Position numbers and translations under genes: made by a program. Positions 1-64,000 of a stretch of 64,000 nt of DNA are shown one piece after another. Each line of letters starts with the position of its first letter. Positions within the stretch are counted from its first letter, which is position 1. Under the pieces are notes generated by a model. It ran no database searches. It saw only the letters and a program-made list of their open reading frames with translations, and was not told the origin of the DNA. This DNA is from Paenibacillus sp. JNUCC-31 (GTDB taxonomy: Bacteria; Bacillota; Bacilli; Paenibacillales; Paenibacillaceae), in NCBI RefSeq assembly GCF_014844075.1, contig NZ_CP062165.1, positions 7,254,001-7,318,000 of the forward strand, in the 5' to 3' direction.

Positions 1-836
1 CAAGCGTCGTTGTAGCTGCAAGCATAGGGCTTGCTGCACCAAGCGTATGGCAGCAATGGAATAACCCGATAGGACCTGAGACAGAAGTGGCAACGAACGG
101 GACAAATACTCCGAACGGATCGTATGATCCGGTTGTCATTCCGAAGACCGAATTGCCGGTTGCGAAGGGCAAGGGTGCCATGGCTGACATGATGCAACTG
201 GTGGTCTATCAGGGTAACGTCTACACGCAATCGGCTACATCGCTTGAAGGTGCAGATGCACTTGCCCTGCGCGGTGAGAAGCTCGGGACCACGACCGGAG
301 GCATCGATGAGTTCAGCAAACAGGATGAGTACAAGGAACTGGCTTCCAATATTGGCGAGGCAGATATCTATGCAGTAAATGGTTACGGCACAGATTTTCG
401 CATTATGTCCTATACCGAGATCGACGGGCAAGTGTATGCCCAGTTGTTCGACAAGACCAACGATATGACAATCAGCAGTGGTGCTGACCTGATCGGCAAG
501 TTGAATATTGAAGGCCACATCACTTCGGCAAAATGGGAGACCTTTGACAGCTGGAACAACGGATTGCAGCAAATGCGACCGCTATCGGCAGACAAATCCC
601 TTAACAACTTCATCTCGGCGATATATGAGGCGAAACCGATCGCACCGAGCCCTGAACTACAAGAAAGTCTTTACAGTAAGGAAGATCGCAAGATGATCTA
701 CCTGACGCTGGAAGACAAAACCCAGGTTTCATTGTTTCTGTTTGGTGAAGGTTTGGTTCGTTACGGCAATGTACCGGCATTTCTTAAAGTTGAGCAAGGT
801 GCCTTCCAGTCCTTCTGGAACAGCCTGAGCGAATAA
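1..836 (+). CDS. Membrane-anchored protein of unknown function, 3' part
   Basis: The reading frame is open from base 3 to the stop at 836, so the true start lies upstream of the window. A GTG at 87 is possible but has no ribosome binding site, and the codons before it encode a hydrophobic stretch (VVVAASIGLAAPSVW), which looks like the end of a membrane anchor. The roughly 250 residues after it are soluble and mixed in charge, with no motif I recognise. Proteins of this layout (short cytoplasmic head, one membrane helix, extracytoplasmic domain) often lie beside sigma factor genes as anti-sigma or sensor proteins, but the upstream neighbour is not visible, so that role is a guess only. Confidence 0.75.
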   Translation, partial: SVVVAASIGLAAPSVWQQWNNPIGPETEVATNGTNTPNGSYDPVVIPKTELPVAKGKGAMADMMQLVVYQGNVYTQSATSLEGADALALRGEKLGTTTGGIDEFSKQDEYKELASNIGEADIYAVNGYGTDFRIMSYTEIDGQVYAQLFDKTNDMTISSGADLIGKLNIEGHITSAKWETFDSWNNGLQQMRPLSADKSLNNFISAIYEAKPIAPSPELQESLYSKEDRKMIYLTLEDKTQVSLFLFGEGLVRYGNVPAFLKVEQGAFQSFWNSLSE

Positions 837-874
837 AACAAAACCAAGATTGAAGAATACTAACTTCCGATCCT

Positions 875-906
875 GAGCCGCTAATTATAAGGGCTCTTTT
901 CGTTTT
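875..906 (+). terminator. Weak intrinsic terminator
   Basis: GAGCC (875-879) pairs with GGCTC (892-896), followed by TTTT and a second T-rich stretch. It lies about 40 bases after the stop at 836. The stem is only five pairs, so it may be leaky. It also covers the 3' end of the leftward methyltransferase relic. Confidence 0.45.
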
Positions 907-1295
907 CTTCATCTTTATCTCCGCTCTTGCGACAGGTGTACACATACACGGGAGGGAAGTTCAAGGGTATCCACTCAATATTTTCGGACCGCAATAATAC
1001 AATCCAGGTGTTGGACCTGCTCCTCATATATTCTTTTCAACAAATAGGAGGCATTTCTCATCCTCTGGTCTCTATCAAACAAAAAATCAGTTGCGGAAGC
1101 TGGTAAATGTGCTGACATGAGTCTTGTGACGGCACCTGTTCCGGGACCAAGCTCTGCGATTTTTTGAATTTCATTCCATCGGACAGACTGGATTATTTTT
1201 GTTGCCAGAAGTTTGGAGCTGGGCAGAATACTACCCACTCGTTTTGGGTTTTTCAGAAAAGCTTGCAGAAAAAGAAATGATTTAGATCGGTTCAC
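881..1295 (-). pseudogene. Decayed second copy of the PmtA-like methyltransferase
   Basis: The first about 97 residues (MNRSKSFLFLQAFLKNPKRV...) align end to end with the N-terminal half of the intact methyltransferase at 3145-3711, including the SAM-binding ELGPGTGAVT motif (ELGAGTGAIT in the intact copy). The match then loses about 14 residues after MRN and breaks again at QHLDCI (intact: HQLDFIF), where the frame stops at 975. The C-terminal end of the family is still present one frame over: IEWIPLNFPPVYVYTCRK, matching IDFEPLNVPPAFVYVCRK, running to a TAG at 881-883. So the middle (around 60 residues) is deleted and the remaining pieces are out of frame. Its start overlaps the end of the kinase gene by 14 bases, so it was once the last gene of the operon. 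Confidence 0.8.
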
Positions 1296-2436
1296 TGATA
1301 TGTCCTCCCTTGTTGTATGACTGGACCTGGGAAGGCAAATTTAACTGAAACGTAAATACGTTATGGATATGCTGAAGTGTTAAGCTGCCTTGATGTAACT
1401 CTGCAATATTCCTCGCGATGGAGAGGCCCAGGCCAGACCCCGTTTGTATGCCTTCGCTGCTCCTTGAATAATCAACCTTATAAAATCGCTCAAACAGCTT
1501 ATCTTTCTGTTCTTTCGTAAGAGGTGTTCCTTTATTCTCTATCTCAATCGTAATATGTTCAGGGTGCCTGTTCATTCGAATGTAAATTGTTCCTGGCTTC
1601 AATGAATATTTGAGGGCGTTCATTAGGAGATTATCGATGGCACGTGCAATCTTATCACTGTCCATGAATGCCATGACCGGATAATCGCCGATATTTTTCT
1701 CGATATGAATGCCATTCTCCAGGGCCAAGGGCTCGAATTCAAATAATAACTGGTCCAAAAGTTGAAATAAATCAATCCTTTTTAGATTTAACTGGGTATC
1801 GGCAGAGGTAAGCCGTGTATATTCGAATAGATCATCCAGCAATTTTTTCAGATGTGTTGCTTTGTTATGCGCGTTTTCTACGAACCGGGTATATTCCGCT
1901 TTATCTTGAAAGGAATCTGTTCTCAGAAGCTCAATATAGCCAATAATACTTGTCAGTGGTGTACGCAGATCATGTGAAATGCCTGTGATCATATCCATCT
2001 TGGATTTCTCCAATTCACGTTCCTTCACAATCTGTCGTTGTAATTGTTCAGTCATGTGATTGATGTTGGACGCGACTCGCCCCAATTCATCCTGACGATT
2101 AACGGATACCCGGTAGTCCAAGTTCCCTTCTGATATGAGCTGAAGTCCTTGCTCCAATGAGATCAGATCTCTTACAATTTTCCGAGTAGATATCAAAAAA
2201 GTAAACGTAAAGATCAAGATAAATATGGGTGTCAGCACATAAGGGAAGATGTTGAGAAGCCATCGCCACTCCAGCCCTTCACTGATTTTCGAAAAAATCG
2301 TTATAAGGATATTATTGATCAATACAGAGCCAACAATTGAAATGATAAAACTAATCACCATTCGATTGAGAATATGAAGCTGTATTTTTTTCGTCTGTTT
2401 CGATTGGGTTAATGGTTTACTCAATTTTATACCCAA
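1282..2436 (-). CDS. Membrane sensor histidine kinase (VanS-like, minimal sensor)
   Basis: Autophosphorylating kinase partner of the regulator just upstream. Two membrane helices (about 27-48 and 62-83) are separated by a loop of only about 14 residues, so there is no real extracellular domain and the stimulus is probably sensed in or near the membrane. A HAMP linker (84-137) follows, then the HisKA domain with phospho-acceptor His155 in SHDLRTPLTS, N-box Asn273 in DNLLMNALKYS and the ATP lid GSGLGL (333-338). The start is uncertain: TTG at 2436 sits directly on the GGGGAG sequence, TTG at 2424 has it 12 bases upstream. Both overlap the regulator gene, which indicates translational coupling. 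The operon also encodes a DedA protein and lipid-type methyltransferases, which points to control of membrane composition. Confidence 0.9.
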   Translation of the reverse strand: MGIKLSKPLTQSKQTKKIQLHILNRMVISFIISIVGSVLINNILITIFSKISEGLEWRWLLNIFPYVLTPIFILIFTFTFLISTRKIVRDLISLEQGLQLISEGNLDYRVSVNRQDELGRVASNINHMTEQLQRQIVKERELEKSKMDMITGISHDLRTPLTSIIGYIELLRTDSFQDKAEYTRFVENAHNKATHLKKLLDDLFEYTRLTSADTQLNLKRIDLFQLLDQLLFEFEPLALENGIHIEKNIGDYPVMAFMDSDKIARAIDNLLMNALKYSLKPGTIYIRMNRHPEHITIEIENKGTPLTKEQKDKLFERFYKVDYSRSSEGIQTGSGLGLSIARNIAELHQGSLTLQHIHNVFTFQLNLPSQVQSYNKGGHISEPI

Positions 2437-3097
2437 CTCCCCACACGGTCTTAATATATTGTGGTTCTCTTGGATTCATTTCCAGCTTCTCCCGCAGATT
2501 ACGAATATGGACCATTACCGTATTATCCGAGTACCCATAGGGTTCTTTCCATACGGTTTCGTAAATCTTTTCTGAACTAAATACTTGTCCGGGATGACTG
2601 GACAGTAGAACCAGAATGGAAAACTCCAGAGGTGTTAGTGGAATGTCGTTCTCTTTCAGCTTCACGGAATGTTTACTTGTATCAATCGCCAAGTCCCTAA
2701 TCAAAATGAGTGAATTGAATTCTGCTTTTCCAATTAAAGATTGACGCCGAAGTTGAGCCTTAACACGAGCCAGTAATTCTAACGGATTGAACGGTTTAAC
2801 CATATAATCATCGGCTCCCGTTGTGAGGCCAGTAATTTTGTCAATGTCCTCTTCCTTGGCAGATAGCATAATAATGGGAGTGGACGAGATTTCTCTTATT
2901 TTCAAACAGGCTTTGATTCCGTCCATAATCGGCATCATGACATCCAGAATTACGAGGTGAATCAGGGTTGTTTGTATGACACGCAGTGCTTCTTCTCCAT
3001 TGGCTGCTTCAATGACGTGATATCCTTCGTTACGCAAATAGACATGGATGACGTCCCGAATATCGGGTTCATCATCGACAACGAGTACAGTATGCAT
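2417..3097 (-). CDS. OmpR/VanR-type response regulator
   Basis: 226 residues. The receiver domain (1-120) carries the acidic pair VVDDE, phospho-acceptor Asp52 in LDVMMP and Lys101 in VKPFNP. The C-terminal winged-helix DNA-binding domain (about 130-226) ends with the usual IKTVWGVGYKIE signature. The ATG at 3097 is preceded by AAAGGAG. It lies 47 bases after the methyltransferase stop and overlaps the kinase start. It resembles VanR-type regulators, but no vanHAX-type resistance genes are in the window, so a glycopeptide role is not supported. Its targets are probably its own operon. Confidence 0.92.
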   Translation of the reverse strand: MHTVLVVDDEPDIRDVIHVYLRNEGYHVIEAANGEEALRVIQTTLIHLVILDVMMPIMDGIKACLKIREISSTPIIMLSAKEEDIDKITGLTTGADDYMVKPFNPLELLARVKAQLRRQSLIGKAEFNSLILIRDLAIDTSKHSVKLKENDIPLTPLEFSILVLLSSHPGQVFSSEKIYETVWKEPYGYSDNTVMVHIRNLREKLEMNPREPQYIKTVWGVGYKIE

Positions 3098-3144
3098 TAA
3101 TCAACGCTCCTTTAATCTAAGTGTAAACGATAGCCGAAGAATGT

Positions 3145-3711
3145 TTAAATTGTTTCCTTTTTGCGACAGACATAAACAAACGCAGGAGGGACGTTCAAAG
3201 GCTCGAAATCAATTGTTTCAATTATAAAATGTTCAGATAACAGCTTTTTCATCTGAAGTGAATATTGAAAGGCGATGAATAATCCTCCAGGTTGCAATGC
3301 CTTATAGACCTGATCTACCAAGGTATTTCTTAATTCAGGCTCAAAATTGAAGAATGGCAATCCGCTAAAAATAAAATCCAGCTGATGAACGCCTTCTTGC
3401 TTCATGGATTCTACTAAGTGAGCAGCATTCGGATAACAGGAGAAGCTCGGGTATGCGCCCTTCAGATTATTTCTCATGATCTCATCCATCTCAAACAATA
3501 ACACTTTCGTTGAATCCTGTACTTGTTGACGAATACGCTGAGTGATGGCCCCGGTGCCTGCACCCAATTCGGCGACAGCTTTAGCTTCGGGCCATGGTGC
3601 GTGACCAACCATTCTGCTGGCTAGAAATCGAGAACTGGGGATGATACTACCTACATTTTTGGGATTGTGAAGAAAGCTTTTTAGAAATAATATCGTTTTA
3701 TTGGAATTCAT
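3145..3711 (-). CDS. PmtA-like SAM-dependent methyltransferase (possible phospholipid N-methyltransferase)
   Basis: 188 residues from the ATG at 3711, chosen because GGAGG lies 7 bases before it; an in-frame ATG at 3744 lacks such a site. The class I fold is shown by motif I VAELGAGTGAIT, the acidic residue in LLFEMDE, and the motif IV/V region LDFIFSGLPF. The family (COG3963 type) includes phosphatidylethanolamine N-methyltransferases and related enzymes, but the substrate cannot be read from sequence. The LPF/FPPAFVY C-terminus is shared with the decayed copy at 881-1295. It lies 39 bases downstream of the DedA gene and upstream of the two-component pair, in one operon. Confidence 0.85.
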   Translation of the reverse strand: MNSNKTILFLKSFLHNPKNVGSIIPSSRFLASRMVGHAPWPEAKAVAELGAGTGAITQRIRQQVQDSTKVLLFEMDEIMRNNLKGAYPSFSCYPNAAHLVESMKQEGVHQLDFIFSGLPFFNFEPELRNTLVDQVYKALQPGGLFIAFQYSLQMKKLLSEHFIIETIDFEPLNVPPAFVYVCRKKETI

Positions 3712-3750
3712 GTTTCTGCCTCCGTGGGATAAGTATGATGTCAAAATGGA

Positions 3751-4254
3751 TTAAAACTGAAATAAATGAAGTGCAGCTAGAAGGGGATATCCCAAATAGG
3801 TGCCTGCTATAAAATAAGTTATGGTCCACAATAAAGCGCTGGAATAGGAAACAAGAGCAAATTTTCTAAATTGCACACTGCTTATACCAATCACTAATGG
3901 AAGAACATATCGCAAGATGGGAATAAACAAACTGACACACATCGCCCAATTGCCGTATTGGTCCAATAACCGTTCAGCCTTGATGAATTGCTTATTATGT
4001 TGAAATCTGCATTTTAACTTTGGCCCAAATAATGATCCTGCAAAATAAGCAATCGTAATGGCCGTTAAAAGTCCCGATAATATACACAAGTATGTGATCC
4101 AGCAGTTGATAACACCGGTGTGACTCAGAATGGCTCCGCTGATAATCGTGATCTCGTTTGGAATCGGTATTCCGAAAGGCCCCAGGGAGAAGGCAAAATA
4201 AAAAATCAGATAGCCATACTGGTTAAGCAGTTCCAAAATCGTATTACTGATCAT
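3751..4254 (-). CDS. DedA-family membrane protein
   Basis: 167 residues, slightly short for a family that is usually near 200. It has the DedA hallmarks: an N-terminal FGIPIPNEI segment and the conserved FIPILRYVLPLVIG loop with Arg and Pro, between several membrane helices. DedA proteins include flippases for undecaprenyl phosphate and phosphatidylethanolamine and support envelope homeostasis. The ATG at 4254 has AGGAGG seven bases upstream. First gene of the leftward operon with the methyltransferase and two-component system, which supports a membrane-lipid theme. Which lipid it moves is unknown. Confidence 0.88.
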   Translation of the reverse strand: MISNTILELLNQYGYLIFYFAFSLGPFGIPIPNEITIISGAILSHTGVINCWITYLCILSGLLTAITIAYFAGSLFGPKLKCRFQHNKQFIKAERLLDQYGNWAMCVSLFIPILRYVLPLVIGISSVQFRKFALVSYSSALLWTITYFIAGTYLGYPLLAALHLFQF

Positions 4255-4370
4255 TGTTTTACCTCCTCTCTTGTCGATATTGAAATCATAATGAAAAAAA
4301 ATGAGGAATTAATGCGTATAAATCTGAAGAAAAACTAAAGATTACATAAATAAAGCCAAACAAATACGTC

Positions 4371-4401
4371 AAAAAAAGCCTTGCCAATTGGATGGCAAGA
4401 C
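4371..4401 (-). terminator. Intrinsic terminator of the arabinofuranosidase gene
   Basis: Read leftward: CTTGCCA, a six-base loop, TGGCAAG, then GGC and TTTTTTT. It starts about 37 bases after the abfA stop. The stretch between it and the DedA start holds only that operon's leader. Confidence 0.85.
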
Positions 4402-4437
4402 TTATGGTTCCGGCAATTCATTGCTGTATCAATGCAG

Positions 4438-6078
<1,641 letters not shown>

Positions 6079-6143
6079 GCCAATATAGGAGCAAGTTTAT
6101 TTTATAGGGTTTGCTAAATAACGAATTCAAAAACAGAAGGGAC

Positions 6144-7073
6144 ATGGAGTCAATGATGCTTGGTACGGATGCATCTTCACTCATTATATATGAGGCGCTT
6201 GCAAGCGAAGCACGGTTAAATATCGTTCGTCTCTTGCTGCAAAACCGGGAAATGCATATCAATGCGCTTGCCCAAGAGCTTTATCTGAGCAAAGCTATCG
6301 TAAGTACCCATGTAAGCAAGCTGCAAAAGGCCGGGATTGTAGGCAGCCGAATGAAGCGGGAGAATGGTGGAACTTATAAATATTGTTATATTCTGCAAGA
6401 GTTCATGATGATTAATCTGTCACCGGAACTAAACGATGTATCATTCCACGAGGTGTCCATTCCGGTAGGGCAATACACCGATTACGAAGCGTGGCCAACT
6501 TGCGGCATAGCGACGACAACCCGGATGATCGGACAATATGATACGCCGGCCTGTTTCATGGACCCGGACCGGGTCCATGCCGGAATACTCTGGTTAGCAC
6601 GCGGATTTCTCGAATATAAAATCCCTAATTATCTGTATAAAGATCAGGAACTAAGGGAGATTGAAATCTCACTGGAGCTTGGCTCAGAGGCTCCGCAAGT
6701 CAATGAAAACTGGCCGTCGGACATCCGTTTCTCCCTTAATGGTCACCACCTCGGAACCTGGACAAGCCCCGGTGACTTTGGCGACCGCAAGGGCAGACTT
6801 ACACCGCAATGGTGGAAATCCGACGTCAACCAATATGGTGTGCTGAAAGTGCTGCGTATCAATCGGGAAGGTGCCTTCATCGACGGCCAGCGCATCTCGG
6901 ATGTCCGCATTCATGATCTGGATCTCCACGAGGCCACATATTGGACCTTTGGATTAAGTCCGGAAGAAGGAGTGCCGGGGCGGGGCGGACTTACGCTGTT
7001 CGGAAAGGGCTTCGGTAACTACGATCAGGATATCTTGATCCGGTATTATTATGATGCCCCGCATCATCAATAA
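6144..7073 (+). CDS. ArsR-type winged-helix regulator with a large C-terminal domain
   Basis: 309 residues from the ATG at 6144 (AAGGG just upstream; ATGs at 6153 and 6156 are also possible). Residues about 10-90 form an ArsR-like winged helix (YEALASEARLNIVRLLL, then LYLSKAIVSTHVSKLQKAG as the recognition region). Unlike metal-sensing ArsR proteins of about 100 residues, it has some 200 further residues, rich in beta strand and Trp/Gly, and no Cys pair for a metal. By family experience such long forms sit beside arabinofuranosidase genes and probably bind a sugar ligand; that is inference here. Divergent from abfA, most likely controlling it. Confidence 0.82.
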   Translation: MESMMLGTDASSLIIYEALASEARLNIVRLLLQNREMHINALAQELYLSKAIVSTHVSKLQKAGIVGSRMKRENGGTYKYCYILQEFMMINLSPELNDVSFHEVSIPVGQYTDYEAWPTCGIATTTRMIGQYDTPACFMDPDRVHAGILWLARGFLEYKIPNYLYKDQELREIEISLELGSEAPQVNENWPSDIRFSLNGHHLGTWTSPGDFGDRKGRLTPQWWKSDVNQYGVLKVLRINREGAFIDGQRISDVRIHDLDLHEATYWTFGLSPEEGVPGRGGLTLFGKGFGNYDQDILIRYYYDAPHHQ

Positions 7074-7194
7074 CAGAAGGCAATGAAAAGGAGATTCTTA
7101 ATCTTTTTGATCTCAAGAATAGGATGTAATTTTTATGTCAATCCAAATAAAGACAGGAGATTTAGAAGTATATAACTATTCCAGAACAATGGTA

Positions 7195-7224
7195 TTGACA
7201 ACGATTACATAGCTGTTATAGAAT
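7195..7224 (+). promoter_or_regulatory. Promoter of the beta-glucoside operon with overlapping cre-like site
   Basis: TTGACA (7195-7200) and TATAGAAT (7217-7224; -10 as TATAGA with 16-base or TAGAAT with 18-base spacing). The sequence TGACAACGATTACA (7196-7209) matches 13 of 14 positions of the CcpA cre consensus TGWAANCGNTNWCA and covers the -35 box, so glucose repression by CcpA is expected. The predicted start near 7230 puts the RAT at the very 5' end of the message. Confidence 0.75.
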
Positions 7225-7235
7225 ACAGCTAATAA

Positions 7236-7324
7236 GGAGTGTCACTGATTCGATCAGGCACCACCACAGTCTGGAATTCACAAGTTTGTTTAAGCTTGTG
7301 TTCTGGACAATGGTGGTGCTTTTT
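7236..7324 (+). promoter_or_regulatory. RAT antiterminator 1 with overlapping terminator
   Basis: ACTGATTCGATCAGGCA within 7236-7265 is the ribonucleic antiterminator recognised by BglG/LicT-type proteins. Its 3' end overlaps the first arm of a terminator: GCACCACCA (7258-7266) pairs with TGGTGGTGC (7311-7319), followed by T5. RNA bound by the antiterminator protein cannot form the terminator. Placed before the regulator gene, it makes that gene control its own synthesis. Confidence 0.93.
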
Positions 7325-7348
7325 GCATATTGGGGGGGTGAAAACATC

Positions 7349-8197
7349 ATGAGGTTTAAAAAATCGCTTAACAACAACATCGCCCTGGCGGAAGACGCCG
7401 AAGGCTGTGAGGTCATTGTGATTGGGACAGGAGTTGGCTTCAAAAAAGCAAAGGGGCAGTGGATTGAACGGGACCAGATTCAGAAAACGTTCAGAATCGG
7501 ATCGAATGACAAGTACCAGCGATTGGAGCAGTTTTTCAACGATATACCGCTGCACGTCATTGATATTACCGATCAGATCATTGAAGCAGGACAGACTATC
7601 ATTGGAAAAAAGCTGAATGACTCCATCCTGTTAACGCTCGCTGATCATATTCACTTTGCCCTGGATCGCTATAATAGCGGCGTGGAGGTAGGAAACCCGC
7701 TGCATTGGGATATCCGCCATCTGTATCCTGCAGAATACCGCATTGGAGAATACGCCGTGGAACGAATCAACGAAGCTTTTCAAGTATCCTTGCCTTCTAG
7801 CGAAGCAAGCTCCGTTGCCCTTCATTTTGTGAATTCACAGTTCGATTCTGGCAGCATGAACCAAACGATCAAAATCACTAAAATAATCAATGATTGCCTG
7901 GAGATCATGTCCCATCATTTCGGCATCGCGCTGGATCAGGAGTCTGTGAACTATTCCAGATTCATCACTCATTTGCGCTACTTCATCGTCCGCCAAATGA
8001 ACCGGGAGGTACTATCGTTCAAGGATCAGCATTTCTTGTTTGACGTGCTGTCGGAAAGGTACCCTTCAAGCTTCCAATGTGCGCAAAAAATAAAGGAGTT
8101 TATGGAACGGCAGCATGAGTTCAATATTACTCCTGATGAGATGGTTTACCTAATGATTCACATCGAGAGAGTGACGTCGCATTCCGATGCGGACTGA
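7349..8197 (+). CDS. licT: LicT/BglG-family transcriptional antiterminator
   Basis: 282 residues from the ATG at 7349, after GGGGGGTG; frames upstream run back into the terminator and are not used. The N-terminal CAT RNA-binding domain (1-55, starting MRFKKSLNNNIALAEDAEG) is followed by two PTS regulation domains. PRD1 has the histidine region DHIHFALDRYNSG and HLYPAEYRIGEYA; PRD2 has HLRYFIVRQMNRE and MVYLMIHIERV. By family knowledge, PRD phosphorylation by BglP inhibits it when no beta-glucoside is present and by HPr activates it when glucose is absent. Flanked by two RAT sites and followed by bglP and a 6-phospho-beta-glucosidase gene. Confidence 0.95.
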   Translation: MRFKKSLNNNIALAEDAEGCEVIVIGTGVGFKKAKGQWIERDQIQKTFRIGSNDKYQRLEQFFNDIPLHVIDITDQIIEAGQTIIGKKLNDSILLTLADHIHFALDRYNSGVEVGNPLHWDIRHLYPAEYRIGEYAVERINEAFQVSLPSSEASSVALHFVNSQFDSGSMNQTIKITKIINDCLEIMSHHFGIALDQESVNYSRFITHLRYFIVRQMNREVLSFKDQHFLFDVLSERYPSSFQCAQKIKEFMERQHEFNITPDEMVYLMIHIERVTSHSDAD

Positions 8198-8223
8198 GCA
8201 TCACGTTTGAATAAATTGAATAT

Positions 8224-8308
8224 GGAGTGTTACTGATTCGATCAGGCACCACCAAATGTTACCGACTCTGCACATGCAGCGGACCGGTTTAGCATTTGGT
8301 TTTTTTTT
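8224..8308 (+). promoter_or_regulatory. RAT antiterminator 2 with overlapping terminator
   Basis: ACTGATTCGATCAGGCACC (within 8224-8253) repeats the core of RAT 1 almost exactly. The terminator is ACCAAATG (8251-8258) with CATTTGGT (8293-8300) and T8. It lies between licT and bglP, so transport and hydrolysis genes are gated a second time. The loop sequence differs fully from that of RAT 1, so only the protein-binding part is conserved. Confidence 0.93.
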
Positions 8309-8333
8309 CGCCAAAAACAGAGGAGGAATCAGC

Positions 8334-11803
<3,470 letters not shown>

Positions 11804-11826
11804 CAAGCATAAAATATCTGTACAAA

Positions 11827-11855
11827 ACAGCCGATCCATGGATCGGCTGTTTTTG
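11827..11855 (+). terminator. Terminator of the beta-glucoside operon
   Basis: ACAGCCGATCC pairs with GGATCGGCTGT around a one-base centre-to-short loop and is followed by T5. The arms form a near-continuous palindrome. Confidence 0.9.
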
Positions 11856-11948
11856 GTTTGAGGCTATTATTCTTTCTAATAAACGAATGAATATTTAATA
11901 TCATATCTGTATAGTTCGTAATTAACTGTGAACAGATGGGTTGATTCG

Positions 11949-12107
11949 TTGACAATCCGTGTTATTTTTATTAAAATACGAAATGGACATCAGGTTGAAA
12001 CAGATATGAGTATCCTTATTTTTGGTTTACAAGCTTTAGCTGTTAAATCCTAATGACGAATATAGGAGCGATAATATCACATCCTATATTAGATTAGGAT
12101 TTTTTTT
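11949..12107 (+). promoter_or_regulatory. pbuG: Promoter and long leader with terminator before the purine permease
   Basis: TTGACA (11949-11954), 17-base spacer, TAAAAT (11972-11977). The leader of about 170 bases holds a two-part hairpin: AATCCTAAT (12046-12054) with ATTAGGATT (12093-12101), enclosing ATATAGG (12060-12066) with CCTATAT (12083-12089), followed by a T run to 12107. A full terminator between promoter and gene implies attenuation. I looked for the purine riboswitch core expected for such permeases and did not find it, so the sensing element (in 11984-12045) is unidentified. Confidence 0.65.
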
Positions 12108-12154
12108 GTTTTTACCTTTGGAGAATAATTTGAAAGTTGGAGGATGGCTTTACC

Positions 12155-13453
12155 ATGGACAATTGGTTCAAACTAAAAGAACGAGGCACGAGCGTTTCAA
12201 CAGAAATCATTGCAGGGATCACGACATTCTTTACGATGGTATACATCGTTATCGTAAATCCAGGAATACTCAGCAGTACGGGGATGAACTTTAACGGCGT
12301 ATTCATTGCTACAGTGCTGGCGAGTATTGTAGCGACTCTGATTATGGGGATATGGTCCAATTATCCGATCGTCTTGGCACCTGGTATGGGCCTGAATGCA
12401 TTCTTTGCCTATAGTGTAGTCTCCGGATATGGCGTATCTTGGCAGGTTGCACTTGGAGCGGTATTTATAGCCGGGCTTTTGTTTATTATTTTATCACTGA
12501 CTTCATTTCGTTACATGCTGCTTGATGCCATACCTGCAAGCTTGAAACATGCCATAACAGCAGGGATTGGACTCTTTATTACAACGGTAGGCTTGCAAAA
12601 TTCCGGGATTATTGCCGATTCAGAATCGAATTTGATAACCCTCGGAAACTTGGCAGAGCCGATGACTTACCTGACCCTTATCGGATTGATTATTACGGTT
12701 GTGCTGATGGCTTATAATGTAAAAGGTTATCTGTTCATCGGAATGGTGATAACAGCGATACTTGCCTGGATTTTGGGTATATTTCAAATGCCTGAATCGA
12801 TTGTATCCATGCCGCAAGGCCTTACGACAACTGCTTTCCACCTCGATCTGGCAGGCGTATTTTCCAATGGCTTGTATACGATTATATTCACTTTCCTGCT
12901 AATTACACTGTTTGATACGACCGGGACGATGCTCGGCGTAGCTGAACAGGCAGGATTGCTGAAGGATGGTAAATTTCCGCGCTCACGTGGCGCGCTACTG
13001 GCGGATGCCGTAGGGACAACCACTGGGGCGTTACTCGGGACGAGCCCAACCTCGGCTTATATCGAGTCCAGCACAGGGGTAGCTGCCGGAGGAAGAACCG
13101 GACTGACGGCAGTAACGGTAAGTGTACTGCTTGCTCTTACTTTGTTCTTCACACCTATCGTAAGTGTGATATCAGGCATCCCGGCGATCACTTCTCCGGC
13201 ACTGATCATTGTGGGGTATTTTATGATTAGCGTAATCAGCAAAATCAATTGGAAGGATCTCGAAGAAGCATTTCCTGCCTTCCTGATTATCATACTCACT
13301 CCGTTAACACACAGCATTGCGACAGGAATCGGTGTAGGGTTTATCTTCTATCCTGTACTCAAGCTGCTCCGCGGAAAAGGCAAGGATGTTCATCCGATAT
13401 TCTACATTTTTGCAGTGTTATTCTTCATTCAGCTTGTATTCCTCGACCACTAA
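12155..13453 (+). CDS. pbuG: NCS2/AzgA-type guanine-hypoxanthine permease
   Basis: 432 residues from the ATG at 12155, with GGAGG about 11 bases upstream; the in-frame TTG at 12137 lies over that site and is unlikely. A proton-coupled purine importer with 12-14 membrane segments. AzgA-type signatures are LAPGMGLNAFFAYSV and LLGTSPTSAYIESSTGVAAG. Substrate preference (hypoxanthine/guanine rather than xanthine or uracil) follows from subfamily resemblance. Single-gene unit with its own attenuator-like leader and a shared downstream terminator. Confidence 0.9.
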   Translation: MDNWFKLKERGTSVSTEIIAGITTFFTMVYIVIVNPGILSSTGMNFNGVFIATVLASIVATLIMGIWSNYPIVLAPGMGLNAFFAYSVVSGYGVSWQVALGAVFIAGLLFIILSLTSFRYMLLDAIPASLKHAITAGIGLFITTVGLQNSGIIADSESNLITLGNLAEPMTYLTLIGLIITVVLMAYNVKGYLFIGMVITAILAWILGIFQMPESIVSMPQGLTTTAFHLDLAGVFSNGLYTIIFTFLLITLFDTTGTMLGVAEQAGLLKDGKFPRSRGALLADAVGTTTGALLGTSPTSAYIESSTGVAAGGRTGLTAVTVSVLLALTLFFTPIVSVISGIPAITSPALIIVGYFMISVISKINWKDLEEAFPAFLIIILTPLTHSIATGIGVGFIFYPVLKLLRGKGKDVHPIFYIFAVLFFIQLVFLDH

Positions 13454-13477
13454 GAACTGTTAAGAAACTGTCTAATC

Positions 13478-13503
13478 AAAGGGGCTTTTGAAAAGCCCCT
13501 TTT
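13478..13503. terminator. Bidirectional terminator
   Basis: AAGGGGCTTTT and AAAAGCCCCTT form a near-perfect stem with T-rich flanks on both strands, between the converging permease and glyoxalase-like genes. Confidence 0.88.
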
Positions 13504-13507
13504 CATA

Positions 13508-13909
13508 TTAGCGTTTCGGCATTTTGCTCTCATCCATGTACAGCAGGTTCCAGCGGTGACCGTCCAGGTCGGCAAATCCAGCTCCGTACATCCAGCCATC
13601 CACTTCACTCGGCTTGCCAAAGATCTTTCCTCCGGCAAACTCCACTTTCTGAATAAAGGCATCTACTCCTTCTCTGCTTTCAGCACCAATGGAAAATATG
13701 ACCTCTGCGCTATGGGAGGTATCTGCGATTTTTGAACCTGTAAATTTCTCAAACGCCGCCTCCGGGAACAGCAGAATCGTTGTTTGGCCTATGACAAGGC
13801 TGGATCTCTCGTTACCGACGCTCACTGCATGGAATCCAATCTCATTGAAAAAGGCGGTTGACCTCTCAACATCTTTGACCGGCAAGTTAATCCAAATTTC
13901 CTGTGACAT
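13508..13909 (-). CDS. VOC (glyoxalase/bleomycin-resistance fold) protein
   Basis: 133 residues; AGGAGG eight bases before the ATG at 13909. Two beta-alpha-beta-beta-beta modules typical of the vicinal oxygen chelate superfamily: N-terminal IWINLPVKDVERSTAFFNEIGF and C-terminal FADLDGHRWNLLYMDESKMP. Similar to YaaQ/PhnB-like stand-alone proteins whose substrates are unknown. The neighbours give no hint of function. Confidence 0.85.
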   Translation of the reverse strand: MSQEIWINLPVKDVERSTAFFNEIGFHAVSVGNERSSLVIGQTTILLFPEAAFEKFTGSKIADTSHSAEVIFSIGAESREGVDAFIQKVEFAGGKIFGKPSEVDGWMYGAGFADLDGHRWNLLYMDESKMPKR

Positions 13910-14124
13910 GGCTGTAGCCTCCTGGAATATATTTTTTACTAATTTTACTATACTCTAATTCTCGCAGAGGAAGCGAAATCTTTTAAAAGAAACTGCAAGG
14001 AAGACATATTTACACCAATGAACCAAACCTTTGACACTTGTCTATGGAAACATTTATTATAACTTTAGTATTTTTTGTTTCTATCAGGTAGTAAATTCCA
14101 TTAGAAAGTAGGTAGATATTACAT

Positions 14125-14844
14125 ATGATTCCATTAGTATATGACCAGATTAACCACTGGGGAAGAGACGATGAATTTTTCTTAGCACTGCTAAAGAAAT
14201 TAAATGTAGAGTATATAGCGGACCTAGGCTGTGGAACAGGGAGGTGGACTACTCATCTTGCCCAAAACGGTTACATCATCACGGCTATAGACCCTAATGA
14301 AGAAGCGATTGATGTGGCAAAAAGTAAAGATCATCCAGGCAATGTAAATTGGATTGTAGGTGATAGTACAGATTTACCAATCAATACGTATGACGCGGTG
14401 ATCATGACAGCCAATGTTGCACAGGTGTTTCTTACAGATGATAGTTGGGAGCAAGTCATTTCAGATGTCATTCAATCCCTAAAAGTTGGAGGTCACTTTA
14501 TTTTTGATACAAGAAACCCTTTAGCAAAAGTATGGAAAGAGTGGGAGAGGGACAAGACTCCTGACTTAGCAAAAGACAGACTTAGTGGAGATTCTCTAGA
14601 AATCTATACAGAATATGAAGGATTTGAGGGAGATGTTTACACTTTCTATGAAATTATAAAAAATACAAAGACAGACGAAGTCCTGATTCATGAAAAAATG
14701 CAGCTAAGGTTTCGAACTCAAGAAGAATATGATGAGTCGTTAAAACAAATCGGATTTACGCAAATTGAAACGTATGGTGATTGGGAATTTAAGCAAGCGA
14801 ATTCTTCTGAAAATAAATCGTTTATTTATCATTGTGTGAAATAG
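14125..14844 (+). CDS. Class I SAM-dependent methyltransferase
   Basis: 239 residues. Motif I is ADLGCGTGRWTTHLA, followed by ITAIDPNEEAIDVA and GDSTDLPINTYDAVIM (motifs II and III), the usual methyltransferase-11/25 fold; the C-terminal half carries a small cap domain. Only a weak AGTAGG lies upstream. The gene is visibly richer in A and T than the purine permease and amidohydrolase around it, which could mean recent acquisition. No partner gene; substrate unknown. Confidence 0.85.
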   Translation: MIPLVYDQINHWGRDDEFFLALLKKLNVEYIADLGCGTGRWTTHLAQNGYIITAIDPNEEAIDVAKSKDHPGNVNWIVGDSTDLPINTYDAVIMTANVAQVFLTDDSWEQVISDVIQSLKVGGHFIFDTRNPLAKVWKEWERDKTPDLAKDRLSGDSLEIYTEYEGFEGDVYTFYEIIKNTKTDEVLIHEKMQLRFRTQEEYDESLKQIGFTQIETYGDWEFKQANSSENKSFIYHCVK

Positions 14845-14896
14845 AGCAGCATGAGGCTCCACTCGAACCTTAACGAGGCTAATCATGGGTGGGATT

Positions 14897-14935
14897 GCAC
14901 TTCTACTATTTTAGTAGGAATGCTCCATTATTTTT
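14897..14935 (+). terminator. Terminator after the methyltransferase
   Basis: GCACTTCTACTA (14897-14908) pairs with TAGTAGGAATGC (14912-14923) with one mismatch, followed after CCATTA by T5. Confidence 0.7.
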
Positions 14936-15005
14936 ATGTTCACGTCCAAGCAAACGAGTTACCTATGAATATATTATATTATCTTCGTGATAAGGAGGTA
15001 ACACT

Positions 15006-15428
15006 ATGACAACGTTTTTGGATGCGAGAACATCGCAAAATGCAAGTTTGGCAAACTCGATCGCTATACCCATCCTGGTAATTAACACACCACAATTGTT
15101 TGGTCAGATTGGTTTGCAAACAGCAGGGGCTGGAGCTAACCCTAGAGTGCAATTAAAAGGAACCGTTTCTGTATCATTACCGCTGGCTCTTGTTGGAATC
15201 ACAATTACAATTGTACGCGGTACAGTGGCAACAGATCCGGTGATCTATTCGGCGACGTCCACATTTAGTTTGAGCGTGCTTGCACCTCAAGTGATTACGT
15301 TCTCGGCAGATGATTTTAATCCACCAATTACTCCTCAATTGACGTATACTGCTTTTATCAGTTCTAACTTGCTTGGTACAATCCGTGTAGGACCTGAGAA
15401 CTTCGATGGATTTGTTGTATCGGACTAA
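15006..15428 (+). CDS. Beta-rich secreted/surface-type protein, possibly spore-surface (BxpB/ExsF-like)
   Basis: 140 residues; ATG after AAGGAGG. Not firmly recognised. The composition is rich in Val, Ile, Thr and Ser, with alternating hydrophobic strands and Pro/Asn turns (VSVSLPLALVGITITIVRG, TAFISSNLLGTIRVG), no charged core, no cysteine, no signal peptide and no lipobox. This looks like a compact jelly-roll such as those of exosporium proteins of the BxpB/ExsF type or the C-terminal domain of collagen-like spore proteins. That is a resemblance in pattern, not a match I can prove. It is a single-gene unit with its own terminator. Confidence 0.6.
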   Translation: MTTFLDARTSQNASLANSIAIPILVINTPQLFGQIGLQTAGAGANPRVQLKGTVSVSLPLALVGITITIVRGTVATDPVIYSATSTFSLSVLAPQVITFSADDFNPPITPQLTYTAFISSNLLGTIRVGPENFDGFVVSD

Positions 15429-15474
15429 TCAAAGGGTCTGAAATTATAGATATAAGAAGATATTCAACTTTATT

Positions 15475-15502
15475 ATACCAGTTTTTATACTGGTATTTTT
15501 TT
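15475..15502 (+). terminator. Terminator
   Basis: ATACCAGT (15475-15482) and ACTGGTAT (15489-15496), then T6. It closes the surface-protein gene unit. Confidence 0.85.
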
Positions 15503-15574
15503 GTCATTCCGTTCAGTTTGGCTGCAACGAATGCTTCCAAGGAAACTATTGAAATTCTATTAAAATGAAATCAT

Positions 15575-15607
15575 GAAGGCAGTCGATCAATGTGATCGCC
15601 TGCCTTC
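15575..15607. terminator. Hairpin downstream of the amidohydrolase
   Basis: GAAGGCAGTCGATCA (15575-15589) and TGATCGCCTGCCTTC (15593-15607) pair except for one T-C position. Flanking T-rich sequence is weak on both strands; it most likely ends the leftward amidohydrolase message. Confidence 0.6.
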
Positions 15608-15642
15608 TTATTCGAATTCATTGTACAGGGAAGTCGAATCGA

Positions 15643-16953
15643 TTAACCCAGTTGCTGCACCCCATTGAACCACACTGATTGTATCGACAAGGTATCTGAA
15701 ATATGAGTGGTTGGATCGCCGTCTACAAGAATAAGATCAGCGCGTGCACCTTCAATAATACGACCGCGGTCATGAAGACCAAAGCAACGAGCCGGTTTGG
15801 CAGTAGCCGACTGAAGAGCTTCGATCGGAGTGAACCCGGCCTTCACCAGCAGCTGCATTTCGTGGTGGACACTGGCACCATGAGCAAGGCCGCCAAGATT
15901 CGGAACGGGAACCGGCGCAACATCCGTCCCTACCAGAATATCAACTCCGGCACGGTGCAGATCCATCACATTCTGAAAGCTGTTCTCCATATTACCTTGC
16001 GGAAACGTATTGAAGCTTGAGTTCAAAATATCGATCCAGTCTGGACTTAATTTGGAATGAACACGTGGATCTTTCGCCAATTCCGATGCCGGATTTCCAA
16101 TAATCGATGAATTCAACACCAAGCACGGTATAACAAAAGCGCCTGAACTCACTATGGACTTCACTAAGTCGGATGTGTACTCGGGTCTGTCGATAAACAA
16201 ATGACCTAAACCGTCGACTCCAAAATCGATAGCTTCTTGCGATGAAAGAGCTGTCAAGACGTGGGCAATGACCAGCTTATCCAACTTGTGGGCTTCTTTC
16301 ACGGCAGTTTTTAAAATCTCGTCACTTAGCACAGGCAGGCCAGGTGCCCCCATGACCGTTCCTTCTTCAATCATGACCTTAATATAGTCGGCTCCATTAT
16401 CCACCTGGGTATGCACATGCTTAATCGCTTCGTCCACTGTTGTCACTTGCGGTATTTCTTCGTGATCGTGAGCGTATGCGGCCAACATTGCTTCCCGATC
16501 TTCCTCGGATAACTTCTCTAGCTCCTTCAATACGAATTCCGGTATTTCATCTCCATCGGGCAGTAACTCATCTGGGTGTCCACCCGGAGCGCTGATCGCT
16601 GTGCCGGCAGAACGGACATCAGCGACGTCATTTACATTTTTCAACTGAATCTCGCGACCTCTTTGAGTAAAATCGCCGTTCATTTCGAGTTCGGTTGTAA
16701 CGCCGAATTTTAAGGCATCTCGTAATCCTCCGATCGAGGTGTGAACATGTGCATCAATCAGACCAGGCAGTAGAGTCGCATCTTCTCCATCGATAATCGT
16801 TGCATCTTCCGGAAGGTCTCCGCCCACTGAAATAATGGAATCCCCTTTAATGACAATATGTCTGGGAGCAATAATTTGATCTCCATCAAAAATACGTACA
16901 TTTGTAATCGCCGTAACTTGTTCTAACGCATGATTTTGAATGACCTTCTCCAT
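15643..16953 (-). CDS. Metal-dependent amidohydrolase (prolidase/imidazolonepropionase-type)
   Basis: 436 residues from the ATG at 16953, chosen for GGAGG seven bases upstream; codons before it lie in the promoter region. Amidohydrolase superfamily: LPGLIDAHVHTS gives the HxH metal pair, HVLTAL a third histidine, and GTDVAPVPVPNLG the catalytic Asp. The KVMIEEG segment lies where the carboxylated lysine is usually found. The closest resemblance is to cytosolic dipeptidase/imidazolonepropionase-like enzymes; the substrate cannot be told. Divergent from a MarR-type regulator, with an operator inside its promoter, so it is probably induced by a small aromatic or amide ligand. Confidence 0.88.
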   Translation of the reverse strand: MEKVIQNHALEQVTAITNVRIFDGDQIIAPRHIVIKGDSIISVGGDLPEDATIIDGEDATLLPGLIDAHVHTSIGGLRDALKFGVTTELEMNGDFTQRGREIQLKNVNDVADVRSAGTAISAPGGHPDELLPDGDEIPEFVLKELEKLSEEDREAMLAAYAHDHEEIPQVTTVDEAIKHVHTQVDNGADYIKVMIEEGTVMGAPGLPVLSDEILKTAVKEAHKLDKLVIAHVLTALSSQEAIDFGVDGLGHLFIDRPEYTSDLVKSIVSSGAFVIPCLVLNSSIIGNPASELAKDPRVHSKLSPDWIDILNSSFNTFPQGNMENSFQNVMDLHRAGVDILVGTDVAPVPVPNLGGLAHGASVHHEMQLLVKAGFTPIEALQSATAKPARCFGLHDRGRIIEGARADLILVDGDPTTHISDTLSIQSVWFNGVQQLG

Positions 16954-16990
16954 GTGAATTCCTCCAAGTGTTTGTTGTTTAACAATTAGA

Positions 16991-17090
16991 ATGTTAACTG
17001 TTAGATTTCTAACTGTCAACAAACTAATTTTTATTTGACAAGCATGTAGGATCACCGTATAGTTAGTTTACTTACAATTAGATTTCTAAC
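16991..17090. promoter_or_regulatory. Divergent promoters with two MarR-type operators
   Basis: Rightward promoter of the marR-type gene: TTGACA (17035-17040), 17-base spacer, TATAGT (17058-17063). Leftward promoter of the amidohydrolase gene: TTGACA (reverse complement at 17014-17019), 17-base spacer, TAACAT (reverse complement at 16991-16996). Operator 1, GTTAGATTTCTAAC (17000-17013), fills the leftward spacer and extends to a longer imperfect palindrome (16993-17020). Operator 2, ATTAGATTTCTAAC (17077-17090), lies just past the rightward start point. The regulator would thus block both genes. Confidence 0.85.
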
Positions 17091-17109
17091 AATGACAGGG
17101 AGGTCAATC

Positions 17110-17538
17110 ATGAAGTCCCCAAAGGATACACTTTATCTGGATTTGTTTCAGATTATTGGTCTCAAGTTAAAGAAGAGAGCAGACGAGAGTATAAAGGAGC
17201 TCGGGTTAAACGCTCAACAAGGGAAAGTGATCGACTATATTTATCAGAACCAAGATAATCATATTATTCAAAAGGACCTTGCAGATCGGTTTCATCTACG
17301 TGGGGCCAGTATCACTAGCATGCTTCAAGGTCTAGAGCAAAAAGGATTCATCGAGCGCAAAATTCCTACCGATAATGAACGGCAAAAAAATATATATGTA
17401 TTGCCAAAAGCGATTGAACTGATTGAAGACTTTCAAGAATCATTCCAAAAGGTGGAGGAAGAAATCGTTCAAGTCCTTACCGACGAGGAGAAGCAAGTTT
17501 TAAAGAAATTGTTGATCAAAATCAATGAGCGCATATGA
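17110..17538 (+). CDS. MarR-family repressor
   Basis: 142 residues from the ATG at 17110 (GGGAGG six bases upstream; the ATG at 17092 overlaps operator 2). Winged helix in the middle: LNAQQGKVIDYIY, then HIIQKDLADRFHLRGASITSMLQGLEQKGFIER as helix-turn-helix and IPTDNERQKNIYVLP as the wing, with dimerisation helices at both ends. The two operators in the shared region indicate control of itself and of the divergent amidohydrolase gene. Confidence 0.92.
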   Translation: MKSPKDTLYLDLFQIIGLKLKKRADESIKELGLNAQQGKVIDYIYQNQDNHIIQKDLADRFHLRGASITSMLQGLEQKGFIERKIPTDNERQKNIYVLPKAIELIEDFQESFQKVEEEIVQVLTDEEKQVLKKLLIKINERI

Positions 17539-18756
<1,218 letters not shown>

Positions 18757-18809
18757 GCGACAGACTCAAACGAAGCATTTGCAGACCGAGCAGCAGTTAG
18801 AATGTTACA

Positions 18810-18848
18810 AACCAGCCTACTATGTATTTTTAATAGGGGCTGGTTTTT
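18810..18848 (+). terminator. Terminator of gdh
   Basis: AACCAGCC (18810-18817) pairs with GGCTGGTT (18838-18845), followed by T-rich sequence. The 150 bases between it and the tetR-type stop contain a short open stretch (18854-18985) that I cannot identify. Confidence 0.75.
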
Positions 18849-19002
18849 GTTACTTGATGAAGGGAAGAAACTACATAAACAAAAAAATGAATCGCATGAC
18901 CATTTTGATAAACATTGGCTTGATGCAATTCATGATGAAGTTTGTAGGAAAGGGGAAGGATTTGAGGAGAAGCAAGTTGTCCCTTAAAATGTATCCCAGG
19001 TG

Positions 19003-19593
19003 CTATCCGAGGAGTTCTTTGGCTCCGTTCATCATTAAGGGCATTGTCTGTTTAACGAATGCTTCCGCACTTAATTGACACCCTTCATTGTTCCAAACGT
19101 AAGCGGCCCCATACATCCCCCAACTTAACATGATAGAAGATGTATTTATTAATAAGTACGCGTTTGGACTTGATAGCATCTTGTCTTTATCTATAAAGGA
19201 TAGGAGAATCGATTGGATTTTTTCCTTTATTTGAATTTCGAATACAGATCCAAGCGATGTATACCTTCTTTTGCACATTGTGCTTAAACCCTCGTGAAAA
19301 TCGCATACACCCAGAAAAACACTCTGAATAGTTTCTTCATTTAATACTTCGTGACCGTTTATTCTGCGATTTATGATTGTCATGAATGATTCCATTAATT
19401 TTGCTTCCAGAATCTCAAATTTATCGACAAAGTGCGCATAAAAGGTCGCTCTGTTAACCGTTGCACGCTCTGCAATATCCCTAACGGTTATCGATTCAAA
19501 ATCTTTTTCTTGAGTTAATGAAGCAAAGGCGTCCTGAAGGAGTCGCCGTGTACGTTTCACACGAGGATCAGCATCATTTTTTTTAATTGTCAT
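19003..19593 (-). CDS. TetR/AcrR-family regulator
   Basis: 196 residues from the ATG at 19593 after GGGGGG; the frame continues upstream through the operator region, so the longer version is not used. The N-terminal TetR helix-turn-helix is RRLLQDAFASLTQEKDFESITVRDIAERATVNRATFYAHF, read as two helices around residues 15-60; the C-terminal part is the variable ligand domain. Divergent from the nitroreductase gene across a region with an ACAACA/TGTTGT palindrome. It probably represses itself and the nitroreductase. Confidence 0.9.
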   Translation of the reverse strand: MTIKKNDADPRVKRTRRLLQDAFASLTQEKDFESITVRDIAERATVNRATFYAHFVDKFEILEAKLMESFMTIINRRINGHEVLNEETIQSVFLGVCDFHEGLSTMCKRRYTSLGSVFEIQIKEKIQSILLSFIDKDKMLSSPNAYLLINTSSIMLSWGMYGAAYVWNNEGCQLSAEAFVKQTMPLMMNGAKELLG

Positions 19594-19703
19594 CGTTAAG
19601 ATCCCCCCTAATAAAACGACATTATAGAAGTTGTGTTGTCTATCCAACGGTTTATGTTTATTGATGATTGCGTACCATTCGGTCGGTATTATACCATATA
19701 AAT

Positions 19704-19717
19704 ACAACAAGTGTTGT
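19704..19717. promoter_or_regulatory. Candidate TetR-type operator
   Basis: ACAACAAGTGTTGT: two ACAACA half sites in inverted orientation around AG, in the tetR/nitroreductase divergent region. Partial copies of the half site (TTGTGTTGT, TATGTTGTATT) lie on both sides. Confidence 0.6.
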
Positions 19718-19779
19718 TCAATTTATGTTGTATTGAAAGAAAATAAAGAATGCTGCTTTTCAAAAGGGAGGAAAGAAAC

Positions 19780-20442
19780 ATGTCGGTTTCACAACCATCT
19801 GTAACAATGGGGCATCAACTTTTTTTTGATGTTATTGGAGAACGCCGTTCGGTTCGTAGTTATAATGCCGAAGCCAAGATTTCGCGGGAGGAATTGACCG
19901 ACATCTTGCGACAAGCCACGTTGGCTCCTTCAGCCGCTAATCTGCAGCCATGGCGTTTTCTCGTTATCGATTCGCCGGAGCTGAAGCAGAAGCTGCTTCC
20001 AATCGCATTCAATCAACAGCAAGTCGTCGAGGCTTCGGCAGTCATTGCGGTACTCGGAGATTTGGAGTGTTATACATTGGCCGAGAAAATCTATGGAATG
20101 GCTGTCGAAGCGGGTTACATGCCTGCAGAAACAGCTAAATCGTTCGTGGAACGCTATACTGGGATGTATTCGAGCATGCCACCCGAGGCTATCCACGAAA
20201 AAGTGTATACCGACGGGGGGCTAGTATCGATGCAGCTCATGCTTGTCGCCCGTGCTAAAGGCTACGACACGGTATCGATGGGCGGCTATGACAAACAAAA
20301 GTTCAAGGAAGCTTTCCGCATATCAGAACGCTATATTCCGATTATGTTAATCGCCATTGGCAAGGCTGCGAAGCCCGGACATCCGACGGTGAGGTTGGCA
20401 GTTGATGATGTAGCTTTCTTTAACGAAATGCCTAACGAATAA
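19780..20442 (+). CDS. Nitroreductase-family FMN oxidoreductase
   Basis: 220 residues from the ATG at 19780 after GGGAGG. Family signature at the N-terminus: ERRSVRSYNAEAKISREEL, then LAPSAANLQPWRFLVI, the FMN-phosphate and ring contacts. The C-terminal half has the expected MQLMLVARAKGYDTVSMGGYD and IPIMLIAIGKAAKPGHP. Enzymes of this family reduce quinones, nitro compounds or flavins with NAD(P)H. The divergent TetR-type gene suggests induction by such a compound. Confidence 0.92.
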   Translation: MSVSQPSVTMGHQLFFDVIGERRSVRSYNAEAKISREELTDILRQATLAPSAANLQPWRFLVIDSPELKQKLLPIAFNQQQVVEASAVIAVLGDLECYTLAEKIYGMAVEAGYMPAETAKSFVERYTGMYSSMPPEAIHEKVYTDGGLVSMQLMLVARAKGYDTVSMGGYDKQKFKEAFRISERYIPIMLIAIGKAAKPGHPTVRLAVDDVAFFNEMPNE

Positions 20443-20447
20443 CAAAA

Positions 20448-20503
20448 TGTAAAAGACCCTGGCGCCCGCATAAACAACGGCAAACTATGGTCTTTTACAG
20501 GTT
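20448..20503 (+). repeat. Hairpin carrying a 37-bp repeat (copy 1)
   Basis: TGTAAAAGACC (20448-20458) is the exact reverse complement of GGTCTTTTACA (20489-20499), a perfect 11-bp stem around a 30-base loop, just behind the nitroreductase stop. The segment 20467-20503 recurs with about six differences at 63116-63153; ACAACGGC and GGTCTTTTACA are exact in both. Three bases after it the yfiT-like gene remnant begins, so this looks like the edge of a small mobile or repeated element. It may also work as a terminator. Confidence 0.6.
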
Positions 20504-20505
20504 AA

Positions 20506-20742
20506 GCCCTCACGGAGGATACTCCCACATCTACGTTATACAGGGAGGACTTGTGGGCAGAATGGTTTGACTATAAAAATGAACCAATCGATACTTCATT
20601 GATACTAATGGAAACACTTCACAATCACTTTATCACGTTACTTCGTTCATTAAGCACAATTGAATCCTCAAAACAATTTCTAAGTCCTACTCATGGAATC
20701 ATGAGCTTAGATGTTGCAAAAATCAACTTAAAAATCGAATGA
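20506..20742 (+). pseudogene. Internal fragment of a YfiT/DinB-fold putative metal hydrolase gene
   Basis: Reading from 20506: ALTEDTPTSTLYREDLWAEW, then DYKNEPIDTSLILMETLHNHFITLLRSL and a SPTHGIMSLD segment, ending at a TGA at 20740-20742. This fits the middle of Bacillus YfiT-type proteins (ALTEETPT, PLDSSL.LL..IHNR...LLRSL, SGE..L). Both ends are missing: a TAA stands directly before ALTED, and the conserved YAWHGKHH.AHI metal-binding end is replaced by KINLKIE and a stop. The break at the 5' side coincides with the end of the 37-bp repeat, so an insertion or deletion there removed the rest. Confidence 0.75.
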
Positions 20743-20878
20743 GTGGGTTGTCTAGTTAACAAAAGGGGCAGGCGTATGAGGAACTTCTTCGTTATGGCTC
20801 CCTTTATAAAGTATACTCATGCTGGCAATGGACAACGCTTAAGGTAAAATACGATATTACGCGGGAGGTCTTCGAGCC

Positions 20879-21097
20879 TTGAAGTTTGAATTAGGACGTT
20901 GCTTACTGAATGAACGATTGATGGAGTCCGGAAAGTCAGCGGAATGGCTGGCTAAAGACTTGCTTTTTAAACCGGAACGAGTCTACGACTTTATCGAAAA
21001 CAAAAGAGTGATGCCACTCAAAATTGCCATATCGATCGCCGATTCTATCGGTTGTGATGTTCGTGCCTTGTATGAATTAATTCCGAACGATAACTAA
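20879..21097 (+). CDS. Small XRE-type helix-turn-helix protein
   Basis: 72 residues from a TTG start; GGGAGG lies 10 bases upstream and no ATG in frame would keep the first helix. Sequence pattern of a minimal Cro/C1-type fold: LLNERLMESGKSAEWLAKDL, then PERVYDFIENKRVMPLKIAISIADSIGCDVRALYEL. The last part is the usual helix 4-5 of XRE proteins. No ligand domain. It could act as a small repressor; target unknown. Confidence 0.75.
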   Translation: MKFELGRCLLNERLMESGKSAEWLAKDLLFKPERVYDFIENKRVMPLKIAISIADSIGCDVRALYELIPNDN

Positions 21098-21123
21098 ATT
21101 ACATCAAGGAGGCAGCCTGCCAA

Positions 21124-21256
21124 GTGAACTGCACCCCATTTGTTAGACAAAAGAATGGAGGTGCAGTTTATGAATCAGGCTGCTCTTTTATTGGGGACGC
21201 GACGGATCGACCTGCGAGCAATATTGGGGAAATGGGTTCGTTCAACATACACTTGA
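21124..21256 (+). mobile_element. Probable remnant of an IS end
   Basis: The motif AACTGCACCCCATTTGTTAG followed by ACAAAAGAATGGAGGTGCAGTT is of the type seen at the left end of IS3-family elements. AACTGCACC (21127-21135) and GGTGCAGTT (21160-21168) are inverted. A short frame starting at the ATG at 21170 stops after 28 codons and does not resemble a transposase. No other end or transposase is found nearby, so this is a relic at best. Confidence 0.35.
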
Positions 21257-21322
21257 GCATAGAACTATACATATACTAGCAAACTCTCCCGTGATAACTT
21301 TTCACAGGAATTTATTCTTTGC

Positions 21323-21366
21323 ATGACAGTTGTCATATTGACTATAGAAGGTGATCGGATTAATAT
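21323..21366 (+). promoter_or_regulatory. Strong promoter with 14-bp palindrome
   Basis: TTGACT (21338-21343), 17-base spacer, TAATAT (21361-21366). Directly upstream lies the perfect palindrome ATGACAGTTGTCAT (21323-21336, two-base centre), a likely regulator site touching the -35 box. It would drive the small frame at 21463 and the GNAT gene. Confidence 0.7.
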
Positions 21367-21462
21367 TTAATTAAATGATAGTTAAAGCTATCAAATTGTA
21401 TAAAAAAGTATCAACCCAATGAACTTAATGAGCAAAATACATTGTCGTGAAGGAGGACAAAC

Positions 21463-21579
21463 ATGTTGATCAAACGCTCTATGGGTACGATCACTTTCTC
21501 TAAAATCGGTGAAATCCACATTACAGTTGAAGGATTCACTCTTTCTTCCAAACCTTTAAATTTCAAATCAATCCGATGA
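21463..21579 (+). CDS. Small protein, 38 residues, unknown
   Basis: ATG preceded by GAAGGAGGAC, an excellent ribosome binding site. It encodes MLIKRSMGTITFSKIGEIHI followed by TVEGFTLSSKPLNFKSIR. It ends 16 bases before the GNAT start and follows a strong promoter, so it is likely translated. No membrane segment, no cysteine; mixed beta pattern. Not recognised; could be a leader peptide or a small regulatory protein. Confidence 0.55.
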   Translation: MLIKRSMGTITFSKIGEIHITVEGFTLSSKPLNFKSIR

Positions 21580-21595
21580 ACAGGAGCATTAATAA

Positions 21596-22204
21596 ATGAC
21601 AACAATTTCAATCGACAAAGCCAGTTCTTATTCATTACTCGGAGCGAAGCTTCATGTAATGGCAATTGGCAATATGGCTCACACCATCGCAGGTTCAAAT
21701 AATCAGAACGTAGTCGATGCTACATTCAGAAAATTATGGCAGACGAAAAACAATCGTTTCAGTCATCAGTATGCATATGAAGCAAAATTAGGAGAAAAAA
21801 TCTATGGAATGATCTCATGTTTGCCAATCACAGTGCTCGATCAATTGACCGGGTCTACGATGAAACAATTGTTTTTGCTTAGAAAAATGGGACTGGTTTT
21901 GTACAATTTAGTTCGCCCAATGGGGTTATTTTCCACCTTAACACTAAAAGAAGGATTTCAAGGTGAATTCCATATTGCTTCACTGGCAACGATGCCTGAA
22001 AGCAGAGGCATGGGTATAGGTTCCCAGCTTATTCATTTCGCTGAGGAGGAAGCTATTTCACGAGGTTATGCAATCAGTTCCTTAACAGTGAAAAAGGAGA
22101 ATCATCTGGCAGCTAGATTATATGCAAAACTCGGCTATGAAATTACCTCAGAAATTAATAAACCCACGATGTCGTTTTACAGAATGGTCAAGAAACTGAA
22201 ATGA
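21596..22204 (+). CDS. GNAT-family N-acetyltransferase
   Basis: 202 residues; AGGAG nine bases before the ATG. The acetyl-CoA site is in IASLATMPESRGMGIGSQLIHFAEEEA (Q/RxxGxG/A as SRGMGIG), followed by the usual LTVKKENHLAARLYAKLGYE. The N-terminal half is longer than in minimal GNATs and hydrophobic in places (LFLLRKMGLVLYNLVRPMGLF). Substrate unknown. Forms a two-gene unit with the 38-residue frame. Confidence 0.88.
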   Translation: MTTISIDKASSYSLLGAKLHVMAIGNMAHTIAGSNNQNVVDATFRKLWQTKNNRFSHQYAYEAKLGEKIYGMISCLPITVLDQLTGSTMKQLFLLRKMGLVLYNLVRPMGLFSTLTLKEGFQGEFHIASLATMPESRGMGIGSQLIHFAEEEAISRGYAISSLTVKKENHLAARLYAKLGYEITSEINKPTMSFYRMVKKLK

Positions 22205-22308
22205 TTTGATGATTTGTTGAATTCCAAACCTGTGCTGCATTTGGTCTGTTGTATGAGCAGACGAATCATTGAATTTTTGAATTGCAAATGTCGATTTGTA
22301 TACGGGAA

Positions 22309-22351
22309 ACACCAAAAGATCTCTTCACTAAGTGAAGAGATCTTTTGGTGT
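22309..22351. terminator. Perfect 43-bp palindrome after the GNAT gene
   Basis: Two 21-base arms (22309-22329 and 22331-22351) are exact reverse complements around a single A. The arms begin ACACCAAAAGATC and end in TCTTTTGGTGT. Position suggests a transcription terminator, although no T run follows; the perfection of the arms is unusual for that. Confidence 0.6.
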
Positions 22352-22432
22352 ACAACAACTTTTAAAAAAAATCACATTACAAAATATAACGGATGAGAGC
22401 GTGAATCTGCTTGCATGGCACGGTTATGGAGT

Positions 22433-22918
22433 CTATTGTCCACCTGTATTGGAAGCCCAGACAGGATACCACCCCAAAGCCGGATTTTCATTGTTGTACA
22501 GTACCAGATTGCCATCAGTTTGCATGATCAACACATTGCCTCTAAGATTGGCTGGCACATTGTCTGCTCCATACCATGCCTTAGCCCACGCCAGGTTATC
22601 CGATGTCCAATAAGGTGTGTTTTGCGGATCGGATATGACCAACTTACCGCTGAAATAATTAATCTGGAGTTTATGTATTCTCGGGTCTTTAGTCTTGGAG
22701 TTCCATATCATCTTGCGAGACTTGACGTCCCAGATCTGCGCATCACCATAATTATCAAATTGAAACGAAAACCTGTTATTGTTTGACACTAGCCCTCCAC
22801 CAGCGACATTATACATGATGTCATAAATCAGCCGATCTCCACTCGCGGCGGTAGTCACAGGGGAAAATGGAATCAAAAACATGAGCATGGCAAGACAAGA
22901 TAAAAAGACTTTTTTCAT
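22433..22918 (-). CDS. Secreted bulb-type (mannose-binding) lectin-domain protein
   Basis: 161 residues. A clear signal peptide (MKKVFLSCLAMLMFLIPFSP, cleavage near TAA-A at 23-25) precedes a single B-lectin domain of about 115 residues. Its last repeat keeps the mannose-binding consensus QxDxNxVxY as QTDGNLVLY; the two earlier repeats (FDNYGDAQIWD, FSGKLVISD) are degenerate. Secreted proteins of this form occur as lectin-like bacteriocins and as adhesins, and the sequence alone does not separate them. GAGGATG upstream of the ATG. Lies behind a MerR-type and a CPBP gene on the same strand but 128 bases away. Confidence 0.85.
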   Translation of the reverse strand: MKKVFLSCLAMLMFLIPFSPVTTAASGDRLIYDIMYNVAGGGLVSNNNRFSFQFDNYGDAQIWDVKSRKMIWNSKTKDPRIHKLQINYFSGKLVISDPQNTPYWTSDNLAWAKAWYGADNVPANLRGNVLIMQTDGNLVLYNNENPALGWYPVWASNTGGQ

Positions 22919-23046
22919 ATAACATCCTCTTTTCCTGAATACGTTTTAAGTTGCTTGTCAAATATATCATATATTTTTCTTTTATGGATAAAAATTCAAT
23001 AAATAAAAGGACTCATACTGGATCGGAAAGAAGAAGGAGATTCGGT

Positions 23047-23799
23047 TCAATCCTTTAAAGAAGAATTCTTCTTAAGATTTAATACCTCAAATGCTTCTTT
23101 TAAAAAATCCATGGTATGCTTAGGCACCAACGACTCATAGGGTTTTACGTTTTTATACAGTTCTTCGTTATTTACCTCGTCATTGAAAATCAGATTACGT
23201 AATGGAGTATCTGTTACTATGTCATGCAACTGCTGCTGTATAACAGGATGATCTGGTTTAAGATCGTTTACGATCGCTCGTTGGACAAGCAATAACAAAT
23301 GGTAGAGTTGTCCATCCAAGTACGTTTGCTTAGAGATATCCTCTGGAAACACCTTATCAATAATATCTTTAGAGACATACTTTTGAAGCAGTTTTTTTTG
23401 AGCCTCCTCAACACGCATGGAATTCATAAGTAGCATGAGTATCTCTGAGTTTGATTCATGGAGTTGATCTTGCTCGGTTAACCAATTTATTCGTTCAATT
23501 AACGCTAAAGAGCAATCGATTGCTTCTCTCCTCTGTTGAAGGGATTGTTCTTGAAATCTAATTATTTCATTGAAAGAATATTTCGGATCTTCCAAACAGG
23601 CTTTAATTTCGTTTAATGAAAGACCCAGACTTTGCAATAATTGAATTTCATGAAGCCTTTTAAAATCCTCATTTATATATACATAATGGTCATTTTCATT
23701 TTTTTGTGAGGGCACTAAAATTCCAAGTTGTCGATAATGTCGTAACGTACGAACCGTTGTGTCTGCTAGCTTTGCAAATTTACTCACCGTTAATCTCAT
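23047..23799 (-). CDS. MerR-family regulator with long C-terminal domain
   Basis: 250 residues; GAGG precedes the ATG. N-terminal MerR winged helix: TVSKFAKLADTTVRTLRHYR with LGILVPSQKN and YVYINEDFKRLHEIQLLQSL, followed by the dimer coiled coil (about 75-110). The remaining 140 residues are mostly helical with no cysteine set for metals, so it probably senses an organic ligand, in the style of TipA-like proteins. It lies 22 bases downstream of the CPBP gene in one transcription unit. Confidence 0.88.
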   Translation of the reverse strand: MRLTVSKFAKLADTTVRTLRHYRQLGILVPSQKNENDHYVYINEDFKRLHEIQLLQSLGLSLNEIKACLEDPKYSFNEIIRFQEQSLQQRREAIDCSLALIERINWLTEQDQLHESNSEILMLLMNSMRVEEAQKKLLQKYVSKDIIDKVFPEDISKQTYLDGQLYHLLLLVQRAIVNDLKPDHPVIQQQLHDIVTDTPLRNLIFNDEVNNEELYKNVKPYESLVPKHTMDFLKEAFEVLNLKKNSSLKD

Positions 23800-23821
23800 C
23801 TAATTTCCTCTTTTCAAGAAA

Positions 23822-24433
23822 TCATTTTTTGTATTTTTTCGCCAGAATAATTCCAATAGAAGTATTATAAATCCCATGGGCAAGCATGGGCGGGATTAAC
23901 GACCCGGTAAAATAAAAGAGTAGTGCAAAAATCAACCCATTTACAAACACACCTATAAGGATACCGGTTGCACCTTTATATTGTGGAACATGTATTACCC
24001 AAAATAGAAAAGTACTTATTAGAATGACTAGCCAATCCACTATTAAAGAGTATCCAATAAATAATCCGATCAGGACACCTCTAAAAAGGAATTCTTCAAA
24101 TACACCGCCACCTATTGCAGATACAGCTACACCACTTGGTTTGATCATTATTTTTTTAATCATATCTGATCCCTCGGTTTGGGGTAGTTCTGTTCTTGTT
24201 TTAATGAATGTAACTAGAACAATAGTCGTTATAAACAAACTGGAAATAAGACCAATGAGTATTGCGGATAAAATACTAATCTCGTTTGGTATAAATAAGG
24301 AAGCTATAAATGGTAACATTTCTCCCCGTTTAACTATCCAAATAAGAACCAATCCAATAAAAAGAAAGGTTGTTAGCGTTAGTGATGCTCTCAACAGTAT
24401 TTTGTACTGTTCCTTTGCCTTGGTTTCAGTCAT
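23822..24433 (-). CDS. CPBP-family intramembrane metalloprotease
   Basis: 203 residues from the ATG at 24433 (AAAGGAG eight bases upstream; a longer frame to 24490 has no site). Five to seven hydrophobic segments. The CPBP (Abi/CaaX-like) motifs are all present: EEFLFRG (Glu pair and Arg), FWVIHVP (His) and AHGIYN (His/Asn). Members cut prenylated proteins or peptides in the membrane and include bacteriocin self-immunity proteins. With a lectin gene two genes downstream, a link to a lectin-type bacteriocin is conceivable but unproven. Confidence 0.88.
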   Translation of the reverse strand: MTETKAKEQYKILLRASLTLTTFLFIGLVLIWIVKRGEMLPFIASLFIPNEISILSAILIGLISSLFITTIVLVTFIKTRTELPQTEGSDMIKKIMIKPSGVAVSAIGGGVFEEFLFRGVLIGLFIGYSLIVDWLVILISTFLFWVIHVPQYKGATGILIGVFVNGLIFALLFYFTGSLIPPMLAHGIYNTSIGIILAKKYKK

Positions 24434-24600
24434 AATGAACGCTCCTTTTATCACATTTTTTTCATTATAGATTGTGACGTAGCGTCCCAAGCAACAATAG
24501 CTTTTTGTTCAGAAAAAAGCTCGACGCTTGGCGTGTTGACCGTCCATAGAAGGAAGTAGATATATATTCGAAAGTTTCCCTAATTTCACTAATACTTAAT

Positions 24601-24643
24601 AACCGGTTGTGCCTTCCGTATAAAATGGATGGCACAGCCGGTT
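24601..24643. terminator. Long hairpin between CPBP and GH125 genes
   Basis: AACCGGTTGTGCC (24601-24613) pairs with GGCACAGCCGGTT (24631-24643) with one wobble. It lies about 70 bases beyond the GH125 stop and likely ends that leftward message; T-richness after it is poor. Confidence 0.6.
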
Positions 24644-24710
24644 TGTCTATAGGTATAATACGATACGGCTCTCCTATATTTTCATTGAAAAGTATCAAGG
24701 TTAGAAGGGC

Positions 24711-25991
24711 CTAGACTATTCCCTTGTCCATTGCTTTGCCGATCAGTGTAGCAAACAAACTGTTGGACCAGGCAAACCATTCACGTGAATAATCGGAGGG
24801 ATTATCCGGGTGAAAGCCTTCGTGCATATATCCGGTATTCGCATCAGTCCGAACAAGCATATCAATTAATTCTTTGACCTCCTCATCGTTATCTGCTGTC
24901 AGCGCCTGCATGGACAATGCCATATGCCACACATAACCTCCAGGGGTATGCGGACTGCCGATGCCTTTGGCATGTTTACCCTCGAAATAGAACGGGTTAT
25001 CGAAGCTGAGGGCAAAGCGGCGAGTGTTCTGATAAATTTCATCCTCCACACCCACATAACCAATATAAGGAATAGATATCAGTCCTGGTGTGCCGGCATC
25101 GTCCATCAGAGAATAATTACCGTATCCATCCGTTTCGTAGGCGTAAATTCGGCCGTATTTAGGATGATTCACAATTCCGTAGGTCCGGATGCCAAAGTCG
25201 ATCTCCTTGCGCAGCTTCGCTGCCCGGGCCGCCAGTCTTTCGTCCTTATAGATGACGCTTGCGATCTCGCGAATATAGTCCAGAATCACTACAGCGAACA
25301 TATTGGAGGGAATATTGTAGCCGAACTCACAGCTGTCATCACTCGGACGGAAGCCCGACCAGCTCATGCCGGTGTAATTAACAGGCATGCCGCGTCCGTT
25401 ATTGTGCAAAGTCTCCGTATCCTGAAGCGTCTCCCGGATGAAATGGTACGGTGATTTCTCTCCGTGGTACTGTTCCGTTTCGATAACGTTCACGATGGAG
25501 GTCAGCGCCTGGTAGCAGGCCGTATCAAAGATATCAGTCTGCTCCGCTTCCTTCCAATACATATAAGCCAGCTGGACAACGAAGCAGAGGGAGTCCAGCT
25601 CGTATTTGCGCTCCCACATCCACGGGTTTAGATTACAGTCATCCGTAGCCCGATAATGTTTGTCATTTGCCGTTTCGTTGAAGGCATTGGTGTATGGATC
25701 AATATTGACATAGAACATCTGGCGGGCGATCAGGCCGCGGAGAATCCGCTGCAGCGCAGGGTCATTTTTGGCAAAAGGGATATAATGGCGCACTTGCTCC
25801 GTAGAATCCCGCAACCACATGGCCGGGATATCCCCCGTAAATACAAAGGTGGTACCGTCTTCAAGCAGCTTGGTTGTTGTCTCCAGCGTATTCGGGAAGC
25901 AGTTGCGGAACAATTGCTGTAATTTCGGGTGATGCGCGAGCCGTTCATCGGCTTCATTAAGATAAGTAGTAATGGAAGCTGGCATGTTCAT
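24711..25991 (-). CDS. GH125 exo-alpha-1,6-mannosidase
   Basis: 426 residues; AGGAGG nine bases before the ATG. Inverting glycosidase of (alpha/alpha)6 fold that removes non-reducing alpha-1,6-linked mannose, as found on N-glycans and yeast mannan. Recognisable GH125 stretches are FVFTGDIPAMWLRDSTEQVR, PYTNAFNETAND, DDCNLNPWMWERKYELDSL, RPSDDSCEFGYNIPSNMFA and YMHEGFHPDNPSDYSREWF. No signal peptide: it acts in the cytoplasm on imported oligosaccharides. Divergent from a sugar importer and a GH130 gene, which together form a mannose-glycan locus. Confidence 0.92.
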   Translation of the reverse strand: MNMPASITTYLNEADERLAHHPKLQQLFRNCFPNTLETTTKLLEDGTTFVFTGDIPAMWLRDSTEQVRHYIPFAKNDPALQRILRGLIARQMFYVNIDPYTNAFNETANDKHYRATDDCNLNPWMWERKYELDSLCFVVQLAYMYWKEAEQTDIFDTACYQALTSIVNVIETEQYHGEKSPYHFIRETLQDTETLHNNGRGMPVNYTGMSWSGFRPSDDSCEFGYNIPSNMFAVVILDYIREIASVIYKDERLAARAAKLRKEIDFGIRTYGIVNHPKYGRIYAYETDGYGNYSLMDDAGTPGLISIPYIGYVGVEDEIYQNTRRFALSFDNPFYFEGKHAKGIGSPHTPGGYVWHMALSMQALTADNDEEVKELIDMLVRTDANTGYMHEGFHPDNPSDYSREWFAWSNSLFATLIGKAMDKGIV

Positions 25992-26376
25992 AGTCTAACT
26001 CCTCCTGTAAAGTTAAGATTACGGTCGTACCACCGCAGGACAATATCTTAATTTGGTTGGCATTCGTAGCAAATGTTTGCATACCTTTCCGATGATCACA
26101 ATATGTGACTTATGAAGTGTGATAGTAGGTTCATAATTGACATATTTGCAGCCATGTTCCATCTGAAAATATTCACATCAAGGCAGGCAGGAAAATACCA
26201 CAGCAACGCGGTTTTACACGCTCTTAACATGACAATGCAGAACCTACATATTTACGGTGTCAACTTTGTTTCACTACACTTTGAATTGTAAGCGTTCGCA
26301 GTAAGGGGATGAGCATGAATGCGAAGCGGATACATTACATTATGTAACGAAAACTACCATAGAGAGGAGTGGGAGA
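25992..26376. promoter_or_regulatory. Divergent control region with cre-like site and two palindromes
   Basis: TGTAAGCGTTCGCA (26287-26300) matches the CcpA cre consensus at 13 of 14 positions, 77 bases before the first permease start. Two further palindromes lie closer to the GH125 gene: GCAAATGTTTGC (26069-26080) and TCACAATATGTGA (26096-26108). They are candidate sites for the locus regulator. I could not assign -35/-10 pairs with confidence. Confidence 0.6.
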
Positions 26377-27327
26377 ATGAAGGGGAGTCATGCTGTAGTA
26401 TCCGTAAATCCTTCATTGAAGAACAAATCCCTTGGCAAAAGAATCTGGAAAAATTGGGAACTCTATCTGTTCATGCTTCCCGTGTTATTGTATTTCCTCG
26501 TTTTTCATTACGGTCCGATGTACGGTATTCAGATTGCTTTTAAGAATTTCGTACCTTCGAAAGGAATTACGGGTAGCGAATGGGTCGGTTTTGACCATTT
26601 TGAACGGTTTTTCAATTCCTATTTTTTCTGGGATTTGCTATGGAACACGTTCAGCATCAGTTTCTATGAACTTGCTATCGGTTTTCCGCTTCCGATCATT
26701 CTGGCACTGGCTTTCAATGAAGTCCGCAACGGCCCGTTCAAGAAATCGGTTCAGACGGTAACCTATGCGCCGCATTTCATTTCTGTCGTTGTTATGGCAG
26801 GGATGATCATTACTTTTTTATCACCCTCTAGTGGCATGATTGTCCGGTTCATCGAGTTCCTGGGCCTACAACCAGCGGCGTTTCTGACTGATCCGGCCTG
26901 GTTTAAGACAGTGTATGTCTTCTCGGGCGTCTGGCAGAGCACAGGGTGGGGAACTATTATTTATCTCGCGGCTCTGTCAGGCGTAGATCCCCAGCTGCAT
27001 GAAGCGGCCATTATGGATGGAGCAAGCCGGTTTAAACGGATGCTGCATATCAATCTGCCGACGATCGTGCCCACGATAACGATCATGCTGATCTTGAATA
27101 TGGGTAATATACTGGGCCTTGGCTTCGAGAAGATTCTGCTGCTGCAGAATTCGCTCAATATGGAGGCTTCCGATGTAATTTCCACCTATGTATACCGCGC
27201 GGGCCTTGTGAACGCCCAGTACAGCTTCTCAACAGCTGTAGGATTGTTCAACTCGGTAGTCAACGTTATTTTGCTTGTTACTGTTAACCAGATCGCCAAG
27301 CGCACCAGTGAGAATAGCCTCTGGTAG
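26377..27327 (+). CDS. Sugar ABC transporter permease, LplB type
   Basis: 316 residues; ATG after GAGGAGTGGGAG. Six membrane segments and the inner-membrane ABC signature EAAIMDGASRFKRMLHINLP, which docks the ATPase. The family imports oligosaccharides with a lipoprotein receptor. No ATPase gene is present anywhere in the locus, the normal case in this group, where a shared MsmX-type ATPase encoded elsewhere serves many importers. First gene of permease-permease-receptor-GH130. Confidence 0.93.
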   Translation: MKGSHAVVSVNPSLKNKSLGKRIWKNWELYLFMLPVLLYFLVFHYGPMYGIQIAFKNFVPSKGITGSEWVGFDHFERFFNSYFFWDLLWNTFSISFYELAIGFPLPIILALAFNEVRNGPFKKSVQTVTYAPHFISVVVMAGMIITFLSPSSGMIVRFIEFLGLQPAAFLTDPAWFKTVYVFSGVWQSTGWGTIIYLAALSGVDPQLHEAAIMDGASRFKRMLHINLPTIVPTITIMLILNMGNILGLGFEKILLLQNSLNMEASDVISTYVYRAGLVNAQYSFSTAVGLFNSVVNVILLVTVNQIAKRTSENSLW

Positions 27328-27343
27328 AAAGGAGTTGAAGTCA

Positions 27344-28255
27344 GTGGTTACTGCCATGAAAGAATCCAGGGGGGACAAGCTGTTCCTGATTAGTACCTAT
27401 ATCTATTTGGGCCTTGCACTGCTGGTGGTTCTCTATCCGCTAATCTATATTCTCAGCGCTTCAATCAGTTCACCGCAGGACGTCAATTCGGGAGCTATGT
27501 GGCTATTTCCGAAGAATGTGACACTGGATGGCTACAAGCTTGTATTTGAGAACCCGAAGATATGGAATGGTTACTGGAACACGATCATTTACACTGTAGT
27601 GGGGACTCTGGTCAATCTTGCCGTTACTCTGCCGGCCTCGTATGCACTAAGCAGATCTGATTTTGTCGGGCGCCAGTTGTTTATGGGTCTCATTCTGTTC
27701 ACGATGTTCTTCAGCGGCGGAATCGTGCCGACGTATCTGCTGGTCAAGAATCTTGGCCTCATTAACAGTATGTGGGCATTGATCCTGCCCGTGGCCGCTT
27801 CGGTTTGGAATATTGTCGTAGCCCGCACCTTTTTTCAGACGACCATCCCAAAAGAACTGCAGGAAGCGGCGCATATTGACGGTTGTACGAATTTAAAGCT
27901 GTTTATACGCATTATTCTGCCGCTGTCGGCACCGATTGTGGCCGTTATGGCCCTGTTCTATGGAGTAAGCCATTGGAACAGCTACTTCCCGTCCCTGATC
28001 TATTTGAATGATGAAGCCAAGTATCCGCTGCAGATGGTTCTGCGCCAGATCCTTGTCCTTCAGGAAATGTCGGCCGAAACCACAGGCGCTTCGATCAATG
28101 GCGAGGTGGCGACCGCTATGAATAATAAGGCAGAAACAGCATCGCTGATCAAATACGGTGTCATCGTTGTCTCCACACTGCCCATCGTTGCAGTCTATCC
28201 GTTCCTGCAGCGTTACTTTGTACAGGGGGTCATGATTGGCTCTGTTAAGGGCTAA
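27344..28255 (+). CDS. Sugar ABC transporter permease, LplC/YtcP type
   Basis: 303 residues from the GTG at 27344 (AAAGGAG nine bases upstream); an ATG four codons later is possible. Six membrane segments, EAA loop as ELQEAAHIDGCTNLKLFIRIILP and the typical end PFLQRYFVQGVMIGSVKG. Forms the second half of the channel with the preceding gene, 16 bases away. Confidence 0.93.
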   Translation: MVTAMKESRGDKLFLISTYIYLGLALLVVLYPLIYILSASISSPQDVNSGAMWLFPKNVTLDGYKLVFENPKIWNGYWNTIIYTVVGTLVNLAVTLPASYALSRSDFVGRQLFMGLILFTMFFSGGIVPTYLLVKNLGLINSMWALILPVAASVWNIVVARTFFQTTIPKELQEAAHIDGCTNLKLFIRIILPLSAPIVAVMALFYGVSHWNSYFPSLIYLNDEAKYPLQMVLRQILVLQEMSAETTGASINGEVATAMNNKAETASLIKYGVIVVSTLPIVAVYPFLQRYFVQGVMIGSVKG

Positions 28256-28293
28256 ACGATTAGAAAGTTTATATAACAAGGGAGGAATTATTC

Positions 28294-29904
28294 ATGCAGA
28301 CCACACGCAAACCATGGAAGCTTCTGCTGTCTTCGGCTCTAGTTCTTACACTGCTGGCAGGATGCAGCAATTCAAATGAAGGTGCAGCAAATAAAAGTAC
28401 CGGAGACGTTGCTGTGAATAAAGAAGGTTTCCCGATTGTCAATGAGTCCGTTACTCTGTCGCTTATGGCGCCGGATGTAGGAATTCAGAACTGGGAGAAC
28501 ATGGTGGTGCTTCAGCAGATGCAGGAGAAGACCGGCATTAAGCTGGAATACAAGAATGCACCGAAGGACAGCTTCGAGACCAAAAAGAATTTGGTACTCG
28601 CCAGCGGGGATTACCCGGATATCCTTTATGCTGCCGGTCTGACGACCGCAGAGCAGATGAATTATGGAGAGCAGGGTATCATCATACCCCTGGAGGATCT
28701 GATTGAAGAATACGCTCCCAATTTCAAGTCACTGCTGGAGGAGAATCCGGACGTCCGTAAATCAATTACAGCACCGGACGGGCATATCTATTCCTTGCCA
28801 GTAGTAGAACTTAGCCAGCACTGGTACCGCAATCCGATGTGGTATAACGGGGACTTCCTGAAGGCTCTGAATATCGACAAGCTTCCCGAAACGACGGAAG
28901 AGCTGTATACCTACCTGAAGCGTGTGAAGGAGGAAGATCCAAACGGCAATGGCAAAGCCGATGAAATTCCGATTTCCTCAGTGACAACACCAGCTGCGAA
29001 CCTCCGCGATATCCGTACCTGGCTGCTTGGCGCATTCGGTATTTATGAAGAAGAAATTTATGTGGACGATGCGGACAAAGTGCATTATACACCGCTTGAA
29101 GAAGGTTATAAGGAATATTTGACCTATATGAACCGCCTGTGGTCCGAAGACCTGTTGGATCACGAGAGCTTCTCGCAGACAGCAGAGCAGAAGAAGGCCA
29201 AAACGCAGAATAATCAAGTTGCCCTCTTCTCAGACTGGCATGCCTACATGTCCAAGGGCGGAGAGCCTTCGACGGCAGATCCGATGTTTGCGCCCGTCCG
29301 CAGTGAATCCATTGCTGCTCCTGCGATTGCAAAGAACAGAGGAATCACAACTGGCGCATTTGCCATCACGGAAAGTAATCCCGCACCGGAAGCATCAATG
29401 CGCTGGGTGGATTATCTTTATTCCTATGAAGGTGCGATGTTCTTCAATAAAGGGCCGGAGGGCATTCTCTGGGAATACACTGACAAAGAGAACCGGGTTA
29501 AGAAGTACTTGCCGGTACCGGACGGCAAGGAAATGGAAGATTACCGGGCAACACTGACGCCCAACTACGGCATTCCTGCTCCAACCCTGTCCATGGATGA
29601 TATTAGTAAGGGGCTGAAGACAGACTTTGACGTCTGGGTAGAGCAGGAAACCAAGCAGAAGCTTCTCGATAAAGGTGCACGGATTCCGTTCCCGACCTTG
29701 TTCTTCACCGTGGAGGAGCAGACCGAAATCAGCAGCCTTAATTCTGATTTGAGAACATATGTGAATCAGATGGAAGCGAAGTTCATCACCGGTGCCGAGC
29801 CGCTTACGGGTTGGGACAATTATGTGGCGACCGTCAAGAAAATGGGCGGAGAGCGTGTGGCCGAAATCAACCAAGCTGCCTATGACCGGTGGAAATCCAA
29901 CTAA
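28294..29904 (+). CDS. Lipoprotein solute receptor of the sugar importer (LplA/YtcQ type)
   Basis: 536 residues; GGGAGG before the ATG. Lipoprotein signal with lipobox LLAGC (Cys24), so the protein is anchored outside the membrane. Size and layout fit the large oligosaccharide receptors of cluster 1. A calcium-binding-like DPNGNGKADEIP loop sits near residues 215-225, as in many of these receptors. Delivers the glycan to the two permeases; the flanking GH125 and GH130 enzymes suggest a mannose-containing ligand. Confidence 0.92.
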   Translation: MQTTRKPWKLLLSSALVLTLLAGCSNSNEGAANKSTGDVAVNKEGFPIVNESVTLSLMAPDVGIQNWENMVVLQQMQEKTGIKLEYKNAPKDSFETKKNLVLASGDYPDILYAAGLTTAEQMNYGEQGIIIPLEDLIEEYAPNFKSLLEENPDVRKSITAPDGHIYSLPVVELSQHWYRNPMWYNGDFLKALNIDKLPETTEELYTYLKRVKEEDPNGNGKADEIPISSVTTPAANLRDIRTWLLGAFGIYEEEIYVDDADKVHYTPLEEGYKEYLTYMNRLWSEDLLDHESFSQTAEQKKAKTQNNQVALFSDWHAYMSKGGEPSTADPMFAPVRSESIAAPAIAKNRGITTGAFAITESNPAPEASMRWVDYLYSYEGAMFFNKGPEGILWEYTDKENRVKKYLPVPDGKEMEDYRATLTPNYGIPAPTLSMDDISKGLKTDFDVWVEQETKQKLLDKGARIPFPTLFFTVEEQTEISSLNSDLRTYVNQMEAKFITGAEPLTGWDNYVATVKKMGGERVAEINQAAYDRWKSN

Positions 29905-29920
29905 TGCAGGAGGGATAGAT

Positions 29921-30934
29921 ATGCAAATTACGAGACATCCGGATAATCCTATTGTCGTTCCGGGCGGCTATGAATGGCGAAAGGTTACGGTCTTCAATCC
30001 TGCAGTCATCATTGATAACGGCAAATTTTATATGATTGAGCGCACCGCAGGGTCCCTGACGCCATGTAAGAATTACCTGGGGCTGCTTGAGAGCGAAGAT
30101 GGCGTAAACTTTACCCATGTGAGGGATGAGCCGATTGTGACGCCCGATATGCTGGGTTTCCCTTATGGCAGTGTACAGGACCCGCGAATTGTCAAAATCG
30201 AAGGCACATTCTATTTGAACTACGCCCTGCGCCCTTGTGCAATGAGCTATTATCCTACTGGGGCAGGTGTTCCCTTGCGCTCTATTCCGGAATATCCGGA
30301 CGGATGGGGGGAAGAGGAGGGGCATTGGCTGACCCGATCCTCTATTCTAAAATCGGATAACCTGTTGGATTGGGAGTTTGTGGCAGACACGACACCACTT
30401 GATATCAATGACCGGGACAACATTCTGTTCCCCGAGAAAATAGGCGGCAAATTCGTGCTGCTTCGCCGTCCCGAGGAATATGTGGGAGAAGCTTATGGAA
30501 CAGATAAAGCGGCCATGTGGATTACCTACTCCGAGGATCTTGTGAACTGGGAAGAGCCCAAGCTGCTCGCCACCGCCGGAAGCCTGTCCTGGGAATCGCG
30601 GAAGATTGGAGGCTCCACGCCACCGGTACGCACGGACAAGGGCTGGCTGGTACTCTATCACGGCGTTGATGAGGACATTGTCTACCGCGTGGGGGCGATG
30701 CTGCTGGATTTGGAGCAGCCGGAGAAAATTATTGCCCGGACAGCGAATTTTATTATGGAGCCGGAGACGTATTATGAGAAGTTTGGGTTCCAGATTCCGA
30801 ATGTCATCTTCCCAACCGGAAATGTGGTCAAAGACGGACTGCTCTATATCTATTACGGGGTAACGGATACAGCGATTGCGCTCGCAACGGTTCCTTTGGA
30901 TGAGCTGGTGGAGCATATTCTCCAGGAAGCGTAG
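29921..30934 (+). CDS. GH130 beta-mannoside phosphorylase or hydrolase
   Basis: 337 residues from the ATG at 29921 after GGAGGG; the frame open further upstream overlaps the receptor gene and is not used. Five-bladed beta-propeller family. Recognisable blades: HPDNPIVVPGGYEWRKVTVF with NPAVI, GSVQDPRIVKIEGTFYL and the C-terminal VKDGLLYIYYGVTDTAIALA. Most members split beta-1,2- or beta-1,4-mannosidic bonds with phosphate, giving mannose 1-phosphate; some are hydrolases. With GH125 in the same locus, a Man-GlcNAc type core glycan is a fair guess. Terminal gene of the importer operon. Confidence 0.9.
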   Translation: MQITRHPDNPIVVPGGYEWRKVTVFNPAVIIDNGKFYMIERTAGSLTPCKNYLGLLESEDGVNFTHVRDEPIVTPDMLGFPYGSVQDPRIVKIEGTFYLNYALRPCAMSYYPTGAGVPLRSIPEYPDGWGEEEGHWLTRSSILKSDNLLDWEFVADTTPLDINDRDNILFPEKIGGKFVLLRRPEEYVGEAYGTDKAAMWITYSEDLVNWEEPKLLATAGSLSWESRKIGGSTPPVRTDKGWLVLYHGVDEDIVYRVGAMLLDLEQPEKIIARTANFIMEPETYYEKFGFQIPNVIFPTGNVVKDGLLYIYYGVTDTAIALATVPLDELVEHILQEA

Positions 30935-31017
30935 TAGCAAAATAACCACAAAATGAAGCTTAGCTTCAAGCATAAGGATTTATGTGCTTGGCGTTGTAAT
31001 GTAAGCTTTCCAGAAAG

Positions 31018-31032
31018 GGCGGAAGGTCCGCC
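31018..31032. terminator. Short GC-rich hairpin between converging genes
   Basis: GGCGGA AGG TCCGCC, a perfect six-pair stem; read leftward it is followed by CTTTC, so it may weakly end the AraC-type gene. A second palindrome, TGAAGCTTAGCTTCA (30954-30968), lies just after GH130. Confidence 0.45.
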
Positions 31033-31035
31033 AAC

Positions 31036-33372
31036 TTAAACCGGTCTTTTCGCGGCAGCCCCCTTCAAGGCATGTTCCTTGCGGTACTGCCCTGGCGTCA
31101 GACCGGTTTCTTTTTTGAACTTGCGAATGAAATTCGGCGTATCCAAATAACCGACCTGTTCAATTATTTCTTTGAGCGGTGCACTAGTGCTCTGTAGCAG
31201 CCGTATGACCTCATCCACACGCCGCTGCCAGATATATTGTGAGAAATTGCTGCCGGTTTTATCTTTGAAGCTACGGCTTAAATAAGAGGTTGAAATGGCA
31301 AACTTAAGCGCCACATGCTCCAGGCTGAGGGTGTAGTCTGCGAACTGCCTGTCCACATAAGCCAGAATGTCTTCCATTAATGAAGGCTCGCTTGTCTCCT
31401 TATTCTGTTCGACCTGCGCGCAGATAGCAGAAGCCAAAGAGAGCAGACGGTTCTCAAGCTCTTCGAGGGTTTCAAAGGAGGTCAATTCCGGCATGTTGGC
31501 GAACACTTCGTTCATGCCAAACTCAGAGGCTGTGCGCAAAAAAACGTTCAGCAAATCGAAGCAGATGCAGCGCAGCAAATGCACCTGCAGCGGCTCGTCT
31601 TTGATTTTATCAATGTTATCAGCAATCATCTGGGCGGCTACCGATTCATTGCCCTGCTTCAGACTCTGCTCCAGCTTCAGCATGGATTTACGCGGAATCC
31701 AGAAGCTCTGAGCAGCGGAAGGAACCAGTTCAGCGAGCTGCTCGAAGTAAGACACCTGCCCGCTGCGCCGGATCATCCGGTGCTCCAGAGCTGCCGCGGC
31801 TTCGATGAAGGATTGATTAAGGAGAGCCAGATCCCGATAGGCCGTACCAACTCCGATACTCAGAGACAGCTGCGAGTGTTTGCGGATTACCTCAAGAATG
31901 GCTTCAATAACCTGCTCCATCCGTCTGTGAACCGGTATATCCATATCGTCGGCAAGCGAAATAATCAGGGCAAACTGGTCCTTAACCGAGAATTCCACAC
32001 CGAAGATCTGTGCATCGGGACCGGACAGACATACATTGCTCAGTATTTCCTGCAACAGATGGCGTTCCTGCCAGAACTTGTCGCCTGGCAGAGTTTCATC
32101 CCAGGATAGGATTGCCGAGAAATAGAGACCTTTTCCTTGAGGATGCTTGAAGCCTGCGCTGAGGATCATCTGCTCAATTTCAGGATCATCCGGCTTGCCG
32201 TGCTTGAGCAGCAGCAGCATGCACTGATTCCGGACGAAGGGTTCCTGAAGATCAATTCTGGCACTGTAATCGTGGAGAGTCTGCCGTATCCATTCCCATT
32301 CATTGCGGAGCTTGGGAGCATCAGGGCCACTTCCTCTCAGCTTCGCGAATTCCATTAGATCCCTAATTGGATGGTACTGTCGTTTGGCCAGCAGCAGTGC
32401 GGCAGCTATGCCGGTAATGACTGTTATACAGAAGACAATCAGAATCAGGGTCTGGACATGGGCGACACGACTGAAAAACTGGAAGCTTGGCATCGTTGTC
32501 ACATAGGTCCAGCCATTTTCTTCAGATTGTACGGAAACGACGGAGTATGATTCCCCGTCCAGCTCCAGGTTATGAATACCTGGTTCAAGTGCGGATAAAT
32601 TTCCAAGCTCGTCCTGGGGGAGGCTGACGCCATGGTTGTTCGCTGTTAGCACCTCTCCGGAGGGACCAAAAATATAGCTGCTGCCCGAAAAATCACTCAG
32701 AATTGAATCCATGACCCCGGTAAGATTGGATTCTTTCATTAAATAGAGAACGGTCCCGTATGGATACGGGTCATTCGGTTTAATGGGTACGAGCATGACG
32801 AGCATCGGATCCTTGCGGGAATTGACCGTTACATTCTCAGCGGGACGTACCAAGGGCTGCCGGGTTTCATTCAAATCTCGTCGCAATTCTTCCGAGGTCC
32901 AGTGCTCGAACTGATAATAGGAATCAAAGGTGACATGAAGATTAGCCAGACCGCGGTATGAATAGATGTTGGAATCGCCATGAAAATAGAGAAGCAGATC
33001 CTCTGCTATGTTGCTGCTGGCTTTGTAATTCGCCAGTGTCTGAATCGCCTCCAGGCTGTAATAGGGATGCCGTACCATATAGGGGGTCAGATGCCTGTCA
33101 TAGGCGATTCTCCCCGCTAGTTCCTGAAGCTCCTTCATACGGGTATCAATGGTGCTCTTCACCTGATTGAGCTGATTGACATTGGATTGTTCAATTTCGA
33201 CACGCAGGCCCTTGACAGCGTTCTCATAAACAAAAATGGTTACACCAGTTAGAGGGATAAGAAATATTAAGATGTAGGAAAATGCATATTTCAGCAGAAG
33301 CCTTGATTTGAAATGATTCCAGCTGAGCCGGAACCTTTTGAGCAAGGATGGCTTGAGTGCCGGATTTGCCAT
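31036..33372 (-). CDS. Membrane-bound AraC-family regulator (YesS-like)
   Basis: 778 residues. A first membrane helix (about 29-50) and a second (about 305-330, TLILIVFCITVITGIAAALLLA) enclose an extracellular sensor of Cache type. The cytoplasmic part has a long linker and ends in a double AraC helix-turn-helix (about 675-765: YTLSLEHVALKFAISTSYLS and QVGYLDTPNFIRKFKKETG). There is no kinase or receiver domain, so signal and DNA binding are joined in one protein. It sits between the mannose-glycan importer and the amino-sugar-acid operon, divergent from the latter; it could control either or both. GGAGGGA upstream of the ATG. Confidence 0.9.
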   Translation of the reverse strand: MANPALKPSLLKRFRLSWNHFKSRLLLKYAFSYILIFLIPLTGVTIFVYENAVKGLRVEIEQSNVNQLNQVKSTIDTRMKELQELAGRIAYDRHLTPYMVRHPYYSLEAIQTLANYKASSNIAEDLLLYFHGDSNIYSYRGLANLHVTFDSYYQFEHWTSEELRRDLNETRQPLVRPAENVTVNSRKDPMLVMLVPIKPNDPYPYGTVLYLMKESNLTGVMDSILSDFSGSSYIFGPSGEVLTANNHGVSLPQDELGNLSALEPGIHNLELDGESYSVVSVQSEENGWTYVTTMPSFQFFSRVAHVQTLILIVFCITVITGIAAALLLAKRQYHPIRDLMEFAKLRGSGPDAPKLRNEWEWIRQTLHDYSARIDLQEPFVRNQCMLLLLKHGKPDDPEIEQMILSAGFKHPQGKGLYFSAILSWDETLPGDKFWQERHLLQEILSNVCLSGPDAQIFGVEFSVKDQFALIISLADDMDIPVHRRMEQVIEAILEVIRKHSQLSLSIGVGTAYRDLALLNQSFIEAAAALEHRMIRRSGQVSYFEQLAELVPSAAQSFWIPRKSMLKLEQSLKQGNESVAAQMIADNIDKIKDEPLQVHLLRCICFDLLNVFLRTASEFGMNEVFANMPELTSFETLEELENRLLSLASAICAQVEQNKETSEPSLMEDILAYVDRQFADYTLSLEHVALKFAISTSYLSRSFKDKTGSNFSQYIWQRRVDEVIRLLQSTSAPLKEIIEQVGYLDTPNFIRKFKKETGLTPGQYRKEHALKGAAAKRPV

Positions 33373-33451
33373 AAAACAGTCCCTCCAGAGTTAAATATTC
33401 GGATGATAGATCTTGGGATTATAAATCACTGTTCTCTTCTAGATTACACCG

Positions 33452-33461
33452 TGCTAATATA
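33452..33461 (+). promoter_or_regulatory. Extended -10 element before the amino-sugar-acid operon
   Basis: TGCTAATATA, an extended -10 form (TGnTAATAT), also found at 44483 and 55132. Here the TAAGAAATTCTT box seen upstream at those two sites is missing. The leader to the GTG start at 33601 is about 135 bases with nothing recognisable in it. Confidence 0.55.
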
Positions 33462-33600
33462 AACATTATAACATTATAATCTTTAAAGTGGAGCAGCTCA
33501 CCACGTTTATTATTCAATTTTGAGATGTTTTGCTTCAAAGACACTAATCATCTTTTTGAATTTTTTCTGTATACCGGGGTTGAAGAAGGAGATGGGATGA

Positions 33601-34701
33601 GTGGGCACAGAGAATGTGCTGCGCAATTTGCAGCTTGTGGATGGGCGAATAATGGATATAGCCATTCAGGATGGGATTATCACCGCCATTACACCGGCAG
33701 CCCACGCGGAAGGAGAGAGCGGGCTAGACTGTACAGGGTTATATGTGTCCAGCGGATGGATTGATTTGCATGTGCACGCCGTGCCGGAGCTTGATCCCTA
33801 TGGCGATGATATCGACGAAATTGGAGTGAAGCAGGGAGTAACGACACTGGTGGATGCCGGAAGCTGTGGTGCAGATCGAATAGGAACTTTGTATACCGCA
33901 AGTCTGAAGGCTGATACCCGAGTGTTTGCTCTGTTAAATATTTCGAGAATCGGGCTTGAACGGACAGATGAATTGTCTCAGCTGGAATGGATTGACCGGG
34001 ACAAGGTTCTGGAGGCGGCAGTGACCTATCCTGAATTCATCGTCGGTCTGAAAGCCCGCATCAGCCAGAGTGTTGTCAAAGACAGCGGTATACAGCCGCT
34101 CAAGCTGGCACGCACTCTGTCGGAAGAAACGAAGCTTCCGCTCATGGTGCATATTGGCTCTGCTCCGCCCGCGATATCCGAGGTGCTGGAGCTGCTGCAA
34201 CCGGGTGATGTAATCACCCATTACCTTAACGGCAAGTCCAACAATCTGTTCCACGCGGACGGCACTCCCCTGCAAGGGTTGCTGGATGCAGCTGCCCGAG
34301 GAGTTCATCTGGATGTAGGGCATGGCACGGCGAGCTTCTCCTTCCAGATTGCAGAACAGGCCAAGGCGGCAGGCATTGCGCTGAATACCATCAGTACGGA
34401 TATCTACCGCGGCAATCGTCTTAACGGACCGGTGTACAGTATGTCAAATGTGCTGACAAAATTTTTGATTCTCGGCTACAGCCTGGAAGAGGTCATCCAA
34501 GCTGTAACAAGCAGCGCAGCGAAGTGGCTCGGCAAGCCGGAGCTTGGAGAGATAAGGGTGGGACAGCAAGCCAACCTGACTTTGTTTGCACTGGAAGCAG
34601 GTGAGAAGCAGCTTAAGGATTCGGAAGGCGATGTTCGGGTTGCGCAGTACTATATTGAGGCTAAAGGAGTCTTTACGAATGGGTCATTCATTACAGGCTA
34701 G
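33601..34701 (+). CDS. Amidohydrolase/deacetylase-type metallohydrolase (EF_0837 family)
   Basis: 366 residues from a GTG start, AAGGAGA about nine bases upstream. Amidohydrolase fold with the full metal set: DLHVHAVPELDPYG (HxH), LKARISQSVV (probable carboxylated Lys), LMVHIGSAPP and VITHYLNGK (His), TISTDIY (Asp). The family is fixed in gene sets with a SelA-like lyase and a KDGP aldolase, as here, and is thought to remove an N-acyl group from an amino-sugar derivative. First gene of a five-gene operon whose members overlap by 8-23 bases. Confidence 0.88.
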   Translation: MGTENVLRNLQLVDGRIMDIAIQDGIITAITPAAHAEGESGLDCTGLYVSSGWIDLHVHAVPELDPYGDDIDEIGVKQGVTTLVDAGSCGADRIGTLYTASLKADTRVFALLNISRIGLERTDELSQLEWIDRDKVLEAAVTYPEFIVGLKARISQSVVKDSGIQPLKLARTLSEETKLPLMVHIGSAPPAISEVLELLQPGDVITHYLNGKSNNLFHADGTPLQGLLDAAARGVHLDVGHGTASFSFQIAEQAKAAGIALNTISTDIYRGNRLNGPVYSMSNVLTKFLILGYSLEEVIQAVTSSAAKWLGKPELGEIRVGQQANLTLFALEAGEKQLKDSEGDVRVAQYYIEAKGVFTNGSFITG

Positions 34702-35791
34702 ATATGGATTGAAACGGGTTATTAATGCCAGTGGAAGAATGAGCATCCTTGGTGTTTCCGCACCAACAGATTCGGTCATGGAGGCAATGAAGCAGGGCGG
34801 ACAGCAGTACGTGGAAATTGCGGATCTTGTGGACAAATCCGGAGAATATATTGCACGACTGCTTGGTTCTGAAGGGGCGGTTGTCGTGAACTCGGCATCC
34901 AGCGGCATTGCGCTGTCGGTGGCAGCCTTTGTGACTTCCGGAGATCCAAGGCTCAGCCTTCGACTGCATCAGGAGCCGGTATTGAAAAATGAGATTATTA
35001 TGCTGAAGGGCCATAACGTGCAATATGGAGCGCCGGTCGAAACCATGGTATTTCTTGGCGGAGGCAGAGTGGTGGAAGTTGGATATGCCAATGAAGGCCG
35101 CAAAGAGCATATTGAACAGGCGATTGGTGAACGCACCGCAGCCATTCTTTATGTCAAATCCCACCACGCCGTCCAGAAGAACATGATTTCTGTAGAGGAA
35201 GCGTGGGAGGTTGCAGTGCGCAGAGGAGTGCCACTGATCGTCGATGCGGCAGCGGAAGAGGATCTGCGCAAATATGTCCAGTATTCGGATCTGGCGATTT
35301 ACAGCGGATCAAAAGCTATTGAAGGCCCTACCTCAGGCATCGTCGCCGGCAAAATGAAATATGTCGAGTGGCTAAAGGTACAGCTGCACGGGATCGGGCG
35401 CAGCATGAAGGTCGGCAAAGAGACCACCTTCGGGCTGCTTCAGGCTTTGGATGAATACCAGGACAAAGCCGACAACAGTGAACGGGAGAGACACGCGCTG
35501 GAGGCTCTTCAGCCGCTTGAGGGGCTTCCTGGAGTTTCAATCCGCATCGTGCAGGATGAAGCGGGCAGAGCGATTTTCCGTGGGCGCATCCAGATTGATT
35601 CCTCTGTTGCCGGAGTGGATGCGAGGCATGTTAATGATCGGCTGCGTGAAGGCGTAATTGCCGTATACACCAGGGATTATGGGGTTAAGCAGGGGTATTT
35701 CGATATTGATCCAAGGTCGCTTCAAGGTGATGATCTTCAGGTCATCGTCAGCAGAATACATGAAATCGTGGGGGGAAACAAGAATGAGTAA
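34679..35791 (+). CDS. PLP-dependent ammonia-lyase of the DgaE/SelA-like family
   Basis: 370 residues from the ATG at 34679 (AAAGGAG nine bases upstream), overlapping the previous gene by 23 bases. Fold type I PLP enzyme with the cofactor lysine in IYSGSKAIEGPTSG and the preceding PLIVDAAAEEDL (Asp contact). DgaE proteins convert D-glucosaminate 6-phosphate to 2-keto-3-deoxy-6-phosphogluconate with loss of ammonia. The gene resembles selenocysteine synthase but lacks that context. A product of the upstream deacetylase, once phosphorylated, would be its substrate. Family resemblance plus gene order supports the call; the exact sugar is open. Confidence 0.87.
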   Translation: MGHSLQARYGLKRVINASGRMSILGVSAPTDSVMEAMKQGGQQYVEIADLVDKSGEYIARLLGSEGAVVVNSASSGIALSVAAFVTSGDPRLSLRLHQEPVLKNEIIMLKGHNVQYGAPVETMVFLGGGRVVEVGYANEGRKEHIEQAIGERTAAILYVKSHHAVQKNMISVEEAWEVAVRRGVPLIVDAAAEEDLRKYVQYSDLAIYSGSKAIEGPTSGIVAGKMKYVEWLKVQLHGIGRSMKVGKETTFGLLQALDEYQDKADNSERERHALEALQPLEGLPGVSIRIVQDEAGRAIFRGRIQIDSSVAGVDARHVNDRLREGVIAVYTRDYGVKQGYFDIDPRSLQGDDLQVIVSRIHEIVGGNKNE

Positions 35792-36539
35792 TATTCTGCA
35801 GCGTCTATATAAGAACAGAGCCGCACTTAATGTACTGGCAGGCAGTATCGAGAACGCGAAGGAAGTGTACGAGGCTGCGGAAGGATATATTTTGGTAGGT
35901 GTGCTTTCCAAAAATTATGCTACGGCGGAGGAAGCGGCAGCCGCGATGACCCTATACGGTCAGACGATCGAGGACGCTGTATCCATCGGACTGGGGGCCG
36001 GAGACAATCGACAGGCGGCAGTTGTGGCGGAGATTGCCGCAAGTTACCCGGGAAGCCATATCAATCAGGTTTTTCCAGCAGTGGGGGCAACTCGTGCCAA
36101 TCTGGGCGCCCGAGACAGCTGGATTAACAGCCTGGTCTCTCCCTGCGGGAAGCCGGGTTATGTGAATATATCGACCGGTCCCGTCAGCTCGGGGGCGGAG
36201 GAACAGGCCCTTGTTCCGGTTCATGCCGCCATTGCGCTGGTTCGTGACATGGGCGGCAATGCGCTGAAATATTATCCCATGCAGGGGTTGCAATTGGAGG
36301 AGGAGTACCGTGCTGTTGCCAAGGCCTGCGGGGAAGCCGGATTTGCCCTGGAGCCTACGGGCGGAATCGGCTTGGATAACTTCGGACCCATTTTGGAGAT
36401 TGCACTTCAGGCTGGGGTGCCCCAGGTTATCCCGCATGTGTATTCATCTATTATTGATCCGCAGACGGGAAGTACGAACGTCCAGGATGTGGTCAGATTG
36501 CTTGAAACGATGAAATCTCTGGTGGACCGGTATGCCTAG
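35784..36539 (+). CDS. KDGP aldolase, DgaF family
   Basis: 251 residues from the ATG at 35784, sharing ATGAGTAA with the stop of the lyase gene. TIM-barrel aldolase that would split 2-keto-3-deoxy-6-phosphogluconate to pyruvate and glyceraldehyde 3-phosphate. Characteristic segments: INQVFPAVGATRANLG, VNISTGPVSSG, GGNALKYYPMQGL (Schiff-base Lys) and GFALEPTGGIGLDNF. Distinct from the short Eda type. Third gene of the operon. Confidence 0.88.
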   Translation: MSNILQRLYKNRAALNVLAGSIENAKEVYEAAEGYILVGVLSKNYATAEEAAAAMTLYGQTIEDAVSIGLGAGDNRQAAVVAEIAASYPGSHINQVFPAVGATRANLGARDSWINSLVSPCGKPGYVNISTGPVSSGAEEQALVPVHAAIALVRDMGGNALKYYPMQGLQLEEEYRAVAKACGEAGFALEPTGGIGLDNFGPILEIALQAGVPQVIPHVYSSIIDPQTGSTNVQDVVRLLETMKSLVDRYA

Positions 36540-37545
36540 GATTGCGGCTTTTGGTGAAGTAATGATGCGGCTGCAGGTCCCGGGCCATGAAACGCTGGTC
36601 CAGAGCAACAGGCTGGAGTATTCTTTTTCCGGCAGCGGGGTTAATGTAACGGCAGCACTGGCTGGGTACGGCCATAACGGTTCGCTTATTACTACCTTAC
36701 CGGAAACACCGGTTGGCGAAGCGGCAATTGCTTACTTGCGTAAACTTGGGGTGGATACCTCACTAATTAGCCGGGGAGGCAAACAGCTGGGCATGTACTT
36801 TCTGGAGAATGGCTTTGGAGCCCGCCCCGGCAGAGTCACTTACACAGATCGGCTGGGCAGCAGCTTCAATACCGCGGAGGCAGGCAATTACGATATGGTT
36901 GCTCTTGCCTCCCGGATCGACGTTCTTCATTTATGCGGAATTACGCTGTCTATGAATGATGGTGTGCGCAAGCAAATGAAACAGCTTGCTGCGGAAGTGA
37001 AAAGAGCCGGGGGCAAAGTTGTTTTTGACTGCAATTACCGTCCAGCATTATGGGGAGCGGATGGCTATGCCAAGGCCCGCCCGCATTATGAAGAACTGCT
37101 GGAGCTGACGGACCTGGTGCTGATGAATGAGAAAGATGCACTGTTTATCCTTGGCTTTGGAGCTGGAGGATATGATAGAATGACACAGTTGAAGCAGGCG
37201 ATTCCCGAAGTGGTTGAGCGCTTCGGAATCGGAACGGCAGCGGGAACCCACCGTGAGATTAACGCTGACCATACGCATTCCCTGACAGGATATATCTATC
37301 ATCAAGGTACGTTTCTGTTTTCTCGCAAGCTGACTTTCCCGGTGTATGACCGGATCGGTGCCGGTGATGCCTTTGCCAGCGCCATCATTCATGGGGAATT
37401 GCAGCAATATCCGCAGCAGCAGACGGTCAATATGGCAGCGGCAGCAGCAATGCTGGCTCATACCACTCAAGGTGATACAGCGCTTTTTACCGAGAACGAG
37501 GTACTCCGAGCGCTGTCGGACCATACCTTAGATGTTGAAAGGTAG
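36532..37545 (+). CDS. PfkB-family sugar kinase (KDG kinase-like)
   Basis: 337 residues; start overlaps the aldolase stop by 8 bases. PfkB signatures: GSGVNVTAALAGYGHNGSLI near the N-terminus and DRIGAGDAFASAIIHGE with catalytic Asp near the C-terminus; DCNYRPALWG is typical for 2-keto-3-deoxygluconate kinases. In this operon it may instead phosphorylate the amino-sugar acid before the lyase step, or KDG formed without phosphate. Both orders give the aldolase substrate. Confidence 0.88.
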   Translation: MPRIAAFGEVMMRLQVPGHETLVQSNRLEYSFSGSGVNVTAALAGYGHNGSLITTLPETPVGEAAIAYLRKLGVDTSLISRGGKQLGMYFLENGFGARPGRVTYTDRLGSSFNTAEAGNYDMVALASRIDVLHLCGITLSMNDGVRKQMKQLAAEVKRAGGKVVFDCNYRPALWGADGYAKARPHYEELLELTDLVLMNEKDALFILGFGAGGYDRMTQLKQAIPEVVERFGIGTAAGTHREINADHTHSLTGYIYHQGTFLFSRKLTFPVYDRIGAGDAFASAIIHGELQQYPQQQTVNMAAAAAMLAHTTQGDTALFTENEVLRALSDHTLDVER

Positions 37546-38278
37546 TGAACAACGAGTGTCTTTGAAACGCAAGCAAGGCCCTTTATATCAGCAAATCCAG
37601 AAAATACTCAAAGACCGGATTTTGCATGGCGTATATCCTTTAGGGAGCATCATCCCCTCCGAACCGCAGCTGGAGAAGGAATTTGGTGTCAGTAAAATGA
37701 CGGTCCGCGGCGCGGTTCAGGAGCTTTCCCAGGAAGGTTATGTACAGAAGAAAAGCGGTATTGGAACGATTGTCATGCGCAATACCTCCCATCAGAAGCT
37801 CTCTAAGGGCAAACGGTTTACAGAGCTGCTCGTAGAAGAGGGACACAAGCTGGAAAAGAAACAGCTGAAATCCCAGTTAATTTCGAATGATGCCGGTACG
37901 GAGGAATATGACCGATACGGGCCGTATTGTCAGCGAATTGAACGGCTCTATATTTTGAATGGACAGCCTTATATTCATCTGATACACTTCTTGGCTGCAG
38001 CTGCATTGCCCGGTGGAGGTATAGCAGAAATGGTCACAAACATTCAGTCGCTGTATGACTCACTGGAGGAGAACGACATTGCGCTGGAAAACTTCAGAGA
38101 CCGTTTCTTTGTAGAGAAGGCAACTCCTGAGGTGTGTCAGTTGCTGGAGATCCCACCAGGGACGCATGTGCTCAAACGCCTGCGTAACTCTTTCGATGGG
38201 GAAGGCAGACTCATTGAGCACAGTATCGGCTGCTATAACACAGAGCTTCATCACTATCTGGTCAATTACGATACTTGA
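37532..38278 (+). CDS. GntR/HutC-family regulator with UTRA domain
   Basis: 248 residues; the ATG overlaps the kinase gene by 14 bases. N-terminal GntR winged helix (LYQQIQKILKDRILHGVYPL, then PSEPQLEKEFGVSKMTVRGA) and C-terminal UTRA effector domain (YCQRIERLYILNGQPYIHLI, PPGTHVLKRLRNSFDGEGRL). UTRA proteins usually bind a phosphorylated sugar from the pathway they control, so it most likely senses an intermediate of this operon and represses it. Last gene; terminator follows. Confidence 0.9.
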   Translation: MLKGSEQRVSLKRKQGPLYQQIQKILKDRILHGVYPLGSIIPSEPQLEKEFGVSKMTVRGAVQELSQEGYVQKKSGIGTIVMRNTSHQKLSKGKRFTELLVEEGHKLEKKQLKSQLISNDAGTEEYDRYGPYCQRIERLYILNGQPYIHLIHFLAAAALPGGGIAEMVTNIQSLYDSLEENDIALENFRDRFFVEKATPEVCQLLEIPPGTHVLKRLRNSFDGEGRLIEHSIGCYNTELHHYLVNYDT

Positions 38279-38418
38279 AGCCGATTAAGCAGTTGCCGGA
38301 TAGTTCGATAAGCAGCAGCCGTGTGGTTTGAAAGATGGCGTGTGAGCGGGGCATTGCAAACGGCTTAGTACTTTAGGGGAATTAAGGTTGGCCTGAATTG
38401 AGGCTTACACCAGCAGTA

Positions 38419-38443
38419 AACCACGGAATCCCGTGGTTTTTTT
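38419..38443 (+). terminator. Terminator of the amino-sugar-acid operon
   Basis: AACCACGG and CCGTGGTT around AATC, followed by T5 and more T-rich sequence. Confidence 0.88.
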
Positions 38444-38615
38444 ATTTTATCCGTAAAAGCTCTTGTTACGTAATACGGTTCGATATGAACATGTCTGGTA
38501 CTAAATCCACAATTTACAAATTCACTAGAAACTTTTTCCTGAAACTAGCGTCTAATACTATGACTTTTTATGTAGGTAAACATTACTTGGGAGCAGAAGG
38601 AGCCAAAGACAAAGC

Positions 38616-40919
38616 ATGAATCTGAAGAAGAAATTGTCCATTTTTACCGCTTTAGCCGTTATTCAAGCATTTGCAGTCGGTTCTGTGAGTGCGCAATCAA
38701 CACCGCAAGATGACACAGCGTCAGTAAATACAGCCACAACAGAATCGGTTGAGGTGCTAAAGCAAGAGCAACCAATTGCAGAGCAAGAAGTGAAAACGGG
38801 TAGCAGTAACGCATCCAGCAGTACTCCGTCCACTAAGGTAAAAGAAAACGCAACTTCAGCAGCCACTGAGGCAACACCTAAAACAGATATCGAAAAATCC
38901 GCCATTGATGGCGAAGAGGAAGCTACTACAACCGAAACTAAAACGGGATCTACGATCCAGGAAGGAACCACTGAGGATGCTGAAACTCAAGCTACACCTG
39001 CTCAAATAGAGCAACCATCCATTGATGGAAATTCTGCCGTAGCAGCAGGTGGCAATCTGACGTTGTACATGAATAGCAACAAAATGGAGCAGGATGGCAA
39101 AACGTATCTTGCTGGCCAGCCAATGACTGTAAAAAACGGTGTATCCTATGTTGCGATCCGCGCACTCGTGGACCGTGTGGGATACGGGGTCAAATACGAT
39201 AACAAAACCAAGGAAACCATCATCATCAGTGGTGCTAATGAGCTCCGATTCAAAACCAACAGCACGGTCTATACCGTAAATGGAGAGTCCAGAACGATGA
39301 AGGGCCCTGCTTATCAGCAAAAAAATACGTTTATGGTGCCGTTAACTTCCATTACTCAAGCTCTGAACATCACCTATAAAGTGAATCAGTCCGCTAAAAC
39401 GGTTGTGCTGAATCTAAATACTAAACCCGTAGCAAGCTTTGTGATTTCCCAAAAGGAAATTTTTGTGGGCGATAAGGTGGACTATATAACTTCTTACGTT
39501 TCTCCAAATGGACTGAAGATCGTTGACGAACGCTGGACAGGTCGTCAGGAATCGTTTGATCAAGCGGGTACATATACGATTTCATATCAAGTTCAGGATT
39601 CAAGCGGCCAATGGAGTGATCCCTATACCATTACGATTCAAGTTCTGAGTCCTAATCTTCCCCCTGTAGCCATGTTCACAACCGACAAGGAACAATATAA
39701 AATGGGCGAAAAAATAACGTATATTGACCAGAGTACAGATGATGAAAACAGCATTGAAAAAACGGTATGGGAAAACAATTCGCTGGCCTTCTTTGAACCC
39801 GGTCCCAAAACGGTGACACTCACCGTTACTGACAATCACGGCGCGACGAACACGTACTCCAAAGTTATAACTATAACCAATGAGACATTATATTCATTTT
39901 CCGATTTTAATTTACTCTTCACGCCGGTAGGACAGAAATTTACCTTTAACGGTGGCGAAGTGACTTCTATGGAAAAAGTACCTTATACGTACACGGATGA
40001 GCCAAGTCTGCTGATCCGCAGCAACAGTCCGGAAACGGTGAATACGGAAGGCATCGTATATAAAGAATCGTCTTCGGGTCAGACACGTTTCATGATTCAT
40101 CATGTCAACAATACAGGCAAAAGAGTAAAAATGTACGTTATTGTAACAAATAACAATCCAAATATAGCAGTATTCGAGCAACAAAATATGGGTTTTGCAG
40201 GACCTACTCCTTATGCTACTGTAGCTGGAAAACTGTCTATTGATAAATGGTTTAAGTCGATCCAGACCGGAGCCGATAAAAAGAAAGAGGTTATTCAACC
40301 TGGAGAAAGTAAACTGATTTTGACCGAACTAAATAAAACTCCGATGAAAGAAGGACAAGTGATCTCACTCTATTCGGATGCTTACAGTGATTATTCCCTG
40401 GACTATAACGTTATTCTGGTCGAAGAAAATAAAGATCCGTTCGAGGCTTTGCCTATGCTGCCTGTGCTTGATCGTGACGGTGTGCACAACCGTGGAACGT
40501 ACCCGAATGCGACTCGTATCATAACGTATGATCAGCAAGTGGGAGCCAAACCAGCTCGTCTTCCGCTTGGTGATAACGCAAGCGATCCCAATCTGGTTGG
40601 AACCGATCCAATGGCTTATACAGATGCGTCCAATGCGGGTAATTTCGGCGTATTATACAAAATCACGTTGAACAATGTCGCTCCGCGTACACTAATCTCA
40701 TTTAACCCTCGTGGAGGGAAGTACTCAGGCGTTGCTCTAGTGAACAATCAGGTTATATCCATTGCTGATGGTAACGCTGCTGTTAGCAATTCAAGTGAAC
40801 AAAGCGTTCTTTACCGCACAGGGGCATATGGAGAGAGCGTAACGATTCTTTTCTCTGCTGCGCCAGGAAGCAACCTGCCGGTCAATCTGCTCTTTACACC
40901 GCTCCCATCGGAGAAGTAA
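38616..40919 (+). CDS. Secreted protein with copper-amine-oxidase-N (stalk) and PKD-like domains
   Basis: 767 residues. Signal peptide MNLKKKLSIFTALAVIQAFA...VSAQS (about 27 residues), then about 115 residues rich in Thr, Glu, Ser and Ala without order (probably a cell-wall spacer). Residues about 145-270 form a copper-amine-oxidase N-terminal-type domain (YVAIRALVDRVGYGVKYD...VPLTSITQALN), a common surface module in Paenibacillus not implying oxidase activity. Two PKD-like Ig folds follow (about 270-430; the second has NLPPVAMFTTDKEQYKMGEK and TVTLTVTDNHGATNTYSKV), then about 330 residues I do not recognise. Next to an accessory SecA gene, so it may be that system's client. Confidence 0.85.
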   Translation: MNLKKKLSIFTALAVIQAFAVGSVSAQSTPQDDTASVNTATTESVEVLKQEQPIAEQEVKTGSSNASSSTPSTKVKENATSAATEATPKTDIEKSAIDGEEEATTTETKTGSTIQEGTTEDAETQATPAQIEQPSIDGNSAVAAGGNLTLYMNSNKMEQDGKTYLAGQPMTVKNGVSYVAIRALVDRVGYGVKYDNKTKETIIISGANELRFKTNSTVYTVNGESRTMKGPAYQQKNTFMVPLTSITQALNITYKVNQSAKTVVLNLNTKPVASFVISQKEIFVGDKVDYITSYVSPNGLKIVDERWTGRQESFDQAGTYTISYQVQDSSGQWSDPYTITIQVLSPNLPPVAMFTTDKEQYKMGEKITYIDQSTDDENSIEKTVWENNSLAFFEPGPKTVTLTVTDNHGATNTYSKVITITNETLYSFSDFNLLFTPVGQKFTFNGGEVTSMEKVPYTYTDEPSLLIRSNSPETVNTEGIVYKESSSGQTRFMIHHVNNTGKRVKMYVIVTNNNPNIAVFEQQNMGFAGPTPYATVAGKLSIDKWFKSIQTGADKKKEVIQPGESKLILTELNKTPMKEGQVISLYSDAYSDYSLDYNVILVEENKDPFEALPMLPVLDRDGVHNRGTYPNATRIITYDQQVGAKPARLPLGDNASDPNLVGTDPMAYTDASNAGNFGVLYKITLNNVAPRTLISFNPRGGKYSGVALVNNQVISIADGNAAVSNSSEQSVLYRTGAYGESVTILFSAAPGSNLPVNLLFTPLPSEK

Positions 40920-40988
40920 TGTAGTTGACTCTCAAAAGCTAGAGCGGGAACGAATTGAGTTGGCTGGCGTGTTAACCATCGAAAGAAG

Positions 40989-41015
40989 AGACTCCATAAG
41001 GGAGTCTTTTCTTTT
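40989..41015 (+). terminator. Terminator between surface protein and secA2
   Basis: AGACTCC (40989-40995) and GGAGTCT (41001-41007), then a T-rich run to 41015. It makes separate transcription of secA2 likely. Confidence 0.8.
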
Positions 41016-41166
41016 CACTGGGCAATATGAGGACATACGGAACAGATGCCGCTTAAAGAGCCATATGAGCTGCTACATATAGATTTTTAGATCAACTTGG
41101 CGAATACGAGCTTACGATTTAAGTCATTTCTTACACTTATTTCTACCGAGGAGGAATCAAATTCCA

Positions 41167-43455
41167 ATGAATGTAATCGTCAAGTTGATACGTGAATTCA
41201 AAGAACGCGACACCCGGCGTTTGTTGAAAGATTATCGGGACAAAGTGGAGCTTATCAGGAAACGGAATTTGGAAGCTTGGGACGATCAGCGGCTGCAGGC
41301 GGAATCCCTTCGGCTGCAAGAAGAAGCAAGATCAGGCACGCCTTTGGATGAGCTGCTTGTCGATGCTTATGCGTTAGTCTGCGAGGCGGCGAAGAGGACT
41401 CTCGGATTACAGCCTTACGATGTCCAAATCATGGCTGCTATCGCTTTGCACGAGAGATATTTGATCGAACAGCATACCGGTGAAGGAAAAACACTCTCTG
41501 CTGTTATGCCTGCTTATCTCAACGCGTTGACAGGCGAAGGCGTTCATGTGCTGACTTTTAACGACTACTTGGCAAATCGAGATGCGGAGTGGATGGGCCC
41601 GATCTACCGCTTCCTCGGGTTAACCGTAAGTTCGGTTCAAGCCGGCATGAGCCTGTTCGAGAAACGGGAAGCGTACGCCAAGGACATAACCTATGTTACG
41701 GCTAAAGAAGCTGGGTTCGATTATTTGCGCGACACAATCGCATTAAATGAAGCTGATACCGTACACCGTCCTTTCCACTATGTCGTCGTCGACGAAGCGG
41801 ACTCACTTCTTCTTGATGAAGCGCGGGTGCCGCTAGTCATTAGTGGCGATTCGAGTTCTTCCAAGAGTGATGGTGTTCTTTTCGCAGAAGTGGCCCGGCA
41901 GCTCCAGCCAGTTGAGCATTACGATTTTGACGAGTTCCAGCGGAACGTTTACTTGAATGATGCGGGTGCTGCGAAAGCGGAGCTGCTGCTGGGATGCGGC
42001 AATTTGTACGATAGCCATAATAGTCATTTGTTAACGTCATTGAATTGTGCGCTGCATGTGGAATCGTTATTAAAAAAAGACGTCGATTACATCGTCCGGG
42101 ACGGTGAAATTGAGCTAATCGAAGAACATACCGGCCGTGTGGCCGAGAACAGGTATTTGCCGGACGGGCTGCAAGCTGCGCTTGTGGCGAAAGAAGGGTT
42201 GCAGTGGAAGGCCGGTGGTAGAATTCTCGGTACGATCACCATTCAACACTTCATTAGCCTGTACTCAGGAATTTGCGGAATGACGGCTACGGCGCACGCT
42301 TCAGCAATGGAATTCGAGGATATCTATGCGCTGCAGGTCGTGCAAATTCCGCCGAACCAGCCAAATATACGGATCGACCACCAGCATCGGATTTACACTC
42401 ATAAAGAAGCCAAATATAAGGCTCTTATACAAGAAATCTCTTCTGTCCATAGGGTGGGACGCCCCATTCTTATTGGTACGTCAAGCGTCGAGGAGTCTGA
42501 CATGCTGGCGGAGGAACTTGCGGTTGCCGGCGTACCTTGCCAGGTTCTCAATGCAAAAAACGATGCGAAAGAAGCCGAAATCATCGCCAAAGCGGGAGAA
42601 ATCGGGGCCGTAACGGTATCTACGAATATGGCAGGGCGCGGCGTCGACATTCGTCTCGGCGGCGGTAATCCCGCTCAGGCAGAAGTGGTTGCCAAGCTGG
42701 GCGGATTATACGTGATAGGTACACATGTGAACGAAAGCATGCGGATAGATAACCAGCTGCGCGGGCGCTCTGGCCGCCAAGGTGACCCGGGAGCTTCCGT
42801 GTTTTATATAAGCCTGGAAGATGAGTTGATGCTTCGGTTCGGCATTCATAGACTGTTTCGCGCTCCCAGGAAGGACGAGGTTCTTGATGATCCGGGGCTC
42901 CGCAGCAAAATCGAGCATATTCAGCGCGTTATCATAGGTCAAAACTTCGATATTCAGCGGGAATTGAACGGTTATTCGGATATGGTGGAGGGTCAGAGGC
43001 GAATCCTATACGAAGAACGGCTCGGAATATTAAAAGGCGAGAGACCGATGAGCCCATCAGAGCAGCGGGTACGGCTTTTTTATATCGACGAGTTCTGGGC
43101 TGACCATCTGGCATACGTTTCTTACATTCGCGAAAGCATCCATCTTGAGAGCATTACCAGTCGCAACCCGATCGATGAGTTTCATACGCAAATTACCCAA
43201 GCATTCGAGCAAATTCCGGCTAAAATAGATCATGAGTCGGCGAATATGCTTAGAAAACTTGGAGGTTCGAATGATCCGGCGAAATGGGAAGAGTTCGGTC
43301 TGAAGAGTCCTATTTCGACTCGGACTTATATGATCAACGATCAATACAGCCAAGATAAGCGCAGCTCATGGACCGGAACGACGGTATTTGCTTTTTGGGG
43401 ACGCGAGATTTTGAGGTTGGTACTGTGGCCGGTACATCGGCTGTCAAAATATTGA
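41167..43455 (+). CDS. secA2: Accessory preprotein translocase ATPase SecA2
   Basis: 762 residues; ATG after GAGGAGGAATC. All motor motifs of SecA are present: Walker A GEGKT (105-109), DEAD box (209-212), GFDYLRD, and the second motor half with STNMAGRGVDIRLGGGNPA and RIDNQLRGRSGRQGDPG. It is shorter than the housekeeping SecA (about 830-840 residues) and ends without the Cys-rich zinc/SecB-binding tail, finishing instead in a hydrophobic, Trp-rich stretch (FAFWGREILRLVLWPVHRLSKY region). These traits mark an accessory SecA2, which exports a small set of surface proteins with SecYEG. No SecY2 or Asp genes are nearby. Confidence 0.9.
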   Translation: MNVIVKLIREFKERDTRRLLKDYRDKVELIRKRNLEAWDDQRLQAESLRLQEEARSGTPLDELLVDAYALVCEAAKRTLGLQPYDVQIMAAIALHERYLIEQHTGEGKTLSAVMPAYLNALTGEGVHVLTFNDYLANRDAEWMGPIYRFLGLTVSSVQAGMSLFEKREAYAKDITYVTAKEAGFDYLRDTIALNEADTVHRPFHYVVVDEADSLLLDEARVPLVISGDSSSSKSDGVLFAEVARQLQPVEHYDFDEFQRNVYLNDAGAAKAELLLGCGNLYDSHNSHLLTSLNCALHVESLLKKDVDYIVRDGEIELIEEHTGRVAENRYLPDGLQAALVAKEGLQWKAGGRILGTITIQHFISLYSGICGMTATAHASAMEFEDIYALQVVQIPPNQPNIRIDHQHRIYTHKEAKYKALIQEISSVHRVGRPILIGTSSVEESDMLAEELAVAGVPCQVLNAKNDAKEAEIIAKAGEIGAVTVSTNMAGRGVDIRLGGGNPAQAEVVAKLGGLYVIGTHVNESMRIDNQLRGRSGRQGDPGASVFYISLEDELMLRFGIHRLFRAPRKDEVLDDPGLRSKIEHIQRVIIGQNFDIQRELNGYSDMVEGQRRILYEERLGILKGERPMSPSEQRVRLFYIDEFWADHLAYVSYIRESIHLESITSRNPIDEFHTQITQAFEQIPAKIDHESANMLRKLGGSNDPAKWEEFGLKSPISTRTYMINDQYSQDKRSSWTGTTVFAFWGREILRLVLWPVHRLSKY

Positions 43456-43494
43456 TGGGAGCGTGACGATCGATGAACAGTAGAGAAAGGTTCA

Positions 43495-44208
43495 TTGGTT
43501 CAATTCCCAGCCGAGGTGGCTCGGGGTGTTTTAGAGGATCTGGATTTACTGCGCAGCTGTGCAGCTACTTCAGACGGCGTTATTCATCTGGCATTTAACC
43601 ACGATTTCTCTAATTTCGCAGCATCACTGGCAACTGATCTAGGCGCCATCGAAGCGATGGGAGAGGCGCTTGTCGGCTCCGGTAAACCACTTGTTATTAC
43701 AGCACATGCGAATGGTAAAACATCGGAGGATGCGGCACTTGCGTTTATAGAACAAGGCGTGAGAGCATCGATCGTCTCGCTTGCACCTTCCGTTTATGGA
43801 GAAGGAGATAAAGGCTTCGTGCCGGAATTAATCCGGATCGCTCAGGAAAGAGGCTCTTCGGCATACATTGGAGACGGCTCTAACCGTTGGCCAGCGATTC
43901 ATCGCTTGGATGCGGCAGTTTTGTTCCGCCTCGCTGTAGAATCTGCGCCTGCAGGCTCACGACTGGATGGCGTGCATGATGAAGGCATTGCGTTCAGCGA
44001 CATTGCCGCAGCTATTGGTCGTTATGTGGATGTGCCGGTAATCAGTATCCCTCCTGAAGAAGCGCAAACCATCTTCGGTTTTCTAGGCATGATTGCGTCG
44101 CTTGACTTAGCAAGATCAAGTGAAGAGACGAAGGAACTGCTTGGCTGGAAGCCTGTCCAACATGGACTTCTCACAGATCTGGAGCAAGGACATTATTTCT
44201 CAAAATAG
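43495..44208 (+). pseudogene. 5'-truncated NAD-dependent epimerase/reductase (extended SDR-like)
   Basis: The frame (237 residues if a TTG at 43495 is used) starts in the middle of the fold: AEVARGVLEDLDLLRSCAAT then DGVIHLAFNHDFSNF. The N-terminal Rossmann part with the GxxGxxG cofactor motif (about 55 residues in relatives) is missing, and no such sequence lies in any frame of the 39 bases to the secA2 stop. The rest is intact to a normal C-terminus (TKELLGWKPVQHGLLTDLEQ). Without the cofactor loop the product should be inactive. The break lies just behind secA2, so insertion of the secA2 segment or a deletion caused it. Confidence 0.75.
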
Positions 44209-44260
44209 CTAACCGGAATGAAACAAACGTCTTGCTGTCGATGTTATATTTAACAAAAAA

Positions 44261-44303
44261 ATCATCGTTGCCTAAGTACTAACTAGGTAACGATGATTTT
44301 TTT
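44261..44303 (+). terminator. Strong terminator
   Basis: ATCATCGTTGCCTA (44261-44274) pairs with TAGGTAACGATGAT (44284-44297) with one wobble, followed by T6. Confidence 0.92.
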
Positions 44304-44440
44304 GTTTTTTTAAATTTTTATCAACCTTCATCTAAACTATCCAAGAAGGCTAGTTTTCGCGGTACAAGTCCAAGATAAGCAATTAATCAACTGTTCGGTA
44401 CTGACCACAAAAGGGGATGGCACACTTACTTAATATCTTG

Positions 44441-44492
44441 TAAGAAATTCTTGAAATTTCAGAAATTTATCCGATAGGGGGGTGCTAATATA
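44441..44492 (+). promoter_or_regulatory. Shared regulon element, copy 1, before the second sugar locus
   Basis: TAAGAAATTCTT (44441-44452) stands 42 bases before the extended -10 TGCTAATATA (44483-44492). Between them GAAATT recurs at 44444, 44453 and 44462, a nine-base period, as expected for direct-repeat sites of AraC-type regulators such as the YesN protein encoded in this locus. The same arrangement is found at 55089-55141. From 44209 to this point there is only the terminator at 44261. Confidence 0.75.
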
Positions 44493-44520
44493 CAAATACA
44501 AACCAAGACGAGGTGATGAT

Positions 44521-45468
44521 ATGCAAACAAAATTGGCAGCGGACGCCATTCCCCTCTCCAAAAAGCGAAAGTCATGGATAAGGACGATCCAAAAATATAA
44601 AGTGATGTATGCTCTCTTATTACCAGCCTTAATTTACTTTGCCGTATTCAAATACATTCCTATGGCAGGAATATTGATTGCTTTTAAAAACTACAACCTG
44701 GCTTTGGGAGTATGGGATAGCCCGTGGGTGGGATTCAAAAATTTCACGGATTTTATGAACGGCGTTTATTTCTGGGACATCATGAAAAATACGATTGTTA
44801 TATCGCTCTATAAGCTGTTGTTCGGTTTCTCCGCTCCCATCCTACTTGCTTTACTGCTCAATGAAGTTCATACCCAATGGTTTAAGAAAATCGTTCAAAC
44901 CATTACTTATTTACCCCACTTTCTGTCTTGGGTCATTGTGTATGGATTGATGGTAGCATTATTAGCCCCAGGCGATGGCCTTTTTAATATGATTTTGAAA
45001 GAAAGTGGTTTTCAGCCCATTTCATTTCTAACGGAGCCTGCTTGGGGAAGACTGCTGGTCATCGCATCTGAAATATGGAAGGACATTGGATGGGGAGCGA
45101 TACTATACCTCGCCGCATTAGCAGGTATTGATCCAAGCTTATATGAAGCGGCTCGAATGGATGGCGCTTCCAAATGGAGACAGCTCTGGCATATCACTTT
45201 ACCAGGCATTCGAGGAGTCATTATTCTGATGCTGATTCTTAAATTAAGCCATATTCTGGATGCCGGCTTTGACCAAATATTCATGTTTGCCAACACCTTT
45301 AACCAGGAGAAGATCGACATTATCGACACATGGGTATACCGTGAAGGGTTGGAGCGTCTTAAGATTGGCTTGGCTACTGCTGTAGGATTGTTTAAAGCTG
45401 TCATTGGATTTGGTTTAGTTTTAGCAGCGAATAAGCTCGCCAAAAAATTCGATGGGCAAATCTGGTGA
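44521..45468 (+). CDS. Sugar ABC transporter permease, LplB type (second locus)
   Basis: 315 residues from the ATG at 44521 (GAGGTGAT upstream); the longer frame starts within the -10 region. Six membrane segments and EAA loop EAARMDGASKWRQLWHITLP. Opens the second importer operon, under the shared element upstream. No ATPase gene in the locus, as in the first importer. Confidence 0.93.
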   Translation: MQTKLAADAIPLSKKRKSWIRTIQKYKVMYALLLPALIYFAVFKYIPMAGILIAFKNYNLALGVWDSPWVGFKNFTDFMNGVYFWDIMKNTIVISLYKLLFGFSAPILLALLLNEVHTQWFKKIVQTITYLPHFLSWVIVYGLMVALLAPGDGLFNMILKESGFQPISFLTEPAWGRLLVIASEIWKDIGWGAILYLAALAGIDPSLYEAARMDGASKWRQLWHITLPGIRGVIILMLILKLSHILDAGFDQIFMFANTFNQEKIDIIDTWVYREGLERLKIGLATAVGLFKAVIGFGLVLAANKLAKKFDGQIW

Positions 45469-45481
45469 GGTGGTTAACAAA

Positions 45482-46351
45482 ATGATCAATTTGACAATCG
45501 GGGAAAAAGTCTGGCAATCCGTCGTTTATGTTATTCTTATTTTTTTATCACTACTTTGTTTACTGCCCTTTCTATATGTGATTGCTGTCTCAGTGACGCC
45601 AGAATCAGAAGTATTAAGAAGAGGGATTGTGATTATACCAGAATCTTTTACCTTTCTGGCCTATAAAGAAGTATTCGTTTCTCATGGGATCTGGCAGGCG
45701 TATAAAATTACGTTGTTTCGAACGATTGTAGGTACGATGCTTAATGTGCTTTTTACGGTTTTAGCAGCTTATCCGTTATCCAAAAAGTATTTGCCGGGAC
45801 GCAGTCCGTTTTTACTATTCATTGTGTTTACCATGATGTTTAGTGGGGGGTTAATTCCGACTTATCTACTAATTCGCTCTCTGGGGTTGCTAAACAGTCC
45901 GTGGGTATTGGTTATTCCAAATCTCATTAGTGCATTTAATCTGGTGATCATTAAAGGCTTTTTCGAGCAATTGCCTGGTGAAATCGAGGAATCAGCGAGG
46001 GTTGACGGTGCAAGTGAACTTCAATCGTTATGGCGGATCATTTTACCACTGTCTTTGCCCGTCATTTCCACCATTTCTTTATTTTACGCAGTGGGGCATT
46101 GGAACAGTTATTTTGATGCCATTGTTTATATCAATGATTCCAACTTCATGCCGCTTCAAGTCGTCTTACGCAACATCCTGCTTAACGTCGCAACACAAAG
46201 CGCTGAGTCGCTCGCCAATTCCGGAACGGTGAGTACGTTCGCTGTCCAGATGGCTACCGTTGTTGTGACTACGGTTCCGATTTTGATCGTTTACCCATTT
46301 TTACAAAAGCATTTTACCAAAGGTGTGCTCTTGGGATCCGTTAAAGGTTAA
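45482..46351 (+). CDS. Sugar ABC transporter permease, LplC/YtcP type (second locus)
   Basis: 289 residues from the ATG at 45482, with GAGGTGG eight bases upstream, 13 bases behind the first permease. EAA loop EIEESARVDGASELQSLWRIILP and the typical end YPFLQKHFTKGVLLGSVKG. Pairs with the preceding permease. Confidence 0.93.
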   Translation: MINLTIGEKVWQSVVYVILIFLSLLCLLPFLYVIAVSVTPESEVLRRGIVIIPESFTFLAYKEVFVSHGIWQAYKITLFRTIVGTMLNVLFTVLAAYPLSKKYLPGRSPFLLFIVFTMMFSGGLIPTYLLIRSLGLLNSPWVLVIPNLISAFNLVIIKGFFEQLPGEIEESARVDGASELQSLWRIILPLSLPVISTISLFYAVGHWNSYFDAIVYINDSNFMPLQVVLRNILLNVATQSAESLANSGTVSTFAVQMATVVVTTVPILIVYPFLQKHFTKGVLLGSVKG

Positions 46352-46416
46352 AAGGTGTTCCAACCTAACTTATTACGGGGAAACCGTGATAATATACAAT
46401 CAAAGGAGAGGTCAAT

Positions 46417-48003
46417 ATGCAGCGTAAGAAGTTATCATATGCTATTCTGTCGGCAATCTTAGGACTGGGAACGCTACTGTCAGGATGTGGAGGAAACGAA
46501 GAGGTTACATCAACAGCTTCTAGTCATTCGCCAGGGCAGTCTGGTCAGTTTGAAACCAAAATGAAAATCTCGATGTTTAACCAAGGTACTTTCAATGCTG
46601 CTGCTCCAATCCCTCCACGGGATGAAGATATTCAACGCCAGATGTTGGAGAAAGAGATGAACATCGACTTGGATATGATGATTCCTCAAGCTGGGCAAGC
46701 AACAACCAAACTGAATACGCTCATTGCTGGTGGAGATATTCCAGATTTGATTTTCTTAAAGAGCCGGGCTGATCTCGCTCAATATTATGACCAAGGCGTT
46801 CTTGCAGATTTGACACCGTATCTGGATCAATTCCCTGAATTGCAGAAACGATTTGGCGACGACTCCTGGGAGGCAATGTCCTATCAAGGAAAAACGATCG
46901 GAGTTCCAGGCTATGATAATGTTAACGGTATCAGCCGAAGTTTCTTCATCCGCAATGATTGGCTGAAAAAGCTGAATATGGATGTGCCAACGACACCTGA
47001 TGAGCTGTTCGAAGTTATGAAAGCCTTTACAGAGCAAGACCCGGACGGTAATGGCAAAAACGATACGTACGGATTTATCGGCGGTATGAATAAAGAAGGT
47101 AATCTGCAAACCTACGGCTTCGATAGCTTGATGTGGATGTTTGGCGTCAATCCTCCTTCGGCCGTTGAAATAAAAGATAATGAACCGATCTTCCTGTTTA
47201 TCGATCCCAAAATGAAAGAGGCGCTCGCTTACATTAACAAAATGATGGCAGCTAAAGTGGTAGACCCAGACTGGGTGACGATGAATTCGCCTGATCTGTT
47301 GGACCAAAAGATGTTTAAGGGTAAAGTTGGCTTCATGATCAGAGATGCCCGCAGACTGGAGCCGGATTATCAGCAGAAAATGAAAGAAATTAGTGGCGAG
47401 GTGCCGGAATGGATTGTCATTCCTCCGATGAAAGGTCCTTACGGTGATCAAATTGTAGAGAGAAAATCGTTCCAAGGCAATTCATGGGCTATTTCTGCGA
47501 AAGCGGATAAGGACAAAATCATTCGAATCCTGTCCATGCTGAATTATCTCTTTACGGACGAAGAAGCCTATCCGAACTTTGCATACGGAATTAAAGGTAT
47601 TCATTGGGATGTGGTGGACGGCAAAATCAAAAATAAAACCTCCGAATTATCGAAGGAAATGAAAGAGAAGTACCTGTGGGTCGATCATTATAGAATGCCG
47701 CGCCGTGGTGATGATGCGGAGTACTTCAGCTTCCAGAATCCGAAGACGGCAGAGGCATTCAAGAATAATCAGCAATATGTGGGGCCAACGTTGCCCGGAA
47801 ATTTATTGACCCCAGACCCAAGCGATACCTTGGATGCTGACCGCCAACGTTTCATTAATGAAAGCTTGGTTAAATTTATGACGGGCAAAGATCCTCTTTC
47901 CAACTGGGACAATTTCCTCCAAACCTTGGATACCAAGTTTGACATGCAGAAATATAAGGATTCAGCAATCAAGCAATTTAAAGAAGCCGGCCTTATCAAA
48001 TAA
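46417..48003 (+). CDS. Lipoprotein solute receptor (second locus)
   Basis: 528 residues; AAAGGAG before the ATG. Lipobox LLSGC (Cys24). Large cluster-1 type sugar receptor with a calcium-loop-like DPDGNGKNDTYG segment. Ligand unknown; the downstream FAD enzyme and SGNH hydrolase suggest an acylated or unusual glycan. A terminator follows, so receptor and permeases may be made in excess over the regulators. Confidence 0.92.
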   Translation: MQRKKLSYAILSAILGLGTLLSGCGGNEEVTSTASSHSPGQSGQFETKMKISMFNQGTFNAAAPIPPRDEDIQRQMLEKEMNIDLDMMIPQAGQATTKLNTLIAGGDIPDLIFLKSRADLAQYYDQGVLADLTPYLDQFPELQKRFGDDSWEAMSYQGKTIGVPGYDNVNGISRSFFIRNDWLKKLNMDVPTTPDELFEVMKAFTEQDPDGNGKNDTYGFIGGMNKEGNLQTYGFDSLMWMFGVNPPSAVEIKDNEPIFLFIDPKMKEALAYINKMMAAKVVDPDWVTMNSPDLLDQKMFKGKVGFMIRDARRLEPDYQQKMKEISGEVPEWIVIPPMKGPYGDQIVERKSFQGNSWAISAKADKDKIIRILSMLNYLFTDEEAYPNFAYGIKGIHWDVVDGKIKNKTSELSKEMKEKYLWVDHYRMPRRGDDAEYFSFQNPKTAEAFKNNQQYVGPTLPGNLLTPDPSDTLDADRQRFINESLVKFMTGKDPLSNWDNFLQTLDTKFDMQKYKDSAIKQFKEAGLIK

Positions 48004-48013
48004 AATATAAACG

Positions 48014-48043
48014 AAGAGAGTGGCTATTCGTAGCCCTCTCTTT
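48014..48043 (+). terminator. Hairpin after the receptor gene
   Basis: AGAGAG-GGCTA pairs with TAGCC-TCTCT around TTCG with one internal mismatch, then TTTATT. Probably partial, letting some transcription into the two-component genes. Confidence 0.75.
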
Positions 48044-48094
48044 ATTGTCATATGCTATTCTTAGTTTACTACGGAAGTAAAAGGAAGATGATCG

Positions 48095-49834
48095 ATGCCA
48101 AGAAGGTTCAGCTTGCCCTTAAAATTATTTTTTATCGTATTTGCATTTGTATTAAGCTGCATCATCTTGATAAGTCAATTGTCTTATCGCTATGTCCAAA
48201 AGGAAATACGAACCAATGACCTTTATTACACCAACCAAATACTTGAAAAGGTAGACCAGTATTTCACCGTTAATTTTTCCTCCTTTCAGACGATCCTGTT
48301 CTCGGTCGAAACATCAGTGAAAGCCAATATTGAGAATACGGAAGTGATCAAAAAGCAATTAAGAGAGCTCTATGAACTCAACAGTAATTACGTCAGTAAT
48401 ATTTATTTGATCAAAAGCGATTTATCCATTCTGGGCGGAAGTACAGCTACCCGGATATTCGATGAACCTTTATCTGAAAGGGAACCTTTGTTTGATGCGG
48501 CTGAGAAGAACAGAAGGACCACCTTTGTTAGTGAACCTTACAAATCGAAGTATTCCGGCTGGACCGTTACGATGGTTCGATATCTGAACAGTGCTCCGTT
48601 TCCTATGGCCATTGCGGTTGATTTGGATCTAAATGCCATTGAAGAAACCTTGTTCAAGATTAATAAACAAGAACAAATGAATCTGGCTCTAATTACCGCG
48701 TCAGGTAAAATCATTGCCGGATTCTCTGGAAATAAAGGACTACTGAATATTCAAGATCATACGTTTTCAATCGGGGAAACGTCAGCGGAACAAATCCTGG
48801 ATACGACAGAAACAAGCCTTCAACTGCATACCAAGGATGGCATTCCGGTCTCCCTTCTGAAAAAACCGACGGAGAAATTCAACTGGACCATCATCTCGAT
48901 CAACGATGAATCACGCTTGAAATCAGCTTTGTCCAGATTGGAAACCTATTATATTGGGCTTCTAGCTGCGGGTTTTCTGTTAAGTTTGTTCATTTCTTTT
49001 TTGGTTGCCAAATATATAAGAAAGCCACTCTATACGCTCAAAACAAAAATGAAGCAGGTGGAGCAAGGTTTCCTCACAACGACAATAACGATTAATCGAA
49101 ACGATGAGTTTGGAGACCTTTCACGAGCATTCGATCGTATGCTGCAGCAAATTGTGGAACTGATTCGGCGAGCGGAGCTTCATAATGAACTTGAGCGAAA
49201 GCTGGAAATCCAGGTGCTACAGTCTCAAATCAATCCTCATTTTCTGTATAATACACTTGGTTCGATCAGCAATGTTATACGTCTCGGCCAAATAGAGAAA
49301 GTAGATGTGGTGATTGGATCGCTCATTTCATTATTGGAATACGGAATAGACGATGCCTCAGAGAAGGTTTCCCTACGCCAGGAATTACGAAATGTAGCGG
49401 ACTATATCGAGATCCAGAACATTCGGTATAACCGAAACTTCCACTTGATTGAACATATCGAAGCAGGGTTAATGGATTTTCCGGTTTTTCGAATGCTGCT
49501 GCAGCCTCTTGTGGAGAATAGCATCTTCCATGGTTATAACGGAGGGGGAATTGAGGGGCCTATTACGATTCATGCGTACAGGGAGGACGGTATCGTCATC
49601 ATAGAAGTTGTTGATCAAGGCGAGGGAATTCCAGCTGAGAAATTAAAGCATATTTTAATCTCAGAACCGAGTGAAATGGAAGTGAAAAGGAAAAGAATCG
49701 GGCTGAATAATATTCATGGCCGAATAAGACTTCACTACGGAGACCAATTCGGACTGCAAATCATTAGCATACCTAAGGAGATAACCCGTGTACGCGCATT
49801 ATTCCCCTCAGAATTACAAAAAGGAGATGCATAA
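48095..49834 (+). CDS. YesM-type sensor histidine kinase
   Basis: 579 residues. Membrane helices at about 10-30 and 285-307 flank an extracellular Cache-type sensor of about 250 residues; HAMP (305-360), then the His_kinase domain with phospho-acceptor His382 in QINPHFLYNTL, and the ATPase domain with LLQPLVENSIFHGY and DQGEGIP. Family members sense extracellular sugars or the loaded receptor and pass phosphate to the YesN-type regulator encoded next, whose start overlaps this stop by one base. Confidence 0.93.
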   Translation: MPRRFSLPLKLFFIVFAFVLSCIILISQLSYRYVQKEIRTNDLYYTNQILEKVDQYFTVNFSSFQTILFSVETSVKANIENTEVIKKQLRELYELNSNYVSNIYLIKSDLSILGGSTATRIFDEPLSEREPLFDAAEKNRRTTFVSEPYKSKYSGWTVTMVRYLNSAPFPMAIAVDLDLNAIEETLFKINKQEQMNLALITASGKIIAGFSGNKGLLNIQDHTFSIGETSAEQILDTTETSLQLHTKDGIPVSLLKKPTEKFNWTIISINDESRLKSALSRLETYYIGLLAAGFLLSLFISFLVAKYIRKPLYTLKTKMKQVEQGFLTTTITINRNDEFGDLSRAFDRMLQQIVELIRRAELHNELERKLEIQVLQSQINPHFLYNTLGSISNVIRLGQIEKVDVVIGSLISLLEYGIDDASEKVSLRQELRNVADYIEIQNIRYNRNFHLIEHIEAGLMDFPVFRMLLQPLVENSIFHGYNGGGIEGPITIHAYREDGIVIIEVVDQGEGIPAEKLKHILISEPSEMEVKRKRIGLNNIHGRIRLHYGDQFGLQIISIPKEITRVRALFPSELQKGDA

Positions 49835-51456
49835 TGATGAGAGACTATACCTGTTTCATTGTTGACGATGAAGACCTGATCATACAAAGATTGGAATTGT
49901 TTTTTAGTGAGCTCTCTTATAGGGATAAGCGATTTGTTCTCGTGGGAAAAGCAAATAATGGGCTGAATGGGATCGAAGAGATCATAAAACTTAAACCGGA
50001 TATTGTCATATCCGATATCGTTATGCCGCGAATGGACGGAATCTCCATGATTGAGCAGCTCAAGGCTGAGCTCCCCCATACCCAGTACATACTTTTGACC
50101 GCCTATTCATCCTTTGAATACGCCCAGCGAGCGATTCAAGCCAACGTATTGGAGTACATTGTAAAGGTTCCGCTGAGGGAAGCGGATTTGAATCGAGCTT
50201 TGGATAAGGCTGCCGGAATTTTAAATGAGTTTAAGAAAAAAGAAGCAGAATTTCAATCGTTAAACGTATCCGTGCTTGAAAATAAATATAGAGTCCGCAA
50301 GCAATTTTTTAACGAACTGATCAGAGGCGAAATTCCTTCTCATCGTGCATCAGATTTTGCCAATCGCATGCAGTTTCATTTCTTTCAAGCCAACTATTGC
50401 TGCTTCATCGTTGAAATGAATACGTATGAAAGTTTCCGAAACGAATACGCAGCCGCTGATCAAAACATATTGAAATATGCGATTACGAATGTAATTGAAG
50501 AAACGGTGATGAATGGTGGCAGCGGCGTAGCTGCGGATCTGTCCGATAATCGTTTTATTGGTTTTTTATCCTGGGAAAATAACCGCAGTGATATGGAAAC
50601 GGAATATGCTTGCCAATCCTTGGGAGGGCAGATCGTCTCCCACTTACATCAATATTTGAATCAAAGGGTATCCGTCGCTTTTGGAGGTCCGTACCGAGGT
50701 TGGGAATCGATCAAACAAGCGTACACGGAAGCTAAAAATGTGAGTGAGGATTTCTATTACCATACAGAGAAAGTCGTAAAAACACCCATGCATCGGTTCC
50801 AATACCATAATGACAAAAAAGCAGACTTTCAGCAGAAGCTGGCTGATTTTCTGTTATCGGTGAAAAGGAAGATTTCCAAGGAAGAACTGGACAATGCAAT
50901 CGCCGATCTGAACCAATTTGTTACGGATTATAAAATCCACAAGTCCATCATGGCACCGATGATTAGAGACTTATACAGGGACATTACCAAGAAGTTTAAA
51001 TCGGGGAACAAGCTGTACACGGAAGCAGCAGAATTCCCCATGGAATTTATGGCATTTCAGGAGCAGCTCGCCTATATTGGCGACTTCACATTCGAATACG
51101 TACACGCGGGCCAACTATTACATCGTGCAGAAATCATGAGTGCTATGCATTTTATAGAGAAAAACCTGAAACAGCGTTTAACGCTGGAGGCTATTGCTGA
51201 GGAAGTGAATTTGGCACCATCCTATTTTAGCAGTTTATTCAAAAAAACAATGAACGAAGGCGTGATCAGCTACATCAACCGAAAAAAAATCCAACTAGCT
51301 CTCGAACTATTAAATGCTAAGGATTATTCTTTATTGGAATTGTGCGAAGAAGTAGGCATCGTCAATGAAGGTTACTTTTGCAAACTGTTTAAAGAATATA
51401 CGGGAGATACGCCCAAGCAATACCGGATAAAAATGACACGGTACGAATCCAAATAA
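49834..51456 (+). CDS. YesN-type response regulator with AraC DNA-binding domain
   Basis: 540 residues. Receiver (1-120) with CFIVDDED, phospho-acceptor Asp61 in ISDIVMPRMDG and Lys111 in IVKVPL; a long middle region; C-terminal AraC double helix-turn-helix (about 435-535: RLTLEAIAEEVNLAPSYFSS, EEVGIVNEGYFCKLFKEYTG). It is the natural reader of the TAAGAAATTCTT/GAAATT elements at 44441 and 55089, although this is inferred. Translationally coupled to the kinase gene. Confidence 0.93.
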   Translation: MMRDYTCFIVDDEDLIIQRLELFFSELSYRDKRFVLVGKANNGLNGIEEIIKLKPDIVISDIVMPRMDGISMIEQLKAELPHTQYILLTAYSSFEYAQRAIQANVLEYIVKVPLREADLNRALDKAAGILNEFKKKEAEFQSLNVSVLENKYRVRKQFFNELIRGEIPSHRASDFANRMQFHFFQANYCCFIVEMNTYESFRNEYAAADQNILKYAITNVIEETVMNGGSGVAADLSDNRFIGFLSWENNRSDMETEYACQSLGGQIVSHLHQYLNQRVSVAFGGPYRGWESIKQAYTEAKNVSEDFYYHTEKVVKTPMHRFQYHNDKKADFQQKLADFLLSVKRKISKEELDNAIADLNQFVTDYKIHKSIMAPMIRDLYRDITKKFKSGNKLYTEAAEFPMEFMAFQEQLAYIGDFTFEYVHAGQLLHRAEIMSAMHFIEKNLKQRLTLEAIAEEVNLAPSYFSSLFKKTMNEGVISYINRKKIQLALELLNAKDYSLLELCEEVGIVNEGYFCKLFKEYTGDTPKQYRIKMTRYESK

Positions 51457-51555
51457 GGATGCAAAAAATGTATGATTTTTTCGCGAAATCCTGTAAAAAA
51501 AAGAGGACCCCAACCATTACCATGATAGAAGCATCTAATCATGGAGGTTATCAAA

Positions 51556-53772
51556 ATGGAGCTTATGAAAGCAGATGTAACCGTCGTAGGCGGAGGTATT
51601 GCTGGGATATGCGCTGCCATTGCTGCCGCACGCCAAGGGCTGCAAGTTTCACTTATTAATGATCGGCCGGTCCTTGGGGGAAATGCGAGCAGCGAGGTCA
51701 GGGTTCATATCAACGGGTCGGCATATCTCGGAAACAGTCCATCCTATTATGCACGCGAGGGGGGGGTGGTGGAAGAACTCAAGCTGAAGATCTTTCATTA
51801 TAATCCGTTATATAACAAGAAGCTTATGCTCTCGCTCTCGGATACGGTCTTGCTCGACATGGTTTATGATGAGCCTAACATTTCTCTATTCCTGAATACA
51901 TGCGTGCATGAAACAGGCATGGAGAACGGCAGAATTAAATGGGTGGAAGGCCTTCAATTGGCTTCCGAAAGAAAATTTCGTTTTGAAAGCCCAACCTACA
52001 TCGATTGCTCCGGCGATGGAATTGTTGGATACCAAGCAGGGGCTCACTTCCGATGGGGAAGAGAGGCGAAGCATGAATACAACGAGGAGTTAGCTCCTGA
52101 AGTGGCGGATCATTATACCATGGGTGATACGATTCTGTTTCAAGCCCGTGACGTAAACTATCCCGTTCCATACAAAAGACCAGGCTTTGCATATGACATT
52201 ACGAAGTTGGCCTTTTTCGATAGTATCAGAAAAGGCTTAAACCATCGGTCTTTTCCAAGGAAAATCAACGGGCTTGGCGGATTATGGTGGCTGGAATACG
52301 GCGGACATATGGATATTATCAAGAATAATGAAGAGATCGCATTGGAACTGCGAAAATTGGTTTATGGAATATGGGATTATATCAAAAATAGTGGCGAGTT
52401 TGATGATGTGGACAATCTCATCTTGGATTATGTATGCCCGATTCCGGGAAAGCGGGAGTCGAGGCGGTTTATAGGGGAGCACATGCTGTCTCAGAACGAT
52501 CTTACAACAAAGCCCCATTTCGAAGATGCGGTATCTGTCGGAGGCTGGTATATGGATCTGCATGCGAATAAAGGCATTTACGATGAGGGGCCGGCTACAG
52601 CCTGGAATTTCGTGCCGGGATTGTATAATATCCCTTTCCGCAGCTTATTTTCACGCAATATTCCTAATCTGATGTTCGCTGGCCGTAATATAAGCGCTAC
52701 CCATGTGGCTTTTGGATCGACAAGGGTCATGGCAACTTGCGGTTGTATGGGGCAGGCGGTAGGAACGGCTGCTGCGTTATGCTTGAAATACGAGGCAGAC
52801 CCCGCGACCATCGTCAAAGCCCATATGGGTGAGCTTCAGGCGCAGCTGCTTCGAGACGGGCAAACGATTGTAGGGCTTCAAGAGCAGTTGGATCCTTATT
52901 TCGCTGACGGATTGACGATTCGTGCCTCGTCTCAGCGAAGCTATGAACATCTTCATCCAACCGAAGAGATATCCTTGGACAAAGCGTTATGTTTGGTCTT
53001 GCCGATTCAGACATCTGTGGCTGAAAGCGTGCGAATTAAAATTAAAAACAGGTCCGAGCAATCGGAGAATTTGCAAGTGAAGCTGTTTGGAGGGGAGCGC
53101 AAGGAAAACTATATTCCCACCAGCGAGCTGAAAGAGTACCACTTGGTTATTTCAGCGGGTCACGATGACTGGATTACACTGGACCTGGGCTGCGAGAAAC
53201 CGGCTGATGACAAAATCTATATTGTTTTGGAAGGCCCGGGGAGCCTTGCCGTACACGGAAATGAAGAGAAGTTGACAGGAGCGGTCAGCTTCCTTTATAA
53301 ACCGGAAGAGCCGTCCAGGCTGAAGAAATTCAATAGGAGCATTTGCTTCAAAGATCTGAACCCATCCCAGGATATGTATAATCCCGCGAATGCCGTTAAC
53401 GGATACTCCAGACCTTATGGTCTGCCAAACAGCTGGATTTCTGAACGTTCGGAAGGACAGGAATGGTTGGAATTTGGTTTTGCAAGCCCCAAGAATCTGG
53501 ATGAAATCCATCTTGTTTTCAATTCGCAGCTGAATTTGGAGCATTTCGACGATCCGATCGAACCCTTGATTCAAGATTATGATGTGACCTTAACCTTAGA
53601 AGACGGAACTGAGAGTCAAATGAATATCCGTGGGAATTATCTTTCATTGAATAAACATCTAGTGCATGCAAAAGGGGTAACTCGAATTCGGCTTGATTTC
53701 AGTGCTACGTATGGTTCTCCTTATTATGAAGTGTTTGCTGTAAAATTTTTTGCTTCTAAAAACGCTAAGTGA
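51556..53772 (+). CDS. FAD-dependent oxidoreductase with C-terminal beta domain
   Basis: 738 residues from the ATG at 51556 with GGAGG eight bases upstream; the ATG at 51541 overlaps that site. FAD_oxidored (PF12831-like) enzyme: dinucleotide motif VVGGGIAGICAAIAAARQG, then LGGNASSEVRVHI, YIDCSGDGIVGYQAGA and the second FAD contact NLMFAGRNISATHVAFGSTR with MATCGCMGQAVGTAAA. From about residue 500 follows a beta-rich region resembling sugar-binding modules. No signal peptide, so it is cytoplasmic. Such enzymes in sugar loci probably oxidise or isomerise a sugar hydroxyl; the substrate is unknown. Confidence 0.85.
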   Translation: MELMKADVTVVGGGIAGICAAIAAARQGLQVSLINDRPVLGGNASSEVRVHINGSAYLGNSPSYYAREGGVVEELKLKIFHYNPLYNKKLMLSLSDTVLLDMVYDEPNISLFLNTCVHETGMENGRIKWVEGLQLASERKFRFESPTYIDCSGDGIVGYQAGAHFRWGREAKHEYNEELAPEVADHYTMGDTILFQARDVNYPVPYKRPGFAYDITKLAFFDSIRKGLNHRSFPRKINGLGGLWWLEYGGHMDIIKNNEEIALELRKLVYGIWDYIKNSGEFDDVDNLILDYVCPIPGKRESRRFIGEHMLSQNDLTTKPHFEDAVSVGGWYMDLHANKGIYDEGPATAWNFVPGLYNIPFRSLFSRNIPNLMFAGRNISATHVAFGSTRVMATCGCMGQAVGTAAALCLKYEADPATIVKAHMGELQAQLLRDGQTIVGLQEQLDPYFADGLTIRASSQRSYEHLHPTEEISLDKALCLVLPIQTSVAESVRIKIKNRSEQSENLQVKLFGGERKENYIPTSELKEYHLVISAGHDDWITLDLGCEKPADDKIYIVLEGPGSLAVHGNEEKLTGAVSFLYKPEEPSRLKKFNRSICFKDLNPSQDMYNPANAVNGYSRPYGLPNSWISERSEGQEWLEFGFASPKNLDEIHLVFNSQLNLEHFDDPIEPLIQDYDVTLTLEDGTESQMNIRGNYLSLNKHLVHAKGVTRIRLDFSATYGSPYYEVFAVKFFASKNAK

Positions 53773-53789
53773 GGTCGGGTGAAGTCGCG

Positions 53790-54998
53790 ATGAAGGAATT
53801 TTTCCCTCGAAGAGGGCTCCCTAATGTCATTCACAAGTTGGAAAATGGGGAAACTGTAACTATTGTCTATTTCGGCGGCAGTAATACGCGTTCTAAAGGA
53901 TACAGAGTTATGACGGCAGAATGGCTTCGAGGGCAATATCCCAATGCGGATATCCACACTGTTAATGCAGGCATTGATGGGACAGGATCGGACCTCGGCT
54001 GCGCCCGTTTGGAGACAGATGTACTGAGTCATCAGCCTGATCTCGTATTTGTTGAATTTGTTGGAAACGATGGGGGAGTTCCTGAATCCAAGGCGCGAAT
54101 CGAAGGAATTGTCCGACAGATCCGCAAGCGGAGCCGTTTTACCGATATTCTGTTCGTATATACGGTTAAGGAGCGGGATTTGACCTCATTTCAATCCGGC
54201 AAATACCAGAAGGGAGCTCTTATGCAAGAGGAAGTCGCCGACTATTACGGCATTCCTTCGATTCATCTGGGTGTAGCGGTCTGTCAATTGGTTTCAGATG
54301 GAAAGCTTATTTTTACTTCAAGGGAAGACGTGTCCATTCCCGGAGCCGTTATTTTCACACATGATTCCATCCATCCAACGATTCCCGAAGGACATCAGAT
54401 TTACACAGATACAATCACCCGGTCGTTTGAGAAAATCAGAGAACTTCGAGATCACGTGGGAAAGGTCGAACAACACTTGCCACAGGAACCTTTGATCCTG
54501 GCCAATCCTTGGGAGTATGCAACCATGCTGCCACTGGATATTTTTACTCATTTTTCCTCAGGGTGGACTTACATGACCCCAGATGATTTTCCTTTAGTGC
54601 GCGAGTACGATTGGTTGTTCCCCGGTCTATGGCGAGCAGTCGATCCCGGAGAGACGATCACAGTGGAGTTTGAGGGAACCCACATCGGATTATTCGATAT
54701 CGGGGGGCCGGATTCAGGCAGATTGAAGGTAACGGTGGATGGAGGGGAGCCCTTTCTTATCGATCGATTCACACCTTATAACGATCATAATCGTAATCAG
54801 TATGTTTTCTTACCGGAGCTACCGAACGGGAAACATACGGTTCGCTTCGAAATCGATAACAAGAAGACAGACAAAGCGGCCGTGTTTGAGGCAAGTGGCA
54901 ATGAGAGAAGTATGGAACATGTTCGGCAACATCCCGCTTGGTATGATCAAACGGTCATCCAGCTTGGAAAGTTGCTGCTGGTGCAGCCTCCATTATAA
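53790..54998 (+). CDS. SGNH-hydrolase-type esterase with C-terminal beta domain
   Basis: 402 residues from the ATG at 53790; a GTG at 53769 overlaps the previous stop region and has no ribosome binding site. The nucleophile serine is in YFGGSNTRS (block I), Asn in EFVGNDGG (block III), and the Asp-His pair in HDSIHPT (block V). The last 140 residues are beta-rich (TVEFEGTHIGLFDIGGPDSG), like a carbohydrate-binding appendix. No signal peptide. It likely removes acyl groups from the imported glycan, 17 bases behind the FAD enzyme gene. Confidence 0.85.
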   Translation: MKEFFPRRGLPNVIHKLENGETVTIVYFGGSNTRSKGYRVMTAEWLRGQYPNADIHTVNAGIDGTGSDLGCARLETDVLSHQPDLVFVEFVGNDGGVPESKARIEGIVRQIRKRSRFTDILFVYTVKERDLTSFQSGKYQKGALMQEEVADYYGIPSIHLGVAVCQLVSDGKLIFTSREDVSIPGAVIFTHDSIHPTIPEGHQIYTDTITRSFEKIRELRDHVGKVEQHLPQEPLILANPWEYATMLPLDIFTHFSSGWTYMTPDDFPLVREYDWLFPGLWRAVDPGETITVEFEGTHIGLFDIGGPDSGRLKVTVDGGEPFLIDRFTPYNDHNRNQYVFLPELPNGKHTVRFEIDNKKTDKAAVFEASGNERSMEHVRQHPAWYDQTVIQLGKLLLVQPPL

Positions 54999-55018
54999 TG
55001 GATTGGTCCACTTGGAAG

Positions 55019-55075
55019 ACCTACATTCGAACTGACTGCAATGGAGCAATCAATTAGGATGTAGGTTTCTTTTTT
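55019..55075 (+). terminator. Terminator of the second importer operon
   Basis: ACCTACAT (55019-55026) pairs with ATGTAGGT (55059-55066), followed by TTCTTTTTT. The giant secreted-protein gene therefore starts a new unit. Confidence 0.8.
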
Positions 55076-55088
55076 ACTTAAAATCGTA

Positions 55089-55141
55089 TAAGAAATTCTT
55101 AAAATGAAAGAAATTTCACGGTGATGTGACATGCTAATATA
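55089..55141 (+). promoter_or_regulatory. Shared regulon element, copy 2, before the giant secreted protein
   Basis: TAAGAAATTCTT (55089-55100) lies 43 bases before TGCTAATATA (55132-55141), against 42 bases in copy 1. GAAATT occurs at 55092 and 55110, an 18-base interval, twice the nine-base period of copy 1. The sequence between is otherwise different, so the match is functional rather than a duplication of the whole region. Confidence 0.75.
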
Positions 55142-55250
55142 AAAACGACAGAGCGGGATTAGCCAGAAGGAAAAGGTTGATTGCATTTTTGCGATCGATT
55201 GAGCAAAGGAACATCATTTCTTGGAAGCGTTATCATTAAGAGGAGAGGCT

Positions 55251-58200
55251 GTGATTTGTATGATCCAAAGGAAGCTGTTTTTCTTCATCGTTTTCATGTT
55301 GACGATAGTAATTCCTTTCAGCCTGGTCGAAATAAGGACCGCTTATGCGGAAACCTTACCGTATCAGACGATTATCATCGATGACGGGAGCATCACGATC
55401 AATGATGTTGTGACACCTGATGCGGGTAACGCGAATAACGGGTTCTCCGCTCCTTATTGGACCACAAGCGCAGGAGTGAAGGGATACAATAATTCCAGTT
55501 CCAAATATACGGATGCCGTAGGTAGAAGTATCACATGGAATCCACGCTTGGAAGCAGGGACGGCGAGAATATCATTCTATAAGCTTGATTGGGCAGATAA
55601 AGCAGATAGTAATGTAAAAATTGAGATTGTTCATAACGGGATTACAGATGTCATGTTTATGGATCTTAGACCTTCATCGGGTCCATCGGCCGGATGGGTG
55701 GATTTGGGGGAGTATGAATTCAGTGGTGATGATACCGAATTTGTCAGGCTGACTCGAACACAACCTACGACGGGCAAGATTATTACTCGGGCCGATGCAG
55801 TCAAGTTCGAAGGGAATATCCAGCAGCAAGCACCGCCATTACCCCCGCTGCGGAGCCGCACATTAGCTAATCTCAGTTACACGGAAAAAGGAAGCATCGA
55901 AAATGCAGAGTATAAGGCGACCTTCTATGAGGCAGCATGGGATGGGGGCAAATCCATCGTTCGTGACATGTTCTACAAGAACACGGACACGGGAAACTGG
56001 GTGCCGATCAATACTGTGGCGGAAAGACTTGAGGAGCAATGGGTTTTATTGGATGGGAATGCGGGGAGCCTAACCAATTACTACGATACGATGAACAAAC
56101 GCTGGATTACATTCGACGGGATCACTTTTCCCGACAACCACACGGCGGTATTAACTGATTCCTCTCATGGCAGTGATTACGATTTTGAAGTGAACTGGTC
56201 CATGGCAGGGGAGAAACCAGATGTTTCCTTCGCCTTTACACCTCGTCGCAATGGCAATTATGTGATTGGATATCAGTCCTTCACAACAGAGATAGTCTCG
56301 GGCATCAATGAAGTGTTAAGTGGATTCAGGTCGCATGCAAAAATGGTAGGTACGGTGGAATCAACAAGCTTGAGGGAGCTGAGCGCCCCGATGAGTCTGA
56401 TTGAGAAGAATGACGGTTCAGGGAATCCTTTGACATATGGGGTATTTGTAGCATCAGAAGAGCTTCCGGTTGAATTTGAACCGACGGGAGGCGTTACGAA
56501 ACAACGGCTTGGCATGAGCCTTGTCAACAACGAAGGCAGCGTGCAGCCCATCCTGTATGCGCCTCAATTAGATACTTATTCGCAAATGACCGCGGAAAGC
56601 ACCTATCAATTTCATATGGGTCTAATCGCTCAAAAAGGCAATCTGTATGAGTCCTACGCGGATATTCTTCGCAATGAGTACGGATATTCGGCATACCGGG
56701 AAAATGTCTCTGAACAATCGCTTACTGACGCGATGTTCAATATGATCGATCTGCTTAAGATAGAGCCGCAAGGGGATGACTCTGTTGATTATGTCCCGTC
56801 ACCCAGCGGGTGGTGGAGCCGTGCCAAGGGCTTTATTGATATCGAAAACGAAGATAGCGTTCGAACAAGTTCGAATGCGGTTCTTCTGGGGGCTTACTAT
56901 TTGACCGGGGATGACCAGCTTTACGATACGAGAGCATTGCCGTCCGTCCAATATGGCGTATCGCGAAATGGTATCGGATGGTCGCCGACGAAGAAGACCG
57001 TGTACGGCGTGCCTTCGTTATGGAAAATGGCCACCCTGCCGTTCGATGTTTCAAGCGTAGCCGCTGTGAATCAGATGATGGGCACTACGGCAGGAATTGG
57101 GGCGATGGCACAGGAAGAGTACCTTATGCGTGATCCTGACCAGAAAGACAGGGGTCCTGTCATTCAGCCTCTGATGATGTATCGTATGACAGGAGATGCG
57201 CAGTATTTGCAGGCTGCCAAGGATGCAGCCGACAGCTATATCCTGCAGCATATCGATACGCCTGCATCCGTGAATATAAGTAAAAATGAGTTCATTTATT
57301 ATTATAGCAAACTGTGGATGGAGATCTTGGAGCTTTACGAGGAAACGCAGGATCCCAAATACTTGAATGCCGCTTATAAGGAAGCCAAAAGGTATGCCAC
57401 CATGTTTGTTGCTCGTCCGGTTCCTGACGGTAATGTTACGATTCCGCAGCCCGAGACATATAATTACGCGGAGTCGTTCCATTGGCCGGAGAGCGGTAAA
57501 TTTCAATATCCTAGGCTCAAGCTTCCAGAAGATATAGCCGGAGGCGTTCAAGCGGATCGCTCGCTTGTTTCACCGAGCGGATTGACGTTTGAAGCAGGAA
57601 GTACAACCGGCTATTATCGGATGAATGCCCAGGAAGCTCCATTCATGCTGAGATTGTCGCTCTATACAGGGGATAAACTGCTGCAGGATATTGCTCATAA
57701 TGCGGTTATTGGTCGATATTCCAGTTATCCAGGTTATTACTATAAAGGCTTCGCCGTTAGCCAACTTGAACCGGACTTTCCTCTGGAAGGCCCAAGCGGG
57801 GCTACATCCATCTATTATCATCATATCCCGGGGCAGCTCGGGCAAACGATGGATTATTTGATCAGCGAACAATCATTGAAGTCGAATGGGAGTATTTCAT
57901 TTCCTTCCGTATTCGAAACGAATTTTTTATGGTTCAAATATCACCTCTATGGGAATAAACCAGGCCAATTTTATGGTAATTCCGACGTTTGGCTCTGGAT
58001 GCCCAAAGGAATTATCCAGACAAACGATCCTCAATTGAACTGGATAACAGGAGAGAGCGGAGATAAATTCTACATCGGATTAAGCAACGTATCGTCAGAT
58101 GAAGTTCAGACTTCAATCGAATTGAATGAACAAATCATTGGGTTCAACCCGGCACAAGATTATACCGTAACGATCATCCGCGATAATGGCACACCAGAAC

Positions 58201-59852
58201 AAGCGGTTATGAGTGGCGGAATCATCCAAGCCACGGTTTCAAGCAAGGGCATCACCGCTATCATTGTAGAAGGACTCCACATTGATGTGCCGCTGCATCA
58301 GGTCAGAACTGCGGATACATCGGATGCTAGCTATTTCTTCGATACCCACAGTCCAATCGATGCGGTTAAAGGCATGTTGATCGTTAAGCCCGACGAAACG
58401 GTTTATGATGCTTATGTGCAGGCCAAAACGACAAAACCAGCGACAATCCATTATTCCTTGGATGGCGGAGCTACGTATACGACCATCCCGGATACGATCT
58501 ATCCGATGGAATGGTCGGTACGGGTGAACGATTTATCCCAAACCTTCACGTATTATGTGGAATCGGAAGGGAAACAGACCCGCAAGCGTACACTCTATCT
58601 GCCTGATCAGGTAACGGAAACTCCAGTCCAACCCGATGATGGGCAGGATGGTTCATCTATCATTGTAGATAATACGGAGGCGGAGACAGAAGGGGTTTGG
58701 ATAAGGGATACGACGGCTAACGACTATTACTATGATAACTATGTGTATGCCAAATCGACAGCCAGCACAGCGACAAGCAAAATGAAATGGCGGCCGGAGC
58801 TGCCGGAAAGTGTTACTTACAGTGTGTATTACAAGCTTCCGCAGATAACGGCTGCGACTGAAAATTGGGCAACGAATGCCTCATTTACCGTTTATTATAG
58901 CGGGGGCTCCGAGACAGTTACCGTTGATGAGACAACGGCCAATGGTACTTGGGTACACCTAGGTGACTATCCTTTTGCTGCAGGCGATAGTCGCTACGTG
59001 GAACTAACCAATAAGGCCAACAAGTCAAGGGTAGTAGCCGATGCGATCATGTGGGTGGATTCGAACAGGATACCGCAATTGGAATCGGCGGTGATCCTGT
59101 CCGATCGGAACGAGTTGCAAATGACTCAAACCGCACAACTGAGCGTAACCGGCTATTTGGATAACGGTTTGATCGGTGATCTGTCACAGGCCAATGTGCA
59201 GTATTTCGTTGACCGTACGGATCTGGCTGAAGTGGATAGCAGCGGTAGGTTAACCCTTCTAAATCTCGATGCGGGAACGGATCACATTGAGGTATGGGCC
59301 ACGGTCACGATTGACGGGGTGACCTTAACAACTCCTTCTTTGTCCATAACGATCAAGGACCTAACGGTTATCGTCGACAGTACAAATACAACGGGGTTGT
59401 ACACGACAGAAGGGTCTTGGAACCAAAGCAATCTAGCTGGATACAAAATTGGGGTTAAGTCGCGTTACACTACAGTACAAGGATCATCAGCAACGTGGAA
59501 AGGCCAGTTTCCGGAGGGGAAATATACGGTCTCCATCTTCAAGCTCGTCCATACGACGGCAAACGATAATCATGTCAAAGTGGAAGTGAAGCATAAGACG
59601 GGTACCGAGGTCACGTATATCGATGCAACGGTCGGCTCATCAGGTTGGGTTAATCTGGGCACGTTCGACTTTACGGGAGACGGCAGTGAGTATGTTCGTT
59701 TAACCAGGGAGACTCCTACAACGGTAGACCCGCCAACGCTTCCTGCCGATATGATCTATACAAGGGTTGATGCAGTTATGTTCGAACGTCATTCCGATGA
59801 TTCAGAGCTGCTTGCAAATGAGGTGCCAGATGAACCGACACTTTCTGAATAA
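55251..59852 (+). CDS. Giant secreted multi-domain protein with golvesin-like modules
   Basis: 1533 residues from the GTG at 55251 (AGGAG five bases upstream); the ATG at 55260 is the alternative. Signal peptide FFFIVFMLTIVIPFSLVEI with cleavage after AYA. Order: golvesin-like/Xly-type module (about 38-190, ending ITRADAVKFEG); a long catalytic-looking centre (about 200-1080) with beta-sandwich and then helical repeats (YQLTGDDQLYD-type, YRMTGDAQYLQAAKDAADSY, ELYEETQDPKYLNAAYKEA) suggesting an (alpha/alpha) toroid as in many glycosidases and lyases; a second golvesin-like module (about 1136-1270); an Ig-like domain (1273-1373); a third golvesin-like module (1372-1513, ending YTRVDAVMFERH). 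I cannot place the centre in a known CAZy family. Under the same regulatory element as the importer operon, so it probably digests that polymer outside the cell. Confidence 0.85.
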   Translation: MICMIQRKLFFFIVFMLTIVIPFSLVEIRTAYAETLPYQTIIIDDGSITINDVVTPDAGNANNGFSAPYWTTSAGVKGYNNSSSKYTDAVGRSITWNPRLEAGTARISFYKLDWADKADSNVKIEIVHNGITDVMFMDLRPSSGPSAGWVDLGEYEFSGDDTEFVRLTRTQPTTGKIITRADAVKFEGNIQQQAPPLPPLRSRTLANLSYTEKGSIENAEYKATFYEAAWDGGKSIVRDMFYKNTDTGNWVPINTVAERLEEQWVLLDGNAGSLTNYYDTMNKRWITFDGITFPDNHTAVLTDSSHGSDYDFEVNWSMAGEKPDVSFAFTPRRNGNYVIGYQSFTTEIVSGINEVLSGFRSHAKMVGTVESTSLRELSAPMSLIEKNDGSGNPLTYGVFVASEELPVEFEPTGGVTKQRLGMSLVNNEGSVQPILYAPQLDTYSQMTAESTYQFHMGLIAQKGNLYESYADILRNEYGYSAYRENVSEQSLTDAMFNMIDLLKIEPQGDDSVDYVPSPSGWWSRAKGFIDIENEDSVRTSSNAVLLGAYYLTGDDQLYDTRALPSVQYGVSRNGIGWSPTKKTVYGVPSLWKMATLPFDVSSVAAVNQMMGTTAGIGAMAQEEYLMRDPDQKDRGPVIQPLMMYRMTGDAQYLQAAKDAADSYILQHIDTPASVNISKNEFIYYYSKLWMEILELYEETQDPKYLNAAYKEAKRYATMFVARPVPDGNVTIPQPETYNYAESFHWPESGKFQYPRLKLPEDIAGGVQADRSLVSPSGLTFEAGSTTGYYRMNAQEAPFMLRLSLYTGDKLLQDIAHNAVIGRYSSYPGYYYKGFAVSQLEPDFPLEGPSGATSIYYHHIPGQLGQTMDYLISEQSLKSNGSISFPSVFETNFLWFKYHLYGNKPGQFYGNSDVWLWMPKGIIQTNDPQLNWITGESGDKFYIGLSNVSSDEVQTSIELNEQIIGFNPAQDYTVTIIRDNGTPEQAVMSGGIIQATVSSKGITAIIVEGLHIDVPLHQVRTADTSDASYFFDTHSPIDAVKGMLIVKPDETVYDAYVQAKTTKPATIHYSLDGGATYTTIPDTIYPMEWSVRVNDLSQTFTYYVESEGKQTRKRTLYLPDQVTETPVQPDDGQDGSSIIVDNTEAETEGVWIRDTTANDYYYDNYVYAKSTASTATSKMKWRPELPESVTYSVYYKLPQITAATENWATNASFTVYYSGGSETVTVDETTANGTWVHLGDYPFAAGDSRYVELTNKANKSRVVADAIMWVDSNRIPQLESAVILSDRNELQMTQTAQLSVTGYLDNGLIGDLSQANVQYFVDRTDLAEVDSSGRLTLLNLDAGTDHIEVWATVTIDGVTLTTPSLSITIKDLTVIVDSTNTTGLYTTEGSWNQSNLAGYKIGVKSRYTTVQGSSATWKGQFPEGKYTVSIFKLVHTTANDNHVKVEVKHKTGTEVTYIDATVGSSGWVNLGTFDFTGDGSEYVRLTRETPTTVDPPTLPADMIYTRVDAVMFERHSDDSELLANEVPDEPTLSE

Positions 59853-59970
59853 TAGCGGTGTTGAGGTGGCAAATACGCAATTTTCGGGAAAAGCTCCTGA
59901 CATTGATCAAGAGTACATGAATGGAAGTGGAATAACGGTCAGTGATGTTATACAAATTATTGTAAAATAA
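59853..59970 (+). other. Out-of-frame dockerin-like tail behind the giant gene
   Basis: Directly after the TAA at 59850-59852 the neighbouring frame is open to 59970 and reads NNSGVEVANTQFSGKAPDID then QEYMNGSGITVSDVIQIIVK. The end has the form of one EF-hand half of a dockerin (N-G-x-G-I-T-V-S-D-V-I-x-I-I). The frame also overlaps the last bases of the giant gene, so a one-base shift near 59845 would join the two. Either a frameshift has cut this tail off or it is coincidence. Confidence 0.4.
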
Positions 59971-59977
59971 CCCTAAG

Positions 59978-60016
59978 GGCTGAGTGGATGAGAACCATCC
60001 ATTCGGCTTTTTTTTT
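59978..60016 (+). terminator. Terminator of the giant secreted-protein gene
   Basis: GGCTGAGTGGATG (59978-59990) pairs, with wobbles, with CATCCATTCGGCT (59996-60008), then T8. From here to about 60330 I see no gene; a TGGTATGATA extended -10-like sequence stands near 60250. Confidence 0.88.
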
Positions 60017-60447
60017 CAAGAGAGAAGAACTTGTTTCGCCCACTGTTGCCATAAACATAATCAAGTATCTCCTGCTGGCTGAATAGTTATAGATGGTTTG
60101 CTGTACTACAACCAGGATTGGGCACGTGAAGATGCGGTATATTTACGATTCCGAGAACAGAAAAATAGGGCATAACGCATTTTGTCGGTGCTTATTTTTG
60201 TTAACTAAGAAGGGCATTTAACAGTGGGATGTAGTGTAAATATCTGGTATGATATAGCTAAAAATTATGGATGTGAAGGTTGCATGGCTAAATATTCTCA
60301 GTGTCGATGCGAACGAAAAATATGTGATCGACCCGGCCGTACCGCGGGGACTCCCTCTGGAGTTCCATGCCGATGAGGGATGCTGCGGAGGGTCAGCAGA
60401 AGTACGGGCAGCAGGAGCACATCGAGACGCTGCCACTATTCTCCACC

Positions 60448-61269
60448 ATGGACAAGGGCGGACGGATGACGGCGCTCCGGCCGGGACGTCGCGTCGGACG
60501 CGCGGCTCCGCTGCTGCCGTGGTTGCTCGCAGCCGCTGCACTGTGGGCTCTGACAGGCTCCGTGCCGTTCGGCGCCCTGCTCGGCCTAGCGCCGACAACG
60601 TCGATCAGCATGCTCCTCGGTCATCCGATCACGGTGAGCGTCGCTGTGGTGCTGCTGTACGTCGCGATCACTGCGACCGTCACACTGTACTCGCGAGCGA
60701 TCGAGCAGTTCGGACAGATCAGGGTCGCTGGCCTGTTTGCGACGCTCGCGGTCACAGGAGGGTTCGTCGCAGCCGCGGGAGTCCTGCTGCTGTGGACGCT
60801 GACAAGTGATCCGTCGCGATCCTTTGACCTCGAGGCCATCGCGACGTCGCCGACGATCCCGCCAGAGCTTGGCGCAGTCGTCGGGGCCAGTTTTGCCCTT
60901 TGGGCCACCATCGCGCTCCTGCGGTTGCTCGGCTCAATCGCTCACGCCCGGCGACGTCAGGCTGACATCGAGCGCCTCCGCATTGAGGGCTCGTTATTCA
61001 CCGGGACGCTAACCGCCGTGAGCTTCGAGAACAGCTGGCTCTTCGATTTCCCGATGTTCACGGTCGAGGTAGTTTACATCGTCGACGGTGCTCCTCGTGT
61101 CGTCTCTGCACACATGCGCACCAGGGCCGACCGCGTCCCCGTCGTCGGCTCGCGTATGCTCGTGCTGACCGATAATCGCGGAACCAGCTACATGGAGCTG
61201 GACCCGTCCATTGGAGCAGCAGGATTCGAGCCGGACGTGAGGAAGTACGCCGCATCGGATCAAGGATGA
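60448..61269 (+). CDS. GC-rich, foreign-looking membrane protein
   Basis: 273 residues from the ATG at 60448; the frame is open from 60367 and ATG at 60466 is a further option, with no clear Bacillus-type ribosome binding site for any. Codons end almost only in G or C, unlike every neighbour, and resemble high-GC actinobacterial genes. Four membrane helices: LLPWLLAAAALWALTG, PITVSVAVVLLYVAITATVT, AGLFATLAVTGGFVAAAGVL and ASFALWATIALLRLLG, followed by a soluble beta domain of about 95 residues (GTLTAVSFENSWLFDFPMFT, VEVVYIVDGAPRVVSAHM) that recalls DUF3592-type domains. Function unknown. Its stop overlaps a transposase remnant. Confidence 0.65.
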   Translation: MDKGGRMTALRPGRRVGRAAPLLPWLLAAAALWALTGSVPFGALLGLAPTTSISMLLGHPITVSVAVVLLYVAITATVTLYSRAIEQFGQIRVAGLFATLAVTGGFVAAAGVLLLWTLTSDPSRSFDLEAIATSPTIPPELGAVVGASFALWATIALLRLLGSIAHARRRQADIERLRIEGSLFTGTLTAVSFENSWLFDFPMFTVEVVYIVDGAPRVVSAHMRTRADRVPVVGSRMLVLTDNRGTSYMELDPSIGAAGFEPDVRKYAASDQG

Positions 61270-61512
61270 AACGTATACGGAGCTGCAGCATTTGACAATG
61301 CAGCATGAGTTCGTCACGGGAATCTTTATGCAGCCGAAGCTGTACAGTAAATGCTTTACTGGAGGAAGTGCTTGCTCATTGGAACTTTATTGCTAACGAT
61401 AATCCAGGAGGAAATGGCGGCAAGCTTGCCCGAAGTCAAATTCGTGAAAAGCTTCCCGGGAATCGGAACGAATCGGGCCGCAACTATTGTAGCTGAAGTA
61501 GGTGATGTGTAA
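61262..61512 (+). pseudogene. Fragment of an IS110-family transposase
   Basis: Two pieces in different frames. 61262-61397 reads KDETYTELQHLTMQHEFVTG, similar to the helical middle of IS110-type transposases. The better evidence is 61418-61512: EEMAASLPEVKFVKSFPGIG then TNRAATIVAEVGDV and a stop, which matches the helix-hairpin-helix core (PGIG...AA.I.AEIGD) of the transposase_20 domain. Both ends of the gene are lost. It directly adjoins the GC-rich gene. Confidence 0.7.
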
Positions 61513-61578
61513 GGGGGCAAGAACTTGTTCAGATTACCGATAAGATAAATGTCTAACTGAATTTTACAATTTCGCCTA

Positions 61579-61623
61579 CCCGGCTGCCCCTTAACTGTCA
61601 AAAGAGTTAAGTAGATGGCCGGG
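61579..61623. repeat. Nested inverted repeats behind the transposase fragment
   Basis: CCCGGC (61579-61584) with GCCGGG (61618-61623) encloses CTTAACT (61590-61596) with AGTTAAG (61605-61611). It could be a terminator-like hairpin without T run, or part of the non-coding end of the IS110-type element. The rest of 61513-61727 shows nothing. Confidence 0.4.
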
Positions 61624-61727
61624 CGGTCAAGGGGAGCATAAGAGGGAGAAGAGCAAACAGAAAAGAAAAATGAAGTTTTTGTTAGGTGCGATCACGATCG
61701 GGAGTTCACTTCAAACATATCTCTTTT

Positions 61728-62330
61728 TTATAATTGTTTCAATTGTTTAACCATAGCAGTCCAAATTCTTATACCAGTCACCCATAGCGTCAGAGCAGAA
61801 CTGAAACCGATAAAAGTAGATGTCACAATCAGGGATACATGGCTAACAGTAGCATTTATTGGTAAGAAGAAAGTAATCACGCCTAAAATACAGAGTGTTA
61901 TACCTGTACCATAATAAAACTTTTCTCGAAACAATCGAGCTAAAGGAAAAAAGTGGATACCAACAATGATTGCCATGATAGGAAAAAAAACTTCAAAATA
62001 ATTAATCATGTTACATATTACACTTGCAATAAAGATAGCAAGCCCTTCCAGACCAAAGACCCAACCAAATTTTCGATTTATGTTTCTCCTCTGTTCTATC
62101 TCTTCTGGTGTTGCAGCATGGTTCATATTACGAGCTTTACCAAAAAGTGATATCGCTCCGCCTAGTAAGATTAATGTCACAATACCTGAAAGAACAAGGG
62201 ACCAAGGATCTCCAAGTCCATGTGAACCAATAATACCAATGGAAGCCCAAACAGCCCCAAAAAAAGTCATGAACATCACACCATTTGCAGCACCAAAGAC
62301 CGCAGCTTTCGGTAATTTTACTATGCTCAT
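61728..62330 (-). CDS. Multi-spanning membrane protein of unknown function
   Basis: 200 residues from the ATG at 62330 (AAGGAG ten bases upstream); the longer frame to 62516 would overlap the promoter region. Six hydrophobic segments, for example FGAANGVMFMTFFGAVWASIG, LVLSGIVTLILLGGAISLFG and FYYGTGITLCILGVITFFLP, with short loops; no charged residues inside helices that would suggest a transporter mechanism. Similar small proteins are annotated only as hypothetical integral membrane proteins. Divergent from the MmcQ/YjbR gene. Confidence 0.75.
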   Translation of the reverse strand: MSIVKLPKAAVFGAANGVMFMTFFGAVWASIGIIGSHGLGDPWSLVLSGIVTLILLGGAISLFGKARNMNHAATPEEIEQRRNINRKFGWVFGLEGLAIFIASVICNMINYFEVFFPIMAIIVGIHFFPLARLFREKFYYGTGITLCILGVITFFLPINATVSHVSLIVTSTFIGFSSALTLWVTGIRIWTAMVKQLKQL

Positions 62331-62546
62331 TAGTTCACGACTCCTTGATCGAATTTTATATTTGTACTTATATAACCATCCTTCCTCCTTATTGTCTAGT
62401 TTTTTTAATTGTTTTCTACGCACATTATTACTGGTTTTGTTTCGTCCCACTATTATGGATGGAAGAAGGGGAACGTTCAATATATTGCAGCATGGTACTA
62501 GCAAAACAACAATCATGAATAACTTAACAGATAGGAGAAGACCAAA

Positions 62547-62888
62547 ATGAAACTAGACGAAATCGTAGAATACTGTTTGTCTTATCCAGCCTCATATGAG
62601 GATCATCCTTTTGGAGAGGGTTGGACAGCCATACGCCACAAAGGAAACGAGAAGATCTTTGCGTTAATATTTGAAAAAGATGATCATCTTTGCGTTAACT
62701 TGAAATGTGATCCTGATCGCTCTGATTTCCTTCGAAACGCATTTGAAGAAGTTAAGCCCGGATATCATATGAGTAAAGAACATTGGAATACAATCATCCT
62801 GGATGGAAACCTTCCAGAGGATGATCTTCACGATATGGTAAAACATAGTTTCGACCTGACGAAACCCAAACGTAAAGTGAAAAAATAA
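62547..62888 (+). CDS. MmcQ/YjbR-family protein
   Basis: 113 residues; AGGAG nine bases before the ATG. Typical opening DEIVEYCLSYPASYEDHPFG followed by KIFALIFEKDDHLCVNLKCDP and the central GYHMSKEHWNTIILDGNLPE, with a basic C-terminus. The fold is of the CyaY-like DNA-binding type; the cellular role of the family is not settled. Single-gene unit. Confidence 0.9.
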   Translation: MKLDEIVEYCLSYPASYEDHPFGEGWTAIRHKGNEKIFALIFEKDDHLCVNLKCDPDRSDFLRNAFEEVKPGYHMSKEHWNTIILDGNLPEDDLHDMVKHSFDLTKPKRKVKK

Positions 62889-63246
62889 TTTATAAACCGA
62901 TTAGGCAGGTACCCAATCAATTTAGCCTTGTCCAATTAAGAATTTCTGAATAATTTAAGACTGTTAGCTTCGCAAACGTTTTGCTGATGTGCGGAGCACG
63001 ATTGTTTTAAACTTTTACCCTTCATAGATTCAAAATTGCCCCCCCCCCTAGAATTCCATCGGTTAAACCCAGGGGTTTTTCCAGTGTCTATTCTAAGGGC
63101 CTGCGGTGCATAGCACGCAATACACAACGGCGAGCTAAGGTCTTTTACACGTTCTACGCATCAGATTCTAACAAGTCATACAGTTATATAGCTGGATGGT
63201 GCTAGACTCAAAGGGTATAGTACTGGTGCACAAGAGAATGGAGAGT
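62889..63246. other. Intergenic stretch with C10 run and repeat copy 2
   Basis: A run of ten C (63039-63048) stands in otherwise mixed sequence. The segment 63116-63153 is the second copy of the repeat seen at 20467-20503. A 63-codon leftward frame (62936-63127) crosses the C run; it has no ribosome binding site and no recognisable product, so I do not call it. No promoter or terminator is obvious. Confidence 0.6.
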
Positions 63247-64000
63247 TCAGGTGACATCATCAGTCACTTGCACTTCTTGCCCATATGCCTCGAATTGTGT
63301 AAGTGCAGGGAACAGAGCCGGGTCATTGGATTGAATCAACTCACTCAGTTTTACCCATTCCACTTGCTTCGGCTCCAGCAGGATCGTTTGTGCTTTACCT
63401 GACTTCACGAGAGATGCCATCTGAGAACTGCCATCGGAAAAATGCAGGGTAACCTGTTCCCAGTAATTATCATGTGGAAAATCAGCCCTCAGGTACAATA
63501 CAATCTTGTCGATCTCCACAAGGCGGCCAAAGTGAACGGTAAATTCTGCGTCTTTCCGCTGATTAATACCCCATGACTCAAATGGCCAACCTCCATGTGA
63601 ATACGTTACCGTATTGCCGTTAATCGCATTTCTGGCAGCAAACACTGCCTCACCACGAGTTTCGACATTGGCCGAAGCGTGAGGGTACAACGAGAGGTTG
63701 GTATGATGATCGTACGCATTGGCAGCAACATTTTTGTAAGAAGTAATCTCATGGAGCGCTGCAACTCTGGCAGTCAGCAGATGCATCTTACCTGTAAACG
63801 ACTTTGGTGAGTATGAGGCTTTCTTCTCATCAAAAGGGATGCTAAGGCGATACTCCTGCCCGGAATAATAGACAAATGCCGGATTTATAGCATCATCCAA
63901 CTGGATGTACAAATAAACATTGGCCTCAGAGCTTCTCAGAACAATCGAATCTCCCGGTTGGTATGGATATTCATATACCAGATGGGTATGGTTCGTATCC
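63247..64000 (-). CDS. C-terminal part of a carbohydrate-related protein, 5' end outside
   Basis: The frame is open from the stop at 63247 to the window edge, with continuous codons beyond any internal start (DTNHTHLVYEYPYQPGDSIV at the edge), so the gene begins outside. The C-terminal about 150 residues (SANVETRGEAVFAARNAING, then GGWPFESWGINQRKDAEFTV and EIDKIVLYLRADFPHDNYWE) have the pattern of an F5/8-type galactose-binding domain (loss of N-terminal context prevents more). Probably the appendix of a sugar-processing enzyme. Confidence 0.75.
   Translation of the reverse strand, partial: DTNHTHLVYEYPYQPGDSIVLRSSEANVYLYIQLDDAINPAFVYYSGQEYRLSIPFDEKKASYSPKSFTGKMHLLTARVAALHEITSYKNVAANAYDHHTNLSLYPHASANVETRGEAVFAARNAINGNTVTYSHGGWPFESWGINQRKDAEFTVHFGRLVEIDKIVLYLRADFPHDNYWEQVTLHFSDGSSQMASLVKSGKAQTILLEPKQVEWVKLSELIQSNDPALFPALTQFEAYGQEVQVTDDVT

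Follow-up and report, generated by a model that had tools for sequence, protein, structure and literature searches.

The locus described here reads, at a probability of about one-half, as an inducible glycan-use module in which a giant secreted protein with an alpha/alpha-toroid core would cut an acylated glycan, an ABC importer would take up the product, an SGNH esterase would deacetylate it, and an FAD enzyme would oxidize it. Outside the cell, the golvesin modules of the secreted protein would bind the substrate, an acylated polysaccharide or oligosaccharide, and the core would cut it by way of the candidate catalytic residues E778, R819, Y826, H855, and D865, with hydrolysis favored, perhaps at galacto- or arabino-configured linkages. 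Acetyl groups would be removed from the small imported product by the CE17-like esterase before the flavin enzyme acts, and we infer that sensing falls to the two-component system of the locus. An initial annotation of the window, the whole 64,000-nt stretch of Paenibacillus DNA that was analyzed, had proposed an undescribed route for an acylated polysaccharide. The sugar uptake locus, the unmatched secreted core, and the FAD and SGNH genes behind that proposal all stood, and the last two proved to be coinherited with the core. However, familiar types of transporter, two-component system, and SGNH enzyme make up an otherwise classical uptake locus, and the toroid falls, by sequence profile, in the broad six-hairpin class.

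The genes all lie on the forward strand, at the positions first annotated for 44521..59852, as the open reading frame list of the window bears out. Two ABC sugar permeases (44521..45468 and 45461..46351; Pfam BPD_transp_1, 7.1e-16 and 1.1e-11) are followed by a lipoprotein solute-binding protein (46417..48003; SBP_bac_1, 9.4e-14; lipobox LLSGC recognized by eye), a sensor histidine kinase (48095..49834; His_kinase, 5e-22, with HAMP and HATPase_c), and a response regulator with an AraC DNA-binding domain (49834..51456; Response_reg, 2e-19; HTH_AraC, 1.1e-18); the last two we take to be of the YesM and YesN types, respectively. Next come the FAD-dependent oxidoreductase (51541..53772), the SGNH esterase (53769..54998, starting at GTG 53769 or alternatively ATG 53790), and the toroid gene, which runs from ATG 55260 to a stop at 59852, encodes 1530 amino acids, and has an alternative TTG start upstream at 55221. 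Comparison with three relatives gave dN/dS values of 0.063 to 0.125 for the solute-binding protein, kinase, regulator, FAD enzyme, SGNH enzyme, toroid core, and first golvesin module; these segments are coding sequence under constraint.

The giant protein opens with a signal peptide recognized by eye (residues 1-30; 55260..55349), and a Golvesin_C match of 9.1e-51 in three Pfam stretches confirmed the three golvesin-like modules first proposed for it. Module 1 (about residues 38-186; 55371..55817) precedes the unclassified toroid core, which profile comparisons and alignments place at about residues 205-1125 (55872..58634); module 2 (residues 1134-1264; 58659..59051) is the best Golvesin_C stretch and matches PDB 6f2p; and module 3 (about residues 1379-1515; 59394..59804) was, like module 1, also delimited by module alignments. 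Between the last two lies a putative Ig-like segment (about residues 1290-1372; 59127..59375), carried over from the initial annotation, for which no Pfam match was found. The central unplaced region of that annotation is real but ends near residue 1125, not 1080, and by eye its last segment is common to distant homologues in the alignments. Judging by split matches to residues 1-192, an extra N-terminal golvesin module seems to be present in many relatives. Secondary structure propensities of the protein are flat, and hydrophobic moments hint at helices at about residues 470-509, 590-709, 790-829, and 910-949. The literature retrieved for "golvesin," as judged by titles and the openings of abstracts, concerns mostly Dictyostelium or other cell biology, with one report on bacterial lectins.

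As in the initial annotation, the core could not be placed in a known family: it is below every Pfam cutoff, has no NCBIfam match, and is matched over its length by no PDB sequence, nor did any characterized family with a known substrate match over it in these three comparisons. Its best subthreshold Pfam match is the GH127 catalytic family PF07944, at 18.5 bits against a cutoff of 24.9. Profile comparison with GH127 gave a score of 50.2 (61%), and 40 column shuffles reached at most 27.7; one query hairpin fits three places of GH127, a global alignment gives 0.1%, and the value for residues 560-760 by themselves is 1.9%. Among solved structures, and leaving golvesin matches aside, the superfamily profile hit GH76 chains best (whole-sequence value 1.3e-6), the match spanning about 90 residues of the helical repeat with an i-Evalue of 0.023 for the best single stretch shown, while YteR, UGL, and cellobiose 2-epimerase reached only 0.16 to 0.44. 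By profile similarity to GH76 and GH127, the core resembles the broad six-hairpin (alpha/alpha) toroid class, and at the sequence level both similarities are repeat driven and confined to the helical repeat. GH127 enzymes have a zinc-cysteine site that includes an ETC motif, which all 14 GH127 proteins fetched contain. The toroid protein has no cysteine in its 1530 amino acids, and so such a site is impossible in it; together with the missed PF07944 cutoff, this led us to reject GH127 membership. The lack of profile-profile similarity likewise led us to reject PL8 (0.2%; 7 proteins), PL26 (0.3%; 13 proteins), heparinase II (2.2%; 11 proteins), and GH105 (0.0%; 14 proteins) as relatives. PF21346 had no match in this genome.

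Homologous cores were found in Bacillota, Actinobacteria, Bacteroidota, and a Sphingomonas; the plasmid collection held no match to the core or to two wider homologues. In a 76-row alignment, which is without P0061, P0062, P0073, and many listed matches, R558, E778, T782, R819, Y826, H855, D865, and N943 are invariant in every row. P0061 and P0062 carry all eight in a 12-row alignment, and a far homologue (L048:12773-16021) keeps six, R558 and T782 being the exceptions. Because R558, E778, R819, Y826, H855, and D865 are invariant across the 76 rows, the core is probably catalytic.

The FAD and SGNH enzymes lack a signal peptide by eye, in agreement with the placement inside the cell first given to them, and are coinherited with the toroid. 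The beta-rich appendices once ascribed to them fall below every Pfam cutoff. The FAD enzyme matches PF12831 over the full model (3.4e-86, 290.6 bits; profile 1-416 of 416; residues 12-436 of 743), and about 300 of its C-terminal residues have no assignment. The genome has 23 PF12831 matches, of which 4 are near full length; by eye, the three others of these likewise have transporter-like genes in their surroundings. The SGNH enzyme (Lipase_GDSL_2, 6.1e-10) aligns with RiCE17 (6HFZ; 4.6e-18, 68.7 bits) over residues 17-307 of 409, with the motifs GGSNT, GND, and DSIHP in register; the alignment stops at residue 307, and the enzyme has a subthreshold CE2_N match (20.7 against 27.9). This likeness supports an acylated glycan as the probable target, as originally suggested.

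The gene order FAD, SGNH, toroid is conserved in 41 of the 45 close loci, and the distributions of the three orthologues across 99 genomes coincide, each being present in the same 24, this genome included, although the 24 are close kin and so are not independent events. A terminator-like hairpin follows the SGNH gene (55014..55070, forward strand; -21.9 kcal/mol, z -4.34), and a cre-like box with one mismatch (55222..55235, forward strand) ends 24 nt before the toroid ATG. Among the 41 syntenic loci, 31 have a T run preceded by a fold whose energy is at most -18 kcal/mol, and 10 do not; for the cre-like box, the count is 32 within 420 nt of the SGNH stop and 28 within 120 nt of the guessed toroid start, with six loci (L011, L027, L030, L041, L042, and L044) in neither count. 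Hairpin and box are among the features in favor of the main reading; against it, they suggest that the toroid gene has a transcript separate from that of FAD and SGNH. Past the toroid gene, a terminator-like site with a 16-pair stem (59975..60011, forward strand) came from a consensus scan that returned 19 such sites in the window, against 14.8 expected.

The same hairpin and box would suit an improbable reading in which FAD, SGNH, and toroid are passengers of one genomic region and not one pathway, as would L022 and L026, two loci that keep the transporter, SGNH, and toroid and are missing FAD, kinase, and regulator at that position. Against it stand the identical presence in the 24 genomes, kin as they are, and the recurrence of partners near distant toroids: the gene after a paralogous toroid in L047 is also RiCE17-like (5.1e-23), and PF12831 genes adjoin toroids or lie within about 8.5 kb of them in L058, L060, L084, and L087. 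FAD is the weaker link, since Paenibacillaceae kin have up to 16 FAD matches per genome. Still less probable is a noncatalytic binding or surface-structure protein; the three golvesin modules and the SLH, cadherin-like, or Big_2 domains of some homologues (precomputed Pfam) would suit one, but many homologues are core sized, at about 950 amino acids, without further Pfam domains, and strictly conserved charged residues in rows whose identity to the toroid protein drops to 22% speak against a purely structural role.

That the core is a polysaccharide lyase is a doubtful but weightier alternative, in which Tyr826 and His855, with Arg819 and Glu778, would abstract a uronate C5 proton, and FAD and SGNH would process unsaturated oligosaccharides. 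The invariance of these residues is consistent with such chemistry, as are the golvesin module common to a Paenibacillus xanthan lyase, the GH28 gene that separates FAD from SGNH in L044, and the GH88/105-type neighbors present in 3, all Micromonospora, of the 16 toroid loci from Actinobacteria. The one such neighbor compared, in L049, is nearest to GH105-type proteins in the PDB, but its sole NCBIfam match is a beta-galactosidase model far under its cutoff (61.4 against 420), and profile comparison did not connect the core with PL8, PL26, or heparinase (at most 2.2%). Companion enzymes in the chosen subset of distant loci scanned, where genes of GC-rich genomes were called by third-position GC, are mostly hydrolases: GH97 near the toroids of L043, L047, L057, L085, L086, and L087; GH20C in 3 and GH42 in 1 of the 16 Actinobacterial loci; and GH78, GH29, and GH28 in single loci each. 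Half of the 16 Actinobacterial loci have sugar-acid genes (MR_MLE in 8, DHDPS in 8, SDR in 8, and SMP-30 in 7, with permeases in 13), which fit the catabolism of a released aldose, though uronate routes use such families too; there, a set of SDR, lactonase, sugar-acid dehydratase, and aldolase would take over the oxidation. On these sequence comparisons, we favor a hydrolase over a lyase.

By comparison with Pfam, NCBIfam, and PDB, the toroid is probably an undescribed CAZyme-like family inside an otherwise classical uptake locus of a soil-type Paenibacillus. Neither family nor locus was described in the titles and abstract openings among the matches listed, including PMC9487903, PMC13276840, PMC10269863, and PMC6353982. 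We propose more tentatively, at odds well short of even, that the core founds a large undescribed glycan-cleaving superfamily with a Glu/Arg/Tyr/His/Asp site unlike known six-hairpin families, feeding in Paenibacillus a route of deacetylation and then flavin oxidation for an imported acetylated sugar, whereas several Actinobacteria combine the same enzyme with a sugar-acid route. If true, many "hypothetical" proteins (58 matches in one search and 224 in another, overlapping) could be given a function open to experiment, along with six candidate residues of an active site, and the esterase and flavin enzyme that accompany the toroid would define a pathway whose substrate could be found by growth and binding screens. 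Any reaction established for the FAD enzyme of this locus might also apply to the other three PF12831 genes of near full length in the genome, given their transporter-like surroundings.

Among known systems, the GH127 beta-L-arabinofuranosidases (PF07944) share with the core a profile similarity in the alpha/alpha repeat, and the far homologue in L048 is just above their cutoff (25.4 against 24.9); the toroid protein itself, however, is under it, is free of cysteine, and has a long conserved stretch ahead of the toroid repeat. GH76 alpha-1,6-mannanases match the superfamily profile, but only over the 90 or so residues of helical repeat. The Paenibacillus xanthan lyase of PDB 6f2p, which we take to be PL8, has a similar golvesin module (3.6e-11), whereas the toroid core is unrelated to the PL8-type proteins compared (0.2%). 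The PL26 exo-rhamnogalacturonan lyase PcRGLX also combines beta domains with an alpha/alpha toroid but has a profile similarity of 0.3%. The RiCE17 mannan 2-O-acetylesterase (PDB 6HFZ and 6HH9) resembles the SGNH enzyme in motifs and sequence; a CBM35-type domain was not detected by Pfam in the SGNH enzyme of this locus.

All eight open reading frames that the initial annotation had placed at this locus (window 44521-59852) were present at the positions claimed. Pfam named every one of them, with the exception of the center of the giant secreted protein, the toroid. The best sub-threshold Pfam match of this center was to GH127, at 18.5 bits versus a cut-off of 24.9; an NCBIfam scan of the giant protein gave no match, and when the protein by itself was compared with PDB sequences, the sole match was a golvesin module of a xanthan lyase. 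The three golvesin modules proposed earlier were also recovered, Golvesin_C matching in three stretches that can be aligned with one another. By eye, the protein carries an N-terminal signal peptide, and an LPXTG-type motif is absent from it. Values of dN/dS between 0.063 and 0.125 (versus related loci L039, L016, and L023) place SBP, HK, RR, FAD, SGNH, the toroid core, and golvesin module 1 under constraint. Two genes upstream of the locus lies a SecA-family protein (41167-43455; SecA DEAD, P-loop, preprotein, and wing domains). The kilobase at 60000-60999 is GC rich (57%, versus 48% and 46% in its flanks), and an open reading frame there (60367-61269) has no Pfam match.

A two-pattern scan of the species-genome collection yielded 65 toroid loci, 45 of which encode a core at least 73% identical to that of the window, and the order FAD, SGNH, toroid is kept in 41 of these 45 (32 + 7 + 2). 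Within the 41, L042 has a longer gap upstream of the toroid, and in L044 a GH28-type gene (L044:5783-7033) is inserted between FAD and SGNH, a hint of a pectic substrate in that strain. The remaining four comprise two loci lacking FAD, HK, and RR at that place (L022 and L026), one whose toroid precedes the transporter genes (L037), and one truncated by a contig end (L038). Orthologs of toroid, FAD, and SGNH (at least 72, 70, and 64% identical, respectively) were found in an identical set of 24 of 99 genomes, the one that holds the window included, which are close kin, so that these co-occurrences are not independent events. The next-best matches below the orthologs reached 59% for the toroid, 51% (partial) for FAD, and 33% for SGNH. 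Stops interrupt the toroid and SGNH matches in genome G057, and one stop interrupts SGNH in G011.

The fold class of the core was approached by profile comparison. A profile of 76 aligned core homologs matched six-hairpin proteins of solved structure, the match lying in a single helical stretch. For GH76 mannanases the value was 1.3e-6 over the whole sequence but 0.023 for the best of the stretches shown; values for YteR, unsaturated glucuronyl hydrolase, and cellobiose 2-epimerase were no better than 0.16 to 0.44. With hhalign, the core matched 14 GH127 proteins from related genomes (score 50.2, 61%), versus scores of at most 27.7 for 40 column-shuffled controls; PL8, PL26, heparinase, and GH105 gave at most 2.2%, as did four unrelated alignments. 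On these sequence comparisons the GH127 similarity is a helical repeat signal, because one core hairpin aligns at three GH127 places and global alignment fails. In an unconstrained alignment, E778 coincided with the Glu in the ETC motif of GH127, a part that by itself gave a nonsignificant 1.9%. A second gene of the Jiangella locus (L048:12773-16021), which adjoins a closer toroid homolog, is homologous to the toroid superfamily over 783 columns and narrowly above the GH127 cut-off; it retains E778, R819, Y826, H855, D865, and N943, lacks R558 and T782, and may bridge the two groups. Membership of the core in GH127 was rejected, the two appearing to share a broad fold class only. Because the core falls below Pfam and NCBIfam cut-offs and has no full-length PDB relative, and in view of our literature searches, we regard it as new relative to Pfam, NCBIfam, PDB, and the literature searched; a CAZy family for it may exist.

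Residues 200-1060 of the toroid matched 58 proteins among 6463 candidates; where a source was named, it was mostly Paenibacillus, Cohnella, Micromonospora, or Jiangella. With a wider alignment as the query, 224 proteins (E ≤ 0.001) were matched among the best 7992 candidates; among the 120 of these that were listed, many are about 950 amino acids long, and Spirosoma, Cyclobacterium, and one Sphingomonas are among the sources named. In one wider homolog (P0073), the toroid is fused in a single open reading frame with an SSS sodium:solute symporter. A quick tree of the 76 rows placed the 11 Paenibacillus rows on one side of a branch, did likewise for the 35 Bacteroidota-type rows, and split the Actinobacterial rows into two groups; five of six second-type Paenibacillaceae rows clustered, with L082 apart on a long branch.

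Neighbors of the distant kin bear on what the core might do. Among 16 GC-rich Actinobacterial loci, with families named from representatives, we counted ABC permeases in 13, IclR in 9, MR_MLE dehydratases, DHDPS-type proteins, and SDR (a broad cluster) in 8 each, SMP-30 in 7, GH20C in 3, GH88/105-type proteins in 3 (all Micromonospora), and KDG kinase and Eda-type aldolase in 2. Among the matches listed, none of the representative neighbors reached a curated NCBIfam cut-off; galactonate dehydratase was the top-scoring model, below cut-off, for the three dehydratases scanned. GH97 genes lie near paralogous Paenibacillaceae toroids in L043, L047, L057 (by cluster), L085, L086, and L087. Since its companions include hydrolases and sugar-acid genes, a hydrolase is favored for the core; cleavage by a lyase is a less likely alternative. 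In the simplest order employing every locus gene, the substrate would be cleaved by the secreted protein and the product imported, then deacetylated, and finally oxidized.

A hairpin after SGNH and a cre-like box before the toroid suggest that the toroid gene probably forms a separate unit subject to carbon-catabolite control; cre is the CcpA site. The hairpin, followed by a T run, has a z of -4.34 (0 of 200 shuffles as low), and in 31 of 41 syntenic loci a T run at this place is preceded by a fold at or below -18 kcal/mol. The box, with one mismatch, ends 24 nucleotides upstream of the toroid ATG. In 32 of the 41 loci, a box with at most one mismatch occurs no more than 420 nucleotides from the SGNH stop, and in 28 a box lies within 120 nucleotides of the guessed toroid start (versus 0.5% per shuffled stretch), counts drawn from related sequences that partly share the box by descent. 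The whole window holds 16 such matches at 11 places, five being counted on both strands; 4.5 would be expected, and none of 100 shuffles had more than 10.

The FAD enzyme belongs to PF12831 over its full length, and its own genome has four near-full-length matches to this family, one a 41% paralog. Another PF12831 gene of this genome, in L154 (1272001-1292000), sits beside genes that, judged by eye from translations, resemble those of a ROK-type kinase, of an RpiR-type regulator, and of NanE. Among 31 loci searched for FAD, a PF12831 gene adjoins the toroid in L058, lies about 3 kb away in L087, 4 to 5 kb in L084, and about 8.5 kb in L060, and is also present in main-group loci L037 and L044. 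The SGNH enzyme resembles RiCE17: residues 17-307 align with it at 4.6e-18, and the Ser and Asp-x-x-His motifs of the two coincide. RiCE17 is reported to join an SGNH domain to a CBM35 and to act as a 2-O-acetylesterase on mannans (PMC9487903); its triad is given as Ser41-His193-Asp190 (PMC13276840). Downstream of the L047 toroid, the SGNH gene is likewise RiCE17-like (5.1e-23).
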